From contig JAUNTY010000019.1 of the NCBI GenBank assembly GCA_030538415.1, forward strand, positions 1 to 45,862: a DNA stretch of 45,862 bases, written 5' to 3'. Source of the DNA: Neisseria sp. GTDB taxonomy: Bacteria; Pseudomonadota; Gammaproteobacteria; Burkholderiales; Neisseriaceae. Each line of letters opens with the position of its first letter. Positions within the stretch are counted from its first letter, which is position 1. Below are positions 1 through 45,862 of this stretch, in pieces. The translations under genes were made by a program, and so were the position numbers. The notes beneath the pieces are model-generated. The model was not told the origin of the DNA and did not search any database. It worked only from the letters and a program-made list of their open reading frames with translations.

Positions 1-58
1 ACTGGGCACCCGCCTGCGCGGGTGCGACGGGCAGGGGAATTTTGCAAAGGTCTCAGGC
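1..58. repeat. dRS3-like repeat, partial element at window edge
   Basis: A palindrome at 6-25 has 6-nt arms GCACCC and GGGTGC around the octamer GCCTGCGC. It is followed by AATTTTGCAAAGGTCTC, the end motif shared with the elements at 2281-2477 and 14375-14574 and, inverted, with 45792-45862. The layout matches neisserial dRS3 (6-nt arms, 8-nt core), but the arms are not the classical ATTCCC/GGGAAT. The element is cut by the window start. Confidence 0.7.
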
Positions 59-133
59 CGTCTGAAAGCTTTCCCGAAGCGGGGCGTGTCGGGCATTACC
101 GGCAAACCCATGACGGGAGTGGCATCAATTCAT

Positions 134-171
134 AAAAAACCGCACTTTCATCCGGGAAAGTGCGGTTTTTT
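134..171. terminator. Rho-independent terminator of ackA
   Basis: A perfect 16-nt inverted repeat (134-149 and 156-171) with a 6-nt loop ends in a T run. In the minus-strand direction it lies just after the ackA stop and is followed by a run of U. It contains no DUS, unlike most other terminators in the window. Confidence 0.85.
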
Positions 172-185
172 CATGCGGATGCGGC

Positions 186-1382
186 TTACAGGCCGGCCAG
201 GCGGGCGGTGTCGTGCGCAATCATCAGCTCTTCGTTGGTGGGAATCACCACAGCCTTGACTTTGCTGTCGGCGCTGGTAATCACACCGGCGTTGCCGAAG
301 CGGGCGTCTTCATTGGCTTTGGCGTCTTCGGTCAGGCCGAGGAAGCCCAAGTAGTTCAATACTTTGTGACGAACCAGGTTGGAATTTTCGCCGATGCCGC
401 CGGTGAACACCAATGCATCAATGCCGCCGGATGCCACGCTCATGCTGGCGACGTATTTGGCCAGGCGGTAGGCGAAGATTTCCAATGCCAGCTTCGCGCC
501 CGCATGGCCTTTGCCGGCTTCTTCTTCGATGGTGCGGCAGTCGTTGGACAAGCCGGAAATGCCGAGCAGGCCGGATTTTTTGTTCAGCATGTCGGTGATT
601 TGGGTGATGTTCATGTTGGCGTTTTGCGCGAGGAACGAGAACACGCTCGGGTCGATGTCGCCGCTGCGGGTGCCCATTACCAGGCCTTCCAGCGGGGTCA
701 GACCCATGCTGGTGTCCTGACATTTGCCGTCGGCCACGGCGGCGATGGATGCGCCGTTGCCCAGGTGGGCGATGACCATGCGCAATGATTTTTTGTCTTC
801 GCCGAGGAAGCGGGCGGTTTCATCGGCCACGAAGCGGTAGCTGGTGCCGTGAGCACCGTAGCGGCGCAGGCCGTATTTGGTGTAGAGCTCGTGCGGCACG
901 GCATAGGTGTAGGCGTGTTCGGGCATGGTTTGGTGGAAGGCGGTGTCGAACACCACCACGTTGGGCAGGCCTTTGAAAATGTCGATGGCGGCGCGCAGAC
1001 CCAAGAGGTGGGCGGGGTTATGCAGGGGCGCCAGCGGAATGCATTTTTCGATACCGGCAATCACGTCGTCGTCAACCAGAGTGGATTCGCTGTAGAGTTC
1101 GCCGCCGCTGACCACGCGGTGGCCGATGGCGCCGATTTTGCTGTCGAGGCCGTGGGCACGCAGCTCGACCATCAGCGCTTCTACCGCGCCGGTGTGGTCG
1201 GGATGTTCGGCCAGACTGGTGGTGTGTTTTTCACCGTTGGCCTTGAAGGTGATGAAGGCGTCGGGCAGGTTGAGTTTTTCGGCCAGGCAGTTCAGCAATA
1301 CTTCGCCGCTGTCGTTATCCAAAACGGCGCCTTTGAGGGAAGAGCTGCCGCAGTTTAATACCAGAATCAGTTTGTTTGACAT
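186..1382 (-). CDS. ackA: acetate kinase
   Basis: Acetate kinase interconverts acetyl phosphate plus ADP with acetate plus ATP in the cytoplasm, in the Pta-AckA overflow pathway. The 398-residue product has the usual length. It opens with the phosphate-binding signature LVLNCGSSSLKG and contains GHRVVSGG near residue 87, HLGNGAS near 207 and a GGIGEN loop near the C-terminus, all typical of the ASKHA-fold acetate kinase family. AGGAG lies at normal distance before the ATG. The gene stands alone, with a strong terminator behind it and a DUS in its leader. No pta is present in the window, so pathway partners must lie elsewhere. Confidence 0.97.
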   Translation of the reverse strand: MSNKLILVLNCGSSSLKGAVLDNDSGEVLLNCLAEKLNLPDAFITFKANGEKHTTSLAEHPDHTGAVEALMVELRAHGLDSKIGAIGHRVVSGGELYSESTLVDDDVIAGIEKCIPLAPLHNPAHLLGLRAAIDIFKGLPNVVVFDTAFHQTMPEHAYTYAVPHELYTKYGLRRYGAHGTSYRFVADETARFLGEDKKSLRMVIAHLGNGASIAAVADGKCQDTSMGLTPLEGLVMGTRSGDIDPSVFSFLAQNANMNITQITDMLNKKSGLLGISGLSNDCRTIEEEAGKGHAGAKLALEIFAYRLAKYVASMSVASGGIDALVFTGGIGENSNLVRHKVLNYLGFLGLTEDAKANEDARFGNAGVITSADSKVKAVVIPTNEELMIAHDTARLAGL

Positions 1383-1550
1383 GAGGACTCCTAAAGTTTT
1401 CAGACGGCCTTTGCTTGCTGGGTACGGCGCAGGCGCAGTTTGTGTACAAATTAACAGTTTACCAAAGTTTGCCGTTGGCGTAAGCGGCAGGGTGAAATTT
1501 AATTACGATGCCTTGACGCCGGTCAGTTTTTCGACGGTGCAAAGGCGGCA

Positions 1551-2081
1551 TCAGAAAAAGGTGTGTGCGCCGACAAAGCGTTTGGCGAAATAGGGGCTGC
1601 TGAGCTTTTCGGTGCGGATGGTGCCGTTGCTGGAGGGAGCATGGACAAATTCGCCGTTGCCGATGTAAAGCCCCACGTGTGAATATTTGCTGCTGCCGCC
1701 GGTATTGAAAAAGACCAGGTCGCCGGTTTTCAGACGGCTTTGCGAAATCTGGCGCGAAGCGGCGGCCATGTCGCGGGCGGTGCGCGGCAGGCTGACGCCC
1801 AGCGCGTTTTGATACACATATTGAATCATGCCGCTGCAGTCGAAGCCGGTGGCGGTGTTGCTGCCGCCGTATTTGTAAGGCGTGCCGACGAGGCTGATGC
1901 TTTGCAGCATCAATTCCTGCGCGCCGTGGTCGCGGTCGATGTGGGTGATGCGCACAGGCTGCACTTTGCGTGCCTGGATTTGGCCGGATTGGGTTTTCGG
2001 GCTGCTTTTGGGGCTGCTGCCGCAGGCGGCGAGCATGGCCAGCGCGGCGGCCAGCAGGGCGGTTTTGAGCAGGCTGTTCAT
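1551..2081 (-). CDS. NlpC/P60 family lipoprotein (Spr-like peptidoglycan endopeptidase)
   Basis: A probable murein DD/LD-endopeptidase anchored by lipid in the envelope. The 176-residue product begins with a lipoprotein signal ending in LAAC (lipidated Cys20). After a short Ser/Pro/Lys-rich linker comes an NlpC/P60 domain with catalytic Cys82 in DCSGM, His135 in SHVGLY and a third polar residue at His147 (HAPS). The length and order fit E. coli Spr/MepS and NlpC. It could act on cell-wall crosslinks during growth. Substrate specificity cannot be read from the sequence. A DUS-containing spacer separates it from ackA. Confidence 0.88.
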   Translation of the reverse strand: MNSLLKTALLAAALAMLAACGSSPKSSPKTQSGQIQARKVQPVRITHIDRDHGAQELMLQSISLVGTPYKYGGSNTATGFDCSGMIQYVYQNALGVSLPRTARDMAAASRQISQSRLKTGDLVFFNTGGSSKYSHVGLYIGNGEFVHAPSSNGTIRTEKLSSPYFAKRFVGAHTFF

Positions 2082-2280
2082 GTAGGTTTCTTTCAGGCTG
2101 CCGGGATGTCCGGCAAGGCCGAATGCATGGTGGCATCAATATAAAAGAAAAACGGCCGTCTGAAAAGATGTGTTTGTCCGAAACCGGGTTTGTGGTTTCA
2201 GACGGCCTTACAAATGAGGCCGGTCGGGAAATATACTGATTGGAAAAATGTTTCAGACGGCCTCAAATCATATACAGGCC

Positions 2281-2477
2281 GAGACCTTTGCAAAATACTT
2301 TTTTCTTGGAAATATCCATTCCATCCGTCATTCCGGCGCAGGCCGGAATCCATTTCTCCAAGATTCAGTTATTTGATTTCAAATGGGTTTTTATGGCGGG
2401 CTATGGATTCCGGCCTGCGCCGGAATGACGGAGCGGATGCTTTTGCGATGCAGCAGAAGGTATTTTGCAAAGGCCTC
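2281..2477. repeat. dRS3-flanked intergenic mosaic element (about 197 bp)
   Basis: The ends are inverted copies of GAGACCTTTGCAAAATA and TATTTTGCAAAGGCCTC. Inside sit two palindromes at 2330-2349 and 2407-2426, with arms ATTCCG/CGGAAT around GCGCAGGC (or its complement), enclosing a 57-bp unique segment. This is the organisation of a Neisseria intergenic mosaic element (dRS3-RS-dRS3), with variant arms. It fills the gap between the NlpC/P60 and phospholipase genes; nothing coding was seen there. Confidence 0.75.
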
Positions 2478-2486
2478 AGGCCTTAA

Positions 2487-4019
2487 TCACAATAAACCTT
2501 CAATCGGCAACACCGACAAGATTTTCACGGTAAGGCGCTTCCAGAATCCGGCTTCCGGCTCTTTTTTGAGGATTTCGCCGGTTTCCGGATCGTGCCATTG
2601 CAGCTTGTTGTGTTGGCCGAGGGTCACTTTATAGGCGTATTCGGGGGTGGTGTTGACCAGCGTACGCTGCATGTCGGAGGCGATTTCGGGGCTTTCAATG
2701 ACCACGCCCATTTCGGTGTTGAGGCGCGCCGAGCGGGGGTCGAGGTTGAGCGAACCGATAAACACGCGTTGTTGGTCGACGATAAAGGTTTTGGCGTGCA
2801 GGCTGGTGGACGAGCTGCCGGTGAGGCCGCGGTCGCGGCTTTTGGGCACGGCATGGTTGGGTTTCAGCTCGTAGAGCTTTACACCGCTTTCCAGCAACGG
2901 CTTGCGGTAGCGCGCATAGCCCGAATGCACGGCGGCCACGTCGGTGGCCTGCAGCGAATTGGTCAGCACGGTGACCGACACGCCGTCGCGGGTCAGGTCG
3001 GCCAGCGCTTCGGTGCCCGCTTTGGTGGGCACGAAATAGGGCGACACCAGATAGATTTCGTGTTGCGGCGTTTGCAGCGATTCGGCCAGCTTGGCGCCGA
3101 TGGAGGGCTTGTTGCGGTCGCGGTCGAGGCCTTTGGCGGGATCGTCGCTGATGAGCTCGGTTTTGACCTGCGTGAACGGCACTTGGTTGGCGCGGATGGA
3201 CTGCAGCAGGCCGGAATGGGCAAGGTCGGCGTGGTAGCGGTTGAGGACGGCGGTTTTTTTCGGGTCGGTGCGGTCGAGCTTGGCAAAGCCTTCGGCAAGG
3301 TTGGGGTGCTTGATGATGCGTTCGAGCGGATAGGCCGACTGGCTGGCCCAGTAGCGGTCGAAATCGTCGGATACCTTGCTGACCACGCTGCCGGTGGCGA
3401 GGATGTCGAGGTCGGCAAATACGGTGTTGCCGTCGACGTTGAAATATTCGTCGCCGATGTTGCGCCCGCCGACGATGGTGGCTTTGTTGTCGGCGGTGAG
3501 CGATTTGTTGTGCATGCGCCGGTTGAGGCGCGGGAAATCGGTGAGATAGCCCAGCGCACGCCATTTGCGGGTGGTAAAGGGGTTGAACAGGCGGATTTCG
3601 ATATTGGGATGGCTGTTGAGCGCGGCCAGCACGTCGTCCAGCCCGTTGGTGTTGTTGTCGTCAAGCAGGAGGCGCACGCGCACGCCGCGGTCGGCGGCGC
3701 GGTAGAGCATGTTGAAGAGCAGGTTGCCGGAGACGTCGTTGTGCCAGATATAGTATTGCACATCCAGACTGTGGTCGGCCGATTCGATTAAGGTGGCGCG
3801 GGCGACGAAGGCGTCGTGTGCGTCGCCGAGCAGGTAAACGCCGGAGGTATTTTGCTCTTGGTCGGCCAGCCCGGCGGCGGCAGGCTGCAGGGCGGATTCC
3901 AGCCGCGGGGCGGAGGCGATGTGCATGCGGAGGCTCTCGCTGCGGTTTTCCAGCGAGGGCAGGGTTTGGCAGCCCGCGAGCAGGGCGGGCAGAGCCAGGT
4001 AGGCAAAGGTGCGGTTCAT
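2487..4019 (-). CDS. phospholipase D family lipoprotein (cardiolipin synthase-like)
   Basis: A 510-residue envelope protein with a lipoprotein signal (LLAGC, Cys17) and two PLD HKD motifs: HNKSLTADN near residue 180 and HAKTFIVDQ near residue 410, the second followed by the usual GSLNLDPRS. Two HKD motifs in one chain form a complete active site, so it probably cleaves or transfers phosphodiester groups of phospholipids. Neisserial homologues of this architecture have been described as PLD-family or cardiolipin-synthase-like proteins. I chose the ATG at 4019 because it directly precedes the signal peptide; an upstream extension in frame lacks a sensible start. Exact substrate is unknown. Confidence 0.9.
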   Translation of the reverse strand: MNRTFAYLALPALLAGCQTLPSLENRSESLRMHIASAPRLESALQPAAAGLADQEQNTSGVYLLGDAHDAFVARATLIESADHSLDVQYYIWHNDVSGNLLFNMLYRAADRGVRVRLLLDDNNTNGLDDVLAALNSHPNIEIRLFNPFTTRKWRALGYLTDFPRLNRRMHNKSLTADNKATIVGGRNIGDEYFNVDGNTVFADLDILATGSVVSKVSDDFDRYWASQSAYPLERIIKHPNLAEGFAKLDRTDPKKTAVLNRYHADLAHSGLLQSIRANQVPFTQVKTELISDDPAKGLDRDRNKPSIGAKLAESLQTPQHEIYLVSPYFVPTKAGTEALADLTRDGVSVTVLTNSLQATDVAAVHSGYARYRKPLLESGVKLYELKPNHAVPKSRDRGLTGSSSTSLHAKTFIVDQQRVFIGSLNLDPRSARLNTEMGVVIESPEIASDMQRTLVNTTPEYAYKVTLGQHNKLQWHDPETGEILKKEPEAGFWKRLTVKILSVLPIEGLL

Positions 4020-4090
4020 ATCGGATACGGGTTTCAGACGGCCTCGGATTGATTTGGCTTGAAGGCCGTCTGAAAGGCTTGTGTTGCTGT

Positions 4091-4900
4091 TTATTCTACG
4101 GTTTCCGGCCAGCCTGATGTGTCGACTTCGGGATAGGCCAAATTCAGTTTTTTCAGGTGTTCGAGCAGGATGTTGACGATAATCACGTTGCGCGAGGATT
4201 TGGAATCGGCGGGCACGATATACCAGGGCGCGTGGTCGGTATCGGTGGCGGCGATGACGGTTTGGTAGGTTTGCATGAAATCGCCCCACAGTTTGCGGTC
4301 TTCGAGATCGCCGGGGCTGAATTTCCAGTTTTTGTCGGGGCGGTCGATGCGCTCTTGCAGCCGTTCGCGCTGTTCGTCTTTGGAGATATTCAGATAGATT
4401 TTGACGATGGTGGTGCCGGTTTCGGCCAGCATGCGCTCGAAATCGTTAATCTGGCGGATGCGGCGCTCGTGTTCGGCCGCATCAATCCAGCCGCGCACCC
4501 GGGTGACCAATACGTCTTCGTAGTGGCTGCGGTTGAAAATCACGATTTCACCGTTTTTCGGCACCATCATGTGTACGCGCCACAAATAATCGCGTGCGCG
4601 CTCGGCTTCGCTCGGTGCCTTGAATGCCTGCACGCGCATGCCCAGCGGATCGGCGGCGCGGAACACGGCGCGGATGGTGCCGTCTTTGCCGGAGGTGTCC
4701 ATGCCCTGCAACACCACCAGCAGGCGGTGTTCGGACTGGCCGTAAAGGATGTCTTGCAGGCGGTCGAGCTCGATGCTCAATGCTTCGGTTTCGGCGTTGC
4801 GCGCTTCTTTGCCGGCGGGCACGTCGGATTTGTCGCCCGGATTGTGGTCGGCCAGTTTGAAGTTTTTGCCGCCGGCGCGGTATTTGCTGATAAACGACAT
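4091..4900 (-). CDS. polyphosphate kinase 2 family protein
   Basis: PPK2 enzymes transfer phosphate between polyphosphate and nucleotides. The 269-residue product has Walker A GMDTSGKDG at residues 66-74, a Walker B-like segment IFNRSHYEDVL near 120, and the family C-terminal region with WYIVPAD. AAGGAG lies just upstream of the ATG. One-domain PPK2s differ in whether they phosphorylate NMPs or NDPs and this cannot be called here. An exopolyphosphatase lies 37 kb away at 41549-43063, so the window holds two separate polyphosphate genes, not an operon. Confidence 0.92.
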   Translation of the reverse strand: MSFISKYRAGGKNFKLADHNPGDKSDVPAGKEARNAETEALSIELDRLQDILYGQSEHRLLVVLQGMDTSGKDGTIRAVFRAADPLGMRVQAFKAPSEAERARDYLWRVHMMVPKNGEIVIFNRSHYEDVLVTRVRGWIDAAEHERRIRQINDFERMLAETGTTIVKIYLNISKDEQRERLQERIDRPDKNWKFSPGDLEDRKLWGDFMQTYQTVIAATDTDHAPWYIVPADSKSSRNVIIVNILLEHLKKLNLAYPEVDTSGWPETVE

Positions 4901-4979
4901 ACGTTGCTCCTTGTTGTGGGTTGTCAGGTTTCAGACGGCCTTGAAGGCCGGAGGTTTCATTTTCTTGGCGGGCTTAATC

Positions 4980-6383
4980 TTATGATTGCGGCGGCTTTTT
5001 CACCAGATTTTCACCGTCGTGTCCGTGCAGGCCGATGAAAATCCAGCCCGAGATAAAGGTGATGGCGCCGATGTAGATAAACGTATAGCGGAAGGCGCTG
5101 TGCAGGTTGGCGGTGCCGATGCTGCTTTTGCTCAAAAAATTCAAAATCAGCGCGCCCAAGGCAATGCCGAAGCTGATGGCCAATTGCTGGTTGACCGCCA
5201 TCAGGCTGTTGCCGCTGCCGGTCTGGTAGGGGCGCAAATCGGCGATGGTCAGCGTGTTCATGGCGGAAAACTGCAATGAGTTGCAGGTGCCGACCAGCAA
5301 CAGCAGCACCATCCACAGCCACAGCGGCGTGTCGGCGCTGGGAATGGCCAGACACATAATCAGAATACCGACAATGCGGGTGTTGGCCACCAACACGCGG
5401 CGGTAGCCGAAATGGGCGATGACCGGCTTCACAATCGGCTTGGTCAGCAGCGAGGCCAGCGCAATCGGCGCAATCAGCCAGCCCGACAGGCTGGCGCTGA
5501 AGCCAAAGGCCACCTGAAACAAAAGCGGCAGCAGAAAAGGCACCGAGCTGATGCCCAGGCGGCTGAACAGGTTGCCTGCCAGCCCGAGGCGGAACGTGCG
5601 CACCTGAAACAGATTGCGGGCATAGAGCGGGGCGTCGTCGCGTTCGGCGTGTTTCCAGTAGAGCCACATGGCCGCCGCGCTGCCGATAACCAGCAATAAT
5701 GAGAAAAGTTTTGCACCCGGATGGGTAACCAGCTCCACCGCCAGACTCAACGCGCAGGCGGAGGCGCCGAAGAGCAGGAAACCCGACAAATCGAGGTCGG
5801 GCTTGTCGCCCTTGACGTCGGGCATGATGTTCATGGCCATCCAGATGCCCAGCGCGCCGATGGGCAGGTTGAGCAGGAAAATCCAGTGCCAGCTGGCGTA
5901 TTCCACCAGATAGCCGCCCACCAGCGGCCCCAGCACCGGCCCGATAAGCGCGGGCATCACCGCATAATTGATGGCATTGAGCAGCTGCGATTTGTCATAC
6001 ACGCGCAACAGCGTGAGTCTGGATACCGGCACCAGCATCGAGCCGCCCACGCCCTGCACGATACGCGCCACAATCAGCATCGGCAGGTTAGGCGCGGCGG
6101 CGCACATGGCCGAGCCGAGCATGAATACCGCCAACGAGCCGACAAAGATGTTGCGGGTGCCGAAACGGTCGACCAGATAGCCGCTGAGGGGAATCAGCAG
6201 CGCCAGCGTCAGCGCATAGGCAATCACGGCCGACTGCATATTGAGCGGCGACTGGTTCAAATCGGCGGCCATTTTCGGCAAAGCCGTGTTCAGAATCGTG
6301 GTGTCGAGCATCTGCATGAAAATGGCGATGGCCAGCAGCAGCGGCAGCCAGCGCGAGGGCAGGGCGGGGGCATTTGTATTCAT
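4980..6383 (-). CDS. MFS multidrug exporter, DHA2 family (MdtD/EmrB-like)
   Basis: A 467-residue inner-membrane protein with many hydrophobic segments. Near the N-terminus it has MLDTTILNTALPKMA, the DHA2 signature region, followed by the motif A-like GYLVDRFGTRN and the motif C region GPVLGPLVGGYL in the fifth membrane segment. These features mark a proton-coupled drug:H+ antiporter of the 14-TM class. The ATG at 6383 gives the short N-terminus typical of MdtD; 18 further residues upstream are possible but unsupported. A DUS lies between it and the PPK2 gene. No linked EmrA-type adaptor or regulator is present. Confidence 0.88.
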   Translation of the reverse strand: MNTNAPALPSRWLPLLLAIAIFMQMLDTTILNTALPKMAADLNQSPLNMQSAVIAYALTLALLIPLSGYLVDRFGTRNIFVGSLAVFMLGSAMCAAAPNLPMLIVARIVQGVGGSMLVPVSRLTLLRVYDKSQLLNAINYAVMPALIGPVLGPLVGGYLVEYASWHWIFLLNLPIGALGIWMAMNIMPDVKGDKPDLDLSGFLLFGASACALSLAVELVTHPGAKLFSLLLVIGSAAAMWLYWKHAERDDAPLYARNLFQVRTFRLGLAGNLFSRLGISSVPFLLPLLFQVAFGFSASLSGWLIAPIALASLLTKPIVKPVIAHFGYRRVLVANTRIVGILIMCLAIPSADTPLWLWMVLLLLVGTCNSLQFSAMNTLTIADLRPYQTGSGNSLMAVNQQLAISFGIALGALILNFLSKSSIGTANLHSAFRYTFIYIGAITFISGWIFIGLHGHDGENLVKKPPQS

Positions 6384-6537
6384 GGGCAGTCGCAAACAGG
6401 CCGTCTGAAAGGGTTGGGGGAGGCGGGCAATAGCCATTCATAAAAACAGGCGGGCAAGGCGGGTTGGTGCAGCCGGGTTGTTTTTATGCGGCCGAACAAC
6501 ACATTCCGCATACACAGCCAGCCGCAGGCAGGGCAAG

Positions 6538-6689
6538 TATAGAGGGAAAACTTACCCTACTACGGCGTTGCTGCGCCTGGCTCAAAGAGGGGGCTTGACT
6601 AAGCTGCTGAAGCAGCAAGTCCGCCGCCCCGTACTATCTGTACTGTCTGCGGCTTGCTGCCTTGTATTAGAGTAAGTTTTCCCTCTATA
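6538..6689. mobile_element. Correia element (NEMIS/CREE), full-length class
   Basis: A 152-bp element with inverted ends TATAGAGGGAAAACTTAC / GTAAGTTTTCCCTCTATA. It carries the canonical internal modules CTACGGCGTTGCTGCGCC, a GCTGAAGCAGCAAG hairpin, and CCGTACTATCTGTACTGTCTG. The size fits the full-length class of Correia elements, but the ends differ from the familiar meningococcal TATAGTGGATTAA. It bears no gene. Confidence 0.85.
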
Positions 6690-6927
6690 GCACGGAGCTG
6701 CCGCCTCTTTGAGCCAAGGCGCAGTAATACTGATGAATCGGTATCGGTCGTTTGGCTATATATGGTCGGAGATGTATAGTCGTTTCGTTAGATTGAGACA
6801 AGGCAGCAAGCCGCAGACAGTACAGGTAGTACGGCAAGGTGCAGCAACGCTGTATCAAACTAACGGAACGGCTATAGTACGGCAAGGCGAGCCAACGCCG
6901 TAGCAGAAACTCATTTCTTCGACTATA
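6690..6927. mobile_element. nested Correia elements
   Basis: A complete 102-bp internally deleted Correia element (6775-6876, inverted ends starting TATAGTCGTTTCGTTAG) is flanked by left and right pieces of other copies. The right piece, 6877-6927, ends TTTCTTCGACTATA. This suggests insertion of one element into another. No coding potential was seen between 6384 and 7216 apart from these repeats and the promoter of the next gene. Confidence 0.75.
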
Positions 6928-7138
6928 TGAATGGATATTGATAAAGGAAACCATTGTACGCTGTATTGGCGAAGCCGTCTGAAAAGCATGCCGGATAAGC
7001 GCGCAAACGCCGTTTTTCTGTTGCGCACCGGTTGCGTAAGGCGTGGCGGCAGGCGGCGGATTGCGCCGCATTTTTCCACAGGCAGCGTGTCCAGACCCTG
7101 CATCAGGCCGTCTGAAACATGATTTTAGTTTTCGATAA

Positions 7139-7174
7139 ATTTTTCTTTTAAGAAAATTAAATAGCGGATACAAT
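7139..7174 (+). promoter_or_regulatory. Candidate operator plus -10 box for the MHS transporter
   Basis: The imperfect palindrome ATTTTTCTTTTAAGAAAAT (7139-7157) lies just upstream of a TACAAT -10-like hexamer at 7169-7174. A 16/19 match, ATTTTTCTGATACGAAAAT, sits at the equivalent place before the reductase gene (9522-9540). I infer a common operator, most likely for the XRE-cupin regulator encoded between the two genes. Confidence 0.45.
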
Positions 7175-7216
7175 AAATTTACATTTTATAAAAACACATC
7201 TGTTGAGGAGAAGGAA

Positions 7217-8497
7217 ATGCACAACAACAAAGTATCCAATCGGGTATTGCTGGCCAGCCTGGTCGGCAGCTCGATCGAATGGTTCGATTATTTCTTATAC
7301 GGCACGGTGGCGGCTTTGGTGTTCAACCAATTGTTTTTCCCCGCCGAAGACCCGACCGTCGGCACCATGCTGGCGTTTGCCTCGTTTGCGCTGTCGTTTT
7401 TTATCCGGCCTTTCGGCGGCATCATTTTCAGCCACATCGGCGACAAAATCGGCCGCAAGCAAACGCTGGTGCTCACGCTCTCGCTGATGGGCGGCGCAAC
7501 CGTATTGATGGGCTTGCTGCCGACTTATCAGGCCATCGGCGTGGCCGCGCCGATTTTAATGGTAACGCTGCGGCTGGTGCAGGGTTTGGGCATCGGCGGC
7601 GAATGGGGCGGCGCGATGCTGTTGGCGGTGGAATACGCGCCGCCGGAAAAACGCGGTTTTTTCGGCAGCGTGCCGCAGATGGGCGTGACCATCGGCATGC
7701 TGCTGGCGACGCTGGCGCTGACGGTGATGAGCACTTTGCCCGATGATGCGTTTTTATCCTGGGGCTGGCGCGTGCCGTTTGTGTTGAGCGCGGTGCTGGT
7801 GTTTGTCGGCCTGTGGATACGCAAAGGCATTGATGAAACGCCGTCGTTCAAGAAAAATCAGGAAAGCGGCAATGTGGTGGCGGTGCCGCTGTTTGAAACC
7901 TTCAAAACCCACAAGCGCGAGGTGTTGATTGCGGTGGGGGCGAAATTCGTCGAAACCGCGCCGTTTTACATCATGTCCACCTTTATCGTTTACTACGCCA
8001 CCACCGAGCTGGATTTCAGCCGCACGCAGGTGTTGAACGCGGTCACCATCGCCACCATTGTCACCACGCTGCTGATTCCTCTGATGGGCGCGCTTTCCGA
8101 CAAAATCGGCCGCAAAACCGTGTATGTCGGCGGCGTGTTGCTGATGATGGCGTATGCTTTTCCCTATTTCTGGATGCTGCAAAGCGGCTCGTTTGCGATG
8201 CTGGTGTTGGCGACCGTAATCGGTCTCGGCATCATCTGGGCGCCGACCACCGCCGTGCTCGGCACCATGTTTTCGGAGATTTTCAAAAGCAACGTGCGCT
8301 ACACCGGCATTACCCTCGGCTACCAAATCGGCGCGGCTTTGGCAGGCGGCACCGCGCCTTTGGTGGCGACCTTCCTGCTGAAAGAATTCAACCATTCTTA
8401 TGTGCCGATTGCGCTCTACATCATTTTCACCGGCGTGGTGTCGCTGCTGGCGATTATCGCGGTGAGCGAGGCGGCGGGCAAACAGCTTGACGATTAA
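7217..8497 (+). CDS. MFS transporter, metabolite:H+ symporter (MHS) family
   Basis: A 426-residue inner-membrane symporter. The N-terminal ASLVGSSIEWFDYFLYG and the DKIGRKQTL and DKIGRKTVYVGG loops are hallmarks of the MHS branch (ProP, ShiA, KgtP, CitA type). The start follows the strong ribosome site GAGGAGAAGG. It lies upstream of a regulator, a pyrroline-2-carboxylate reductase-type enzyme and PutA. The likely substrate is therefore proline, hydroxyproline, betaine or a related imino acid, but this is an inference from position. A DUS inverted-repeat terminator follows immediately. It shares an operator-like palindrome with the gene at 9588. Confidence 0.88.
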   Translation: MHNNKVSNRVLLASLVGSSIEWFDYFLYGTVAALVFNQLFFPAEDPTVGTMLAFASFALSFFIRPFGGIIFSHIGDKIGRKQTLVLTLSLMGGATVLMGLLPTYQAIGVAAPILMVTLRLVQGLGIGGEWGGAMLLAVEYAPPEKRGFFGSVPQMGVTIGMLLATLALTVMSTLPDDAFLSWGWRVPFVLSAVLVFVGLWIRKGIDETPSFKKNQESGNVVAVPLFETFKTHKREVLIAVGAKFVETAPFYIMSTFIVYYATTELDFSRTQVLNAVTIATIVTTLLIPLMGALSDKIGRKTVYVGGVLLMMAYAFPYFWMLQSGSFAMLVLATVIGLGIIWAPTTAVLGTMFSEIFKSNVRYTGITLGYQIGAALAGGTAPLVATFLLKEFNHSYVPIALYIIFTGVVSLLAIIAVSEAAGKQLDD

Positions 8498-8510
8498 ACC
8501 CGATGGAATC

Positions 8511-8546
8511 AAACAGGCCGTCTGAAATATTTCAGACGGCCTGTTT
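8511..8546. terminator. DUS inverted-repeat terminator
   Basis: Two DUS copies in opposite orientation form a long hairpin starting AAACAGGCCGTC and ending GGCCTGTTT, 14 bp after the transporter stop. Confidence 0.8.
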
Positions 8547-8553
8547 GATATTT

Positions 8554-8834
8554 AACTCACGTGAGTTCGGGATAAGCATTTAAGATATTCTTATTGTTTT
8601 CATAAACGTATGCACCTCATAGACAGAAAATCGCCAGATTTTCGTCATTCCCGCGCAGGCGGGAATCCAGAAGCCTGACATTTCCGCAATGTTTTCAAAG
8701 TTTCTGAAACCCGACTACTGGATTCCCGCCTGCGCGGGAATGACGAATCCTTACGGATTCTGTCTGCCTCAAGGAGAAATATATTTCTGAAAATCAAAGG
8801 GATTTCACTTGCTTATCCCGAACTCACGTTAACT
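8554..8834. repeat. About 275-bp inverted-repeat element with dRS3 pair inside
   Basis: The ends are ACGTGAGTTCGGGATAAG (8559-8576) and its inverse CTTATCCCGAACTCACGT (about 8812-8829). Inside are two classical dRS3 palindromes at 8647-8666 and 8722-8741 (ATTCCC, 8-nt core, GGGAAT). The same termini bound the elements at 21751-22020 and 36055-36323, whose interiors are unrelated to this one. There is no open reading frame of note. It separates the transporter from the regulator gene. Confidence 0.75.
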
Positions 8835-8838
8835 CGAT

Positions 8839-9447
8839 TCAATAATTTCCCAACGACGTATGCGACGACACCCACAACACCAACGCGTCTTGTTCTCCCG
8901 CCACGCAGGCATGACCCATGGTGCTGTCGAAATAGCAGGAATCGCCCGCGGCCAATACCGTCGGCTGATAAAAATCGGTGTGCAGCGTCACTTCGCCTTC
9001 GAGCACGTAAATAAACTCCTCGCCCTCGTGTTGCAAGAGCGCCGGAAATTCGCCGATGTTGTGCGCCTTGATGCGGGTCAACAGCGGCACAAACTGCTTG
9101 TGGCTCAATTCGGCGCAAAGCGGGTGATAATCGTATTGCAAGGTATTGTGGACGCGGCTTTTGCCGGCGCGGGAAACCGCCAGCCTGCCGTTGGGCGTGG
9201 CCTGGTTTTCTTCGTGAAACAACTCGGCCACGCCCACCGACAGGCCGCGGGCGAGCGAGGCGATTTTTTCGTAAGTGGGCGAGAGCTGGCCTTTTTCGAT
9301 TTTCGACAAGGTCGACACGGAAATATGGCTTTTTTCGCTCAACTGCTGCAAAGTCAGCCCGGCCTGCTTGCGCAAATGGTGGACGCGCCCGGCCAGAAAA
9401 TTGGTCGGATTGTCGGGGGAAACATCGGTTTTATCGGCGGCGTTCAT
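8839..9447 (-). CDS. XRE-family regulator with C-terminal cupin
   Basis: A predicted transcription factor of 202 residues. An N-terminal HTH_3 domain (HHLRKQAGLTLQQLSEKS, then VSTLSKIEKGQLSP) is joined to a C-terminal cupin_2 sensor with EGEEFIYVLEGEVTL and the GDSCYFDS turn. This is the PuuR/HipB-like class that senses small metabolites. The ATG at 9447 gives a compact N-terminus; an upstream extension of 34 residues looks non-conserved. It is transcribed divergently from the reductase gene, 140 bp away. It probably controls the flanking transporter and catabolic genes through the shared 19-bp palindrome. Confidence 0.88.
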   Translation of the reverse strand: MNAADKTDVSPDNPTNFLAGRVHHLRKQAGLTLQQLSEKSHISVSTLSKIEKGQLSPTYEKIASLARGLSVGVAELFHEENQATPNGRLAVSRAGKSRVHNTLQYDYHPLCAELSHKQFVPLLTRIKAHNIGEFPALLQHEGEEFIYVLEGEVTLHTDFYQPTVLAAGDSCYFDSTMGHACVAGEQDALVLWVSSHTSLGNY

Positions 9448-9521
9448 GTGTTTGGCTTTGGTGTGGATTGTGCTGATGAAGATTTTAGCACAAGCCCGCT
9501 GCCCGGCCTTGTTGCCGTTAA

Positions 9522-9559
9522 ATTTTTCTGATACGAAAATATCTTTCACATAGTATAAT
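9522..9559 (+). promoter_or_regulatory. Candidate operator plus TATAAT box before the reductase gene
   Basis: The palindrome ATTTTTCTGATACGAAAAT (9522-9540) lies 13 bp before a perfect TATAAT (9554-9559). No good -35 hexamer is at normal spacing, as is common where an activator is needed. It matches 7139-7157 at 16 of 19 positions. Confidence 0.5.
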
Positions 9560-9587
9560 CAACAACAGTTTACACAGGAGCTACCCC

Positions 9588-10517
9588 ATGCAGATTTTTG
9601 ACTACGCCGCCACAGGCGAACGGATGCCGTATGCCGCGCTGATTCAGGCCATCCACGCTATTTTCACCGAGGGCTGCACCGTGCCGCGCCGCCACATCCA
9701 CGCCATCGACAGCGACGATGCCGCCGCCACGCTGCTGATTATGCCCGCGTGGCAGAAAAACAAATTCATGGGCATCAAACACGTCACCATCTATCCCGAC
9801 AACGGCGGTAAATACGCCTTGCCCGGCCTGCATTCCACCTATACCTTGTTTGACGCGCAAAACGGTGTGCCCGTGGCGGTATTGGACGGCAATCAAATTA
9901 CCTGCCGCCGCACCGCCGCCGCTTCCGCGCTCGCCGCCCGCTATCTCGCCCGCGAAGATGCCGAGTCGCTGCTGATTGTCGGCGCGGGCAATGTGGCGCG
10001 CGAACTCGCCCCCGCTTACGCCGAAGTATGCCGTCTGAAACACATCCGCATCTGGAACGTCAGCCACGACAAAGCCGAGCAACTGGCCGCCGATTTGCGC
10101 AGCCAAGGTTTTGCCGCCGAAGCCGTCGCCGATTTGCAGGCCGCCGTCGCCGCCAGCGATATTGTCAGCTGCGCCACCTTGTCCACCGTGCCTTTGGTGT
10201 TGCGCGAATGGGTCAAACCCGGCACCCACATTGACTTGATCGGCAGCTTCAAGCCCGATATGCGCGAAACCGACGATGCCATGTTTGCCGATACTTCGGT
10301 CTTCGTCGATACCGACGAAGCGCCCGACAAAGCCGGTGATTTGCTCTCGCCGATGGCCGCGGGGGTGTTCAAACGCGAACAGATTCTCGCCGACCTCGAA
10401 AGCCTCTGCCTCGGCAAACATCCGGGGCGCACCTCTGCCGACGAAATCACCGTTTACAAAGCCGTCGGCACGGCGGCGGAAGATTTGGCGGCGGCGGTGT
10501 TGGTGTATCAGGGCTGA
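9588..10517 (+). CDS. ornithine cyclodeaminase / delta1-pyrroline-2-carboxylate reductase family protein
   Basis: A 309-residue NAD(P)-dependent enzyme of the OCD/mu-crystallin superfamily. It has the substrate-binding region FMGIKHVTIYPDN and the dinucleotide-binding loop LLIVGAGNVARELA near residue 130, followed by HIDLIGSFKPDMRE. CAGGAG precedes the ATG. Family members either deaminate ornithine to proline or reduce pyrroline-2-carboxylate to L-proline in trans-3-hydroxyproline or D-proline breakdown. PutA follows about 170 bp downstream on the same strand, so the product proline would feed into oxidation to glutamate. I favour the reductase reading. It contains an AT-dialect DUS at 10028-10039. 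Confidence 0.82.
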   Translation: MQIFDYAATGERMPYAALIQAIHAIFTEGCTVPRRHIHAIDSDDAAATLLIMPAWQKNKFMGIKHVTIYPDNGGKYALPGLHSTYTLFDAQNGVPVAVLDGNQITCRRTAAASALAARYLAREDAESLLIVGAGNVARELAPAYAEVCRLKHIRIWNVSHDKAEQLAADLRSQGFAAEAVADLQAAVAASDIVSCATLSTVPLVLREWVKPGTHIDLIGSFKPDMRETDDAMFADTSVFVDTDEAPDKAGDLLSPMAAGVFKREQILADLESLCLGKHPGRTSADEITVYKAVGTAAEDLAAAVLVYQG

Positions 10518-10687
10518 TTGTTGCTTTCAGACGGCCTTCTTTATGATGCAGTCTGAACTGTTGATACAAACCAAAAGGCCGTCTGAAAAGAATACCGCCT
10601 ACCATGTACATCAAAGTAAAATAAACGGTAATATTGAGGCTGAATGGTCGTTTCAGCCGAACAATCATCTACAAAGGAATAACCATC

Positions 10688-13600
10688 ATGTTTGCCTTCT
10701 CACATCCGCAATCTGAGTTGCGCCAAGCCATCACCGCCGCCTACCGCCGCGACGAAGCCGAAGCCGTGGCCGATATGCTGGCGCAGGCGCAGATGACGCC
10801 GCTGGAAAAAGAAGCCGCCGCCAAGCTCGCCCGCCAATTGGTCACCAAGGTGCGCGAAAACCGCAGCAAGGCCAGCGGCGTGGATGCGCTGATGCACGAA
10901 TTTTCCTTGTCGAGCGAAGAGGGCGTGGCCTTGATGTGTCTGGCCGAAGCCTTGTTGCGCATTCCCGACGTGGCTACCCGCAACAAGCTGATTCAAGACA
11001 AATTGTCCGGCGGCGACTGGAAAAGCCATCTCAACAACAGCCCGTCGCTGTTTGTCAACGCCGCCGCCTGGGGTTTGCTGATTACCGGCAAACTCACCTC
11101 CGCCGGCCCCAAACAGCAAAACCTCGGCTCGGCGCTCACCCGCGTGGTCAGCAAGGGCGGCGAACCCTTAATCCGCAAAGGCGTGGATTACGCCATGCGC
11201 TTGCTCGGCAAACAGTTCGTCACCGGTCAAACCATTGAAGAAGCCTTGAAAAACGGCAAAGAGCGCGAAAAAATCGGCTACCGTTTCTCCTTCGACATGC
11301 TCGGCGAAGCGGCGATGACCCAGGCCGATGCCGACCGCTATTATCAGGATTACGTCAACGCCATCCACGCCATCGGCAAAGATGCGGCGGGCGCGGGCGT
11401 GTATGACGGCAACGGCATTTCGGTGAAACTCTCCGCCATCCATCCGCGCTATTTCCGCGCCCAACACGAACGCGTGATGGCGGAGCTGCTGCCGCGCCTG
11501 AAAGCGCTGTATCTGCTGGCGAAAGAATACAATATCGGCCTGAATATCGACGCGGAAGAAGCCAACCGCCTCGAATTGTCGCTCGATTTGATGGAAGCCT
11601 TGGTTTCCGACCCCGATTTGGCGGGCTTCAACGGCATCGGTTTTGTGGTGCAGGCTTATCAGAAGCGTTGCCCGTTTGTGATTGATTATCTGATCGACCT
11701 TGCCCGCCGCAACCATCAAAAGCTGATGATCCGCTTGGTCAAAGGCGCGTATTGGGACAGCGAAATCAAATGGGCGCAGGTGGACGGCATGGCGGGCTAC
11801 CCCGTTTACACCCGCAAAGTGCACACCGACGTTTCCTACCTCGCCTGCGCGCGCAAACTGCTGGCCGCGCAAGATGCCGTGTTCCCGCAATTCGCCACCC
11901 ACAATGCCTACACGCTGGCGGCGATTTACCAGATGGGCGAAGGCAAAGATTTCGAACACCAATGCCTGCACGGCATGGGCGAAACGCTTTACGACCAAGT
12001 GGTCGGTGCGCAAAACCTCGGCCGCCGCTGCCGCATCTACGCCCCCGTCGGCACCCACGAAACGCTGCTGGCCTACCTCGTGCGCCGTCTGCTCGAAAAC
12101 GGCGCGAATTCCTCGTTTGTGAACCAGATTGTCGATGAAAAAGTCAGCATCGACGATTTGATCGCCTGCCCGCTCGAAGCCGCCGAAGCCACCCAAGGAC
12201 GGATGCACGCCGCCCTGCCGATGCCGCGCCATTTATACGGCGCAGGCCGTCTGAACGCCTTGGGCGTGGATTTGAGCAACGAACACGTATTGCAACAACT
12301 CGAGCGCGACATGAACGCCGCCGCGCAGCAAAGTTTTCAGGCAGCCTCGATTACCGCCGTTGCGGTTGAAAACCAGCTCGCGCACGACGTGAAAAACCCC
12401 GCCGACCACAGCGACATCGTCGGTACGGCCGCCTTTATTCAGACGGCCTCGATTACCGATGTCGTCGCCGCCGCCAAAGCCGCCGAAGCTGCGTGGTCAA
12501 ACAAGATGCCGTCTGAACGCGCCGACTGCCTGCGCCGCTTTGCCGACCTGCTCGAAGCGCACACCCCCGCGCTGATGATGCTGGCGGTGCGCGAAGCGGG
12601 CAAAACCCTGCAAAACGCCATTGCCGAAGTGCGCGAAGCGGTGGATTTCTGCCGCTATTACGCCGAAGAAGCCGAGCAAACCATCCGCAACGAACGTGCC
12701 GTCGGCACCGTCGTCGCCATCAGCCCGTGGAATTTCCCGCTGGCGATTTTCACCGGCGAAGTGGTGGCCGCATTGGCCGCGGGCAACACCGTGGTCGCCA
12801 AACCCGCCGAACAAACCAGCCTCATCGCCCATTATGCCGTGCGCCTCATGCACGAAGCGGGCATTCCGCAAGATGTCTTGCAACTCGTGCTTGGTGCGGG
12901 CGAGGCAGGCGCGGCGCTTACCCAAGATGCCCGCATCAACGGCGTGATTTTCACCGGCTCGACCGAAGTGGCGCGCCTGATTAACCGCACCCTCGCCGCC
13001 CGCGCCGACACGCCGGTTTTAATTGCCGAAACCGGCGGCCAAAACGCCATGATTGTCGACAGCACCGCGCTGGCCGAGCAAGTGTGCGCCGACGTGATCA
13101 ATTCCGCTTTCGACAGCGCCGGACAACGCTGCTCAGCCCTGCGGATTCTGTGTTTGCAGGAAGACATCGCCGAGCACATGATTGCCATGATCAAAGGCGC
13201 GATGAACGAATTGCGCGTCGGCAACCCCGTGCAGCTGGCCACCGACATCGGCCCCGTGATTGATGCCGAAGCGCAGCAAAACCTGCTCGCCCACATCGAA
13301 AAAATGAAAGGCGCGGCCAAGGCATATCATCAAATCACGCAGCCTGAAAACGCCGGCCAAGCCACGTTTGTGCCGCCGACCTTGTTCGAGCTGAATAATC
13401 TTGACGAATTGCAGCGCGAAGTGTTCGGCCCGGTGTTGCACATCGTCCGCTTCCGCGCCGACGAATTGGACGCGCTCATCGACCAAATCAACGGCAAAGG
13501 CTACGCACTCACCCACGGCATCCACAGCCGCATCGACGGCACCATCGAACACATCGCCAAACGCATCGAAGCGGGCAATGTCTACATCAACCGCAACATC

Positions 13601-14287
13601 GTCGGCGCAGTGGTCGGCGTGCAGCCCTTCGGCGGCCACGGCCTCTCCGGCACCGGCCCCAAAGCAGGCGGCCCTTTCTACCTGCAACGCCTCACTTGCG
13701 CCCCGCGCTGGCATTCGCCCACCCTCAACCGCATCGGCAAAGCCGACGAACAAGCCCTCTCTGCGCTGGAAAACCAAATGCACCAAATGGGTTTCAGCCA
13801 AGAAGCAAAACTGCGGCTGGCGGCCGAATCGGGCAAATCGCGCGTCAGCACCCTGCGCGAAGCCAAATCGGTGTTGAACGGCCCGACCGGCGAAGCCAAT
13901 ATGCTCACCTGGCGCGCGCCCGAGCAAGTATGGCTCTGCGGCGGCGACCTCGAACAAAGCTACGCCGCCCTTACCCATCTCGCCGCCTCCGGCATCAAAG
14001 CCGTGGTGTCGCCCGAACATCCGCTGGCCATCTGGCAGGAACATCTGGCCGACTACCTCAGCGTTTCCGCCTATCCCGAGCAACACGGCATCAGTCACGT
14101 CGTCGCCCTCGAAGCCCTGAGCGTAGAAGTGAAACAGGCGTTGGCAAACACCGACGGCGCGCTCATCCGCATCGTCGATGCAAAAGCCGGTGTCGATGCC
14201 TTGCAGCTTTTTGAAGAAATCAGCCGCAGCACCAACACCACCGCCGCCGGCGGCAACGCCAGCCTGATGGCGATGGCGGAAGCGTAG
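10688..14287 (+). CDS. putA: bifunctional proline dehydrogenase / 1-pyrroline-5-carboxylate dehydrogenase
   Basis: PutA oxidises proline to glutamate in two steps using FAD and NAD, at the membrane surface. The 1199-residue product has an N-terminal arm and a PRODH barrel (RYRFSFDMLGEAAMT near residue 205, RLVKGAYWDSEIK near 350). It then has an ALDH-fold P5C dehydrogenase with ISPWNFPLAIFTGE, TGSTEVA and catalytic Cys in GQRCSALR near residue 820, and a conserved C-terminal domain. It lacks an N-terminal ribbon-helix-helix DNA-binding segment, so it is a non-autoregulating PutA. The ATG at 10688 follows AAAGGAATAACC; the frame stays open upstream but lacks a ribosome site. An AT-dialect DUS lies inside at 12506-12517. 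Confidence 0.96.
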   Translation: MFAFSHPQSELRQAITAAYRRDEAEAVADMLAQAQMTPLEKEAAAKLARQLVTKVRENRSKASGVDALMHEFSLSSEEGVALMCLAEALLRIPDVATRNKLIQDKLSGGDWKSHLNNSPSLFVNAAAWGLLITGKLTSAGPKQQNLGSALTRVVSKGGEPLIRKGVDYAMRLLGKQFVTGQTIEEALKNGKEREKIGYRFSFDMLGEAAMTQADADRYYQDYVNAIHAIGKDAAGAGVYDGNGISVKLSAIHPRYFRAQHERVMAELLPRLKALYLLAKEYNIGLNIDAEEANRLELSLDLMEALVSDPDLAGFNGIGFVVQAYQKRCPFVIDYLIDLARRNHQKLMIRLVKGAYWDSEIKWAQVDGMAGYPVYTRKVHTDVSYLACARKLLAAQDAVFPQFATHNAYTLAAIYQMGEGKDFEHQCLHGMGETLYDQVVGAQNLGRRCRIYAPVGTHETLLAYLVRRLLENGANSSFVNQIVDEKVSIDDLIACPLEAAEATQGRMHAALPMPRHLYGAGRLNALGVDLSNEHVLQQLERDMNAAAQQSFQAASITAVAVENQLAHDVKNPADHSDIVGTAAFIQTASITDVVAAAKAAEAAWSNKMPSERADCLRRFADLLEAHTPALMMLAVREAGKTLQNAIAEVREAVDFCRYYAEEAEQTIRNERAVGTVVAISPWNFPLAIFTGEVVAALAAGNTVVAKPAEQTSLIAHYAVRLMHEAGIPQDVLQLVLGAGEAGAALTQDARINGVIFTGSTEVARLINRTLAARADTPVLIAETGGQNAMIVDSTALAEQVCADVINSAFDSAGQRCSALRILCLQEDIAEHMIAMIKGAMNELRVGNPVQLATDIGPVIDAEAQQNLLAHIEKMKGAAKAYHQITQPENAGQATFVPPTLFELNNLDELQREVFGPVLHIVRFRADELDALIDQINGKGYALTHGIHSRIDGTIEHIAKRIEAGNVYINRNIVGAVVGVQPFGGHGLSGTGPKAGGPFYLQRLTCAPRWHSPTLNRIGKADEQALSALENQMHQMGFSQEAKLRLAAESGKSRVSTLREAKSVLNGPTGEANMLTWRAPEQVWLCGGDLEQSYAALTHLAASGIKAVVSPEHPLAIWQEHLADYLSVSAYPEQHGISHVVALEALSVEVKQALANTDGALIRIVDAKAGVDALQLFEEISRSTNTTAAGGNASLMAMAEA

Positions 14288-14300
14288 GCACAAGTTGGAC

Positions 14301-14341
14301 AAAGGCCGTCTGAAACCCATATGGGTTTCAGACGGCCTTTT
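14301..14341. terminator. DUS inverted-repeat terminator after putA
   Basis: An AAAGGCCGTCTGAAACCCAT arm and its inverse form a near-perfect hairpin ending in a T run, 14 bp after the putA stop. Confidence 0.85.
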
Positions 14342-14374
14342 CAAATCAAATGGCTTGATATTGCTTTATGTATA

Positions 14375-14574
14375 GAGACCGTCGCACCCGCGCAGGCGGG
14401 TGCCCAGTGCAAAGCACAGCTTTGCTTGTCTATCTGTTTTCTGATTCTAAAAATCCATTATGAGTCATGAAGTTGTGAACTTTCAAGGCTGGCAAGTTTG
14501 AGCTGAAGCGTTGCTTCAGACTGGGCACCCGCCTGCGCGGGTGCGACGGATGGGGGAATTTTGCAAAGGCCTCA
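14375..14574. repeat. dRS3-like mosaic element (about 200 bp)
   Basis: Palindromes at 14384-14403 and 14525-14544 have arms GCACCC/GGGTGC around GCGCAGGC. They enclose a 121-bp segment that recurs, reverse-complemented and diverged, between 43242 and 43380. The right end carries AATTTTGCAAAGGCCTC. Apart from this repeat and terminators, the gap 14288-14656 holds nothing recognisable. Confidence 0.75.
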
Positions 14575-14617
14575 TTATAGGCTTTGCATATTTTGAGTAA
14601 GCATGTCCGATATTCTC

Positions 14618-14649
14618 AGGCCGTCTGAAAACGTTTTCAGACGGCCTTT
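14618..14649. terminator. DUS inverted-repeat terminator of fhuB
   Basis: The hairpin AGGCCGTCTGAAAAC followed by GTTTTCAGACGGCCT lies directly behind the fhuB stop on the minus strand. Confidence 0.85.
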
Positions 14650-14656
14650 CATATTT

Positions 14657-16783
14657 TTACATCTTGCGCATCATCAAAAGGAAATAGCCGCCGCCAAGCA
14701 GCGTCGCCATCAAACCCGCAGGGATTTCATACGGAAAACCGATTTGGCGGCCGAGCCAGTCGGCCAGTGCCATCACGGTTGCGCCGATGAGCGCGGCGGC
14801 GATCAGCTGCTGGCGCGGCAGCCGTGCGCCGAGCATATTGGCCAGATGCGGCGCGAGCAGGCCGACAAAGCTCAAGGGGCCGATAAGCAGGGTGGCGAGC
14901 GCGGTGAGGAGCGCGCTGAAGACCACCAATACATAGCGGGCGGCGGCCACGTTCACCCCCGCCGATTGCGCCACCACGCTGTTGAGGCTGAGCAAACCCA
15001 GCCAGCGCGACAGCGGCAAAGCGGCGGCCAACAGAGCGAGCGCGGCGGCAAACACGGCGGCGGCCAGCATCGGCGTGGCCTGATAAGTCGAGCCGGAGAG
15101 CCACACCAACAATTGCTGCACGCGGAAATCGCCGGAAGCCGTCCACGCGCGGGTAAAGGCATCGGCGAGCGCGGCCACGGCAATGCCGGTGAGGAGGATT
15201 TTTTCCGGCAGCAAACCGTTTTGGCGGTTAAACAGCATAATCAGCGCCAAAGTCGCCAGCGCCGAGGCGATACCAATCAGCCAAAACAGGCCGCTGCCTG
15301 CGGGAATGTCAAACAGCAACACCGCCGTCATCACGCCAAACGCCGTACCCGAGCTGATGCCGAGCAATTCGGGGCTGGCCATCGGGTTTTGCGTCAGCCG
15401 TTGCAGCAACACCCCCGCCACCGCCAGCAACACGCCGCAAGCCAGCGCGGTCAGCAGGCGCGGGTAGCGCAGGGCGATAAAATCGGGATTAACGGTAAAC
15501 TGCCAACCGTCGGCGCTTTGTCCGGCAAACAGCGACAAAGCGAGGGCGGCCAACAGCAACAGCGGTAATAAACGCAACAGCGGTGATGCCCGCAAACGCG
15601 CCACCGTTTGCGCCGAGGCCGTCTGAAAAGCGGGGCGGGCAGGGGCTTTCATCATCAGCCACAGCAATAAGGGCGCACCGATCAAGCCCGTCACCGCGCC
15701 TGCGGGCAAATCGATTTGGCGGTAATGATGGAGCAATACCAATAAATTATCGGTGAGCAACAGCATCAGGCCGCCGAACACAAACGCCATCGCCAAACGC
15801 GCCGACAGCGTGCGCACACCGAGCTGGCGCACCGCCGTGGCCGCCGCCAGCCCGACAAAACCCATCATACCGACCATGCCGACCACATTGGCGCTGAGAA
15901 ACGCCGCCGCCGCCAAAGCCGCGAAGCGGATGGTTTTCACCGGAATGCCGAGCGCGGCGGCCTGGGTGTCGCTGAGGCTCATAATCGCCAAGGGTTTCAC
16001 CAACAGCGCAATCACGGCGGCTGCGGCGAGGATGCGCCAAAAGAGCGCCGCGCTGTCGTGCCAACTGTCTTGCAGCAACGAGCCGCTGCCCCAGAGCATG
16101 ATGCCGCGCGTTTCTTCGGAATAAAACAGCGTGATGATGCCGCTGACCGCGCCGAGATACAACGCCGTCACCAAACCCGCCAACACCACCATCAAAGGTA
16201 CTAGGGCTTGCTGACCATTCGATTTACGGGTGCTTTTTGCCCCTGAAAACGCATCTGCTGCGTTAAAAAGCCTCGCAAGATGTCCAATCTTGCTACGTTT
16301 TTTGCCTTGCATCTGCATTTTCAGGAACAAAAATCCCCTCATAAACGAATGGTCAGCAAGCCCTACCCGCCGCGAAGAAAGCCACAATACCATCATCAAA
16401 GCCGCCGCCGAGCCTGCAAACGCCACCGGTGCATTGCCCCACGCCAATAATGCGGGTGCGAACACGGTTGCCGCCACCAGCGCGGTTTGCGCGCCGCTGC
16501 TCACCGCCAGCGTGCTGTCGGAAGCGAGCGGGTTGCGCATGATTTGCTGCAACAGTATCGTCGCCACCGCCAGCGCGCCACCCGCCAGCAGCGCCATCGC
16601 CATCCGCGGCAAGGTGTTGTTTTGCACCATCAGCGCATCAAGTGGCAGCGTGTCGGGGCGGGCAAACAAATCCGCCCACGGCCAATGCCATTGCAGCTTG
16701 AGTATCCACAATAAAGAAGCAAACGCAGCGGCAAAGAGGCATAAAGCCCAATAGCTTACAGGCCGTCTGAACAGATTTACCAT
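14657..16783 (-). CDS. fhuB: ferric hydroxamate-type ABC transporter permease FhuB, with in-frame insertion
   Basis: A fused double permease of 708 residues, about 20 membrane segments in two homologous FecCD-type halves, importing ferric siderophore through the inner membrane. Each half shows the glycine-rich GPLSFVGLLAPHLAN / GFVGLAAATAVRQLG region that contacts the ATPase. The start overlaps the fhuD stop by 7 bp, which supports translational coupling. Residues about 141-194 are foreign to the family. They come from a 160-bp inverted-repeat element plus a duplicated TA (162 bp, 54 codons) at 16204-16363. Removing it restores SSRRV-VPLMVV, a normal junction. Whether the protein still works is unknown; the frame is intact. 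Confidence 0.9.
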   Translation of the reverse strand: MVNLFRRPVSYWALCLFAAAFASLLWILKLQWHWPWADLFARPDTLPLDALMVQNNTLPRMAMALLAGGALAVATILLQQIMRNPLASDSTLAVSSGAQTALVAATVFAPALLAWGNAPVAFAGSAAALMMVLWLSSRRVGLADHSFMRGFLFLKMQMQGKKRSKIGHLARLFNAADAFSGAKSTRKSNGQQALVPLMVVLAGLVTALYLGAVSGIITLFYSEETRGIMLWGSGSLLQDSWHDSAALFWRILAAAAVIALLVKPLAIMSLSDTQAAALGIPVKTIRFAALAAAAFLSANVVGMVGMMGFVGLAAATAVRQLGVRTLSARLAMAFVFGGLMLLLTDNLLVLLHHYRQIDLPAGAVTGLIGAPLLLWLMMKAPARPAFQTASAQTVARLRASPLLRLLPLLLLAALALSLFAGQSADGWQFTVNPDFIALRYPRLLTALACGVLLAVAGVLLQRLTQNPMASPELLGISSGTAFGVMTAVLLFDIPAGSGLFWLIGIASALATLALIMLFNRQNGLLPEKILLTGIAVAALADAFTRAWTASGDFRVQQLLVWLSGSTYQATPMLAAAVFAAALALLAAALPLSRWLGLLSLNSVVAQSAGVNVAAARYVLVVFSALLTALATLLIGPLSFVGLLAPHLANMLGARLPRQQLIAAALIGATVMALADWLGRQIGFPYEIPAGLMATLLGGGYFLLMMRKM
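16204..16363. mobile_element. 160-bp MITE-like element inside fhuB
   Basis: Perfect 18-bp inverted ends GGGCTTGCTGACCATTCG / CGAATGGTCAGCAAGCCC are each bordered by TA, consistent with a TA target duplication. With the extra TA it adds 162 bp, exactly 54 codons, so the fhuB frame is kept and no stop is introduced on that strand. The interior has weaker inverted symmetry around CGCATCTGCTGCG and TGCATCTGCA. No transposase is encoded. Confidence 0.8.
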
Positions 16784-17661
16784 GCGGTTTCCTTTTCAGA
16801 CGGCAGTCGGGCGGCAAGCTCATTGGCAAAATGCTGCATCGAGGGCAGCGCACCATAGCTCCATGTGGGCGGCAACACGCGGCGGTTGGCCGCTTTGCTG
16901 AACGGCAAACGTTGCCACAAAATGCTTTTTTCGAGCGCGGCGCGGGTGTTGCGCGGATGGGGTTTCACGATAATCAGCAGCGTATCGGGCGGCAGTTTGG
17001 CCAAATCGGTGAGCGCGATATTGGCAAAGCCCCATTCGTTGCTGCTTCCCTGCCAGGCGTTTTTCAAACCGAGTTTGCCGATAACCACATTAAACATGCT
17101 GGTTTTGCCGTAAATACGCGCATGGCGGGCATCGACAAACTGAATCACCGCCAGCGGCCTTGCGGCATAAGGAGCGAGCTGCCGACGTTGGCGGGCAAAC
17201 TGGTTTTCGGTTTGCTTTATCAGGCGCTCTGCAGCGGGGGAATCGCCGATGAGGGCGCCTATCTTGCGTGTGCCGGCGAGCGTTTGTGCGTATTGGATGC
17301 CGTTGTCGCTGGCAAAGCTCACTTCATATACCGGCGCTACTTTTTCGAATTGCGGTTTCAGATGGCCAAACCAGGATGACTGGATAAAAAAATCAGGCTT
17401 GGTCTGATACAGCTGCTCCAGATTGGGTTGGAAGCGTATGCCTGAATCCAGCGTGGTTTGCGGCATGGGCGGGTAGTTTACCCAGTCGCCGTAGGCGCGT
17501 TTGTCGCCGAGGCTGGCGGGCGCATGCCCCATGGCCGCGAGGGTTTCGGCGGTGGTCCAGTCGGATGTGGCCACGCGCGGCGCAGTTTGGGCGGCGAGCG
17601 GGGCGAGCAGCGGTAAAATCAATAAGGCGCGTTTGAGGCCGTCTGAAAAGAGTGTGTGCAT
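16777..17661 (-). CDS. fhuD: periplasmic ferric siderophore-binding protein (FhuD-like)
   Basis: A 294-residue product with a Sec-type signal peptide (hydrophobic ALLILPLLAPLAAQTA). It is followed by a cluster A-type metal-chelate-binding protein of the TroA/BtuF fold, with VATSDWTTAETLAAMGH near the N-terminus and PDFFIQSSWFG in the middle. There is no lipobox, so it is probably soluble in the periplasm. It would deliver the siderophore to FhuB and FhuC, which flank it. The ATG at 17661 precedes the signal; a longer open frame upstream is an artefact overlapping fhuC. DUS copies fill the 116-bp gap to fhuC. Confidence 0.86.
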   Translation of the reverse strand: MHTLFSDGLKRALLILPLLAPLAAQTAPRVATSDWTTAETLAAMGHAPASLGDKRAYGDWVNYPPMPQTTLDSGIRFQPNLEQLYQTKPDFFIQSSWFGHLKPQFEKVAPVYEVSFASDNGIQYAQTLAGTRKIGALIGDSPAAERLIKQTENQFARQRRQLAPYAARPLAVIQFVDARHARIYGKTSMFNVVIGKLGLKNAWQGSSNEWGFANIALTDLAKLPPDTLLIIVKPHPRNTRAALEKSILWQRLPFSKAANRRVLPPTWSYGALPSMQHFANELAARLPSEKETAW

Positions 17662-17777
17662 GATGGTTGGTTGTTTAAAGGTTTCAGACGGCCTTTGGCT
17701 TTGATATGTAGGACAGAAGCCGTCTGAAAATGGTTGTGAGGCAAGCCGCGGGCTTGCTTGTCCGCATTTTTTACCAC

Positions 17778-18542
17778 TCAAGGCAAGGCCACCGGCACGC
17801 CGCTTTGCGGGTGGCGGATGATGTTCATCTCGACGCTGTAAATGTCGTTCAAAACTTCGGCAGTCATAATCTCGGCGGGCGTACCTTGTTTGAGCAGCTT
17901 TCCGCCTTTGAGCGCCACCAGTTCGTCGCAATATTGGGCGGCGAGGTTGATGTCGTGGATGACGATGATTACGCCCAAATCGAGGCGGTGCGACAAATCG
18001 CGGATTAACGCCATCACGTCGAGCTGGTGGGCGATATCGAGCGCGGCCAAGGGTTCGTCGAGCAATAGAAAACGGCTCTGCTGCGCCAGACACATTGCCA
18101 GCCAGATGCGCGAGCGTTCGCCGCCGGAGAGGGTGTCGACGATTTGGTCGGCGAATTTTTCGGTGTGGGTGAGGGCGAAGGCTTCGGCAACGGCGGCGCG
18201 GTCGGCCTCGCTGCTGCGCCCGAGCAGGCCGCTCCAGGCATAGCGCCCCATATTGATTAATTCGCGGGCGGTGAGCGCGGTGGCGGCGGGCAGGTGTTGC
18301 GGCAGGTAGGCGACTTGTTTGGCGTAGTTGCGGGCGGAATAACCGGCAACGGGGCGGCCTTCGAGCAAGACGGCGCCGCTGCTGGGCTGGTTTTGGCGGG
18401 AAAGCAGTTTGAGCAGGGTGGATTTGCCGGAGCCGTTGTGGCCGATGAGGCCGTAAACCTTGCCGGGTTTGAATTGCAGGGTAATGTCGTGCAGCAATAC
18501 ACGGGTCGGCACGGCAAAAGATGCTTGATTTAAGGAAAACAC
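17778..18542 (-). CDS. fhuC: iron-siderophore ABC transporter ATP-binding protein (FhuC-like)
   Basis: A 254-residue cytoplasmic ATPase. It has Walker A GHNGSGKST near residue 35, the Q-loop YLPQHLP, the signature LSGGERSR, Walker B RFLLLDEPLAALD and the switch histidine in IIVIHDIN. The length and the FecE/FhuC pattern fit siderophore uptake. The frame begins with GTG at 18540-18542 and no ATG is available nearby, so the start is somewhat uncertain. It heads the minus-strand fhuC-fhuD-fhuB unit, divergent from the receptor gene, with a Fur-like box between. Confidence 0.92.
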   Translation of the reverse strand: MFSLNQASFAVPTRVLLHDITLQFKPGKVYGLIGHNGSGKSTLLKLLSRQNQPSSGAVLLEGRPVAGYSARNYAKQVAYLPQHLPAATALTARELINMGRYAWSGLLGRSSEADRAAVAEAFALTHTEKFADQIVDTLSGGERSRIWLAMCLAQQSRFLLLDEPLAALDIAHQLDVMALIRDLSHRLDLGVIIVIHDINLAAQYCDELVALKGGKLLKQGTPAEIMTAEVLNDIYSVEMNIIRHPQSGVPVALP

Positions 18543-18581
18543 ACAAAGCTTTCGGGTAATAACAATAATTCAATTAATAAA

Positions 18582-18600
18582 GAAAATGATACTTGTTTTT
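18582..18600. promoter_or_regulatory. Fur-box-like sequence between fhuC and the receptor gene
   Basis: GAAAATGATACTTGTTTTT matches 13 of 19 positions of the classical Fur consensus. It lies in the divergent intergenic region where iron control of both units is expected. Assigned by eye. Confidence 0.5.
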
Positions 18601-18684
18601 ATTATCAGACGGGTTTTATAATCTGCGGCAGCACCGGTCAGGTGCGCATTGTAGTTTTTTTTAATACAAATGGGAACCAATATT

Positions 18685-20832
18685 GTGAGAAAAACAAATC
18701 GGCTGAGCATTTTATCAGCATTATTATTAGCTGTTCCGGCTGCCGCCTGGGCTGAAACAGTGGCAGACAGCACGGCAACGCTGGATGAAGTAGAGGTAAT
18801 CGGCAAGCGCAATGAAGAATTGAGCGGGCGAACCCACGGCTATACCGCCGACAGCAGCAATGCGGCAGGAAAAGTGAAGGTGCCGCTGAAAGATACTGCG
18901 CAATCCGTATCGGTGGTTACCCGCCAGCAAATTGAAGACCAGCGGCCTGCCAGTATTTCACAAGCATTAAACTATTCGGCAGGGGCGTTTACAGGCCTGG
19001 TGGGGGCGGCCACCCGATATGATTATGTGGGCATGCGCGGTTTCAACGATAATATGACCGATAATATCCTTATCGACGGCCAAAAGCTTTTGAGCGATTC
19101 GAATACTTACAGCGCCATGCAGATAGATCCTTATTTTATCGAACGTATCGATATGCTCAAAGGCCCGGTTTCCGCCACTTACGGCAGGGCGGCGCCGGGT
19201 GGCGCGGTGGCGGCCACAACCAAACGCCCTCTGCACGACAGCTACCATGAAATCAATGTGTTTGGCGGCACCGACAAACAACGCGGCGCCAGCTTCGATT
19301 TGACCGACAATCTGACTGAAAACGGCGATGTGTCCTACCGACTTACCGGCCTTGCCAAAGCATCCGATTCGCAAAATAACAGCCAAAAAAGCCGACGCTT
19401 TGCTGTTGCTCCTTCTTTAAGTTGGAACATCACGCCCGACACCAACCTTCTGCTGCAAGCCTATATTCAAAATGACCCCGACGGCGGTTATCACAGCGGC
19501 TTGCCCGCCAGCGGCACCATCAGCAGCCATGACGGTTTCAAGTTTTCCCGTTCGTTTTCCGATTCAGACCCGGGCGACCGCTTCCGCCGCCGTCAGAATA
19601 TCTACAGCTACCAGCTTCATCACCGGTTCAACGACCGGTGGACGGGAACGTCCAAATTCCGCTCCGCAGAGGTACACACCCGCAACAGGCAAACCTGGCA
19701 GACCGGCTGGCTGGATAATCAAACTTTGTCGCGTGCGGCCGGTAACGCTGCCGAGCATTTGAAATCATTCGCTTTTGATAATTACCTCAACGGCCACTTC
19801 CAAACCGGCTCAGTGCAGCATAATGTATTGCTGGGCAGCGATTACCAGCACCGCAAAACGTTGGCTGATTACAGCTACGATTACACCAATGTCTTGCCGA
19901 TTAATGTGTTGAACCCGGTGTATGGCAGCGGCGATTATCCCTACGGGCAATATGCCAGCAACCGAACCCTGCGCCTGCGCCAATTGGGCTTTTACCTGCA
20001 AGACCAGATGCAATGGCGGCAATGGCATTTCGGCGCGGGCATACGCCGTGATGAAGTGGATACTTCCATTACCGACCGAGACAGCGGCGCGGTTTCCTCC
20101 GATTGGAAAGGCGGTAAAACCACATGGCGCACTTCGGCGCTTTATGCCTTTGACAATGGCATATCTCCCTATATCAGTTACAGCACAGGCTTCAATCCCA
20201 ATACCTATAGCGATGCCGACGGCAAATTATTAAAACCGACCGAAAGCCGGCAATGGGAAGCCGGTGTGAAATACCAAACGCCGGGCAGCCAAAACCTTTA
20301 CACCTTGGCACTATATGATTTGAAACAGAAAAATGTCGCCAACCGGGTGATTAACGGCAACTACTATATCCCCTCCGGCACCGTCAAATCCAAAGGCGTA
20401 GAGCTGGAAGCCCGTACCCAAATCACACCCGAATGGTTTTTGCAGGCGGCGCTTGCCTATAATCGTGCCGAATTTGCCGACAACGTCGAGGGGCTGAACG
20501 GGCATACGCCTTATCAAACCCCCAAGTGGACGGCGTCGTTATGGAGCAATTACCGTTTCAAAAACGGCCTGGATGTCAGCGCGGGCATACGCCATATCAA
20601 CGGCATTTGGGCCGATCATGCCAATACGGTGAAAGTGCCCGCATATACGTTGGTAGATTTGTCTGCCCGTTATCAGCTGGGCGCTTTGAACAGCGCGTTG
20701 AAAGGCTGGCAAACCAGCGTCAGCGTGAATAATGTGTTTGATAAACGCTATGTGGCTTCTTGCGCCGGGCTGACTTATTGCTATTATGGAGAAGGCCGCA
20801 ATGTATTGGCCAATGTATCTTATCGCTGGTAA
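18685..20832 (+). CDS. TonB-dependent siderophore receptor (FhuA/FoxA-like)
   Basis: An outer-membrane gated barrel of about 715 residues that takes up ferric siderophore using TonB energy. A signal peptide ends near AAAWA, a TonB-box-like segment follows (TLDEVEVIGKR), then the plug (VSVVTRQQIEDQRPASISQA, GMRGFNDNMTDNILIDG, RIDMLKGPVSATYG). The beta barrel ends in the aromatic C-terminus VSYRW. The plug pattern fits hydroxamate receptors. I prefer the GTG at 18685, 8 nt after GGGAA; an in-frame ATG at 18670 is also possible. The neighbouring fhuBCD and FhuF-like genes make a complete import route, but no siderophore synthesis gene is present, suggesting use of foreign siderophores. Confidence 0.92.
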   Translation: MRKTNRLSILSALLLAVPAAAWAETVADSTATLDEVEVIGKRNEELSGRTHGYTADSSNAAGKVKVPLKDTAQSVSVVTRQQIEDQRPASISQALNYSAGAFTGLVGAATRYDYVGMRGFNDNMTDNILIDGQKLLSDSNTYSAMQIDPYFIERIDMLKGPVSATYGRAAPGGAVAATTKRPLHDSYHEINVFGGTDKQRGASFDLTDNLTENGDVSYRLTGLAKASDSQNNSQKSRRFAVAPSLSWNITPDTNLLLQAYIQNDPDGGYHSGLPASGTISSHDGFKFSRSFSDSDPGDRFRRRQNIYSYQLHHRFNDRWTGTSKFRSAEVHTRNRQTWQTGWLDNQTLSRAAGNAAEHLKSFAFDNYLNGHFQTGSVQHNVLLGSDYQHRKTLADYSYDYTNVLPINVLNPVYGSGDYPYGQYASNRTLRLRQLGFYLQDQMQWRQWHFGAGIRRDEVDTSITDRDSGAVSSDWKGGKTTWRTSALYAFDNGISPYISYSTGFNPNTYSDADGKLLKPTESRQWEAGVKYQTPGSQNLYTLALYDLKQKNVANRVINGNYYIPSGTVKSKGVELEARTQITPEWFLQAALAYNRAEFADNVEGLNGHTPYQTPKWTASLWSNYRFKNGLDVSAGIRHINGIWADHANTVKVPAYTLVDLSARYQLGALNSALKGWQTSVSVNNVFDKRYVASCAGLTYCYYGEGRNVLANVSYRW

Positions 20833-20844
20833 TGCTTTGATTTT

Positions 20845-21561
20845 ATGTCGTTAAACCTGAAACTTTCCTGCGTGGTCGCCCGTTGTGCCGAAACGCTGCC
20901 TGCACTGGCAGGTGAAATCAGGCCGTCTGAAAGCCCGGCTGATTGGCTGGTGCACGAAAGCGCGGAAATGGCGAAAATCCACGCCAACCTCAAGCGCGAA
21001 TATGCACATGCGGGTGAAGTATATTGGGGTTGCCGCGCTTGGCAGCTATGGATATGGCAGCCGGTTTATCTGGCGGTGTGGGCGGCGGCAGTGTGGCGGG
21101 TGGCGCCTGATTTGGGCGGCTTCCGCCATCGCATGGGTGAGGTGTTTACCGATGCTTATACTTTACCGGAGCAGATGCTGGCGGCGCAAGCCGCGCAGCA
21201 AGCGGTGCTTCAGACGGCCTTGCATCTGCAAGGCTGGATGCAAAGGCAGCGCAGCCTGATTTTGCCGCATTACCCTCTTGCCGATAAATTGGCGCAGTAT
21301 TTTCTCGGTGATACGGTATTGAAAGCCTTGGCTGCGGCACAGCGTTTCGGCCTGATGGATAAAGAAGCGGCTTTGCAACAGCAGCAATGGTGGCAGGCTG
21401 CGCTGGACTGCCGTTGCCAAGGCCGGTTGGTATGGTTGGAAGCAGAGCGGGGTTTTCAGGTGGAAATGGCGGCCTGCTGCCAGCATTACCGTTGCCACGA
21501 AGGTACCTTGTGCACAGGGTGCCCGAAAAGCAGGAAGCAACAGCGGGAATGCGGTTGTTGA
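20845..21561 (+). CDS. siderophore ferric iron reductase, FhuF-like
   Basis: A 238-residue cytoplasmic protein whose C-terminus carries the FhuF-type [2Fe-2S] pattern Cys-Cys-x10-Cys-x2-Cys (CCQHYRCHEGTLCTGC). FhuF-like proteins reduce siderophore-bound Fe(III) so that iron is released inside the cell. The rest of the protein is poorly conserved, as usual for this family. It starts 12 bp after the receptor stop, so the two are almost certainly co-transcribed. It could be named only by family; the substrate follows from the receptor and is unproven. Confidence 0.82.
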   Translation: MSLNLKLSCVVARCAETLPALAGEIRPSESPADWLVHESAEMAKIHANLKREYAHAGEVYWGCRAWQLWIWQPVYLAVWAAAVWRVAPDLGGFRHRMGEVFTDAYTLPEQMLAAQAAQQAVLQTALHLQGWMQRQRSLILPHYPLADKLAQYFLGDTVLKALAAAQRFGLMDKEAALQQQQWWQAALDCRCQGRLVWLEAERGFQVEMAACCQHYRCHEGTLCTGCPKSRKQQRECGC

Positions 21562-21750
21562 GATTGGGTATAGCCGAATAAACAAAGGCCGTCTGAAATA
21601 AAAATGTGAACTGCTCACCAAAAGTTGGATATCTTAACCAACGAAACAAAGAGCAGTTGTTTCATGAGCAAATTCATAACCAGGTAATTTAACGCCCCGT
21701 ATGACGTTGCTGCGCCTGGTATGGAAAAAAATAGGTTACTTGGCTATAGA

Positions 21751-22020
21751 TAACGTGAGTTCGGGATAAGATAAATGCATAGATAGTGCAGAAGTCTGTG
21801 GAAATTCAGCAATCTGTCCTCTCTCCTGTTTATCCTCGCAGGGGATGGGGAGAGAGTTAGAGAGAGGGCAAAGCCGTTGGAGGAAGAAACATTACTTAAA
21901 CCCCGAGTGTTTAGCCCCCTCCCCAACCCTCTCCCCATCCCCTGCGAGGACAAGCAGGAGAGGGAGCAAGTTGCTGAAATTTCAACAATTACTCAAAATA
22001 CTTATCCTGAGTTCACGTTA
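21751..22020. mobile_element. 270-bp inverted-repeat element, copy A
   Basis: Its ends are TAACGTGAGTTCGGGATAAG and, inverted, CTTATCCTGAGTTCACGTTA. The interior holds two inverted blocks around CTCGCAGGGGATGGGGAGAG and its complement. It is the reverse complement of 36055-36323 over its full length. No protein is encoded. The stretch 21562-21750 before it has a DUS and no recognisable gene. Confidence 0.8.
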
Positions 22021-22070
22021 GATAGTTTTTTGGGGTGATTTTGGCTTGTTTTATGGATCGGCATAAATCA

Positions 22071-22173
22071 TATAGTGGAAAAACTTACTCTAATACAAGG
22101 CAGCAAGCCGAAGACAGTACAAGTAGTACGGCTAGGCGCAGCAACGCGGTAGTAGAGTAAGTTTTTCACTATA
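22071..22173. mobile_element. Correia element, internally deleted class
   Basis: A 103-bp element with inverted ends TATAGTGGAAAAACTTACTC / GAGTAAGTTTTTCACTATA and the internal CAGTACAAGTAGTACGG module. Confidence 0.8.
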
Positions 22174-22272
22174 GCGGCCAAAAAACTGCGCCGGCGTTAT
22201 CCCTTGGCGCTTGCATGGGCTTTTTGCGGAAACCCGTGCAAACGCCGGGGTAAATGCCGGCCGGCAAGCCGC

Positions 22273-22746
22273 TCAGGCAGACAAGACGCGCGGGAAAAAC
22301 ACATCGTTTTCCAGCGCGATGTGGTCGTGCAAATCATCCACAAATTCCTGCGCCTGGGCATAGAGGCGTTGCCAACTCTGGCAGGCGCCCGCCGGAGCCT
22401 GCAGATTGCCGGTCAGCTCCAGCAGCCGAGCGATGGCCGCTTCGTGTTCGGTGTGCTCGTGCATCATCATCTGAATCGGCATGGCCGCGCCGGAGCCTGC
22501 GCCCTGGTTAATCATCGGAAACAGCACGCGCTCTTCTTTCATCATGTGGTTGAGCAATTCCGCCTGAATGCCTTGCAGCAGCGGCAAAACTTCAACCGGA
22601 AAGCTGCCCGCGTGCACAACGGACACTTTTTCAGCCAGCGGGATCAGCTCGGCCAGTTGCTGGCGGTGCACATCGTGGTAGCGTTGCTGGATGTGGTCGA
22701 TGGTGGCATCAAAAGGGGCTTGCTGCCATACGGTAAAATCGGTCAT
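22273..22746 (-). CDS. hemerythrin-domain protein, RIC (YtfE/DnrN)-like
   Basis: A 157-residue di-iron protein. It aligns by eye with the C-terminal hemerythrin domain of YtfE/ScdA/DnrN, the repair-of-iron-centres proteins used against nitric oxide and oxidative damage. It has IDHIQQRYHDVHRQQL, LNHMMKEERVLFPMI, MMMHEHTEHEAAI and LHDHIALENDVFFPR, supplying the His/Glu ligands. It lacks the N-terminal ScdA domain with the CCG-type cysteines, so it is shorter than the full family (about 220). A palindrome like an NsrR site lies upstream, consistent with nitrosative-stress control. Confidence 0.85.
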   Translation of the reverse strand: MTDFTVWQQAPFDATIDHIQQRYHDVHRQQLAELIPLAEKVSVVHAGSFPVEVLPLLQGIQAELLNHMMKEERVLFPMINQGAGSGAAMPIQMMMHEHTEHEAAIARLLELTGNLQAPAGACQSWQRLYAQAQEFVDDLHDHIALENDVFFPRVLSA

Positions 22747-22807
22747 GGTCGGTTCCTCGGGTTGGGTTGGGCGGCCGGGAGGGTAGGGGTTTCAGACGGC
22801 CTTTTTT

Positions 22808-22830
22808 AAGATTCATATTTTATGAATAAT
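22808..22830 (-). promoter_or_regulatory. NsrR-like palindrome upstream of the hemerythrin gene
   Basis: AAGATTCATATTTTATGAAT holds a perfect ATTCATA-n3-TATGAAT inverted repeat, about 65-80 bp before the start codon. The outer AAGAT resembles NsrR operators. The assignment is by pattern only. Confidence 0.4.
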
Positions 22831-22927
22831 TTTAAAAAAAGAAAATAAGCCGGAGGAACTAGATGCACCAAATTTCGGCTTGGGGCAAGCCGCAAGGTGC
22901 AGTAACGCGGTAGCGGTTTGACAAACA

Positions 22928-23031
22928 TATAGAGGGAAAACTTACCCTACTACGGCGTTGCTGCGCCTGGCCGTACTATCTGTACTGTCTGCGGCTTGCT
23001 GCCTTGTATTAGAGTAAGTTTTCCCTCTATA
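22928..23031. mobile_element. Correia element, internally deleted class
   Basis: A 104-bp element with the same inverted ends as 6538-6689 (TATAGAGGGAAAACTTAC) but lacking the middle hairpin module. The pair shows the familiar long and short Correia classes side by side. Confidence 0.85.
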
Positions 23032-23119
23032 TCTTGGCCTGAAAAATTCAGAGCCGCCAACGGGAGAGGGTGCAAACTACTGAAATACCAAAAATCATGC
23101 AGTCTCGAGCTTACGTTAT

Positions 23120-24430
23120 CTAAAACAACAACATGTTTATTTTTTCAAGCCTCGCCTGTTCGCCAAACAAACCGGTACTGTGCAGCAATTGCAGGTAAGC
23201 CTGTGCGTGATTGTATTGGGCTTCGGCCAGTTGCTGCTCTGCTTCGGATTTGGTCTGTTGCGCCTGCACCGCTTCCAGGCTGTTGCGTATGCCCACTTCC
23301 TTGCCCAGCCGGGTGGCTTCCAATCGTGCATCGGCCGTATCCAAAAGACGTTGTTGCGCCAGAATCTGGATTTTGCTGCTGTGGCTGTTGAGATAAGCCT
23401 GTTTTACCGCCAGTTGCGTCTGCCGTTCTGCATTCTGCAGCAATGCCCGGTTTTGGGCAACGCGGGCGGCGGCTTCCCGCGCAAGGCTGGCCGTTTGGCC
23501 GCCGCTGTATAAAGGCATGCTCAATTGCAGCGTCACCGTCGCCCCTTTGCTGCGGTATTTTTGCGGATCTGCACCATATTCGCGGGTGCTGTGGTTATCC
23601 TGATAGCCGCCGTTGAGCGTAAGGCGGGGCAAATGGCTGCCTTTGGCGGCGGCAAGTGCCGCTTCGGCATTTTTGAGCGCTGTTTTTTGCAACCGCCATG
23701 CGCGGTTGTGTTGTGCGGCCAGTTGCTGCCAGTACTCTTCCCGGGTTTGCTCCAGCAAATCCGGTATGGCGGATTTCCGGAGCGGGCGGATGCCTGCAGG
23801 GTTCAGGCCGGTCAGGTCGGCCAGCGTATTTTCTGCAACCTGCAATTGAATGGCCGTGTCGATTTCTTTGGCCAAGGCCGCATCATAGCCTGCCCGGGCT
23901 TCATAAGTGTCGATAATGGTGGCTGCGCCTTGCTTGAACATGGCTTGCGCCTGCCTGATTTGCTGGGCATAGGCGCTTTTCTCATCCCGGATGGCGGCCA
24001 ATTTGTCTTTGTTCAGCAAAACGTCAAAATAAGCCTGCGCCACACTCAGGCGCAATTCATCTGCGCTGTTATCCAGCCGGATATCCGCCATTTCTTCGGC
24101 CAGCCTGCCCTGCCGGTATTGGGCAAAGCGGCTTTTGTCAAACAAAATCTGGCTGGCCTGCACATTCCAGCCGTGGCTTTTGGTGTTGGTAGAAAGCGAA
24201 TAGGGCTGCTTTTGATACACCGCATTGGCGCTCAGCTGTGGCAGCAATGCCGCCCGTGCCTGATGTTTCTGCTCCGCCTCGGCATCGCGGTTGTGTTTGG
24301 CGGCGGCATAGGCTGGCGAATAAGCCAGCGCGGCCTGCCAGGCTTCGGATAAATCAAAAGCAGAGGCCGTCTGAAAAAGAGCTGCCGATTTTAAAACCAA
24401 CAAGAATAAGAATCGAAAAATGCCAATCAA
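23120..24430 (-). CDS. TolC-like outer membrane efflux protein
   Basis: A 436-residue outer-membrane channel subunit. A signal peptide (FLFLLVLKSAALFQTASA) is followed by two OEP repeats of the TolC family, with DLSEAWQAALAYSPAYAAAK at the start, a second helical repeat from about residue 225, and YLNSHSSKIQILAQQRLLDT near 345. The only sensible start is TTG at 24430. It is divergent from the cupin-bacteriocin unit and lies next to HlyD and ABC exporter genes. It most likely completes a dedicated type I secretion channel, although it could also serve a drug pump. Confidence 0.88.
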   Translation of the reverse strand: MIGIFRFLFLLVLKSAALFQTASAFDLSEAWQAALAYSPAYAAAKHNRDAEAEQKHQARAALLPQLSANAVYQKQPYSLSTNTKSHGWNVQASQILFDKSRFAQYRQGRLAEEMADIRLDNSADELRLSVAQAYFDVLLNKDKLAAIRDEKSAYAQQIRQAQAMFKQGAATIIDTYEARAGYDAALAKEIDTAIQLQVAENTLADLTGLNPAGIRPLRKSAIPDLLEQTREEYWQQLAAQHNRAWRLQKTALKNAEAALAAAKGSHLPRLTLNGGYQDNHSTREYGADPQKYRSKGATVTLQLSMPLYSGGQTASLAREAAARVAQNRALLQNAERQTQLAVKQAYLNSHSSKIQILAQQRLLDTADARLEATRLGKEVGIRNSLEAVQAQQTKSEAEQQLAEAQYNHAQAYLQLLHSTGLFGEQARLEKINMLLF

Positions 24431-24514
24431 TACGCTGAATTATTATGATATGAAAGTAATTTGGGATTAAATTGCAATTAATATTCAAAATTATTAATTG
24501 AATAAAATTGATTC

Positions 24515-24528
24515 TTGATATAAATCAA
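24515..24528. promoter_or_regulatory. Perfect FNR-type box between tolC-like and cupin genes
   Basis: TTGATATAAATCAA fits the FNR/CRP-type consensus TTGAT-N4-ATCAA at every defined position. It lies in the AT-rich divergent promoter region 24431-24636, upstream of -10-like TATAAC/TAAAGA stretches that lead to the cupin gene. This suggests oxygen-responsive expression of the bacteriocin island. Confidence 0.5.
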
Positions 24529-24636
24529 ATCCATTTGTAATATAACACAAATTGTAAAGAAATTAAGAATCATTTTTGATATTGGTCAGCAGTTACCTGC
24601 TTATTTTTTCAAACGTTTACTGAGGAGCCTATCGGG

Positions 24637-25788
24637 ATGCATCTGGATTTCAATATTTCACAAGCAGCGTTTCATCGTGATTATCTTTATCAAAAGCCAC
24701 TGCTATTCAAAAATGCGGTCAAGGAAATCAATATCGGCTGGAAAGAAATCAACGAGCTTTACCAGCGTGCCAACCCGATGGATCACCAATTCAAATTCCG
24801 CAAAGGGCCGCCGATTCCGAAAGAGGCCTATGTGGAAGCCTTTAACGACGTAGGCCGCACCCGCTACCGCTTCAACAAGGCAGCTGTTTATCAATATCTG
24901 CAAGAAGGGGCGACGCTGGTTTACAACCGCATCAACAATGAGCCTTTTGTCGATGATATTGCCAAGCAGGTGGCTCAATTTGCCCGGGCACAAACCGTGG
25001 TCAGCAGCTATCTGGCTTTTGGCGATGCACCTTCCTATAAAAATCATTGGGATACCCGCGATGTCTATGCCGTGCAACTGATGGGCAAAAAGCATTGGAG
25101 CCTTTCCGCCCCCAATTTCGAGATGCCGCTTTATATGCAGCAAGCCAAGGATATGCCGCATATACAGCCTCCGGAAAAAGCCGATATGGAAGTGGTGCTC
25201 GAAGCGGGCGATGTGTTGTATATCCCGCGCGGCTGGTGGCACAACCCCGTGCCGATGGGCTGCGAAACCTTTCATCTGGCCATCGGCACCTTTCCGCCAA
25301 ACGGCTACAACTATCTGGAATGGCTGCTGAAAAAAGCGCCCGAAATCGCCAGCCTGCGCCACAGTTTTCAAGGCCGGGATGCGGATGAGGGCAATATCCG
25401 CGATATGGCGCAGCAAGTGGCCGAGCTGATTGCCAGCCCCGATCATTACGACAGCTTTGTGCAGGCATTTCTCGGCGATGTGCGCACGGACACGCCTTTT
25501 GCGATGGAGCTGTTTGGCAACCCGAATGCAGACGGCCTGCCCGACCATGCCTTATTGCGCCTAAATACGATGGATTTATCCACGCTGGCAAACGGATTTG
25601 TGATTGCCAACGGCATCAAAATCAACACCGATGCAGACAGCAGTGTCGCGTTTGAAAAGTTGGCCAAGCAGGATAAAACCCGGTTAAGCGAGTTGCTGGA
25701 GGGTTGCGATGTCGGGCAACAGGCGAAAATCAGAGCGTTGCTGATGCAGTTGGGGGCATTGGATGCGGTGGAGGTTTTTAGAGAATAG
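24637..25788 (+). CDS. JmjC/cupin-type 2-oxoglutarate oxygenase (RoxA-like)
   Basis: A 383-residue protein of the cupin_4/JmjC family, related in architecture to bacterial RoxA (YcfD), a ribosomal-protein arginine hydroxylase. The predicted Fe(II) triad is His137, Asp139 (NHWDTRD) and His202 (RGWWHNPVP). A C-terminal winged-helix-like part (about residues 275-383) follows. GAGGAG precedes the ATG. It is the first gene of the plus-strand bacteriocin island. Its location suggests it may hydroxylate the secreted peptides, but a general RoxA role cannot be excluded. The last about 55 codons recur as fragments at 26526 and 27266. Confidence 0.85.
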   Translation: MHLDFNISQAAFHRDYLYQKPLLFKNAVKEINIGWKEINELYQRANPMDHQFKFRKGPPIPKEAYVEAFNDVGRTRYRFNKAAVYQYLQEGATLVYNRINNEPFVDDIAKQVAQFARAQTVVSSYLAFGDAPSYKNHWDTRDVYAVQLMGKKHWSLSAPNFEMPLYMQQAKDMPHIQPPEKADMEVVLEAGDVLYIPRGWWHNPVPMGCETFHLAIGTFPPNGYNYLEWLLKKAPEIASLRHSFQGRDADEGNIRDMAQQVAELIASPDHYDSFVQAFLGDVRTDTPFAMELFGNPNADGLPDHALLRLNTMDLSTLANGFVIANGIKINTDADSSVAFEKLAKQDKTRLSELLEGCDVGQQAKIRALLMQLGALDAVEVFRE

Positions 25789-25845
25789 CGCAGCACAAAT
25801 ATTTGGATATTCAGAAATATATGATTAACGAAAGTAAGAGGTTTT

Positions 25846-26019
25846 ATGGCATTTAATTTAAGTATTATTTTTTTTGGCAGTTTTTTGTTCCTTGTTTTTT
25901 TTGGAAAATTTTTTGATTTGGAAGAAGAGTTTGAGCAAAAGCGTGGTGTTAGTATCAGGTGGCTGTTTGCGATTCTGGCTGCCGCATTTACTGGTGTGAT
26001 ATACCTGATTTATAGTTGA
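25846..26019 (+). CDS. 57-residue membrane protein, candidate immunity protein (copy 1)
   Basis: The product starts MAFNLSIIFFGS and has two hydrophobic segments (about 5-20 and 39-56) separated by an acidic/basic loop (DLEEEFEQKRG). AAGAGG precedes the ATG. Size, topology and position between the oxygenase and a bacteriocin precursor fit a bacteriocin self-immunity protein. A near-identical copy lies at 28608-28781, a broken one at 28404-28576 and a stub at 26750-26791. I know of no named family for it. The function is inferred from context only. Confidence 0.65.
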   Translation: MAFNLSIIFFGSFLFLVFFGKFFDLEEEFEQKRGVSIRWLFAILAAAFTGVIYLIYS

Positions 26020-26070
26020 TATAAATAATAAATAACATTTCATTTTAAATTGAAAATAAAGGAATATATT

Positions 26071-26433
26071 ATGCGTCAATTAGATATTAAAGATTTGGAA
26101 ATCGTAACAGGAGCCGTTGGTGTTCCAGGTGCGGTTGTTGGAGCAGTAACAGGTTTAGCAGCCTATGCGGGAAATGCAAGTACAGGACCAAATGGGTGGG
26201 ACTGGGTTGATGCAACAATGGCTGTTGGGATTGGGGCTGCTGTTGGTGCGGTGACCGGTCCTGTTGGCGCGAATCGTGCTGTTCATGCTATTGGTCTGTC
26301 TGGAACTGCCGGGGTTATATCCGGGGGTGTTCAAAGTGTACGGACAGGAACGGTTACATTGGGACCAGTAACGTCAACGCAAGTAGCAGACCCATCAGGT
26401 AATGATTATTGCGATGACGGCACGGACTACTAA
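26071..26433 (+). CDS. class II bacteriocin/microcin precursor 1
   Basis: A 120-residue secreted peptide precursor. The leader MRQLDIKDLEIVTGA is the 15-residue double-glycine type recognised by C39-peptidase exporters (compare colicin V, MRTLTLNELDSVSGG), with GA at the cleavage point. The core of about 105 residues is rich in Gly, Ala and Val with small-residue repeats (VGAVTG, GAAVGAVTG), as in membrane-active class II peptides. It ends with the polar tail PSGNDYCDDGTDY. AAGGA lies 6 nt before the ATG at 26071; an upstream in-frame ATG at 26050 would destroy the leader. A 13-bp stem hairpin follows. Confidence 0.85.
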   Translation: MRQLDIKDLEIVTGAVGVPGAVVGAVTGLAAYAGNASTGPNGWDWVDATMAVGIGAAVGAVTGPVGANRAVHAIGLSGTAGVISGGVQSVRTGTVTLGPVTSTQVADPSGNDYCDDGTDY

Positions 26434-26477
26434 TCCAAATACTGTTGATATTCTGGACGATTAAGGCAGGTTTTAAA

Positions 26478-26515
26478 AAAGAGCATGATTTGCTTCAATG
26501 CCAATCATGTTCTTT
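26478..26515 (+). terminator. Hairpin after precursor 1
   Basis: The arms AAAGAGCATGATT (26478-26490) and AATCATGTTCTTT (26503-26515) pair over 13 bp with one G-U. It lies 45 bp after the precursor stop and may end transcription or stabilise the precursor message relative to the genes that follow. Confidence 0.6.
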
Positions 26516-26525
26516 CGGTGTGCAG

Positions 26526-26692
26526 TGAATACCGATGCAGACAGCAGTGTCGCGTTTGAAAAGTTAGGCAAGCGGGATAAAACCCGGTTAAGCGAGTTGC
26601 TGGAGGGTTGCGATGCCGGGCAGCAGGCGAAAATCAGGGCTTTGCTGATGCAGTTGGGGGCATTGGATGTGCTGGAGGCTTTTAAAGAATAA
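26526..26692 (+). pseudogene. Duplicated 3' fragment of the cupin oxygenase gene (copy 2)
   Basis: It reads VNTDADSSVAFEKL through to KE-stop, about 90 percent identical to the last 55 residues of the oxygenase at 24637-25788. The match continues about 60 bp past the stop into the leader of a truncated MAFNL gene. It has no start of its own that would make a known domain. It marks the end of a duplicated cassette. Confidence 0.85.
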
Positions 26693-26749
26693 CGCCACAG
26701 AAATATTTGGATATTCAGAAATATATGATTAACGAAAACTGGAGGTTTT

Positions 26750-26791
26750 ATGGCATTTAATTTAGGTACTCCGTCTTACTGGAGCTTGTAG
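26750..26791 (+). pseudogene. Truncated start of a MAFNL-type immunity gene
   Basis: GGAGG precedes an ATG encoding MAFNLG, then the sequence departs from the 57-residue family and stops after 13 residues. The upstream 60 bp match the region before the intact copy at 25846, so this is a recombination stub. Confidence 0.7.
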
Positions 26792-26809
26792 CTAATGTGG
26801 AGCCAGATT

Positions 26810-27049
26810 ATGAAACAGGAGTCAACATTAAAAAAAATCATACTTTTAATAATTGTTTTTATAACTTTTTATCTTGTACTTTCATTTTTTCTTTTTATTT
26901 TAAAAACTTTTTTGATAGATCAATTAGATACTGAAATTTATCAAGTTTTATATGATTATTCAGCTGTATTTTCTAGCGTTGTGACATGGGGACTGATTGA
27001 AGGAAGCCTTAAAATTTTTAAATTTGCCAGAAGGAGAAAGGAGCAATGA
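26810..27049 (+). CDS. 79-residue membrane protein, candidate immunity protein
   Basis: Starts MKQESTLKKIILLI and has one long hydrophobic stretch near residues 8-30, a second weaker one near 50-65, and a basic tail ARRRKEQ. GGAGCC sits 5 nt before the ATG at 26810; an in-frame ATG at 26795 is less well placed. Its stop overlaps the start of the orphan leader peptide (ATGA), so the two are translationally coupled. I do not recognise the family. Pairing with a precursor-like gene fits a bacteriocin-immunity pair. Confidence 0.6.
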   Translation: MKQESTLKKIILLIIVFITFYLVLSFFLFILKTFLIDQLDTEIYQVLYDYSAVFSSVVTWGLIEGSLKIFKFARRRKEQ

Positions 27050-27153
27050 AAGAAATGACCATTCGTGAGTTGGAATTGATTGTCGATAACATGAGAAGTA
27101 TTCCTCAAATTATCCGATCATCCTCTACCATTGTTAAGCAAGCATTCAGATAA
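27046..27153 (+). CDS. Orphan leader peptide: degenerate bacteriocin precursor
   Basis: A 35-residue product. Its first 15 residues, MKEMTIRELELIVDN, line up position for position with the two intact leaders, but DN replaces the Gly-Gly/Gly-Ala. The remaining 20 residues (MRSIPQIIRSSSTIVKQAFR) lack the Gly/Ala-rich core. A strong AAAGGAG lies just upstream. It could be a decayed precursor, or a short peptide no longer processed. Farther on, a broken frame at about 27217-27285 shows a Gly/Thr/Val-rich GTAVTGSVGKTG, possibly its lost core. Confidence 0.55.
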   Translation: MKEMTIRELELIVDNMRSIPQIIRSSSTIVKQAFR

Positions 27154-27265
27154 AGCCTGTGCTGTAACCGACAGAGGCGTACGCATAGTTGAAAATTATT
27201 TGAGTGGTGTGCGGAAATGATTGTACCAAGGTTGATAGGAACCGCAGTAACTGGTTCCGTGGGGA

Positions 27266-27396
27266 AAACTGGGCAAGCGGGATAAAACCCGATTAAACGA
27301 GTTGCCGGAGGATTGCAATACCAGGCAGCAGGCAAAAAATCAGGGCTTTGCTGATGCAGTTGGGGGCATTGGATATGGTGGAGGTTTTTGGATAAA
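27266..27396 (+). pseudogene. Duplicated 3' fragment of the cupin oxygenase gene (copy 3), frameshifted
   Basis: The DNA from GCAAGCGGGATAAAACCCG onward matches the oxygenase 3' end, with several substitutions and an extra A in a poly-A run that shifts the frame. It is more diverged than copy 2. The match ends at the oxygenase stop region, just before the next immunity-type gene. Confidence 0.75.
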
Positions 27397-27457
27397 AGGA
27401 GATGCGTATGCAGAGATTTTGATTAATCCAGGAAAGGATAAGGAGGCTTAAAAAAAG

Positions 27458-27661
27458 ATGAATAAATTATTCCATAAGAAGATGCTTAAAAAAGGAATAC
27501 TTTTTATTTCAGTGGTTGTTAGCGTGACATTGGTTGATAAATATATGGTTTCCCCTTTTATTGACCATGCTTTCTTTCGGGAAAATAGTTTTTATTTTTT
27601 TGTGTTTGTGTTCCCGGTGGCTTCCTTTCTTTTCAGTAAGCTAAAAAAATTTTCCATTTAG
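27458..27661 (+). CDS. 67-residue membrane protein, candidate immunity protein
   Basis: Starts MNKLFHKKMLKKG, with two hydrophobic segments (about 14-28 and 44-58) and basic ends. AAGGAGG lies 11 nt before the ATG. It directly precedes precursor 2 by 35 bp and is probably its partner. A frameshifted relative, sharing LVDKY and ENSFY positions, is at 29135-29346. The role is inferred from size, topology and position. Confidence 0.65.
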   Translation: MNKLFHKKMLKKGILFISVVVSVTLVDKYMVSPFIDHAFFRENSFYFFVFVFPVASFLFSKLKKFSI

Positions 27662-27696
27662 ACAGTAATGATACTGATGATATATAGGAGAAAATC

Positions 27697-28053
27697 ATGT
27701 ATGAATTATCTATTTCTGATATGAGCATTGTGGTTGGTGGTTCGGGAGCAGGAAAGGGAGCGCAGGGGGCTGTTACTGGCATGGGCGCCTATGCGATGGG
27801 GCAAACTGTCAGGGGTGAGGAGATTACAGCAGCAGGTTTGGTAGGGGCTGGATTGGGCGGTGCTATTGGTTCTTCAAGTACCCATAGTGTCATGTTTGGG
27901 GCTGCTGCAGGAGCTGCTGCAGAAAGAGGAGCCAATTATATTGGAAATCAATTAGATGCCAATCCGGTAAATATAGGCCCGGGACTAATGACATTACCAG
28001 ATTCAACCATGCCACCACTTATGCAAGACCAATCCGGTAATGATTATGGGTAG
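27697..28053 (+). CDS. class II bacteriocin/microcin precursor 2
   Basis: A 118-residue precursor with the canonical 15-residue leader MYELSISDMSIVVGG (Gly-Gly cleavage site). It is followed by a Gly/Ala-rich core (GAGKGAQGAVTGMGAYAMG, AGLVGAGLGGAIGSS, FGAAAGAAAERGA) and a C-terminal tail QDQSGNDYG. The core differs from precursor 1, but the tail motif SGNDY is shared. TAGGAG precedes the ATG. The peptide should be exported and trimmed by the C39 ABC exporter at 31285. A long hairpin follows at 28091-28145. Confidence 0.87.
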   Translation: MYELSISDMSIVVGGSGAGKGAQGAVTGMGAYAMGQTVRGEEITAAGLVGAGLGGAIGSSSTHSVMFGAAAGAAAERGANYIGNQLDANPVNIGPGLMTLPDSTMPPLMQDQSGNDYG

Positions 28054-28090
28054 CATGGTTAAAATTGTTTTAATTACCTTTTGACTTGAT

Positions 28091-28145
28091 AACAGTTCAG
28101 ACCTTTTAGGCTTGAATTTTTAGCCTGGAAATGGTTTGAACTGTT
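28091..28145 (+). terminator. Long hairpin after precursor 2
   Basis: The outer arms AACAGTTCAGACC and GGTTTGAACTGTT pair over 13 positions (one G-U), with an inner AGGCT/AGCCT stem. It lies 38 bp after the precursor stop. No long U run follows, so attenuation or mRNA protection is as likely as full termination. Confidence 0.6.
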
Positions 28146-28213
28146 TCTGGAAAGATTGGAATTGGTCAATTTTAAATATACTTAAAAATTTAAAAAGAGG
28201 ATGCTCGTATAAT

Positions 28214-28387
28214 ATGTATATATTATTAATTGGTGTTTCTCTAGTAATATTTATAATGATTTTAGTTAAATTGAATCTGATTGAAATAGCCAAGGAAAAA
28301 AATAAAAAATTACTTATCTTTAAATTATTCTTCGGCATTATTTTGCTTGTTATGCTCGCAATAAAATTTCAGCAATATTCCAATTGA
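28214..28387 (+). CDS. 57-residue membrane protein, candidate immunity protein
   Basis: Starts MYILLIGVSLVIFIM, with hydrophobic segments at about 2-20 and 36-51 and a basic loop (EKNKKLL) between. Its length and topology equal those of the MAFNL family, but sequence similarity is not clear. It sits right after precursor 2 and its hairpin. An in-frame ATG at 28136 overlaps the hairpin and is unlikely. The ribosome site is weak (AGAGGA about 13 nt upstream). Confidence 0.55.
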   Translation: MYILLIGVSLVIFIMILVKLNLIEIAKEKNKKLLIFKLFFGIILLVMLAIKFQQYSN

Positions 28388-28403
28388 AAATATAGAGATA
28401 TTT

Positions 28404-28576
28404 ATGAAATTTAATTTGGTCATTATCTTTTTTGGAACTTGTTTTGCACTTTATTTTTTTGCAAAGCTTTTAATTTTGGAGAAGGATTTAAAGAACGGCA
28501 TGGTATCAGCATCAGGTGATTGTTTGTCGCGATAGCAGTCATATTTACGGGAATAATATATTTAATTTATGGTTAA
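28404..28576 (+). pseudogene. Broken copy of the MAFNL-type immunity gene (copy 3)
   Basis: Begins MKFNLVIIFFGT and follows the family until ILEKDLKN, where a one-base shift leads to a stop. In the other frame HGISIR, a TGA in place of a TGG tryptophan codon, and VIFTGIIYLIYG continue the family. Two lesions make slip-reversible phase variation unlikely. Confidence 0.75.
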
Positions 28577-28607
28577 GCCGACATGGTGAATAATAATCGG
28601 GGGATTT

Positions 28608-28781
28608 ATGGCATTTAATTTATGTATTATTTTTTTTGGCAGTTTTTTATGCCTTGTTCTCATCTGCAAATTTTTTGATTTGGAAGAAGAGTTTGAGCAA
28701 AAGCGCGGTGTCAGTATCAGATGGTTATTTATGTTGCTGGCAGGGGCTTTTACTGGTGCGATATATCTTATTTATAGTTAG
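28608..28781 (+). CDS. 57-residue membrane protein, candidate immunity protein (copy 4)
   Basis: The product (MAFNLCIIFFGS start, EQKRGVSIRWLF loop, IYLIYS end) differs from the copy at 25846 in only about eight residues. It has two membrane segments. A GGGG stretch lies 5-8 nt before the ATG. No precursor lies next to it, so it may provide immunity to a peptide encoded by a lost or unlinked cassette, or reinforce immunity to precursor 1. Confidence 0.65.
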   Translation: MAFNLCIIFFGSFLCLVLICKFFDLEEEFEQKRGVSIRWLFMLLAGAFTGAIYLIYS

Positions 28782-28849
28782 AAAAAGGATAAACCTTGTT
28801 TGTATCAATCTGAAAAATAATTGCATCGCGGGAGAGCCGTGTCGCTCAT

Positions 28850-29068
28850 ATGAAACTTAATTTAGATAATTTTATAAAGCGGTGGAAGCTCCTGCTTCTT
28901 TTAATAATAACAACCCAGTTGACTTTTAACTTGCTGTTTTATTTTTTGGATATTAATGAAATTGTAATCAATCTGCGGCTGTTTAATGTTTCGGTTGATG
29001 CCAATAATATCAGCAGTTTGCTTACGGTCATTATCTTTTTTTCTTATTTGCATTATAAAAAAGAATAG
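28850..29068 (+). CDS. 72-residue membrane protein, candidate immunity protein
   Basis: Starts MKLNLDNFIKRWKLLLLL and ends YLHYKKE, with two hydrophobic segments (about 13-32 and 53-68). It resembles the 66-residue product at 30988-31188 at both ends: FIKRWKLLLL against AVKNWKALLL, and FLYLHFKKE against FSYLHYKKE. The ribosome site is weak. No precursor is adjacent. The function is unknown beyond the contextual immunity guess. Confidence 0.55.
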   Translation: MKLNLDNFIKRWKLLLLLIITTQLTFNLLFYFLDINEIVINLRLFNVSVDANNISSLLTVIIFFSYLHYKKE

Positions 29069-29134
29069 TGTTTTTTTGCAGATCGGATATTGCTGTGTTG
29101 GTTTTAAATCTGAAAGAAGATTATTTTAAAAATC

Positions 29135-29346
29135 ATGAATAAGTTCATTATTTTGCAAATGCTGAAAAAAATCATGCTGATTATTATCGTGTTCAGCTTT
29201 TTGGGTTGGTTGATAAATATATTCTGAAAAAATTGATTGATAACCCATTTTTTCAGGAAAACAGTTTTTATATTTTTATCCTTCCTGCCGGTTATTTGCT
29301 TATCTGGAAATTGGTGAAAAGGTTTAGGTTAGACGATGAAGTTTGA
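29135..29346 (+). pseudogene. Frameshifted relative of the 67-residue immunity-type gene
   Basis: MNKFIILQMLKKIMLI reads to a stop at about residue 30. In the next frame VDKYILKKLIDNPFFQENSF continues the pattern of the gene at 27458-27661 (VDKY, FF.ENSFY). A single extra base in the TTTTTGGGTTGG tract explains the break. Confidence 0.75.
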
Positions 29347-29352
29347 GCGGGC

Positions 29353-29605
29353 ATGAAAGATTTATTTTGGCAGATAAAAAATCAATTATTTCCTGATATT
29401 TATAGCGGCAGGTATTGCTTCTGCCTTTCTGTTGAGGCTGGTTGCCGTGTTTTTGCTGCCTGTGAATGTAATGCTGCTGATGTGTAGGCATCTTACCTGG
29501 AAGAAATTTTCAAATCGGATGATGAGGAATAACCGGGCTTTTCCTGTTTTACCGGAAAATTGCTTCAATCAAAGAAAAAAAATTAAAAAATCTTTTTGTT
29601 ATTAA
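29353..29605 (+). pseudogene. Frameshifted small membrane protein gene
   Basis: MKDLFWQIK then leaves frame at a run of six A. With one A fewer the frame continues as INYFLIFIAAGIASAFLLRL and on for about 80 residues in total, including a strong membrane segment and a basic tail. It could be an inactive immunity-type gene, or one switched by poly-A slippage. I do not recognise the family. Confidence 0.5.
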
Positions 29606-29629
29606 AACTTTACTCAGTGAAATATTGCC

Positions 29630-30907
29630 ATGACTGATTCGCGCGAATCTTTTTTCCGCCCCGAAGTATTTGAAGCCAAAAAACACCAATGGACAGGCCG
29701 GATTGTATTGACCCGCCCGTTTTCATTCGTGTTTCTCACTTGGTGCGCGGCGGCTGTGGCGGCGGTGTTGGTATTGTTTGCCTTTTTCGGCAGTTATACC
29801 CGTAAAACCACGGTAGAGGGGCAGCTTTTGCCGGTATCGGGTCTGGTTAAGGTTTATGCGCCGGATATGGGCATTATCAGCGGCAAGAATTTTGCCGATG
29901 GTGATTTTGTACATGAGGGTGATGAGCTGTTTACGCTTTCGACCAGCCGCTACAACAGCGGCGGCGATATCCAGTCGCGGCTGGCGGCGGAAGCGGCCTT
30001 GAAGAAAACCTTGCTGTTGCAGGAAATGGGGCAGATGCAGCGGGTGCATGAGGGTGACGAGCGCGCATTGCGCAGCAGCATTGCCAAGCTGCAAAGCCAG
30101 CTGGGTGATGTCCGGCAGCAGTTGGCCGGGCAGGGGCGGCGGGTAAAGCTGGCAGAGCAGGTATTGGAAAAATACCGGCCTTTGCTGCAACAGGGTTTTA
30201 TTTCAGAGCAGCAGATGATGGGTTATGAGGGCGATTATCTGGATCAGCTATCGCGGCTGGATGCGCTGAAGCGGGAAAAAGCGGGTATCGAGCGCGAAAT
30301 CGGCGAGCGGCAAATCAGCCTGAAAAGCCTGCCTGAGCGCCAGCAAACGGAATTAAGCCAGCTTAACCGGGCGATTTCGGGGGTTAACCAAGAGGTGTTG
30401 GATTGGGATTTGAAGCAGCGGCAAAGCATACGCGCGAGCAAATCGGGCTATGTCAGCACTTCCAATGTCGAGGTCGGCCAGCAGGTGGATCCGGGCAGGC
30501 TGCTGCTGAGCATTGTGCCGAAAGATGCCGAGCTGATGGCGAATCTTTATGTGCCCAGCCGCGCTATCGGTTTTATCAAACCTGAAGACAAAGTGGTGTT
30601 GCGTTATCAGGCTTATCCGTATCAGAAATTCGGCCACGCGGAGGGCGAGATTGTGTCGGTGGCGAAAACAGCTTTGGGCAAACAGGAATTGGCGGGTTTG
30701 GGGATTATTTTTGCGGATGCGGCGCTTTTGAACGAGCCTGCCTATTTAATCAAGGTGAAGCTCGGCAAACAGAGCATTCGGGTTTACGGGGAAGAAAAGC
30801 CGTTGCAAATCGGCATGATTCTGGAAGCGGATGTGTTGCATGAGCGCAAGCGGCTTTATGAATGGATATTGGATCCGCTTTACAGTATTTCGGGGAAGTT
30901 GAATTGA
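29630..30907 (+). CDS. HlyD/CvaA-family type I secretion adaptor
   Basis: A 425-residue periplasmic adaptor linking the ABC exporter to the outer-membrane channel. It has a cytoplasmic N-terminus, one membrane segment (about 29-52), a biotinyl/lipoyl-like half-motif (GQLLPVSGLVKVYAP), and a long coiled-coil region (about 115-250). The second lipoyl half (IRASKSGYVSTSNVEVGQQV) and a C-terminal HlyD domain follow. It resembles CvaA of colicin V export. Base composition rises again to that of the core genome from here on. It is separated from the ABC gene by a small immunity-type gene. Confidence 0.9.
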   Translation: MTDSRESFFRPEVFEAKKHQWTGRIVLTRPFSFVFLTWCAAAVAAVLVLFAFFGSYTRKTTVEGQLLPVSGLVKVYAPDMGIISGKNFADGDFVHEGDELFTLSTSRYNSGGDIQSRLAAEAALKKTLLLQEMGQMQRVHEGDERALRSSIAKLQSQLGDVRQQLAGQGRRVKLAEQVLEKYRPLLQQGFISEQQMMGYEGDYLDQLSRLDALKREKAGIEREIGERQISLKSLPERQQTELSQLNRAISGVNQEVLDWDLKQRQSIRASKSGYVSTSNVEVGQQVDPGRLLLSIVPKDAELMANLYVPSRAIGFIKPEDKVVLRYQAYPYQKFGHAEGEIVSVAKTALGKQELAGLGIIFADAALLNEPAYLIKVKLGKQSIRVYGEEKPLQIGMILEADVLHERKRLYEWILDPLYSISGKLN

Positions 30908-30933
30908 GGGCAGATGGTTCTTATGGAGGAGAT

Positions 30934-30990
30934 TATGGAAAATAAAAAAATGGAGACGACTATGCTCATTAAATCATTAGGAAAGATATG
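30934..30990 (+). CDS. Possible 18-residue peptide ORF
   Basis: GGAGGA precedes an ATG encoding MENKKMETTMLIKSLGKI, whose stop overlaps the next start (ATGA). It may be a remnant of a leader or simply a translational coupler. Support is weak. Confidence 0.25.
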
Positions 30991-31188
30991 AAAATAACCT
31001 TAAATAATGCGGTTAAAAATTGGAAGGCTTTGTTATTGATTATTTTAGCCGTCCAAACGCTGATGCTGTTGTTATACACAATAGCAGGCATTAAAGAGGT
31101 ATTTTCTTTTTCTTATTCTGATCTGAGTTCTTTAATTAGTGCGCCTGTATTTTTTCTCTATCTCCATTTTAAAAAAGAGGATGCTTGA
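30988..31188 (+). CDS. 66-residue membrane protein, candidate immunity protein
   Basis: Starts MKITLNNAVKNWKALLLI and ends FLYLHFKKEDA, with two hydrophobic segments (about 13-30 and 50-60). It is a relative of the 72-residue product at 28850. It lies between the HlyD adaptor and the ABC exporter, an ordinary place for an immunity gene in class II clusters. A DUS hairpin at 31222-31246 follows. Confidence 0.55.
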   Translation: MKITLNNAVKNWKALLLIILAVQTLMLLLYTIAGIKEVFSFSYSDLSSLISAPVFFLYLHFKKEDA

Positions 31189-31221
31189 CGGCTTTACTTG
31201 CAAATAGCGCAATATTCAATC

Positions 31222-31246
31222 AGGCCGTCTGAATTTCAGACGGCCT
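31222..31246. terminator. DUS inverted pair inside the secretion operon
   Basis: AGGCCGTCTGAA is followed directly by its reverse complement, giving a tight hairpin 38 bp before the ABC exporter start. It may partly terminate transcription and also serve DNA uptake. Confidence 0.55.
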
Positions 31247-31284
31247 TTATAAAATCATACAACGACATTATCAAGAGGAAGCAA

Positions 31285-33381
31285 ATGGACTACTTATCCC
31301 GTCTCTCTTTCGGTTTCGGCAAAAAGCTGCCGGTTGTGCTGCAAACCGAGGTGGCAGAGTGCGGCTTGGCTTGTTTGGCTTCGATTTTGAGCTACCACGG
31401 CCATCATACTGATTTGCGCACTTTGCGGCAGAAATACCCGCTTTCGTTGAAAGGGGCGAATCTGGCGCATATTGTGCACTTTGCCAATGGCATGAACCTG
31501 ACTTCCAGAGCGTTGCGGCTGGAATTGCACGAGCTGGCCAATCTGAAGCTGCCCTGCATCCTGCATTGGGATTTGAATCATTTTGTGGTGTTGCAAGCGG
31601 TGGGCAAAGATGCGGCAACAATCATGGATCCGGCCGTGGGTTTGCGCAAGGTGCGGCTGGAGGAGGTGTCGCGCAAGTTTACCGGCGTGGCATTGGAGCT
31701 GTGGCCGAATACGCATTTTGAAGAGAAAGAGGAAAAACAGAAAATCAAGGTGTTGCCACTGCTGAAAGGGGTGAGCGGCATCAAGCGCTCGCTGGTGCAG
31801 GTGTTGGCGTTGGCGGGGGCATTGGAGGTGTTTGCGCTGGTCAGCCCTTTTTTTATGCAATGGGTGATTGACCATGTGATTGTGACTGCCGACCGCAATT
31901 TGCTGACCACTTTGGTGTTGGGCTTCGGCTTGCTGATGATTGTGCAGCAGCTGATTAGTCTGCTGCAATCGTGGGTGGGCATGCATTTGGCAACGACATT
32001 GAATATCCAATGGAAAGCCAATGTGTTCAAACGTTTGCTGTCTTTGCCGAGCGATTTTTTTCAAAAAAGGCATTTGGGCGATATTGTGTCGCGCTTCGGC
32101 TCGATTGACAGTATTCAGGGTACGCTCACTTCGACGTTTTTTGTGGTGATTTTAAATGGCGTGATGGCGGTATTCACGTTTGCGCTGATGTTTTTATACA
32201 GCCCGCAGTTATCAATAATTGTATTGGTGACGCTGGGCTTGTATATCCTGATTCGCTGGTTGGCCTATTACCCGCTGAGAAATGCAACGGAAGAGAACAT
32301 TATCCATGCGGCCAAACAGAGCTCGTATTTTATGGAAACCGTGCGCGGCATCCATACGGTCAAACTTTTCCGCAAAAACGAACAACGCCACGGGGCGTGG
32401 ATGAGCCTGTTTGTGGATACGGTCAATACGGGGCTGACCACGCAAAAGCTGTCGGTGCTGTTTGGGTTTGCCAATAAACTGCTGTTCTGCATTGAGGGCG
32501 TGTTGATTATTTATTTGGGCGCGCTCAATATTCTGGACGGCTTGTTTACCGTGGGCGTGTTGATGGCTTTTTTGGCCTATAAAAGCCAGTTTGAAGGTCG
32601 CGTGGGTGCATTGGTCGATCAGTATGTGCAAATCAAAATGCTGGGGCTGCATGCGGAGCGGCTGGCCGACATCACTTTGATGGAAAACGAATCAGATCGC
32701 AGCGAAGAGGCTTATATGCCGGAATGCGGCGAAGAGATTGAGATTGTGGTGGAAAATGTGGCTTTTCGCTATGCCGAGAGCGAACCTTGGGTGTTGCAGG
32801 GCGTGAATCTGAATATCCGGCAGGGAGAATCGGTGGCGCTGGTGGGCAGCTCCGGCTGCGGCAAATCTACCCTGATGCATATTTTAATCGGCAATTTGAA
32901 ACCGGAATCGGGCAAAGTATCGGTGAACGGGCATGATATCCACAAGCTGCATCCTGATTTCATACGGAGCTTAAGCGGCACGGTTACCCAAGATGATGTG
33001 TTGTTTTCGGGCTCTATCAGCGAAAATATCAGCTTTTTCGATGAAACACCCGATCCGCATCAAGTGGAACAATGCGCACGGATGGCAATGATACATGAAG
33101 AAATCAGCAAGATGCCGATGGGCTATGAAACGCTGATTGGCGATATGGGCAGCGCGCTGTCAGGCGGGCAAAAGCAGCGGATTATTTTGGCGCGGGCGCT
33201 GTATCGCAAGCCAAAAATCCTGTTTTTGGATGAGGCAACCAGCCATTTGGATACGGCCAATGAAAAGGCAGTCAACGATAATTTAAAGGCTTTGAATGTC
33301 TGCAAAATCATGGTGGCGCACCGCAAGGAAACGATTGATTCCGCTGATAGGGTGGTTAATCTGGAAACGGCTTTTGCGTAA
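31285..33381 (+). CDS. Peptidase-containing ABC exporter (C39 family, CvaB-like)
   Basis: A 698-residue bacteriocin-processing exporter. The N-terminal C39 protease (1-140) has the catalytic set Cys26 (QTEVAECGLACL), His99 (DLNHFVVL) and Asp115 (IMDPAVG), so it should cleave double-glycine leaders. A six-helix ABC membrane domain follows (about 165-440). The nucleotide-binding domain has GSSGCGKST, LSGGQKQR and ILFLDEATSHLD. AGAGGAAG lies just before the ATG at 31285; the frame is open farther upstream through the DUS hairpin, which is unlikely to be translated. With the HlyD and TolC-like proteins it forms a full type I route for precursors 1 and 2. Confidence 0.95.
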   Translation: MDYLSRLSFGFGKKLPVVLQTEVAECGLACLASILSYHGHHTDLRTLRQKYPLSLKGANLAHIVHFANGMNLTSRALRLELHELANLKLPCILHWDLNHFVVLQAVGKDAATIMDPAVGLRKVRLEEVSRKFTGVALELWPNTHFEEKEEKQKIKVLPLLKGVSGIKRSLVQVLALAGALEVFALVSPFFMQWVIDHVIVTADRNLLTTLVLGFGLLMIVQQLISLLQSWVGMHLATTLNIQWKANVFKRLLSLPSDFFQKRHLGDIVSRFGSIDSIQGTLTSTFFVVILNGVMAVFTFALMFLYSPQLSIIVLVTLGLYILIRWLAYYPLRNATEENIIHAAKQSSYFMETVRGIHTVKLFRKNEQRHGAWMSLFVDTVNTGLTTQKLSVLFGFANKLLFCIEGVLIIYLGALNILDGLFTVGVLMAFLAYKSQFEGRVGALVDQYVQIKMLGLHAERLADITLMENESDRSEEAYMPECGEEIEIVVENVAFRYAESEPWVLQGVNLNIRQGESVALVGSSGCGKSTLMHILIGNLKPESGKVSVNGHDIHKLHPDFIRSLSGTVTQDDVLFSGSISENISFFDETPDPHQVEQCARMAMIHEEISKMPMGYETLIGDMGSALSGGQKQRIILARALYRKPKILFLDEATSHLDTANEKAVNDNLKALNVCKIMVAHRKETIDSADRVVNLETAFA

Positions 33382-33383
33382 GG

Positions 33384-33415
33384 CAGGCCGTCTGAAAAAG
33401 TTTTCAGACGGCCTG
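33384..33415. terminator. DUS inverted-repeat terminator after the ABC exporter
   Basis: CAGGCCGTCTGAAAA and its inverse form a hairpin three bases after the exporter stop, closing the bacteriocin island. Confidence 0.85.
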
Positions 33416-33513
33416 TTGACATCTTTACCGCTTTCAGACGGCCTTAAACCGATTTAACTTGTTTTGCGGTACAATGCCCGCTTGTTTTTCAATCAAAAGG
33501 CGTGCCTGAAAAG

Positions 33514-34764
33514 ATGGCTTCTTTAGAAACTTGGATCGGCCTGCGCTATCTGCGGGCGAAAAAGCGCAACGGCTTTATGTCGTTTATCACCCTGATTTCG
33601 ATTGCGGGGATTGCGCTGGGCGTGACGGCGCTGATTGTGGTGTTGTCGGTGATGAACGGTTTTCAGAAAGAGATTCGCGGCCAGCTGCTCAATGTCGCGC
33701 CGCATGCGGAAATCGGTTATTACGATACGGGCAACGGCGAGGATTGGCAGAGCTTGCGCCGCTATGTGAAAGACAATAAAGCGGTGTTGGCCAGCGCGCC
33801 TTATGTGGCCGATCAGGCTTTACTGGCGAATGCGGGAGAGGTGCGCGGCGTGCAGATTCGCGGCGTGTTGCCGGAAGAAGAAACCAAGGTAGTGGATTAC
33901 GGTAAGGATATGCCGGCGGGCAGTTTTGCCGATTTGAAGCCGGGTGAGTTCGACATCATTCTCGGCGAAGGGCTGGCGCAGGCGCTGGGCGCGGAAGTCG
34001 GCGGTAAGGTGACGGTGATTACGCCCGAGGGCAATGTGACCCCTGCGGGCGTGGTGCCGCGTTTGAAGCAGTTTAACGTGGTCGGCATCGTCAAAACCGG
34101 CGTGTATGAAGTGGACAATTCGCTGGCGATGACGCATCTGCGAGATGCGCAGGTGCTTTACCGCATGGGCGAGGGCGTCGGCGGTTTGCGCCTGAAACTG
34201 GCCGACCCGCAAAACGCGCCCGCGCTGATTGCCGGCCTGATTCCGCAAGCGGATCAAGACAAGGTTTGGGTGCGCGACTGGACGTTTGCCAACCGCAGCT
34301 ATTTCGAAGCAGTGGAGCTGGAAAAACGGATGATGTTCATCATTCTCACGCTGATTATCGCGGTGGCGGCGTTTAATCTGGTGTCGTCGTTGGTGATGGC
34401 GGTAACCGAAAAGCAGGCCGATATTGCGATTTTGCGCACGTTGGGCTTGTCGCCTAAAGGTGTGATGAAGATTTTTATGGTGCAGGGCGCGTTTGCGGGC
34501 TTTTTCGGCACTTTGATCGGCGTGATTTGCGGTGTGTTGCTGGGCTTGAGCGTGGGGCGCATTGTGGCGTTTTTTGAAAACCTGTTCGGCGTACACCTGA
34601 TTAATTCGCAAATTTATTTTATCGACTACCTGCCGAGCGACGTGAATCCGCGCGATGTCGTCGTGATTGCCTGCATCTCGCTGGTGTTGGCCTTCCTGGC
34701 CACGCTTTATCCGAGCTGGCGCGCGGCGAAAACCCAACCTGCGGAGGCTTTGCGCTATGAGTAA
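33514..34764 (+). CDS. lolC: lipoprotein-releasing ABC transporter permease LolC/LolE
   Basis: A 416-residue inner-membrane permease that extracts lipoproteins for the outer membrane. It has the family opening [19 protein letters not shown], a first membrane segment, a large periplasmic domain (about 45-270), and three C-terminal membrane segments of the FtsX/MacB fold. The ATG at 33514 gives the usual N-terminus; an in-frame GTG lies at 33502. It overlaps lolD by 8 bp. Only one permease gene is present, as in bacteria with a single LolC/E-type (LolF) subunit. Confidence 0.92.
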
Positions 34765-35464
34765 TATCGTTTTGAGTTGCAACCATGTCGGCAAAAGCTA
34801 CCGCGACGGCGAGCTGAGCGTCGATGTGTTGCAGAACCTGGATTTTCAGGTGGCCGAAGGGCAGAGCGTCAGTATCATCGGTGCGTCGGGCAGCGGCAAA
34901 TCCACGCTGCTGCACATCCTCGGCGGCCTCGATATGCCGAGCAGCGGCCATGTGAACCTGATGGGCAACGATTTGAGCAAAATGAGCCAAAAACAGCTTG
35001 GCGACCTGCGCAACCGTTATTTGGGTTTCGTGTATCAGTTTCACCATCTCTTGCCCGAATTTTCCGCGCTGGAAAACGTGATGATGCCGCTGTTAATCGG
35101 TAAAAAGCCGAAAGCCGAAGCCGAAGCCACCGCTGCTGCGATGCTGGAAAAAGTCGGCCTCAAGGCACGAATGCTGCACCGCCCGAGCGAGCTTTCCGGC
35201 GGCGAACGCCAACGCGCCGCCATCGCCCGCGCCCTGGTCACACAACCGAAATGCCTGCTGGCCGACGAGCCGACCGGCAACCTCGACCGTAAAAACGCGC
35301 AGAATATCCTCGACATGATGCTGGAATTGAAAAACGAACTCGGCACCGCGCTGGTGGTGGTGACCCACGACGACGAATTGGCCGTGCGCTTCGACCGCGT
35401 GATGACGATGGCAGACGGGCAATTGCGTGACAAAGTCGCCCCCGCCGACGAGATACGGGGATGA
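34757..35464 (+). CDS. lolD: lipoprotein-releasing system ATP-binding protein LolD
   Basis: A 235-residue ATPase partner of the permease upstream. It has Walker [10 protein letters not shown] near residue 42, the LolD-type [21 protein letters not shown], the signature LSGGERQR, and Walker [13 protein letters not shown]. The overlapping start (8 bp with lolC) indicates coupled translation. No clear terminator was found before the repeats that follow. Confidence 0.95.
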
Positions 35465-35587
35465 AGTTGTTGAATACGGCTCGGCGTTGTGTTCCGATAC
35501 GGATGCAGCGTCAAATTATGTGATTGTTATATAGAGCAGGTTGGCAAGGTGGCCGTTTGAAAGCCCGTTTCAGCGACTTTGTTGAGT

Positions 35588-35703
35588 TATACCCATTCAT
35601 AAAAATCATCTGACTGTGTTGGCTCGCCTGAGCTCAAAGAAAACGGCAAGACTCGGGCGCTGAAGCCTCCGCTCAATCAGTACCGCCTTTATGAACGGGT
35701 ATA
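35588..35703. mobile_element. Correia-like element with TATACCCATTCATAAA ends
   Basis: A 116-bp stretch with inverted ends TATACCCATTCATAAA / TTTATGAACGGGTATA (imperfect) and the internal GCTCGCCTGAGCTCAAAG and GCGCTGAAGC modules of the Correia family. Confidence 0.6.
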
Positions 35704-35712
35704 ATTTACGCT

Positions 35713-35801
35713 GTAGGCCGGGCAGTAATGCCCGACAATTCGGGGTCGTCTGAACATTTTTTCTCTCCGTGGGAGCATGTCGGGCATTACTGCCCGACCT
35801 A
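35713..35801. repeat. GTAGGYCGGGCAGTAATGCCCGAC repeat, copy 1
   Basis: The ends are inverted GGGCAGTAATGCCCGAC-type palindromes around a short spacer containing a DUS-like GTCGTCTGAA. The same unit, better preserved, is at 38204-38295. A Correia element abuts it at 35800. Confidence 0.65.
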
Positions 35802-35907
35802 TAGTCGAAGAAATTAGTTTCTGCTACGGCGTTGTCTCGCCTTGTCGTACTATCTGTACTGTCTGCGGCTCGCCGCCTTGTATCAGAAGCTAATTTCTCT
35901 GACTATA
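35800..35907. mobile_element. Correia element, internally deleted class
   Basis: A 108-bp element with ends TATAGTCGAAGAAATTAG / CTAATTTCTCTGACTATA and the CGTACTATCTGTACTGTCTG module. A further right-end fragment lies at about 35960-36006. Together these repeats fill 35465-36054; no gene was recognised there. Confidence 0.8.
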
Positions 35908-36054
35908 CAGCCAAAATCACAGAATCGGCGCTTTATCTGGCCGGACAACATATTTTCCATGCAAGGCGAGCCAACGCCGTAGTAAAGCTTAATTTCTCCG
36001 ACTATAGGTCAATCGACCACGTCTTGCAGGCTTGTTTTTTGAATTGGTGGTATA

Positions 36055-36323
36055 TAACGTGAGTTTGGGATAAGTGTTTTGAGTAATTGTTGGCATTTCA
36101 GTAACTTGCTCCCTCTCCCGCTTGTCCTCGCAGGGGATGAGGAGAGGGTTGGGGAGAGGGCTAAACACTCGGGCTTAAGTAATGTTTCTTCCTCCGACAG
36201 CTTTGCACTCTCTCTAACTCTCTCCTCATCCCCTGCGAGGATAAACAGGAGAGAGGACAGATTACTGAATTTACACAGGTTTCTGCATTGTCTATGCATT
36301 TACCTTATCCCGAACTCACGTTA
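36055..36323. mobile_element. 270-bp inverted-repeat element, copy B
   Basis: The reverse-complement twin of 21751-22020 with the same AACGTGAGTTYGGGATAAG ends. TATA on both sides may reflect a target duplication. It is followed at once by a DUS hairpin (36332-36362) and then recD. Confidence 0.8.
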
Positions 36324-36386
36324 TATAATCAAGGCCGTCTGAAACAGGGTTTCAGACGGCCTGTTGTGTTTGTTGAGGAACCGTTT

Positions 36387-38120
36387 ATGCTTGCCAATCC
36401 GATTGATACCGACAAGGCCGCCGCGGATGCCGCGCTGGCCTTTCTGCAGCGCCATGCCCCTGCGGCGGCGGCCATTGCCGCACCGTATCTGCCGCGCCTG
36501 TTTGCCGCGCTTTCAGACGGCCATGCTTTTGTGTGGCTGAACGAAGCGGAAGCCGCCGCGCTGGCGCAGGCAGAACCGGTGGTGGGCAGAGGTGGCGGCA
36601 ATACGCCGTTGGTGCTGGACGGCAGGCGTCTGTTTATCGGGCGCATGTGGCAGCTGGAGCGGGATCTGGCGGCGGAAATCGTGCGGTTGGCCGGAGCGCC
36701 GACCGAAGCGGCAGACTGGATGCAGGCGGCGCATAATGTGCAGGCCTGGTTTGCCGACAAAGGCAGCGAAGGGCAGCGCGATGCGGCGGCGCTGGCGCTG
36801 TTGCAGCCGTTTATGCTGATCAGCGGCGGCCCCGGTACGGGCAAAACCACCACTGTGGCCAAGCTGCTGGGGCTGCTGTGCGACGGCAGGGCGAACATGC
36901 CGAGAATCGCGCTGGCCGCGCCCACCGGCAAGGCGGCTGCGCACATGGCGCGGGCGTTGCACCGGGCGCTGGCACATTTCGACTTGCCCGCAGCAACCCG
37001 GCAGCATCTGCTGCAGCTGGAAGGACAGACAGTGCACCGCCTACTGAAACTGCGCCCACCGCAGATGCGCCCGCAGTTTGATGCGGGGCAGCCGCTGCCG
37101 TTGGATATTCTGATTGTGGATGAAGCATCAATGCTGGATATCGCGCTGCTGCTGCAACTGCTGCGCGCAGTGCCGACGGGCTGCCGTGTGGTGTTGCTCG
37201 GCGATGAGAACCAGCTGCCTTCGGTGGGCGCCGGGGCGGTGCTGGCGCAGTTGGCGCAACCGACCGTGTTGGATGGGGAATTGGCGCAGGAATTGCAGGC
37301 GGTTGTGCCGCAACACGGCTTTCAGACGGCCTTGCAACCGCCGCCGCTGGCGCAAAACGTGGCGCGCCTGCATGTGAGCCACCGTTTCGGCGCCGACAGC
37401 GGCATCGGCTGCCTGGCGCGCGCCGTGGTCGGAGAAGACGCAGCCGCGGCATGGGCGGCGTTTGCCCGCTTTCCCGCGGATTTGGCCGCGCGCACGGGCA
37501 CAAGCCGCGAGCAGGCCGAGGCGCTGTATGCCTTGCAGGCGGATTATTGGGCGGCGGTGGATGCGGGCGATGTGGCGGCGGCATTTGCCCGCCAGACCGA
37601 TGCGGTGGTGTTGGCGGCGTGGCGCGATGATGCGGCGGCATTCAATCTGGCCTACCGCCGCTGCCTGCAGCAACACGGCCGCGCCCGAGGCGATGCGCCG
37701 TGGTTTGCCGGGCAGGTGGTGATGATTGAGTGCAACGATTATGCGCTGAATGTGTTCAACGGCGACATCGGCCTGATATTGCCCGATGAAACGGGCGCTT
37801 TGTCGGCCTGGTTTGCCGCTGCCGACGCTTACCGGCCAGTTCCGCTCAGCCGCCTGAGCACCCACAGCACGGCGTTTGCCATGACGGTGCACAAAAGCCA
37901 GGGCTCAGAATACCGTGAAGTGTGGCTGCTGCCGCCATCCTTGCCAAGGCCGTCTGAAAGTGGCGCGGGGCTGAACAAGGCGCTGCTCTACACCGCCGTC
38001 ACCCGCGCGCGCGAACGCTTTGTGTTTTGGGGCAGTCAGGCGGCGTTTCAGACGGCCTGCATGACCAACGAGCAGCGGCGCAGCGCATTGCGAGACATGA
38101 TTGCGCGGCAATATGGGTAG
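36387..38120 (+). CDS. recD: exodeoxyribonuclease V subunit alpha (RecD helicase)
   Basis: RecD is the fast 5'-3' helicase subunit of RecBCD, which processes DNA ends. The 577-residue product has Walker A SGGPGTGKTT near residue 155, LAAPTGKAAAHMAR, the VDEASMLD Walker B near 252, GDENQLPSVGAGAVL, and the C-terminal UvrD-type motif AMTVHKSQGSEYREV. GAGGAA precedes the ATG at 36387; the frame is open through the upstream repeat, which is not coding. recB and recC are not in the window. The gene body contains several DUS copies. Confidence 0.93.
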   Translation: MLANPIDTDKAAADAALAFLQRHAPAAAAIAAPYLPRLFAALSDGHAFVWLNEAEAAALAQAEPVVGRGGGNTPLVLDGRRLFIGRMWQLERDLAAEIVRLAGAPTEAADWMQAAHNVQAWFADKGSEGQRDAAALALLQPFMLISGGPGTGKTTTVAKLLGLLCDGRANMPRIALAAPTGKAAAHMARALHRALAHFDLPAATRQHLLQLEGQTVHRLLKLRPPQMRPQFDAGQPLPLDILIVDEASMLDIALLLQLLRAVPTGCRVVLLGDENQLPSVGAGAVLAQLAQPTVLDGELAQELQAVVPQHGFQTALQPPPLAQNVARLHVSHRFGADSGIGCLARAVVGEDAAAAWAAFARFPADLAARTGTSREQAEALYALQADYWAAVDAGDVAAAFARQTDAVVLAAWRDDAAAFNLAYRRCLQQHGRARGDAPWFAGQVVMIECNDYALNVFNGDIGLILPDETGALSAWFAAADAYRPVPLSRLSTHSTAFAMTVHKSQGSEYREVWLLPPSLPRPSESGAGLNKALLYTAVTRARERFVFWGSQAAFQTACMTNEQRRSALRDMIARQYG

Positions 38121-38203
38121 GTGTGGCGGGTAAGGAGGGCGGTTTGGCAAGAATCATGAACATGACCGGAACGCCATGCAAAGCGCCGATTCTGTGATTT
38201 TGG

Positions 38204-38295
38204 CTGTAGGTCGGGCAGTAATGCCCGACAATCCAGAGCCGTCTGAACACTTTCTCCAAGCAGGGGCATGTCGGGCATTACTGCCCGACCTACAG
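38204..38295. repeat. CTGTAGGTCGGGCAGTAATG repeat, copy 2
   Basis: A 92-bp unit with long perfect inverted ends that each contain the small palindrome CGGGCAGTAATGCCCG or its variant, with AGCCGTCTGAA in the middle. It lies between recD and the NlpE-like gene. Confidence 0.75.
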
Positions 38296-38331
38296 CGCAA
38301 ATTCTACCCATTCATAAAAATCGGACGGGTA

Positions 38332-38760
38332 TCATTCAATTTTTTGCAAACGGTAGGCCGCTGCATTGGCGGGCGGCGTGCCGTCGAGGTGGTAGGCTTC
38401 GGCGTAGCCTTGGCGAATCAGGAAGCGTCGGCCGTCGGCGTAGTTGTCGAGCTGGACGATTTGCTCGTCTTCTTGCCAGTTGAAGCTGCCTTGCACCGTG
38501 GCGGTGTCGTTGCGGCCGCTGCGCAGATAGGTTTGGCTGAGGCGGTAGCTCAAGTCGGGGTTGAGCGTGAGCTCGAGGCGGATGCCGTTGCAGTCATCGC
38601 AGGGAAGGGTGCCGCTGTATGTGCCGCTCCAATTGGGTGTGATGCCGTTGTGCAGGCGGTCGGCGGAAATGATATCGGCTTGGGGCGGGCGGATGTTTTG
38701 CGCGGGTGCGGCGCAGGCTGCAAGCGCGAGGGCGGCGAAGAGGGAGATGGTTTTTAGCAT
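38332..38760 (-). CDS. NlpE-like lipoprotein
   Basis: A 142-residue envelope lipoprotein with signal [19 protein letters not shown] (Cys16). A domain like the N-terminal beta-barrel of NlpE follows: [21 protein letters not shown] with the CxxC pair, and a later beta-rich part ending in [15 protein letters not shown]. NlpE-type proteins sense envelope or copper stress in enterobacteria. Whether this one signals is unknown, and no Cpx system is nearby. Its start overlaps the riboflavin synthase stop by 7 bp. Confidence 0.8.
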
Positions 38761-39401
38761 GTGATGGTCTTCGGGGGCGGTGTGAAAAGTTGGCTTTGCT
38801 GCGCCAGTGTGCGCATCACGGTATCAACCACGGCCTGGGTTTGCGGGTCGATTTCGATGTTGACGATGTCGCCGGCTTTGCGGCTGCCAAAGAGGGTGCG
38901 CTCCAGCGTTTCGGGAATCAGGTGTACGTTGAATTCGCTGTCGGTGACCTCGCCGATGGTGAGGCTGCAGCCGTCGAGGCCGACAAAGCCTTTGGTGAGG
39001 ATGTAGGGCTTGAGCGCGGTGGGCAGGGCAAACCAGACGGTGCGGTTGTGCGCGCTGTCTTCGATGCGGGTAATCGGCGTGGTGGCGATGATGTGGCCGC
39101 TCATGACGTGGCCACCGATTTCGTCGCCGAAGCGGGCGGCGCGCTCAAGGTTGACGGTGTCGCCCACTTTGAGTGTGCCGAGATTGGTTTTGGCCAGCGT
39201 TTCGGCCATGAGGTCGAAGCGCACTTGATTGCCGTGGATTTCGGTAATGGTGAGGCAGCAGCCGTTGTGGGATACGGAGGCGCCGATTTGCAGCTTGTCT
39301 GCCATATGGGCGGGCAATTCGACGGTGTGGCTGCGGAAATCGGCGGCGGGTGCGTCGATGGCGGTGATGCGCCCCATGCCTTGTACGATGCCGGTAAACA
39401 T
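38754..39401 (-). CDS. ribE: riboflavin synthase, alpha subunit
   Basis: Dismutates two 6,7-dimethyl-8-ribityllumazines to riboflavin. The 215-residue product begins [12 protein letters not shown] and consists of two tandem lumazine-binding domains. The repeats are visible as [10 protein letters not shown] near residue 45 and [13 protein letters not shown] near 145, with GHVMSGHI between. The ATG at 39401 gives the invariant MFTGIV start. The C-terminal end is a little extended. It is coupled by overlap to the NlpE-like gene, an unusual partner. Confidence 0.95.
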
Positions 39402-39469
39402 AATCAATTCCTTGTATTAAATAAATATTTGTTCAGACGGCCTGAGTGTCTGCAAGGCCGTCTGAAACC

Positions 39470-39973
39470 TTAGTCGGCGCTGCAGGGGCTGCCGTGGTCG
39501 GTTTGCAGGCTTATCTGCTTACGCTTTTCCGCGGCCTTGAAACGGCAGCGCTGCAATTCGCTGGTGAGCGGCAGCGGCGGCACGGGTGCGGGGGTGCCTT
39601 CGTGCATGGCCACCATGGTGAAGTAGCAGCTGTTGGTGTGGCGCACGCTGCGCTCGCGGATGTTTTGCGCTTCTACGCGGATGCCCACTTCCATGGAGGT
39701 GCGGCCGGTGTAATTCACGCTGGCAAGGAAGGTGACCAGCTCGCCCACGTGTATCGGCTCTTTGAAGGTCACTTTGTCGACGGAGAGGGTGACGCAATAG
39801 TGGCCGCTGTAGCGGCTGGCGCAGGCGTAGGCCACCTGGTCGAGCAGCTTGAGCAGGTCACCGCCGTGCACGTTGCCGTTGAAATTGGCCATGTCGGGCG
39901 TCATTAAAACCGACATTTGCAGCTCGTGTTGCGGCAGGGCATCGGTGAGTGTGGTGTTGTTGAGATTGTTCAT
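39470..39973 (-). CDS. acyl-CoA thioesterase (hotdog fold, YciA/BACH-type)
   Basis: A 167-residue hotdog-domain enzyme that hydrolyses acyl-CoA. It shows NFNGNVHGGDLLKLLDQVAYACA with the catalytic Asp, SVDKVTFKEPIHVGELVTF, and GRTSMEVGIRVEA, the standard sequence of the acyl-CoA hydrolase group. The C-terminus carries a short basic tail. The chain length of the substrate cannot be deduced. DUS copies border it on both sides. Confidence 0.9.
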   Translation of the reverse strand: MNNLNNTTLTDALPQHELQMSVLMTPDMANFNGNVHGGDLLKLLDQVAYACASRYSGHYCVTLSVDKVTFKEPIHVGELVTFLASVNYTGRTSMEVGIRVEAQNIRERSVRHTNSCYFTMVAMHEGTPAPVPPLPLTSELQRCRFKAAEKRKQISLQTDHGSPCSAD

Positions 39974-40020
39974 GGTGTTTTCTTGTCGGGATAAAGGCTT
40001 TTCAGACGGCCTGCTTCAAA

Positions 40021-40128
40021 TATAGTCGAAGAAATGAGTTTCTGCTACGGCGTTGTCTCGCCTTGTCGTACTGTCTGTACTGTCTGCGGCTCGCCGCCTT
40101 GTATCAGAATCTAATTTCTCCGACTATA
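40021..40128. mobile_element. Correia element, internally deleted class
   Basis: A 108-bp element nearly identical to 35800-35907, with ends TATAGTCGAAGAAATGAG / CTAATTTCTCCGACTATA, between the thioesterase and corA genes. Confidence 0.85.
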
Positions 40129-40147
40129 TCAGGCCGTCTGAAAGATT

Positions 40148-41254
40148 TTACAACCATTTGCGCCGCCAGAAAAACAGCAGCAGGCTGATGATGATGGCGG
40201 CCATCAGGCCGAGCACCATGAAATAGCCGTAATGCCAGTGTAATTCGGGCATGTAGTCGAAATTCATACCGTAGATGCCGGTAATCACGGTGAGCGGCAT
40301 GAAGAGGATGGTAATCACGGTGAGTACGCGCATTTGCCGGTTGAGGCGGTTGGATTGAAACGACAAGTGAATATCCATCATGCTCATCACCATGTCGCGC
40401 GAGGCGTCGAGCGACTCCATCAGCTGCATGCTGTGGTCGTAGGCATCGCGCAGGTAAACGTGTGCTTCGCCGTGGAAAATTTGGTATTGGCCGTGCACCA
40501 GCTGGGCAAGCACGTCGCGCAGCGGCTGCAGGGTGCGGCGCAGGCGCACGGCGTCGCGCTTGAGACGGTGGATGCGGGCAAGCAGGTCGCTGTTGTCGGC
40601 GCTGTCGGCAAACAGGGTTTTGTCGATGGCCTCTACTTTGTTGTTGTATTGATCGAGGGTGAGGAAATAGTCGTCAATCAGGCGGTCAATCAGGCGGTAA
40701 GCGAGAAAAGGGGCGTCTTTGCGGCGGATGTCGTAGCGCGCGTCGTTCATGCGTTCGCGGATGGTGCTGAAGAGGCCGAGCGGGCGCTGCTGGAAAGTCA
40801 GCACGAAATTTTCGCCCAGAATCAGGTAGACCTGATCGGCTTGCAGCTTGTTGCTGCCGTATTGGTACACGCGGGCGGCGACAAATAGATAGCTGCCGTA
40901 ATCCTCCACTTTCGGGCGTTGCTGCGGGCTCAGGATGTCTTCCAATACCAGGTCGTGGATACCGTAGGGGGCGAGAAAGGTTTTCAGCAGGGCGAGGTCG
41001 TTGATGCCGACAAAGTGCAGCCAGTTGATTTGGCCGGAGTGGGGCTCGTGCGGCCGGGCGGCGGCTTTGGCCGGGTCGTCGGCGCGGTAGAGCGTGCCGT
41101 CGGGGCGGGGCAGGTAATCGGCGTCGAAATAGCTGTCGGCCGAATACACGGTCTGGCGGACAACGTGTGGCGGCACTTTGTCGACGCTGCTGCGTAAAGG
41201 GGTGTCGTCGCTGGTGTGCACCAGTTCGGCGGGGATGGGCGTGGTGTCGGACAT
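40148..41254 (-). CDS. corA: CorA family magnesium/cobalt transporter
   Basis: A 368-residue inner-membrane pentameric channel for Mg2+ or Co2+. It has a large N-terminal cytoplasmic domain with the long helix typical of CorA. Two C-terminal membrane helices follow, the first ending in the selectivity motif YGMNF, and then a loop MPELHWHYGY. The basic C-terminus (FFWRRKWL) is also typical. A DUS stands directly behind the stop. Confidence 0.94.
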   Translation of the reverse strand: MSDTTPIPAELVHTSDDTPLRSSVDKVPPHVVRQTVYSADSYFDADYLPRPDGTLYRADDPAKAAARPHEPHSGQINWLHFVGINDLALLKTFLAPYGIHDLVLEDILSPQQRPKVEDYGSYLFVAARVYQYGSNKLQADQVYLILGENFVLTFQQRPLGLFSTIRERMNDARYDIRRKDAPFLAYRLIDRLIDDYFLTLDQYNNKVEAIDKTLFADSADNSDLLARIHRLKRDAVRLRRTLQPLRDVLAQLVHGQYQIFHGEAHVYLRDAYDHSMQLMESLDASRDMVMSMMDIHLSFQSNRLNRQMRVLTVITILFMPLTVITGIYGMNFDYMPELHWHYGYFMVLGLMAAIIISLLLFFWRRKWL

Positions 41255-41277
41255 GATTGGGGATTATAGCCGAATAA

Positions 41278-41460
41278 TATAGTGGAGAAATGAGATTCTG
41301 ATACAAGGCGGCTTGCCGCCTTGTATCTTTCTTATTTTATTTCGCTATAATTTCTTCGACTACACCAATTCGAAAAAACTGACGGCGTTGGTTTGCCTCA
41401 ACTCGAAAAGCACGACTTGCTCCGGGCGCCGAAGCACCCAACTCCGGATTCTTGTCTGCA
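41278..41460. mobile_element. Degenerate Correia-type sequences
   Basis: TATAGTGGAGAAATGAGATT is followed by a GATACAAGGCGGC / GCCGCCTTGTATC hairpin and a second TATA at 41345-41348. A decayed full-length module (ACGGCGTTGGTTTGCCTCAA, GCGCCGAAGCACC) then runs to about 41460. No gene was seen between 41255 and 41548. Confidence 0.55.
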
Positions 41461-41512
41461 GCTTGTCATGCGGCGGCATCGTTTTGCAGGAAACCCATGA
41501 TAAAAAGGCCGT

Positions 41513-41543
41513 CTGAAAGTTTGGTATTCTTTCAGACGGCCTG
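41513..41543. terminator. DUS inverted-repeat terminator of the exopolyphosphatase gene
   Basis: AAGGCCGTCTGAAAG and CTTTCAGACGGCCTG face each other around a short loop, just behind the minus-strand stop at 41549. Confidence 0.75.
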
Positions 41544-41548
41544 CCGGT

Positions 41549-43063
41549 TTATTGCGGTTGCACGGTAAACGGCATATTGATTTTCTGCCATTGTTCGCTC
41601 TCGTAATCGAGTGCGCCGGCCACCAGCGGATGCTCGTCGAGCCAGCTCTGGCTGATGCGCAGAATAAAGCCGTTACCGCCTTCGGCCAGGCGCAATTGGG
41701 TGTAGGGCGGCAGCTCCAACGGCAGGCGGGCGCGGCAGAAGAGGGCAGCCAGGCGCAGGGAGAGGATGGCAAACCACATGATTTCACTGCCGTTGACCAA
41801 CTCGGTCATCTTGCGCACATCACCGCGGTGACCCAATACCAGCAGCGAGAGAATCTGCTGCTCCTTGCGCGAGAAGCCGGGCATGTCGGCATTTTCAAGA
41901 ATATAGGCCGAATGCTTGTGGTAGCCGGTGTGGGCGATGTCGATGCCGATTTCATGCAAGAGACCCGCCCAGCGGACATATTGCTGCCAGTAGGCCAGCT
42001 CCTGCACGGGCGTGTTGTGCGAATGGCCGAGGCTCTGCATAAACTGTTGCGCCGCCGTGGCCACGCGGTTGGCCTGATTGAGGCTGGCATGGTAGCGGTT
42101 TTGGAATTCGGCAGTGGTCTGGTTGCGCATGTCTTCGTTGAGCTGGCGGCCGATGAGGTCGTAAAACACGCCGTCGCGCAGCGCCGCTTCGGTGACCATC
42201 ATTTTCTGGATTTCCAGCTCTTCAAACGCGGCCATCATCACCGCCAGCCCGCCCGCAAATACTTCGAGGCGGTCAGGCTTGAGCCCTTCGAGACGGGCTT
42301 TTTTGGTGCTGCCCGCTTCGCAGATGCGCTCGGCCAGCGCTTTCATGGCCGCATAAGTGATGTCGGCTTCCGGCTCGTCGGGGTGTTCGGCAGCAATCAC
42401 GTCACGGATGGATTTGGCCGAGCCGGAAGTGCCGACGGCGAAATCCCAGCCTTCGCGTTTCAGCAGCTTGCTGATGCGCTGGATTTCGTTGCGCGCGGCG
42501 GTAATGGCCGTCTGAAAGTCTTTCTGGCCGATTTTGCCCTGGAAAAAACGCAGGCTGTAGGTCACGCAGCCCAGGGGCAGGCTTTCGGTGTTGGTGGGCT
42601 GCAGGTCGGTGCCGATGACAAACTCGGTGGAGCCGCCGCCGATGTCGATGACCAGCATGCGGTCGCCGTTGGGCGGCAGCGTGTGCACCACGCCGGTGTA
42701 AATCAGGCGCGCTTCTTCGCGGCCTGCGATGATTTCAATCGGAAAGCCCAGCGCCGCTTCCGCATGCGGTATGAATTCCTTGATGTTTTTGGCCACGCGG
42801 AAGGTGTTGGTGGCCACCACGCGTACCTGCTCGGGCTGGAAATTCTGCAGGCGCTCGCCGAATGTGGCAAGGCAGTTGATCGCGCGCTCCTGGGCTGCTT
42901 CGCTGAGGTTTTTCTGTTCGTCGAGGCCGGCGGCCAGACGCACCATTTGTTTGAAGGAATCAATGACTTTTAATTGGCCGTTGTGGTTTTCGCAAACCTG
43001 CAGACGGAAACTGTTGGAGCCCAAATCGACGGAAGCAAGCATATTGGAGGGGATGGCGGTCAT
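41549..43063 (-). CDS. ppx: exopolyphosphatase, Ppx/GppA family
   Basis: Releases phosphate from polyphosphate ends and may hydrolyse pppGpp. The 504-residue product opens with the ASKHA phosphate 1 motif SVDLGSNSFRL. It has IIAGREEARLIYTGV near residue 115 and VIDIGGGSTEFVIG near 140, then the HD-like C-terminal region with LLHEIGIDIAHTGYHKHSAYI near 365. The order fits the long Ppx/GppA proteins. The first in-frame ATG at 43063 is used; the ribosome site is not obvious, and ATG8 would also leave the domain complete. Confidence 0.9.
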   Translation of the reverse strand: MTAIPSNMLASVDLGSNSFRLQVCENHNGQLKVIDSFKQMVRLAAGLDEQKNLSEAAQERAINCLATFGERLQNFQPEQVRVVATNTFRVAKNIKEFIPHAEAALGFPIEIIAGREEARLIYTGVVHTLPPNGDRMLVIDIGGGSTEFVIGTDLQPTNTESLPLGCVTYSLRFFQGKIGQKDFQTAITAARNEIQRISKLLKREGWDFAVGTSGSAKSIRDVIAAEHPDEPEADITYAAMKALAERICEAGSTKKARLEGLKPDRLEVFAGGLAVMMAAFEELEIQKMMVTEAALRDGVFYDLIGRQLNEDMRNQTTAEFQNRYHASLNQANRVATAAQQFMQSLGHSHNTPVQELAYWQQYVRWAGLLHEIGIDIAHTGYHKHSAYILENADMPGFSRKEQQILSLLVLGHRGDVRKMTELVNGSEIMWFAILSLRLAALFCRARLPLELPPYTQLRLAEGGNGFILRISQSWLDEHPLVAGALDYESEQWQKINMPFTVQPQ

Positions 43064-43221
43064 GGCAAAACGGGAAAGTGAATATGAAAACAGGCATGTT
43101 ACCGCGTGACGGAGCGGCTGTCATCTGCTATGGCTGCAGATGTTGTAAAACAGGGATGAGCGGCAGGCAGATTGCCGTATTTTGTAAAAATCACGGCCTG
43201 AAGCCTTTGTAAACAACTGTC

Positions 43222-43400
43222 GCACCCGCGCAGGCGGCTGCTCAGTCTGAAGCAAGGCTTCAGTTCAAACTTGCCCGCTCTGGAAATGTACAATCTTCTG
43301 GAAATGTACAATCTTATGATTCACATTGGATTTTTAAAATCAAAAAATGGGCAGGCAAGCAAAGCTGCGCTTTGCACTGGGCACCCGCCTGCGCGGGTGC
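43222..43400. repeat. dRS3-like mosaic element, inverted copy of 14384-14544
   Basis: The bounding palindromes lie at 43222-43241 (arms GCACCC/GGCTGC, one imperfect) and 43381-43400 (GCACCC/GGGTGC). The interior matches 14404-14524 in reverse complement and contains a tandem GGAAATGTACAATCTT duplication. The rest of 43064-43528 holds only DUS sequences. Confidence 0.75.
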
Positions 43401-43426
43401 GACAGTTGTTTGTTTACAAAGAACAC

Positions 43427-43473
43427 AGCCTTTCAGACGGCCTGATGATATTTAAGGCCGTCTGAAAGGCTGT
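43427..43473. terminator. DUS inverted-repeat terminator of fetA
   Basis: CAGCCTTTCAGACGGCCT and its inverse form an 18-bp stem around an 11-nt loop downstream of the minus-strand receptor gene. Confidence 0.75.
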
Positions 43474-43528
43474 GCGGTGTATAAGGCGGGAGCTCAGCCG
43501 TTTGGGTGAAGCAACCCACCCAATCCCG

Positions 43529-45589
43529 TCAGAACTTGTAATTCACGGCCAGACGGAAATCGCGGCCAATGCCCGGCAGGGTTTCGCCTGCGCGCTGGCT
43601 GTGCGGGTAATAGTATTTGTTGAATACGTTGTTGATTGAGAAGTTGACGTTCAGCGTATCTTTGCCCAAGGGTTTCCAGTTGGCGAAGATATCGTTGATG
43701 TTGTAGCTTTTTCGTTCAACCTGCGTCAGCGTGCCGTCGTTGCGTTCGCGCACCAATACCGAGCCGTGGGCTTTTTGCACGGTGCGGTTTTGCCAGCCGA
43801 TTTCCAAATCGGGTCGGTTGAAGCGGTAGGCGACCGAGGCGGTCCAGGTGCGGCCGACCTGCACGGCAAATTCGGGGTTGTTGCTCAACAGGTTTTCCGG
43901 GTGGGTGTCGTAAATGCGCGGTTTGCTGTGCGCCACGCCGACTTTGGTAAGAAAGCCGCCGGTGCGGTAGGACGCGCCCAACTCGTAACCGCGGTTTTTG
44001 ATGTAACCGGCGTTGACGATTTCACGTACGCCTGAAATGGGATCGCCGTTTGCATCGTGGCGCTGCTGCGGGCCGGCCACGGCATCTTTGATGGTCTGCC
44101 AGAAGTAGCTGCCGTTGGCGGCGAAGGTGCCGTTGTTGTAGTTGAAGCCGAGCTCGGTGCTGCGCGCGCGTTCGGCTTTGGTGCCGTCGGCAATGGACGT
44201 AATCGAGTTGTTTCTGCCGTGGGTGCGCATGGCGTCATACAGGCGCGGGCTGCGGCTGGCATAGTTGTGGCTGGCGCTGAAGCTGAGGCTGTCGAGCGGC
44301 TGCCAGATCAGGCCGAAACTCGGATTCACCGAGCCGTCGGAAACGGCTTTGCCATCGTGGGTTTTCAGATTGAAATGGTCGTAGCGCAAGCCGGTGGTGA
44401 GGGTGAAATCGCCGATGTCGTTAATCGCTTCCACATACACGCCGGAATCGATTTTCTTCGGATTGGTCAGGCTGTAGGCCGTGCTGAGGAAGGCATGCGG
44501 TTCGATTTCCTGATGGCGGTAGTTGACGCCGTATTTCAACAGCGTGTGTTCACCGATGCGGCTGTCGAGGCCGACATTCGCGCCTTTGGTGGTGATGGTG
44601 GTGGTGGTCGGGCCGGGAACTTGGCCGGCATAACCGTTTTTGCTGTCATCGGCGGAATAACGTTCGTTTTTCATCAGGTAGGCGTTGGCGGTCAGTTTGT
44701 CGACAAAGCCCAAATCTTTAGCGGTCCACTCGAAGTTGTTGTTTTCCAATGTGGTTTCGCGGTAGGTCGGTGCCTGACGGTCAAGAGCCAGACGGGGATT
44801 GTCGGTGACGGCAAATTCTTCGCGCACCAGCCGCACACCGCGGTGTTGGTCCTGCATGCGGCTGATCACGAAGCGGTGGTCGCCGAAAGTTGCACCGATT
44901 TTGGCCAGATAGCTGCGTTTGTCCAAGCCACTGTAGGGCACGGTTTTGCCGCCGTTGAAATTGATGTAATCCTTGCCCGGTTTGTAGTCGTCTTCATCAT
45001 TGCGACTGAAAGACAGCAAGCCGTCGAAATTGCCCGCTTTGCCGAATACGCTCGCGCCGTAAATGCGGCCGTCGTTGCTGGAATAGCCGCCGTTCAGGCG
45101 CACGCCCCAGTTTTTATCCAAGCCTTTGAGCAAATCCAGCGCATCGACGGTTTTGGTGATTACCGCGCCGTTGGTGGCACCGATGCCCGCGCTGGCCGAG
45201 CCTGCGCCTTTTTGCACCGATACGCTTTTAATCAGCGCCGGATCGATGATGAAGCGGCCTTGATGGTAGAGCATCTGGCTGTCGGAATAAGCATTGTCAA
45301 TCTTGATGTCGACCGAGTTTTGTCCCATGCCGCGGATGGTGAGGAATTGCGAAGTGCCGTTGCCGCCGCCGAAGCCAATCGCAGGCTCTTCTTCCAAGAG
45401 GCCGCGCAGGTCGGTGGCGGTGCTTTCGTCTTTTTCCTGCTGGGTGACGATGTTGGTCTGAATTTTCGTGCCCTGACGGTCGCCGGTCACTGCCACTTCG
45501 TCCAGATTCGTACTGTGTACTTCAGTCTCGGCCCATGCCGCCGTCGCAAATGCATTGCCGATTAAAACGGCCAGAATTGTTTTTTTCAT
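43529..45589 (-). CDS. fetA: FetA/FrpB-like TonB-dependent siderophore receptor
   Basis: An iron-regulated outer-membrane receptor, in Neisseria used for ferric enterobactin-type siderophores. The 686-residue product has a signal ending near TAAWA, a TonB-box region (LDEVAVTGDRQGTK) and a plug with GQNSVDIKIDNAYSDSQMLY and KGAGSASAGIGATNGA. The 22-strand-type barrel ends in VNYKF. It is easily recognised as FetA from its plug and the ASHNYASRSPRLYDA stretch. The segment that forms the long antigenic variable loop in meningococcal FetA is reduced to a few residues (AFLSTAYSLTNPKK). The ATG at 45589 is chosen; the frame opens two codons earlier with GTG. No fetB transport genes are next to it here. 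Confidence 0.93.
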   Translation of the reverse strand: MKKTILAVLIGNAFATAAWAETEVHSTNLDEVAVTGDRQGTKIQTNIVTQQEKDESTATDLRGLLEEEPAIGFGGGNGTSQFLTIRGMGQNSVDIKIDNAYSDSQMLYHQGRFIIDPALIKSVSVQKGAGSASAGIGATNGAVITKTVDALDLLKGLDKNWGVRLNGGYSSNDGRIYGASVFGKAGNFDGLLSFSRNDEDDYKPGKDYINFNGGKTVPYSGLDKRSYLAKIGATFGDHRFVISRMQDQHRGVRLVREEFAVTDNPRLALDRQAPTYRETTLENNNFEWTAKDLGFVDKLTANAYLMKNERYSADDSKNGYAGQVPGPTTTTITTKGANVGLDSRIGEHTLLKYGVNYRHQEIEPHAFLSTAYSLTNPKKIDSGVYVEAINDIGDFTLTTGLRYDHFNLKTHDGKAVSDGSVNPSFGLIWQPLDSLSFSASHNYASRSPRLYDAMRTHGRNNSITSIADGTKAERARSTELGFNYNNGTFAANGSYFWQTIKDAVAGPQQRHDANGDPISGVREIVNAGYIKNRGYELGASYRTGGFLTKVGVAHSKPRIYDTHPENLLSNNPEFAVQVGRTWTASVAYRFNRPDLEIGWQNRTVQKAHGSVLVRERNDGTLTQVERKSYNINDIFANWKPLGKDTLNVNFSINNVFNKYYYPHSQRAGETLPGIGRDFRLAVNYKF

Positions 45590-45632
45590 TTCCACTCCAT
45601 ATCAGAATCAATACAAATAAATTAAAAGTATT

Positions 45633-45650
45633 AATAATTATTTCTATTAG
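45633..45650 (-). promoter_or_regulatory. AT-rich palindrome, possible Fur site upstream of fetA
   Basis: AATAATTATT is a perfect 10-bp palindrome within AATAATTATTTCTATTAG, about 45 bp before the fetA start. It resembles neisserial Fur sites, but the match to the classical 19-mer is modest. No poly-C tract is present in the promoter region. Confidence 0.35.
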
Positions 45651-45791
45651 CGAGTGGTATGGTAATACACGACGGCAATTGCGTCAATAAAAATAAATTT
45701 TGTTTTAAATAGATTAAGTTTTGTTGGGTTTTAATAAACATGAGAACAATGATTCGGCTGACTGAATCGGATGGGCAAACAGGATACAGGC

Positions 45792-45862
45792 TGAGGTCTT
45801 TGCAAAAATAACCGTCGCACCCGCGCAGGCGGGTGCCCAGTCTGAAGCACAGCTTCAGCTTA
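45792..45862. repeat. dRS3-like element, partial at window end
   Basis: GAGGTCTTTGCAAAAATA is followed by the palindrome at 45817-45836 (GCACCC-GCGCAGGC-GGGTGC). CCAGTCTGAAGC then begins the same interior seen at 43242. The element runs off the window. Confidence 0.7.

Follow-up and report, generated by a model that had tools for sequence, protein, structure and literature searches.

An AT-rich Neisseria island couples double-glycine peptide export genes with a JmjC-type oxygenase, a recurrent precursor tag and cassette-like peptide genes

Results

A peptide export island opened by an oxygenase gene

The window, as we call the whole stretch of Neisseria sp. DNA analysed here (45,862 nucleotides), holds between positions 23120 and 33415 two peptide precursor genes (P1 and P2), a C39 peptidase-ABC exporter, an HlyD-type adaptor, a divergent TolC-type channel, a series of small open reading frames and a JmjC-type oxygenase gene that opens the operon (Table 1). 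The frames of the oxygenase, P1, P2, HlyD, the ABC exporter and TolC are open, and their active-site motifs are intact. GC content is 0.364 across the cassette region (25789–29629) versus 0.572 and 0.575 in two flanks, in agreement with the sequence-only reading, which had described the small-gene part as AT-richer. The HlyD/CvaA adaptor and TolC-like channel named in that reading both returned the corresponding Pfam families, and the Cys-His-Asp set that it assigned to the C39 exporter was found in the expected motifs as Cys26/Cys30 (candidate catalytic cysteines), His99 and Asp115. The best start of the exporter is ATG 31285; a TTG frame from 31198 would give 727 residues. The window contains a perfect FNR-like site, but this site is not conserved.

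Table 1. Features of the island, in window coordinates
Feature	Position	Strand	Remarks
TolC-type outer-membrane channel (TolC/OEP)	23120..24430	-	PF02321 3e-57; TIGR01844 1e-64, slightly below cutoff; divergent from operon
JmjC_2/ROXA-like 2-oxoglutarate Fe(II) oxygenase, 383 aa	24637..25788	+	HxD...H = H137, D139, H202
Slot-1 two-helix small membrane protein, 57 aa, candidate immunity protein	25846..26019	+	Two hydrophobic segments; G046 homologue in same place, 44%
Precursor P1, 120 aa	26071..26433	+	Leader MRQLDIKDLEIVTGA, C-terminal tag DPSGNDYCDDGTDY; precursor in G046 is 78% identical
3' oxygenase fragment, head of second cassette	26498..26692	+	Matches residues 329-383; repeat family D2/D3/D4; 84-85% identical to window oxygenase
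Small membrane protein, 84 aa	26795..27049	+	Two hydrophobic segments; homologue G046 L138:6180-6449, 36%
Decayed third precursor start	27047..27154	+	Reads MKEMTIRELELIV...; by eye like beginning of G046 precursor L138:6682-7059
Second 3' oxygenase fragment, leading third cassette	27258..27398	+	D3 83%, D4 89%
Two-helix small membrane protein, 67 aa, P2 partner	27458..27661	+	Two hydrophobic segments; 46% to protein preceding P2 homologue in G037
Precursor P2, 118 aa	27697..28053	+	Leader MYELSISDMSIVVGG, C-terminal tag DQSGNDYG; 61% to G037 L141:6767-7156
Run of further small membrane proteins	28214..29068	+	Repeat family D1; 28214-28387, 28608-28781 and 28850-29068 intact, two hydrophobic segments each; 28404-28535 a shortened copy, one segment
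Short ORF, 46 aa, like part of 67-aa protein	29206..29346	+	One hydrophobic segment; 50% over 40 residues
HlyD-type periplasmic adaptor	29630..30907	+	PF13437 1e-15; TIGR01843 5e-37, below cutoff
Small membrane protein, 66 aa	30988..31188	+	One hydrophobic segment; homologous proteins in L139 and L142
C39 peptidase-ABC exporter, 698 aa	31285..33381	+	PF03412 (Peptidase_C39) 4e-35, PF00664 (ABC_membrane), PF00005 (ABC_tran)

Both precursors carry 15-residue leaders, as had been proposed from the sequence alone, and cores within the stated size range, 105 residues in P1 (best start ATG 26071) and 103 in P2; the double-glycine description holds for P2, and the P1 leader ends in Gly-Ala. We take these leaders to resemble that of colicin V/microcin V. 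The products are small and glycine-rich, and the unmodified cores have masses of 9902 and 9871 Da, within the class II microcin limit (~10 kDa). The cores had been said to match no bacteriocin that could be named, and family scans likewise gave nothing usable: Pfam returned nothing for P1 or P2 at E values up to 1, the sole NCBIfam match was a meaningless one to a longer P1 frame (E 0.64), and the AlphaFold model of P1 (mean pLDDT 43) was set aside. One relative alone, L046, matched MccV, weakly and below threshold (E 0.12).

When nine small ORFs were scanned with a relaxed 17-residue window, six had two hydrophobic segments and three had one, which bears out the earlier count of at least five intact two-helix proteins. 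The pairing of these small proteins with precursor families is conserved among related loci. There is thus good support for describing the locus as an export island for double-glycine peptides in which precursors are paired with small membrane proteins.

The oxygenase and its distribution

The iron triad of the oxygenase is invariant in 18/18 sequences. The fold is of the RoxA/NO66 type, with ribosomal-protein hydroxylases as the closest solved structures. A class-wide search (E <= 1e-40) recovered the window's own genome alone among 369 sampled genomes, and a search in Moraxellaceae found the gene in 16 of 299 genomes, some of them known already; the locus is also present in G023 and the similar G028. 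Identification of the enzyme as a housekeeping RoxA is opposed by its operon position, its cassette fragments and its rarity. HlyD is encoded downstream of the oxygenase gene in all eight Neisseria loci that have the latter at full length (one HlyD is split) and in 7/10 Moraxellaceae loci found by the oxygenase search. Exporter parts are broken or absent in the relatives L143, L145, L181, L182, L186 and L189, and the system is therefore frequently lost.

A precursor tag accompanies the oxygenase

A short tag, D-x-[SAT]-G-x-x-Y, marks 24 of the 45 cores encoded in 27 oxygenase-positive loci, compared with a mean of 0.36 and a maximum of 3 in 1000 shuffles. Counted by locus with the window left out, the strict tag was present in 16/26 oxygenase-positive loci versus 2/31 negative loci with a precursor (p = 9e-6, Fisher), a p value that does not allow, as the shuffles do, for core length (median 96 versus 42 in oxygenase-free Neisseria) and that overstates independence, given the relatedness of the loci and the clustering of the oxygenase label on the HlyD tree. 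The relaxed tag gave 19/26 versus 4/31. The negative set amounts to these 31 loci because only 31 of 74 contain a precursor; L059 and L110 have the strict tag, and L146, L147, L103 and L113 the relaxed one. A first count per precursor, with another leader pattern, found the tag in 21/44 oxygenase-positive and 1/92 negative precursors; the second, stricter in leader length and looser at residue 4, found 24/45 and 2/57. L187, a copy of L045, was removed. Within a single genome that holds both locus kinds, G051, two of four precursors in the oxygenase locus and none of three in the other have the strict tag.

The tag is C-terminal in Neisseria and directly follows the leader in L087, L183, L184, L188 (four precursors, cores unlike one another) and L189. 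It contains no invariant Arg or His, the residues that RoxA and NO66 hydroxylate. Among the 21/45 cores that lack the strict tag, some are relaxed variants and some are probably spurious ORFs. Three oxygenase-positive loci in which no intact precursor bears the tag (L081, L143 and L144) look frameshifted, since the strict tag lies just downstream in another frame; L144 also has an intact untagged precursor. The loci with the most divergent oxygenase, L044 and L045 (29–31%), are without the tag and have a different shared tail at the end.

On an HlyD tree of 20/27 oxygenase-positive and 24/74 negative loci, the oxygenase label is clustered (0/500 shuffles as low) and requires five changes, at least four of which are forced by well-supported branches, so the oxygenase-tag pairing has arisen or disappeared as a unit on several occasions. 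The window and G046 group with the oxygenase-free Neisseria set, with support of only 87/79. Since the association of enzyme and tag extends over several genera, modification of the peptides is probable.

Oxygenase fragments head cassette-like peptide genes

Fragments of the oxygenase 3' end stand ahead of small-protein/precursor pairs in the window and in G051; a search of the six remaining Neisseria loci that have the complete oxygenase gene (L138, L141–L145) found none. The P2 pair lies behind such a fragment in the window and behind the full gene in G037. The G037 and G020 oxygenase genes show 83–99% identity per 100 nt over ~1000 nt, 54–66% in the last 150 nt and <50% beyond. In G051, the fragment ahead of the 75-aa/MIELQL pair has a C terminus with 53–54% identity to G028/G023, where that pair occupies slot 1, and 29% to its own full-length gene. 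Because the fragment in this one testable case matches the payload's family and not its own genome's oxygenase, the peptide genes look like exchangeable cassettes. Over ~600 nt, a second fragment in G051 has 100% identity to the full gene. This comparative signature may reflect recombination between partial and full oxygenase copies.

Discussion

The island resembles several known systems. Double-glycine secretion units were published for Neisseria in 2009 (PMC2784325), and by gene types the meningococcal units, including the meningocin island (NMB0097/NMB0098; NMV_0104-0106, NMV_1948/1949), share with our locus a C39-ABC exporter, an adaptor and glycine-rich peptides with GG or GA leaders; that paper nowhere uses the words cupin, JmjC or oxygenase. 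Deletion of NMB0097 or NMB0098 in a meningococcus is reported to have abolished growth inhibition, tying a meningococcal exporter to that effect; the same paper describes the genes of the proposed bacteriocin as unidentified and no Neisseria bacteriocin as characterised (PMC9263626). Mcb of Moraxella catarrhalis (mcbABCI), for which killing and immunity are proven, likewise combines the HlyD-family McbA, the CvaB-like McbB, the GG precursor McbC and a small immunity protein, McbI; it differs in being a four-gene operon, and the paper does not mention a cupin (PMC2761928). A weapon role for the island is plausible. The AT-rich nap island of Neisseria also encodes GG peptides, but these use NapP and the FapF-like NapF, and an ABC exporter, adaptor and oxygenase are undescribed for it in the sections consulted (PMC11798529). 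Here the C39 domain is fused to the ABC exporter, in place of the free C39 peptidase and FapF-like porin that mark nap, and no FapF-like family was found in the genes scanned.

Class II microcins are either unmodified (IIa) or carry a C-terminal siderophore (IIb). With double-glycine-type leaders (GA in P1), a C39-ABC exporter, an adaptor and TolC, the island resembles them and colicin V/microcin V; it differs from the latter in its JmjC oxygenase, tag and cassette layout. Leaders, exporter and size thus agree with the sequence-only reading's filing as class II microcin-type, but that reading left out the oxygenase opening the operon, and its pairing with the tag points to modification and makes the filing doubtful. 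A leader-bearing precursor beside a modifying-type enzyme is also the arrangement of a RiPP. In biphenomycin RiPPs a JmjC/cupin oxygenase, BipG/PbsQ, is encoded beside the precursor, which it has been demonstrated to hydroxylate, although it acts on ornithine after other enzymes, and precursors, protease and exporter differ (PMC12707348, PMC12257519). In the tps/maf islands of Neisseria, toxin and immunity cassettes with partial gene copies lie behind a full-length gene (PMC9263626); in the window and in G051, partial gene copies, payload and an immunity-like gene likewise lie downstream of the full gene, but the presumed recombining arm belongs to a putative modifying enzyme, of which it is the 3' end, and not to the toxin itself. 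JmjC hydroxylation of a peptide antibiotic is thus already known; what differs is the combination of JmjC oxygenase, tag and cassette GG-peptide export, which was unreported in the literature searched.

From the parts, the tag-oxygenase association, the cassette layout and the recombination signature, all read directly from the genomes compared, we lean towards an account in which the island makes tagged bacteriocin-type peptides that are hydroxylated and exported, with exchangeable cassettes and immunity; hydroxylation and its target residue, immunity and killing of relatives are the steps that we infer. The oxygenase would most likely hydroxylate the tagged precursor in the cytoplasm, after which the C39 domain of the ABC exporter would cleave behind GA/GG, giving a peptide that starts with VGVPGAVV (P1) or SGAGKGAQ (P2), and the peptide would exit via HlyD and TolC. 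Self-immunity would most likely come from the small membrane proteins paired with the precursors. A payload unit of oxygenase 3' end, small membrane protein and tagged precursor would recombine with the full-length oxygenase gene, so that the expressed peptide could be swapped along with its immunity, in the manner suggested for tps and maf islands. A bolder version, which we regard as tentative and rather improbable, is a new class of modified microcins in which the oxygenase hydroxylates Asp/Asn or Tyr of a portable tag, creating a receptor handle that admits unlike toxic cores into relatives, with the cassette-borne C-terminal oxygenase domain matching the payload. As beta-hydroxyaspartate in siderophores binds iron, the handle might be iron-binding.

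The peptides could instead be plain, unmodified class II microcins, whose leaders, exporter and sizes they match, with a tag serving export, stability or receptor binding and an oxygenase acting on, say, a ribosomal protein, as its nearest solved folds do, or on an immunity protein. We consider this unlikely, as the oxygenase is found together with the tag in different exporter lineages, loci of the same exporter family that lack the oxygenase rarely or never have the tag, and the oxygenase 3' end moves with payloads. That the peptides are signals, or act on the producer's kin rather than on competitors, is distinctly unlikely. A pheromone reading has been offered for the meningococcal GG peptides (PMC2784325), and Naps, the GG peptides of the separate nap island, had undetectable antibacterial activity and a role in autolysis (PMC11798529). 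Naps, however, are 16–36 residues long and use NapP/NapF instead of an ABC exporter; the NMB0097/NMB0098 deletions removed growth inhibition; and the presence in a locus of several dissimilar precursors, every one partnered by a separate small membrane protein, together with cassette exchange, fits toxin/immunity diversification better. Very unlikely, finally, is a decaying relic with little transcription, in which repeats and fragments are leftover copies. The oxygenase fragments, the decayed third precursor and the shortened small ORFs of the window, and the broken exporters of several relatives, are what degeneration would leave, but the main frames of the window and their active-site motifs are intact, and payload-matched fragments recur in another genome.

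For Neisseria bacteriocins, the island supplies concrete precursors, candidate immunity partners and a putative modifying enzyme. If the favoured account of tagged, hydroxylated peptides is true, naturally competent mucosal bacteria would be trading modified peptide weapons in cassette form, and the enzyme with its tag could serve as a small portable peptide-modifying tool.

Organization of the island and its distribution

All of the island parts named in the sequence-only reading were present in the window, and the AT-rich character it gave the small-gene region is borne out by a GC content of 36%, versus 57% in both flanks. Both precursors, P1 and P2, carry the proposed leaders, but that of P1 ends in Gly-Ala rather than Gly-Gly. 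The palindrome TTGATATAAATCAA, the window's only perfect FNR-type match, lies between TolC and the gene for a JmjC 2-oxoglutarate Fe(II) oxygenase; genome G046 has a site in a similar place with one mismatch, and most other loci showed none. Of the 46 copies of the DNA uptake sequence AGGCCGTCTGAA in the window, 24430-31280 contains a single inverted pair, a sparseness that fits the expectation for recently acquired DNA.

Features of the window (nucleotide positions)
Feature	Position	Remarks
TonB-dependent receptor	18670-20832	left of island
Hemerythrin-domain protein	22273-22746	minus strand; left of island
FNR-type palindrome	24515-24528	
P1	26071	start
Oxygenase 3' piece repeat	26528-26768	91%
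Oxygenase 3' piece repeat	27258-27398	83-89%
DNA uptake sequence, inverted pair	31222/31235	
C39 peptidase-ABC exporter	31285	best start

Among 83 Neisseriaceae genomes, the oxygenase was matched in 12 (full-length in eight), all within the window's genus, and the adaptor HlyD in 16 (at 1e-20). Two locus types were found. Type A, comprising the oxygenase, precursor cassettes, HlyD and usually the exporter (ABC), is represented by the window, G046, G051, G037, G020, G028, G023 and G012; ABC was not found in the G012 locus and is fragmentary in G028. Type B lacks the oxygenase and combines TolC and numerous short GG peptides with HlyD and ABC (G048, G014, G030, G019, G029, G016 and a second locus of G051). 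In the G019 locus (L149, 4604-9993), over ten short ORFs with GG leaders make up a rich pool of candidate peptides. Of 80 named HlyD relatives, 12 loci contain the oxygenase (Neisseria 3, Moraxella 3, Psychrobacter 2, Acinetobacter 3, Delftia 1), and 16 of 299 Moraxellaceae genomes gave oxygenase matches. Locus L085 has two oxygenase genes.

A precursor tag accompanies the oxygenase

P1 and P2 end in DPSGNDYCDDGTDY and DQSGNDYG, respectively. The pattern D.[SAT]G..Y, defined after inspection of several Neisseria precursors and most constant in its Gly and Tyr, was found in 24/45 cores from oxygenase-positive loci, versus 0.36 on average, and 3 at most, in 1000 shuffles of the same cores. With the window excluded, 16/26 oxygenase-positive loci were tagged versus 2/31 oxygenase-negative loci. 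All 27 oxygenase-positive loci divide into 17 with the strict tag, five with only a relaxed form (L046, L062, L077, L186, L190), three in which the strict tag lies downstream in a different frame (L081, L143, L144) and two without it. In these two, the Acinetobacter loci L044 and L045 (at 7.9-8.5 kb), the oxygenase is divergent and the four precursors have another common tail, SEDGD (SEDGDG/SEDGDE), perhaps constituting a second enzyme-tag pair. L144 also contains an extra intact, untagged precursor in its HlyD-ABC interval (8341-8688), with a Cys-rich tail (NCQCGEDCHCDPCNC).

In five Moraxellaceae loci (L087, L183, L184, L188, L189) the tag instead lies immediately or a few residues after the leader, and in L188 it is common to four precursors, ahead of unlike cores. 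Constant letters at a shifting end would be the behaviour expected of a recognition or modification site.

Since the oxygenase label is still clustered on the HlyD tree, the loci are not independent. On this tree of 44 loci, the label nevertheless requires five changes, at least four of them forced by well-supported branches. Acinetobacter rudis (L047), inside the oxygenase-positive Acinetobacter group, lacks the oxygenase, and its sole precursor lacks the tag; in G051, which has both locus types, the tag is restricted to type A. The oxygenase-tag pairing is not explained by ancestry alone.

Oxygenase 3' pieces and payload cassettes

Behind each oxygenase 3' piece in the window stand genes for a small membrane protein and a precursor, the latter decayed in one case. 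G051 has two longer pieces (about 205 aa) ahead of further pairs: one shows 100% identity with the full gene across about 600 nt, and the other has diverged. The diverged piece precedes a 75-aa/MIELQL pair, which in G028 and G023 sits immediately behind the full oxygenase gene; it matches their C terminus at 53-54% versus 29% for its own full gene. The P2 pair adjoins the full gene in G037 but follows a fragment in the window. The G037 and G020 oxygenase genes are closely similar up to the last 150 nt, and mean pairwise identity among eight oxygenase genes falls from 72-79% (residues 61-240) to 28.5% (residues 341-383). Together, the payload-matched pieces and 3' divergence suggest that the gene end belongs to the payload; it may serve only as a recombination arm, or may tailor the enzyme to its peptide. 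As a fragment search of six other Neisseria loci returned no oxygenase fragment, cassette arrays are not universal.

Proposed pathway and relation to known systems

Most likely, the tagged precursor would be made and then hydroxylated by the oxygenase, cleaved by the C39 peptidase behind GA/GG, and exported via HlyD and TolC, with the small membrane proteins protecting the maker. Hydroxylation is placed before export because the enzyme is expected in the cytoplasm. In biphenomycin, ornithine is reported to be hydroxylated by a JmjC/cupin enzyme (PMC12707348, PMC12257519).

The export island itself is of a known kind. Two such secretion units with GG/GA peptides, read as bacteriocin or pheromone, are described in N. 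meningitidis 8013 (PMC2784325), and PMC9263626 reports that growth inhibition requires NMB0097/NMB0098 and describes the bacteriocin genes as unidentified. Related reports concern meningocin islands (PMC8627216, PMC9072670), the Mcb bacteriocin (PMC2761928) and the nap island (PMC11798529). Searches covering mainly open-access journal papers found no link between a JmjC oxygenase and a double-glycine exported bacteriocin; two papers contain both words, JmjC and bacteriocin. Relative to known export islands, what is new is the oxygenase, the tag and the cassette layout, with peptide modification and killing as putative functions.
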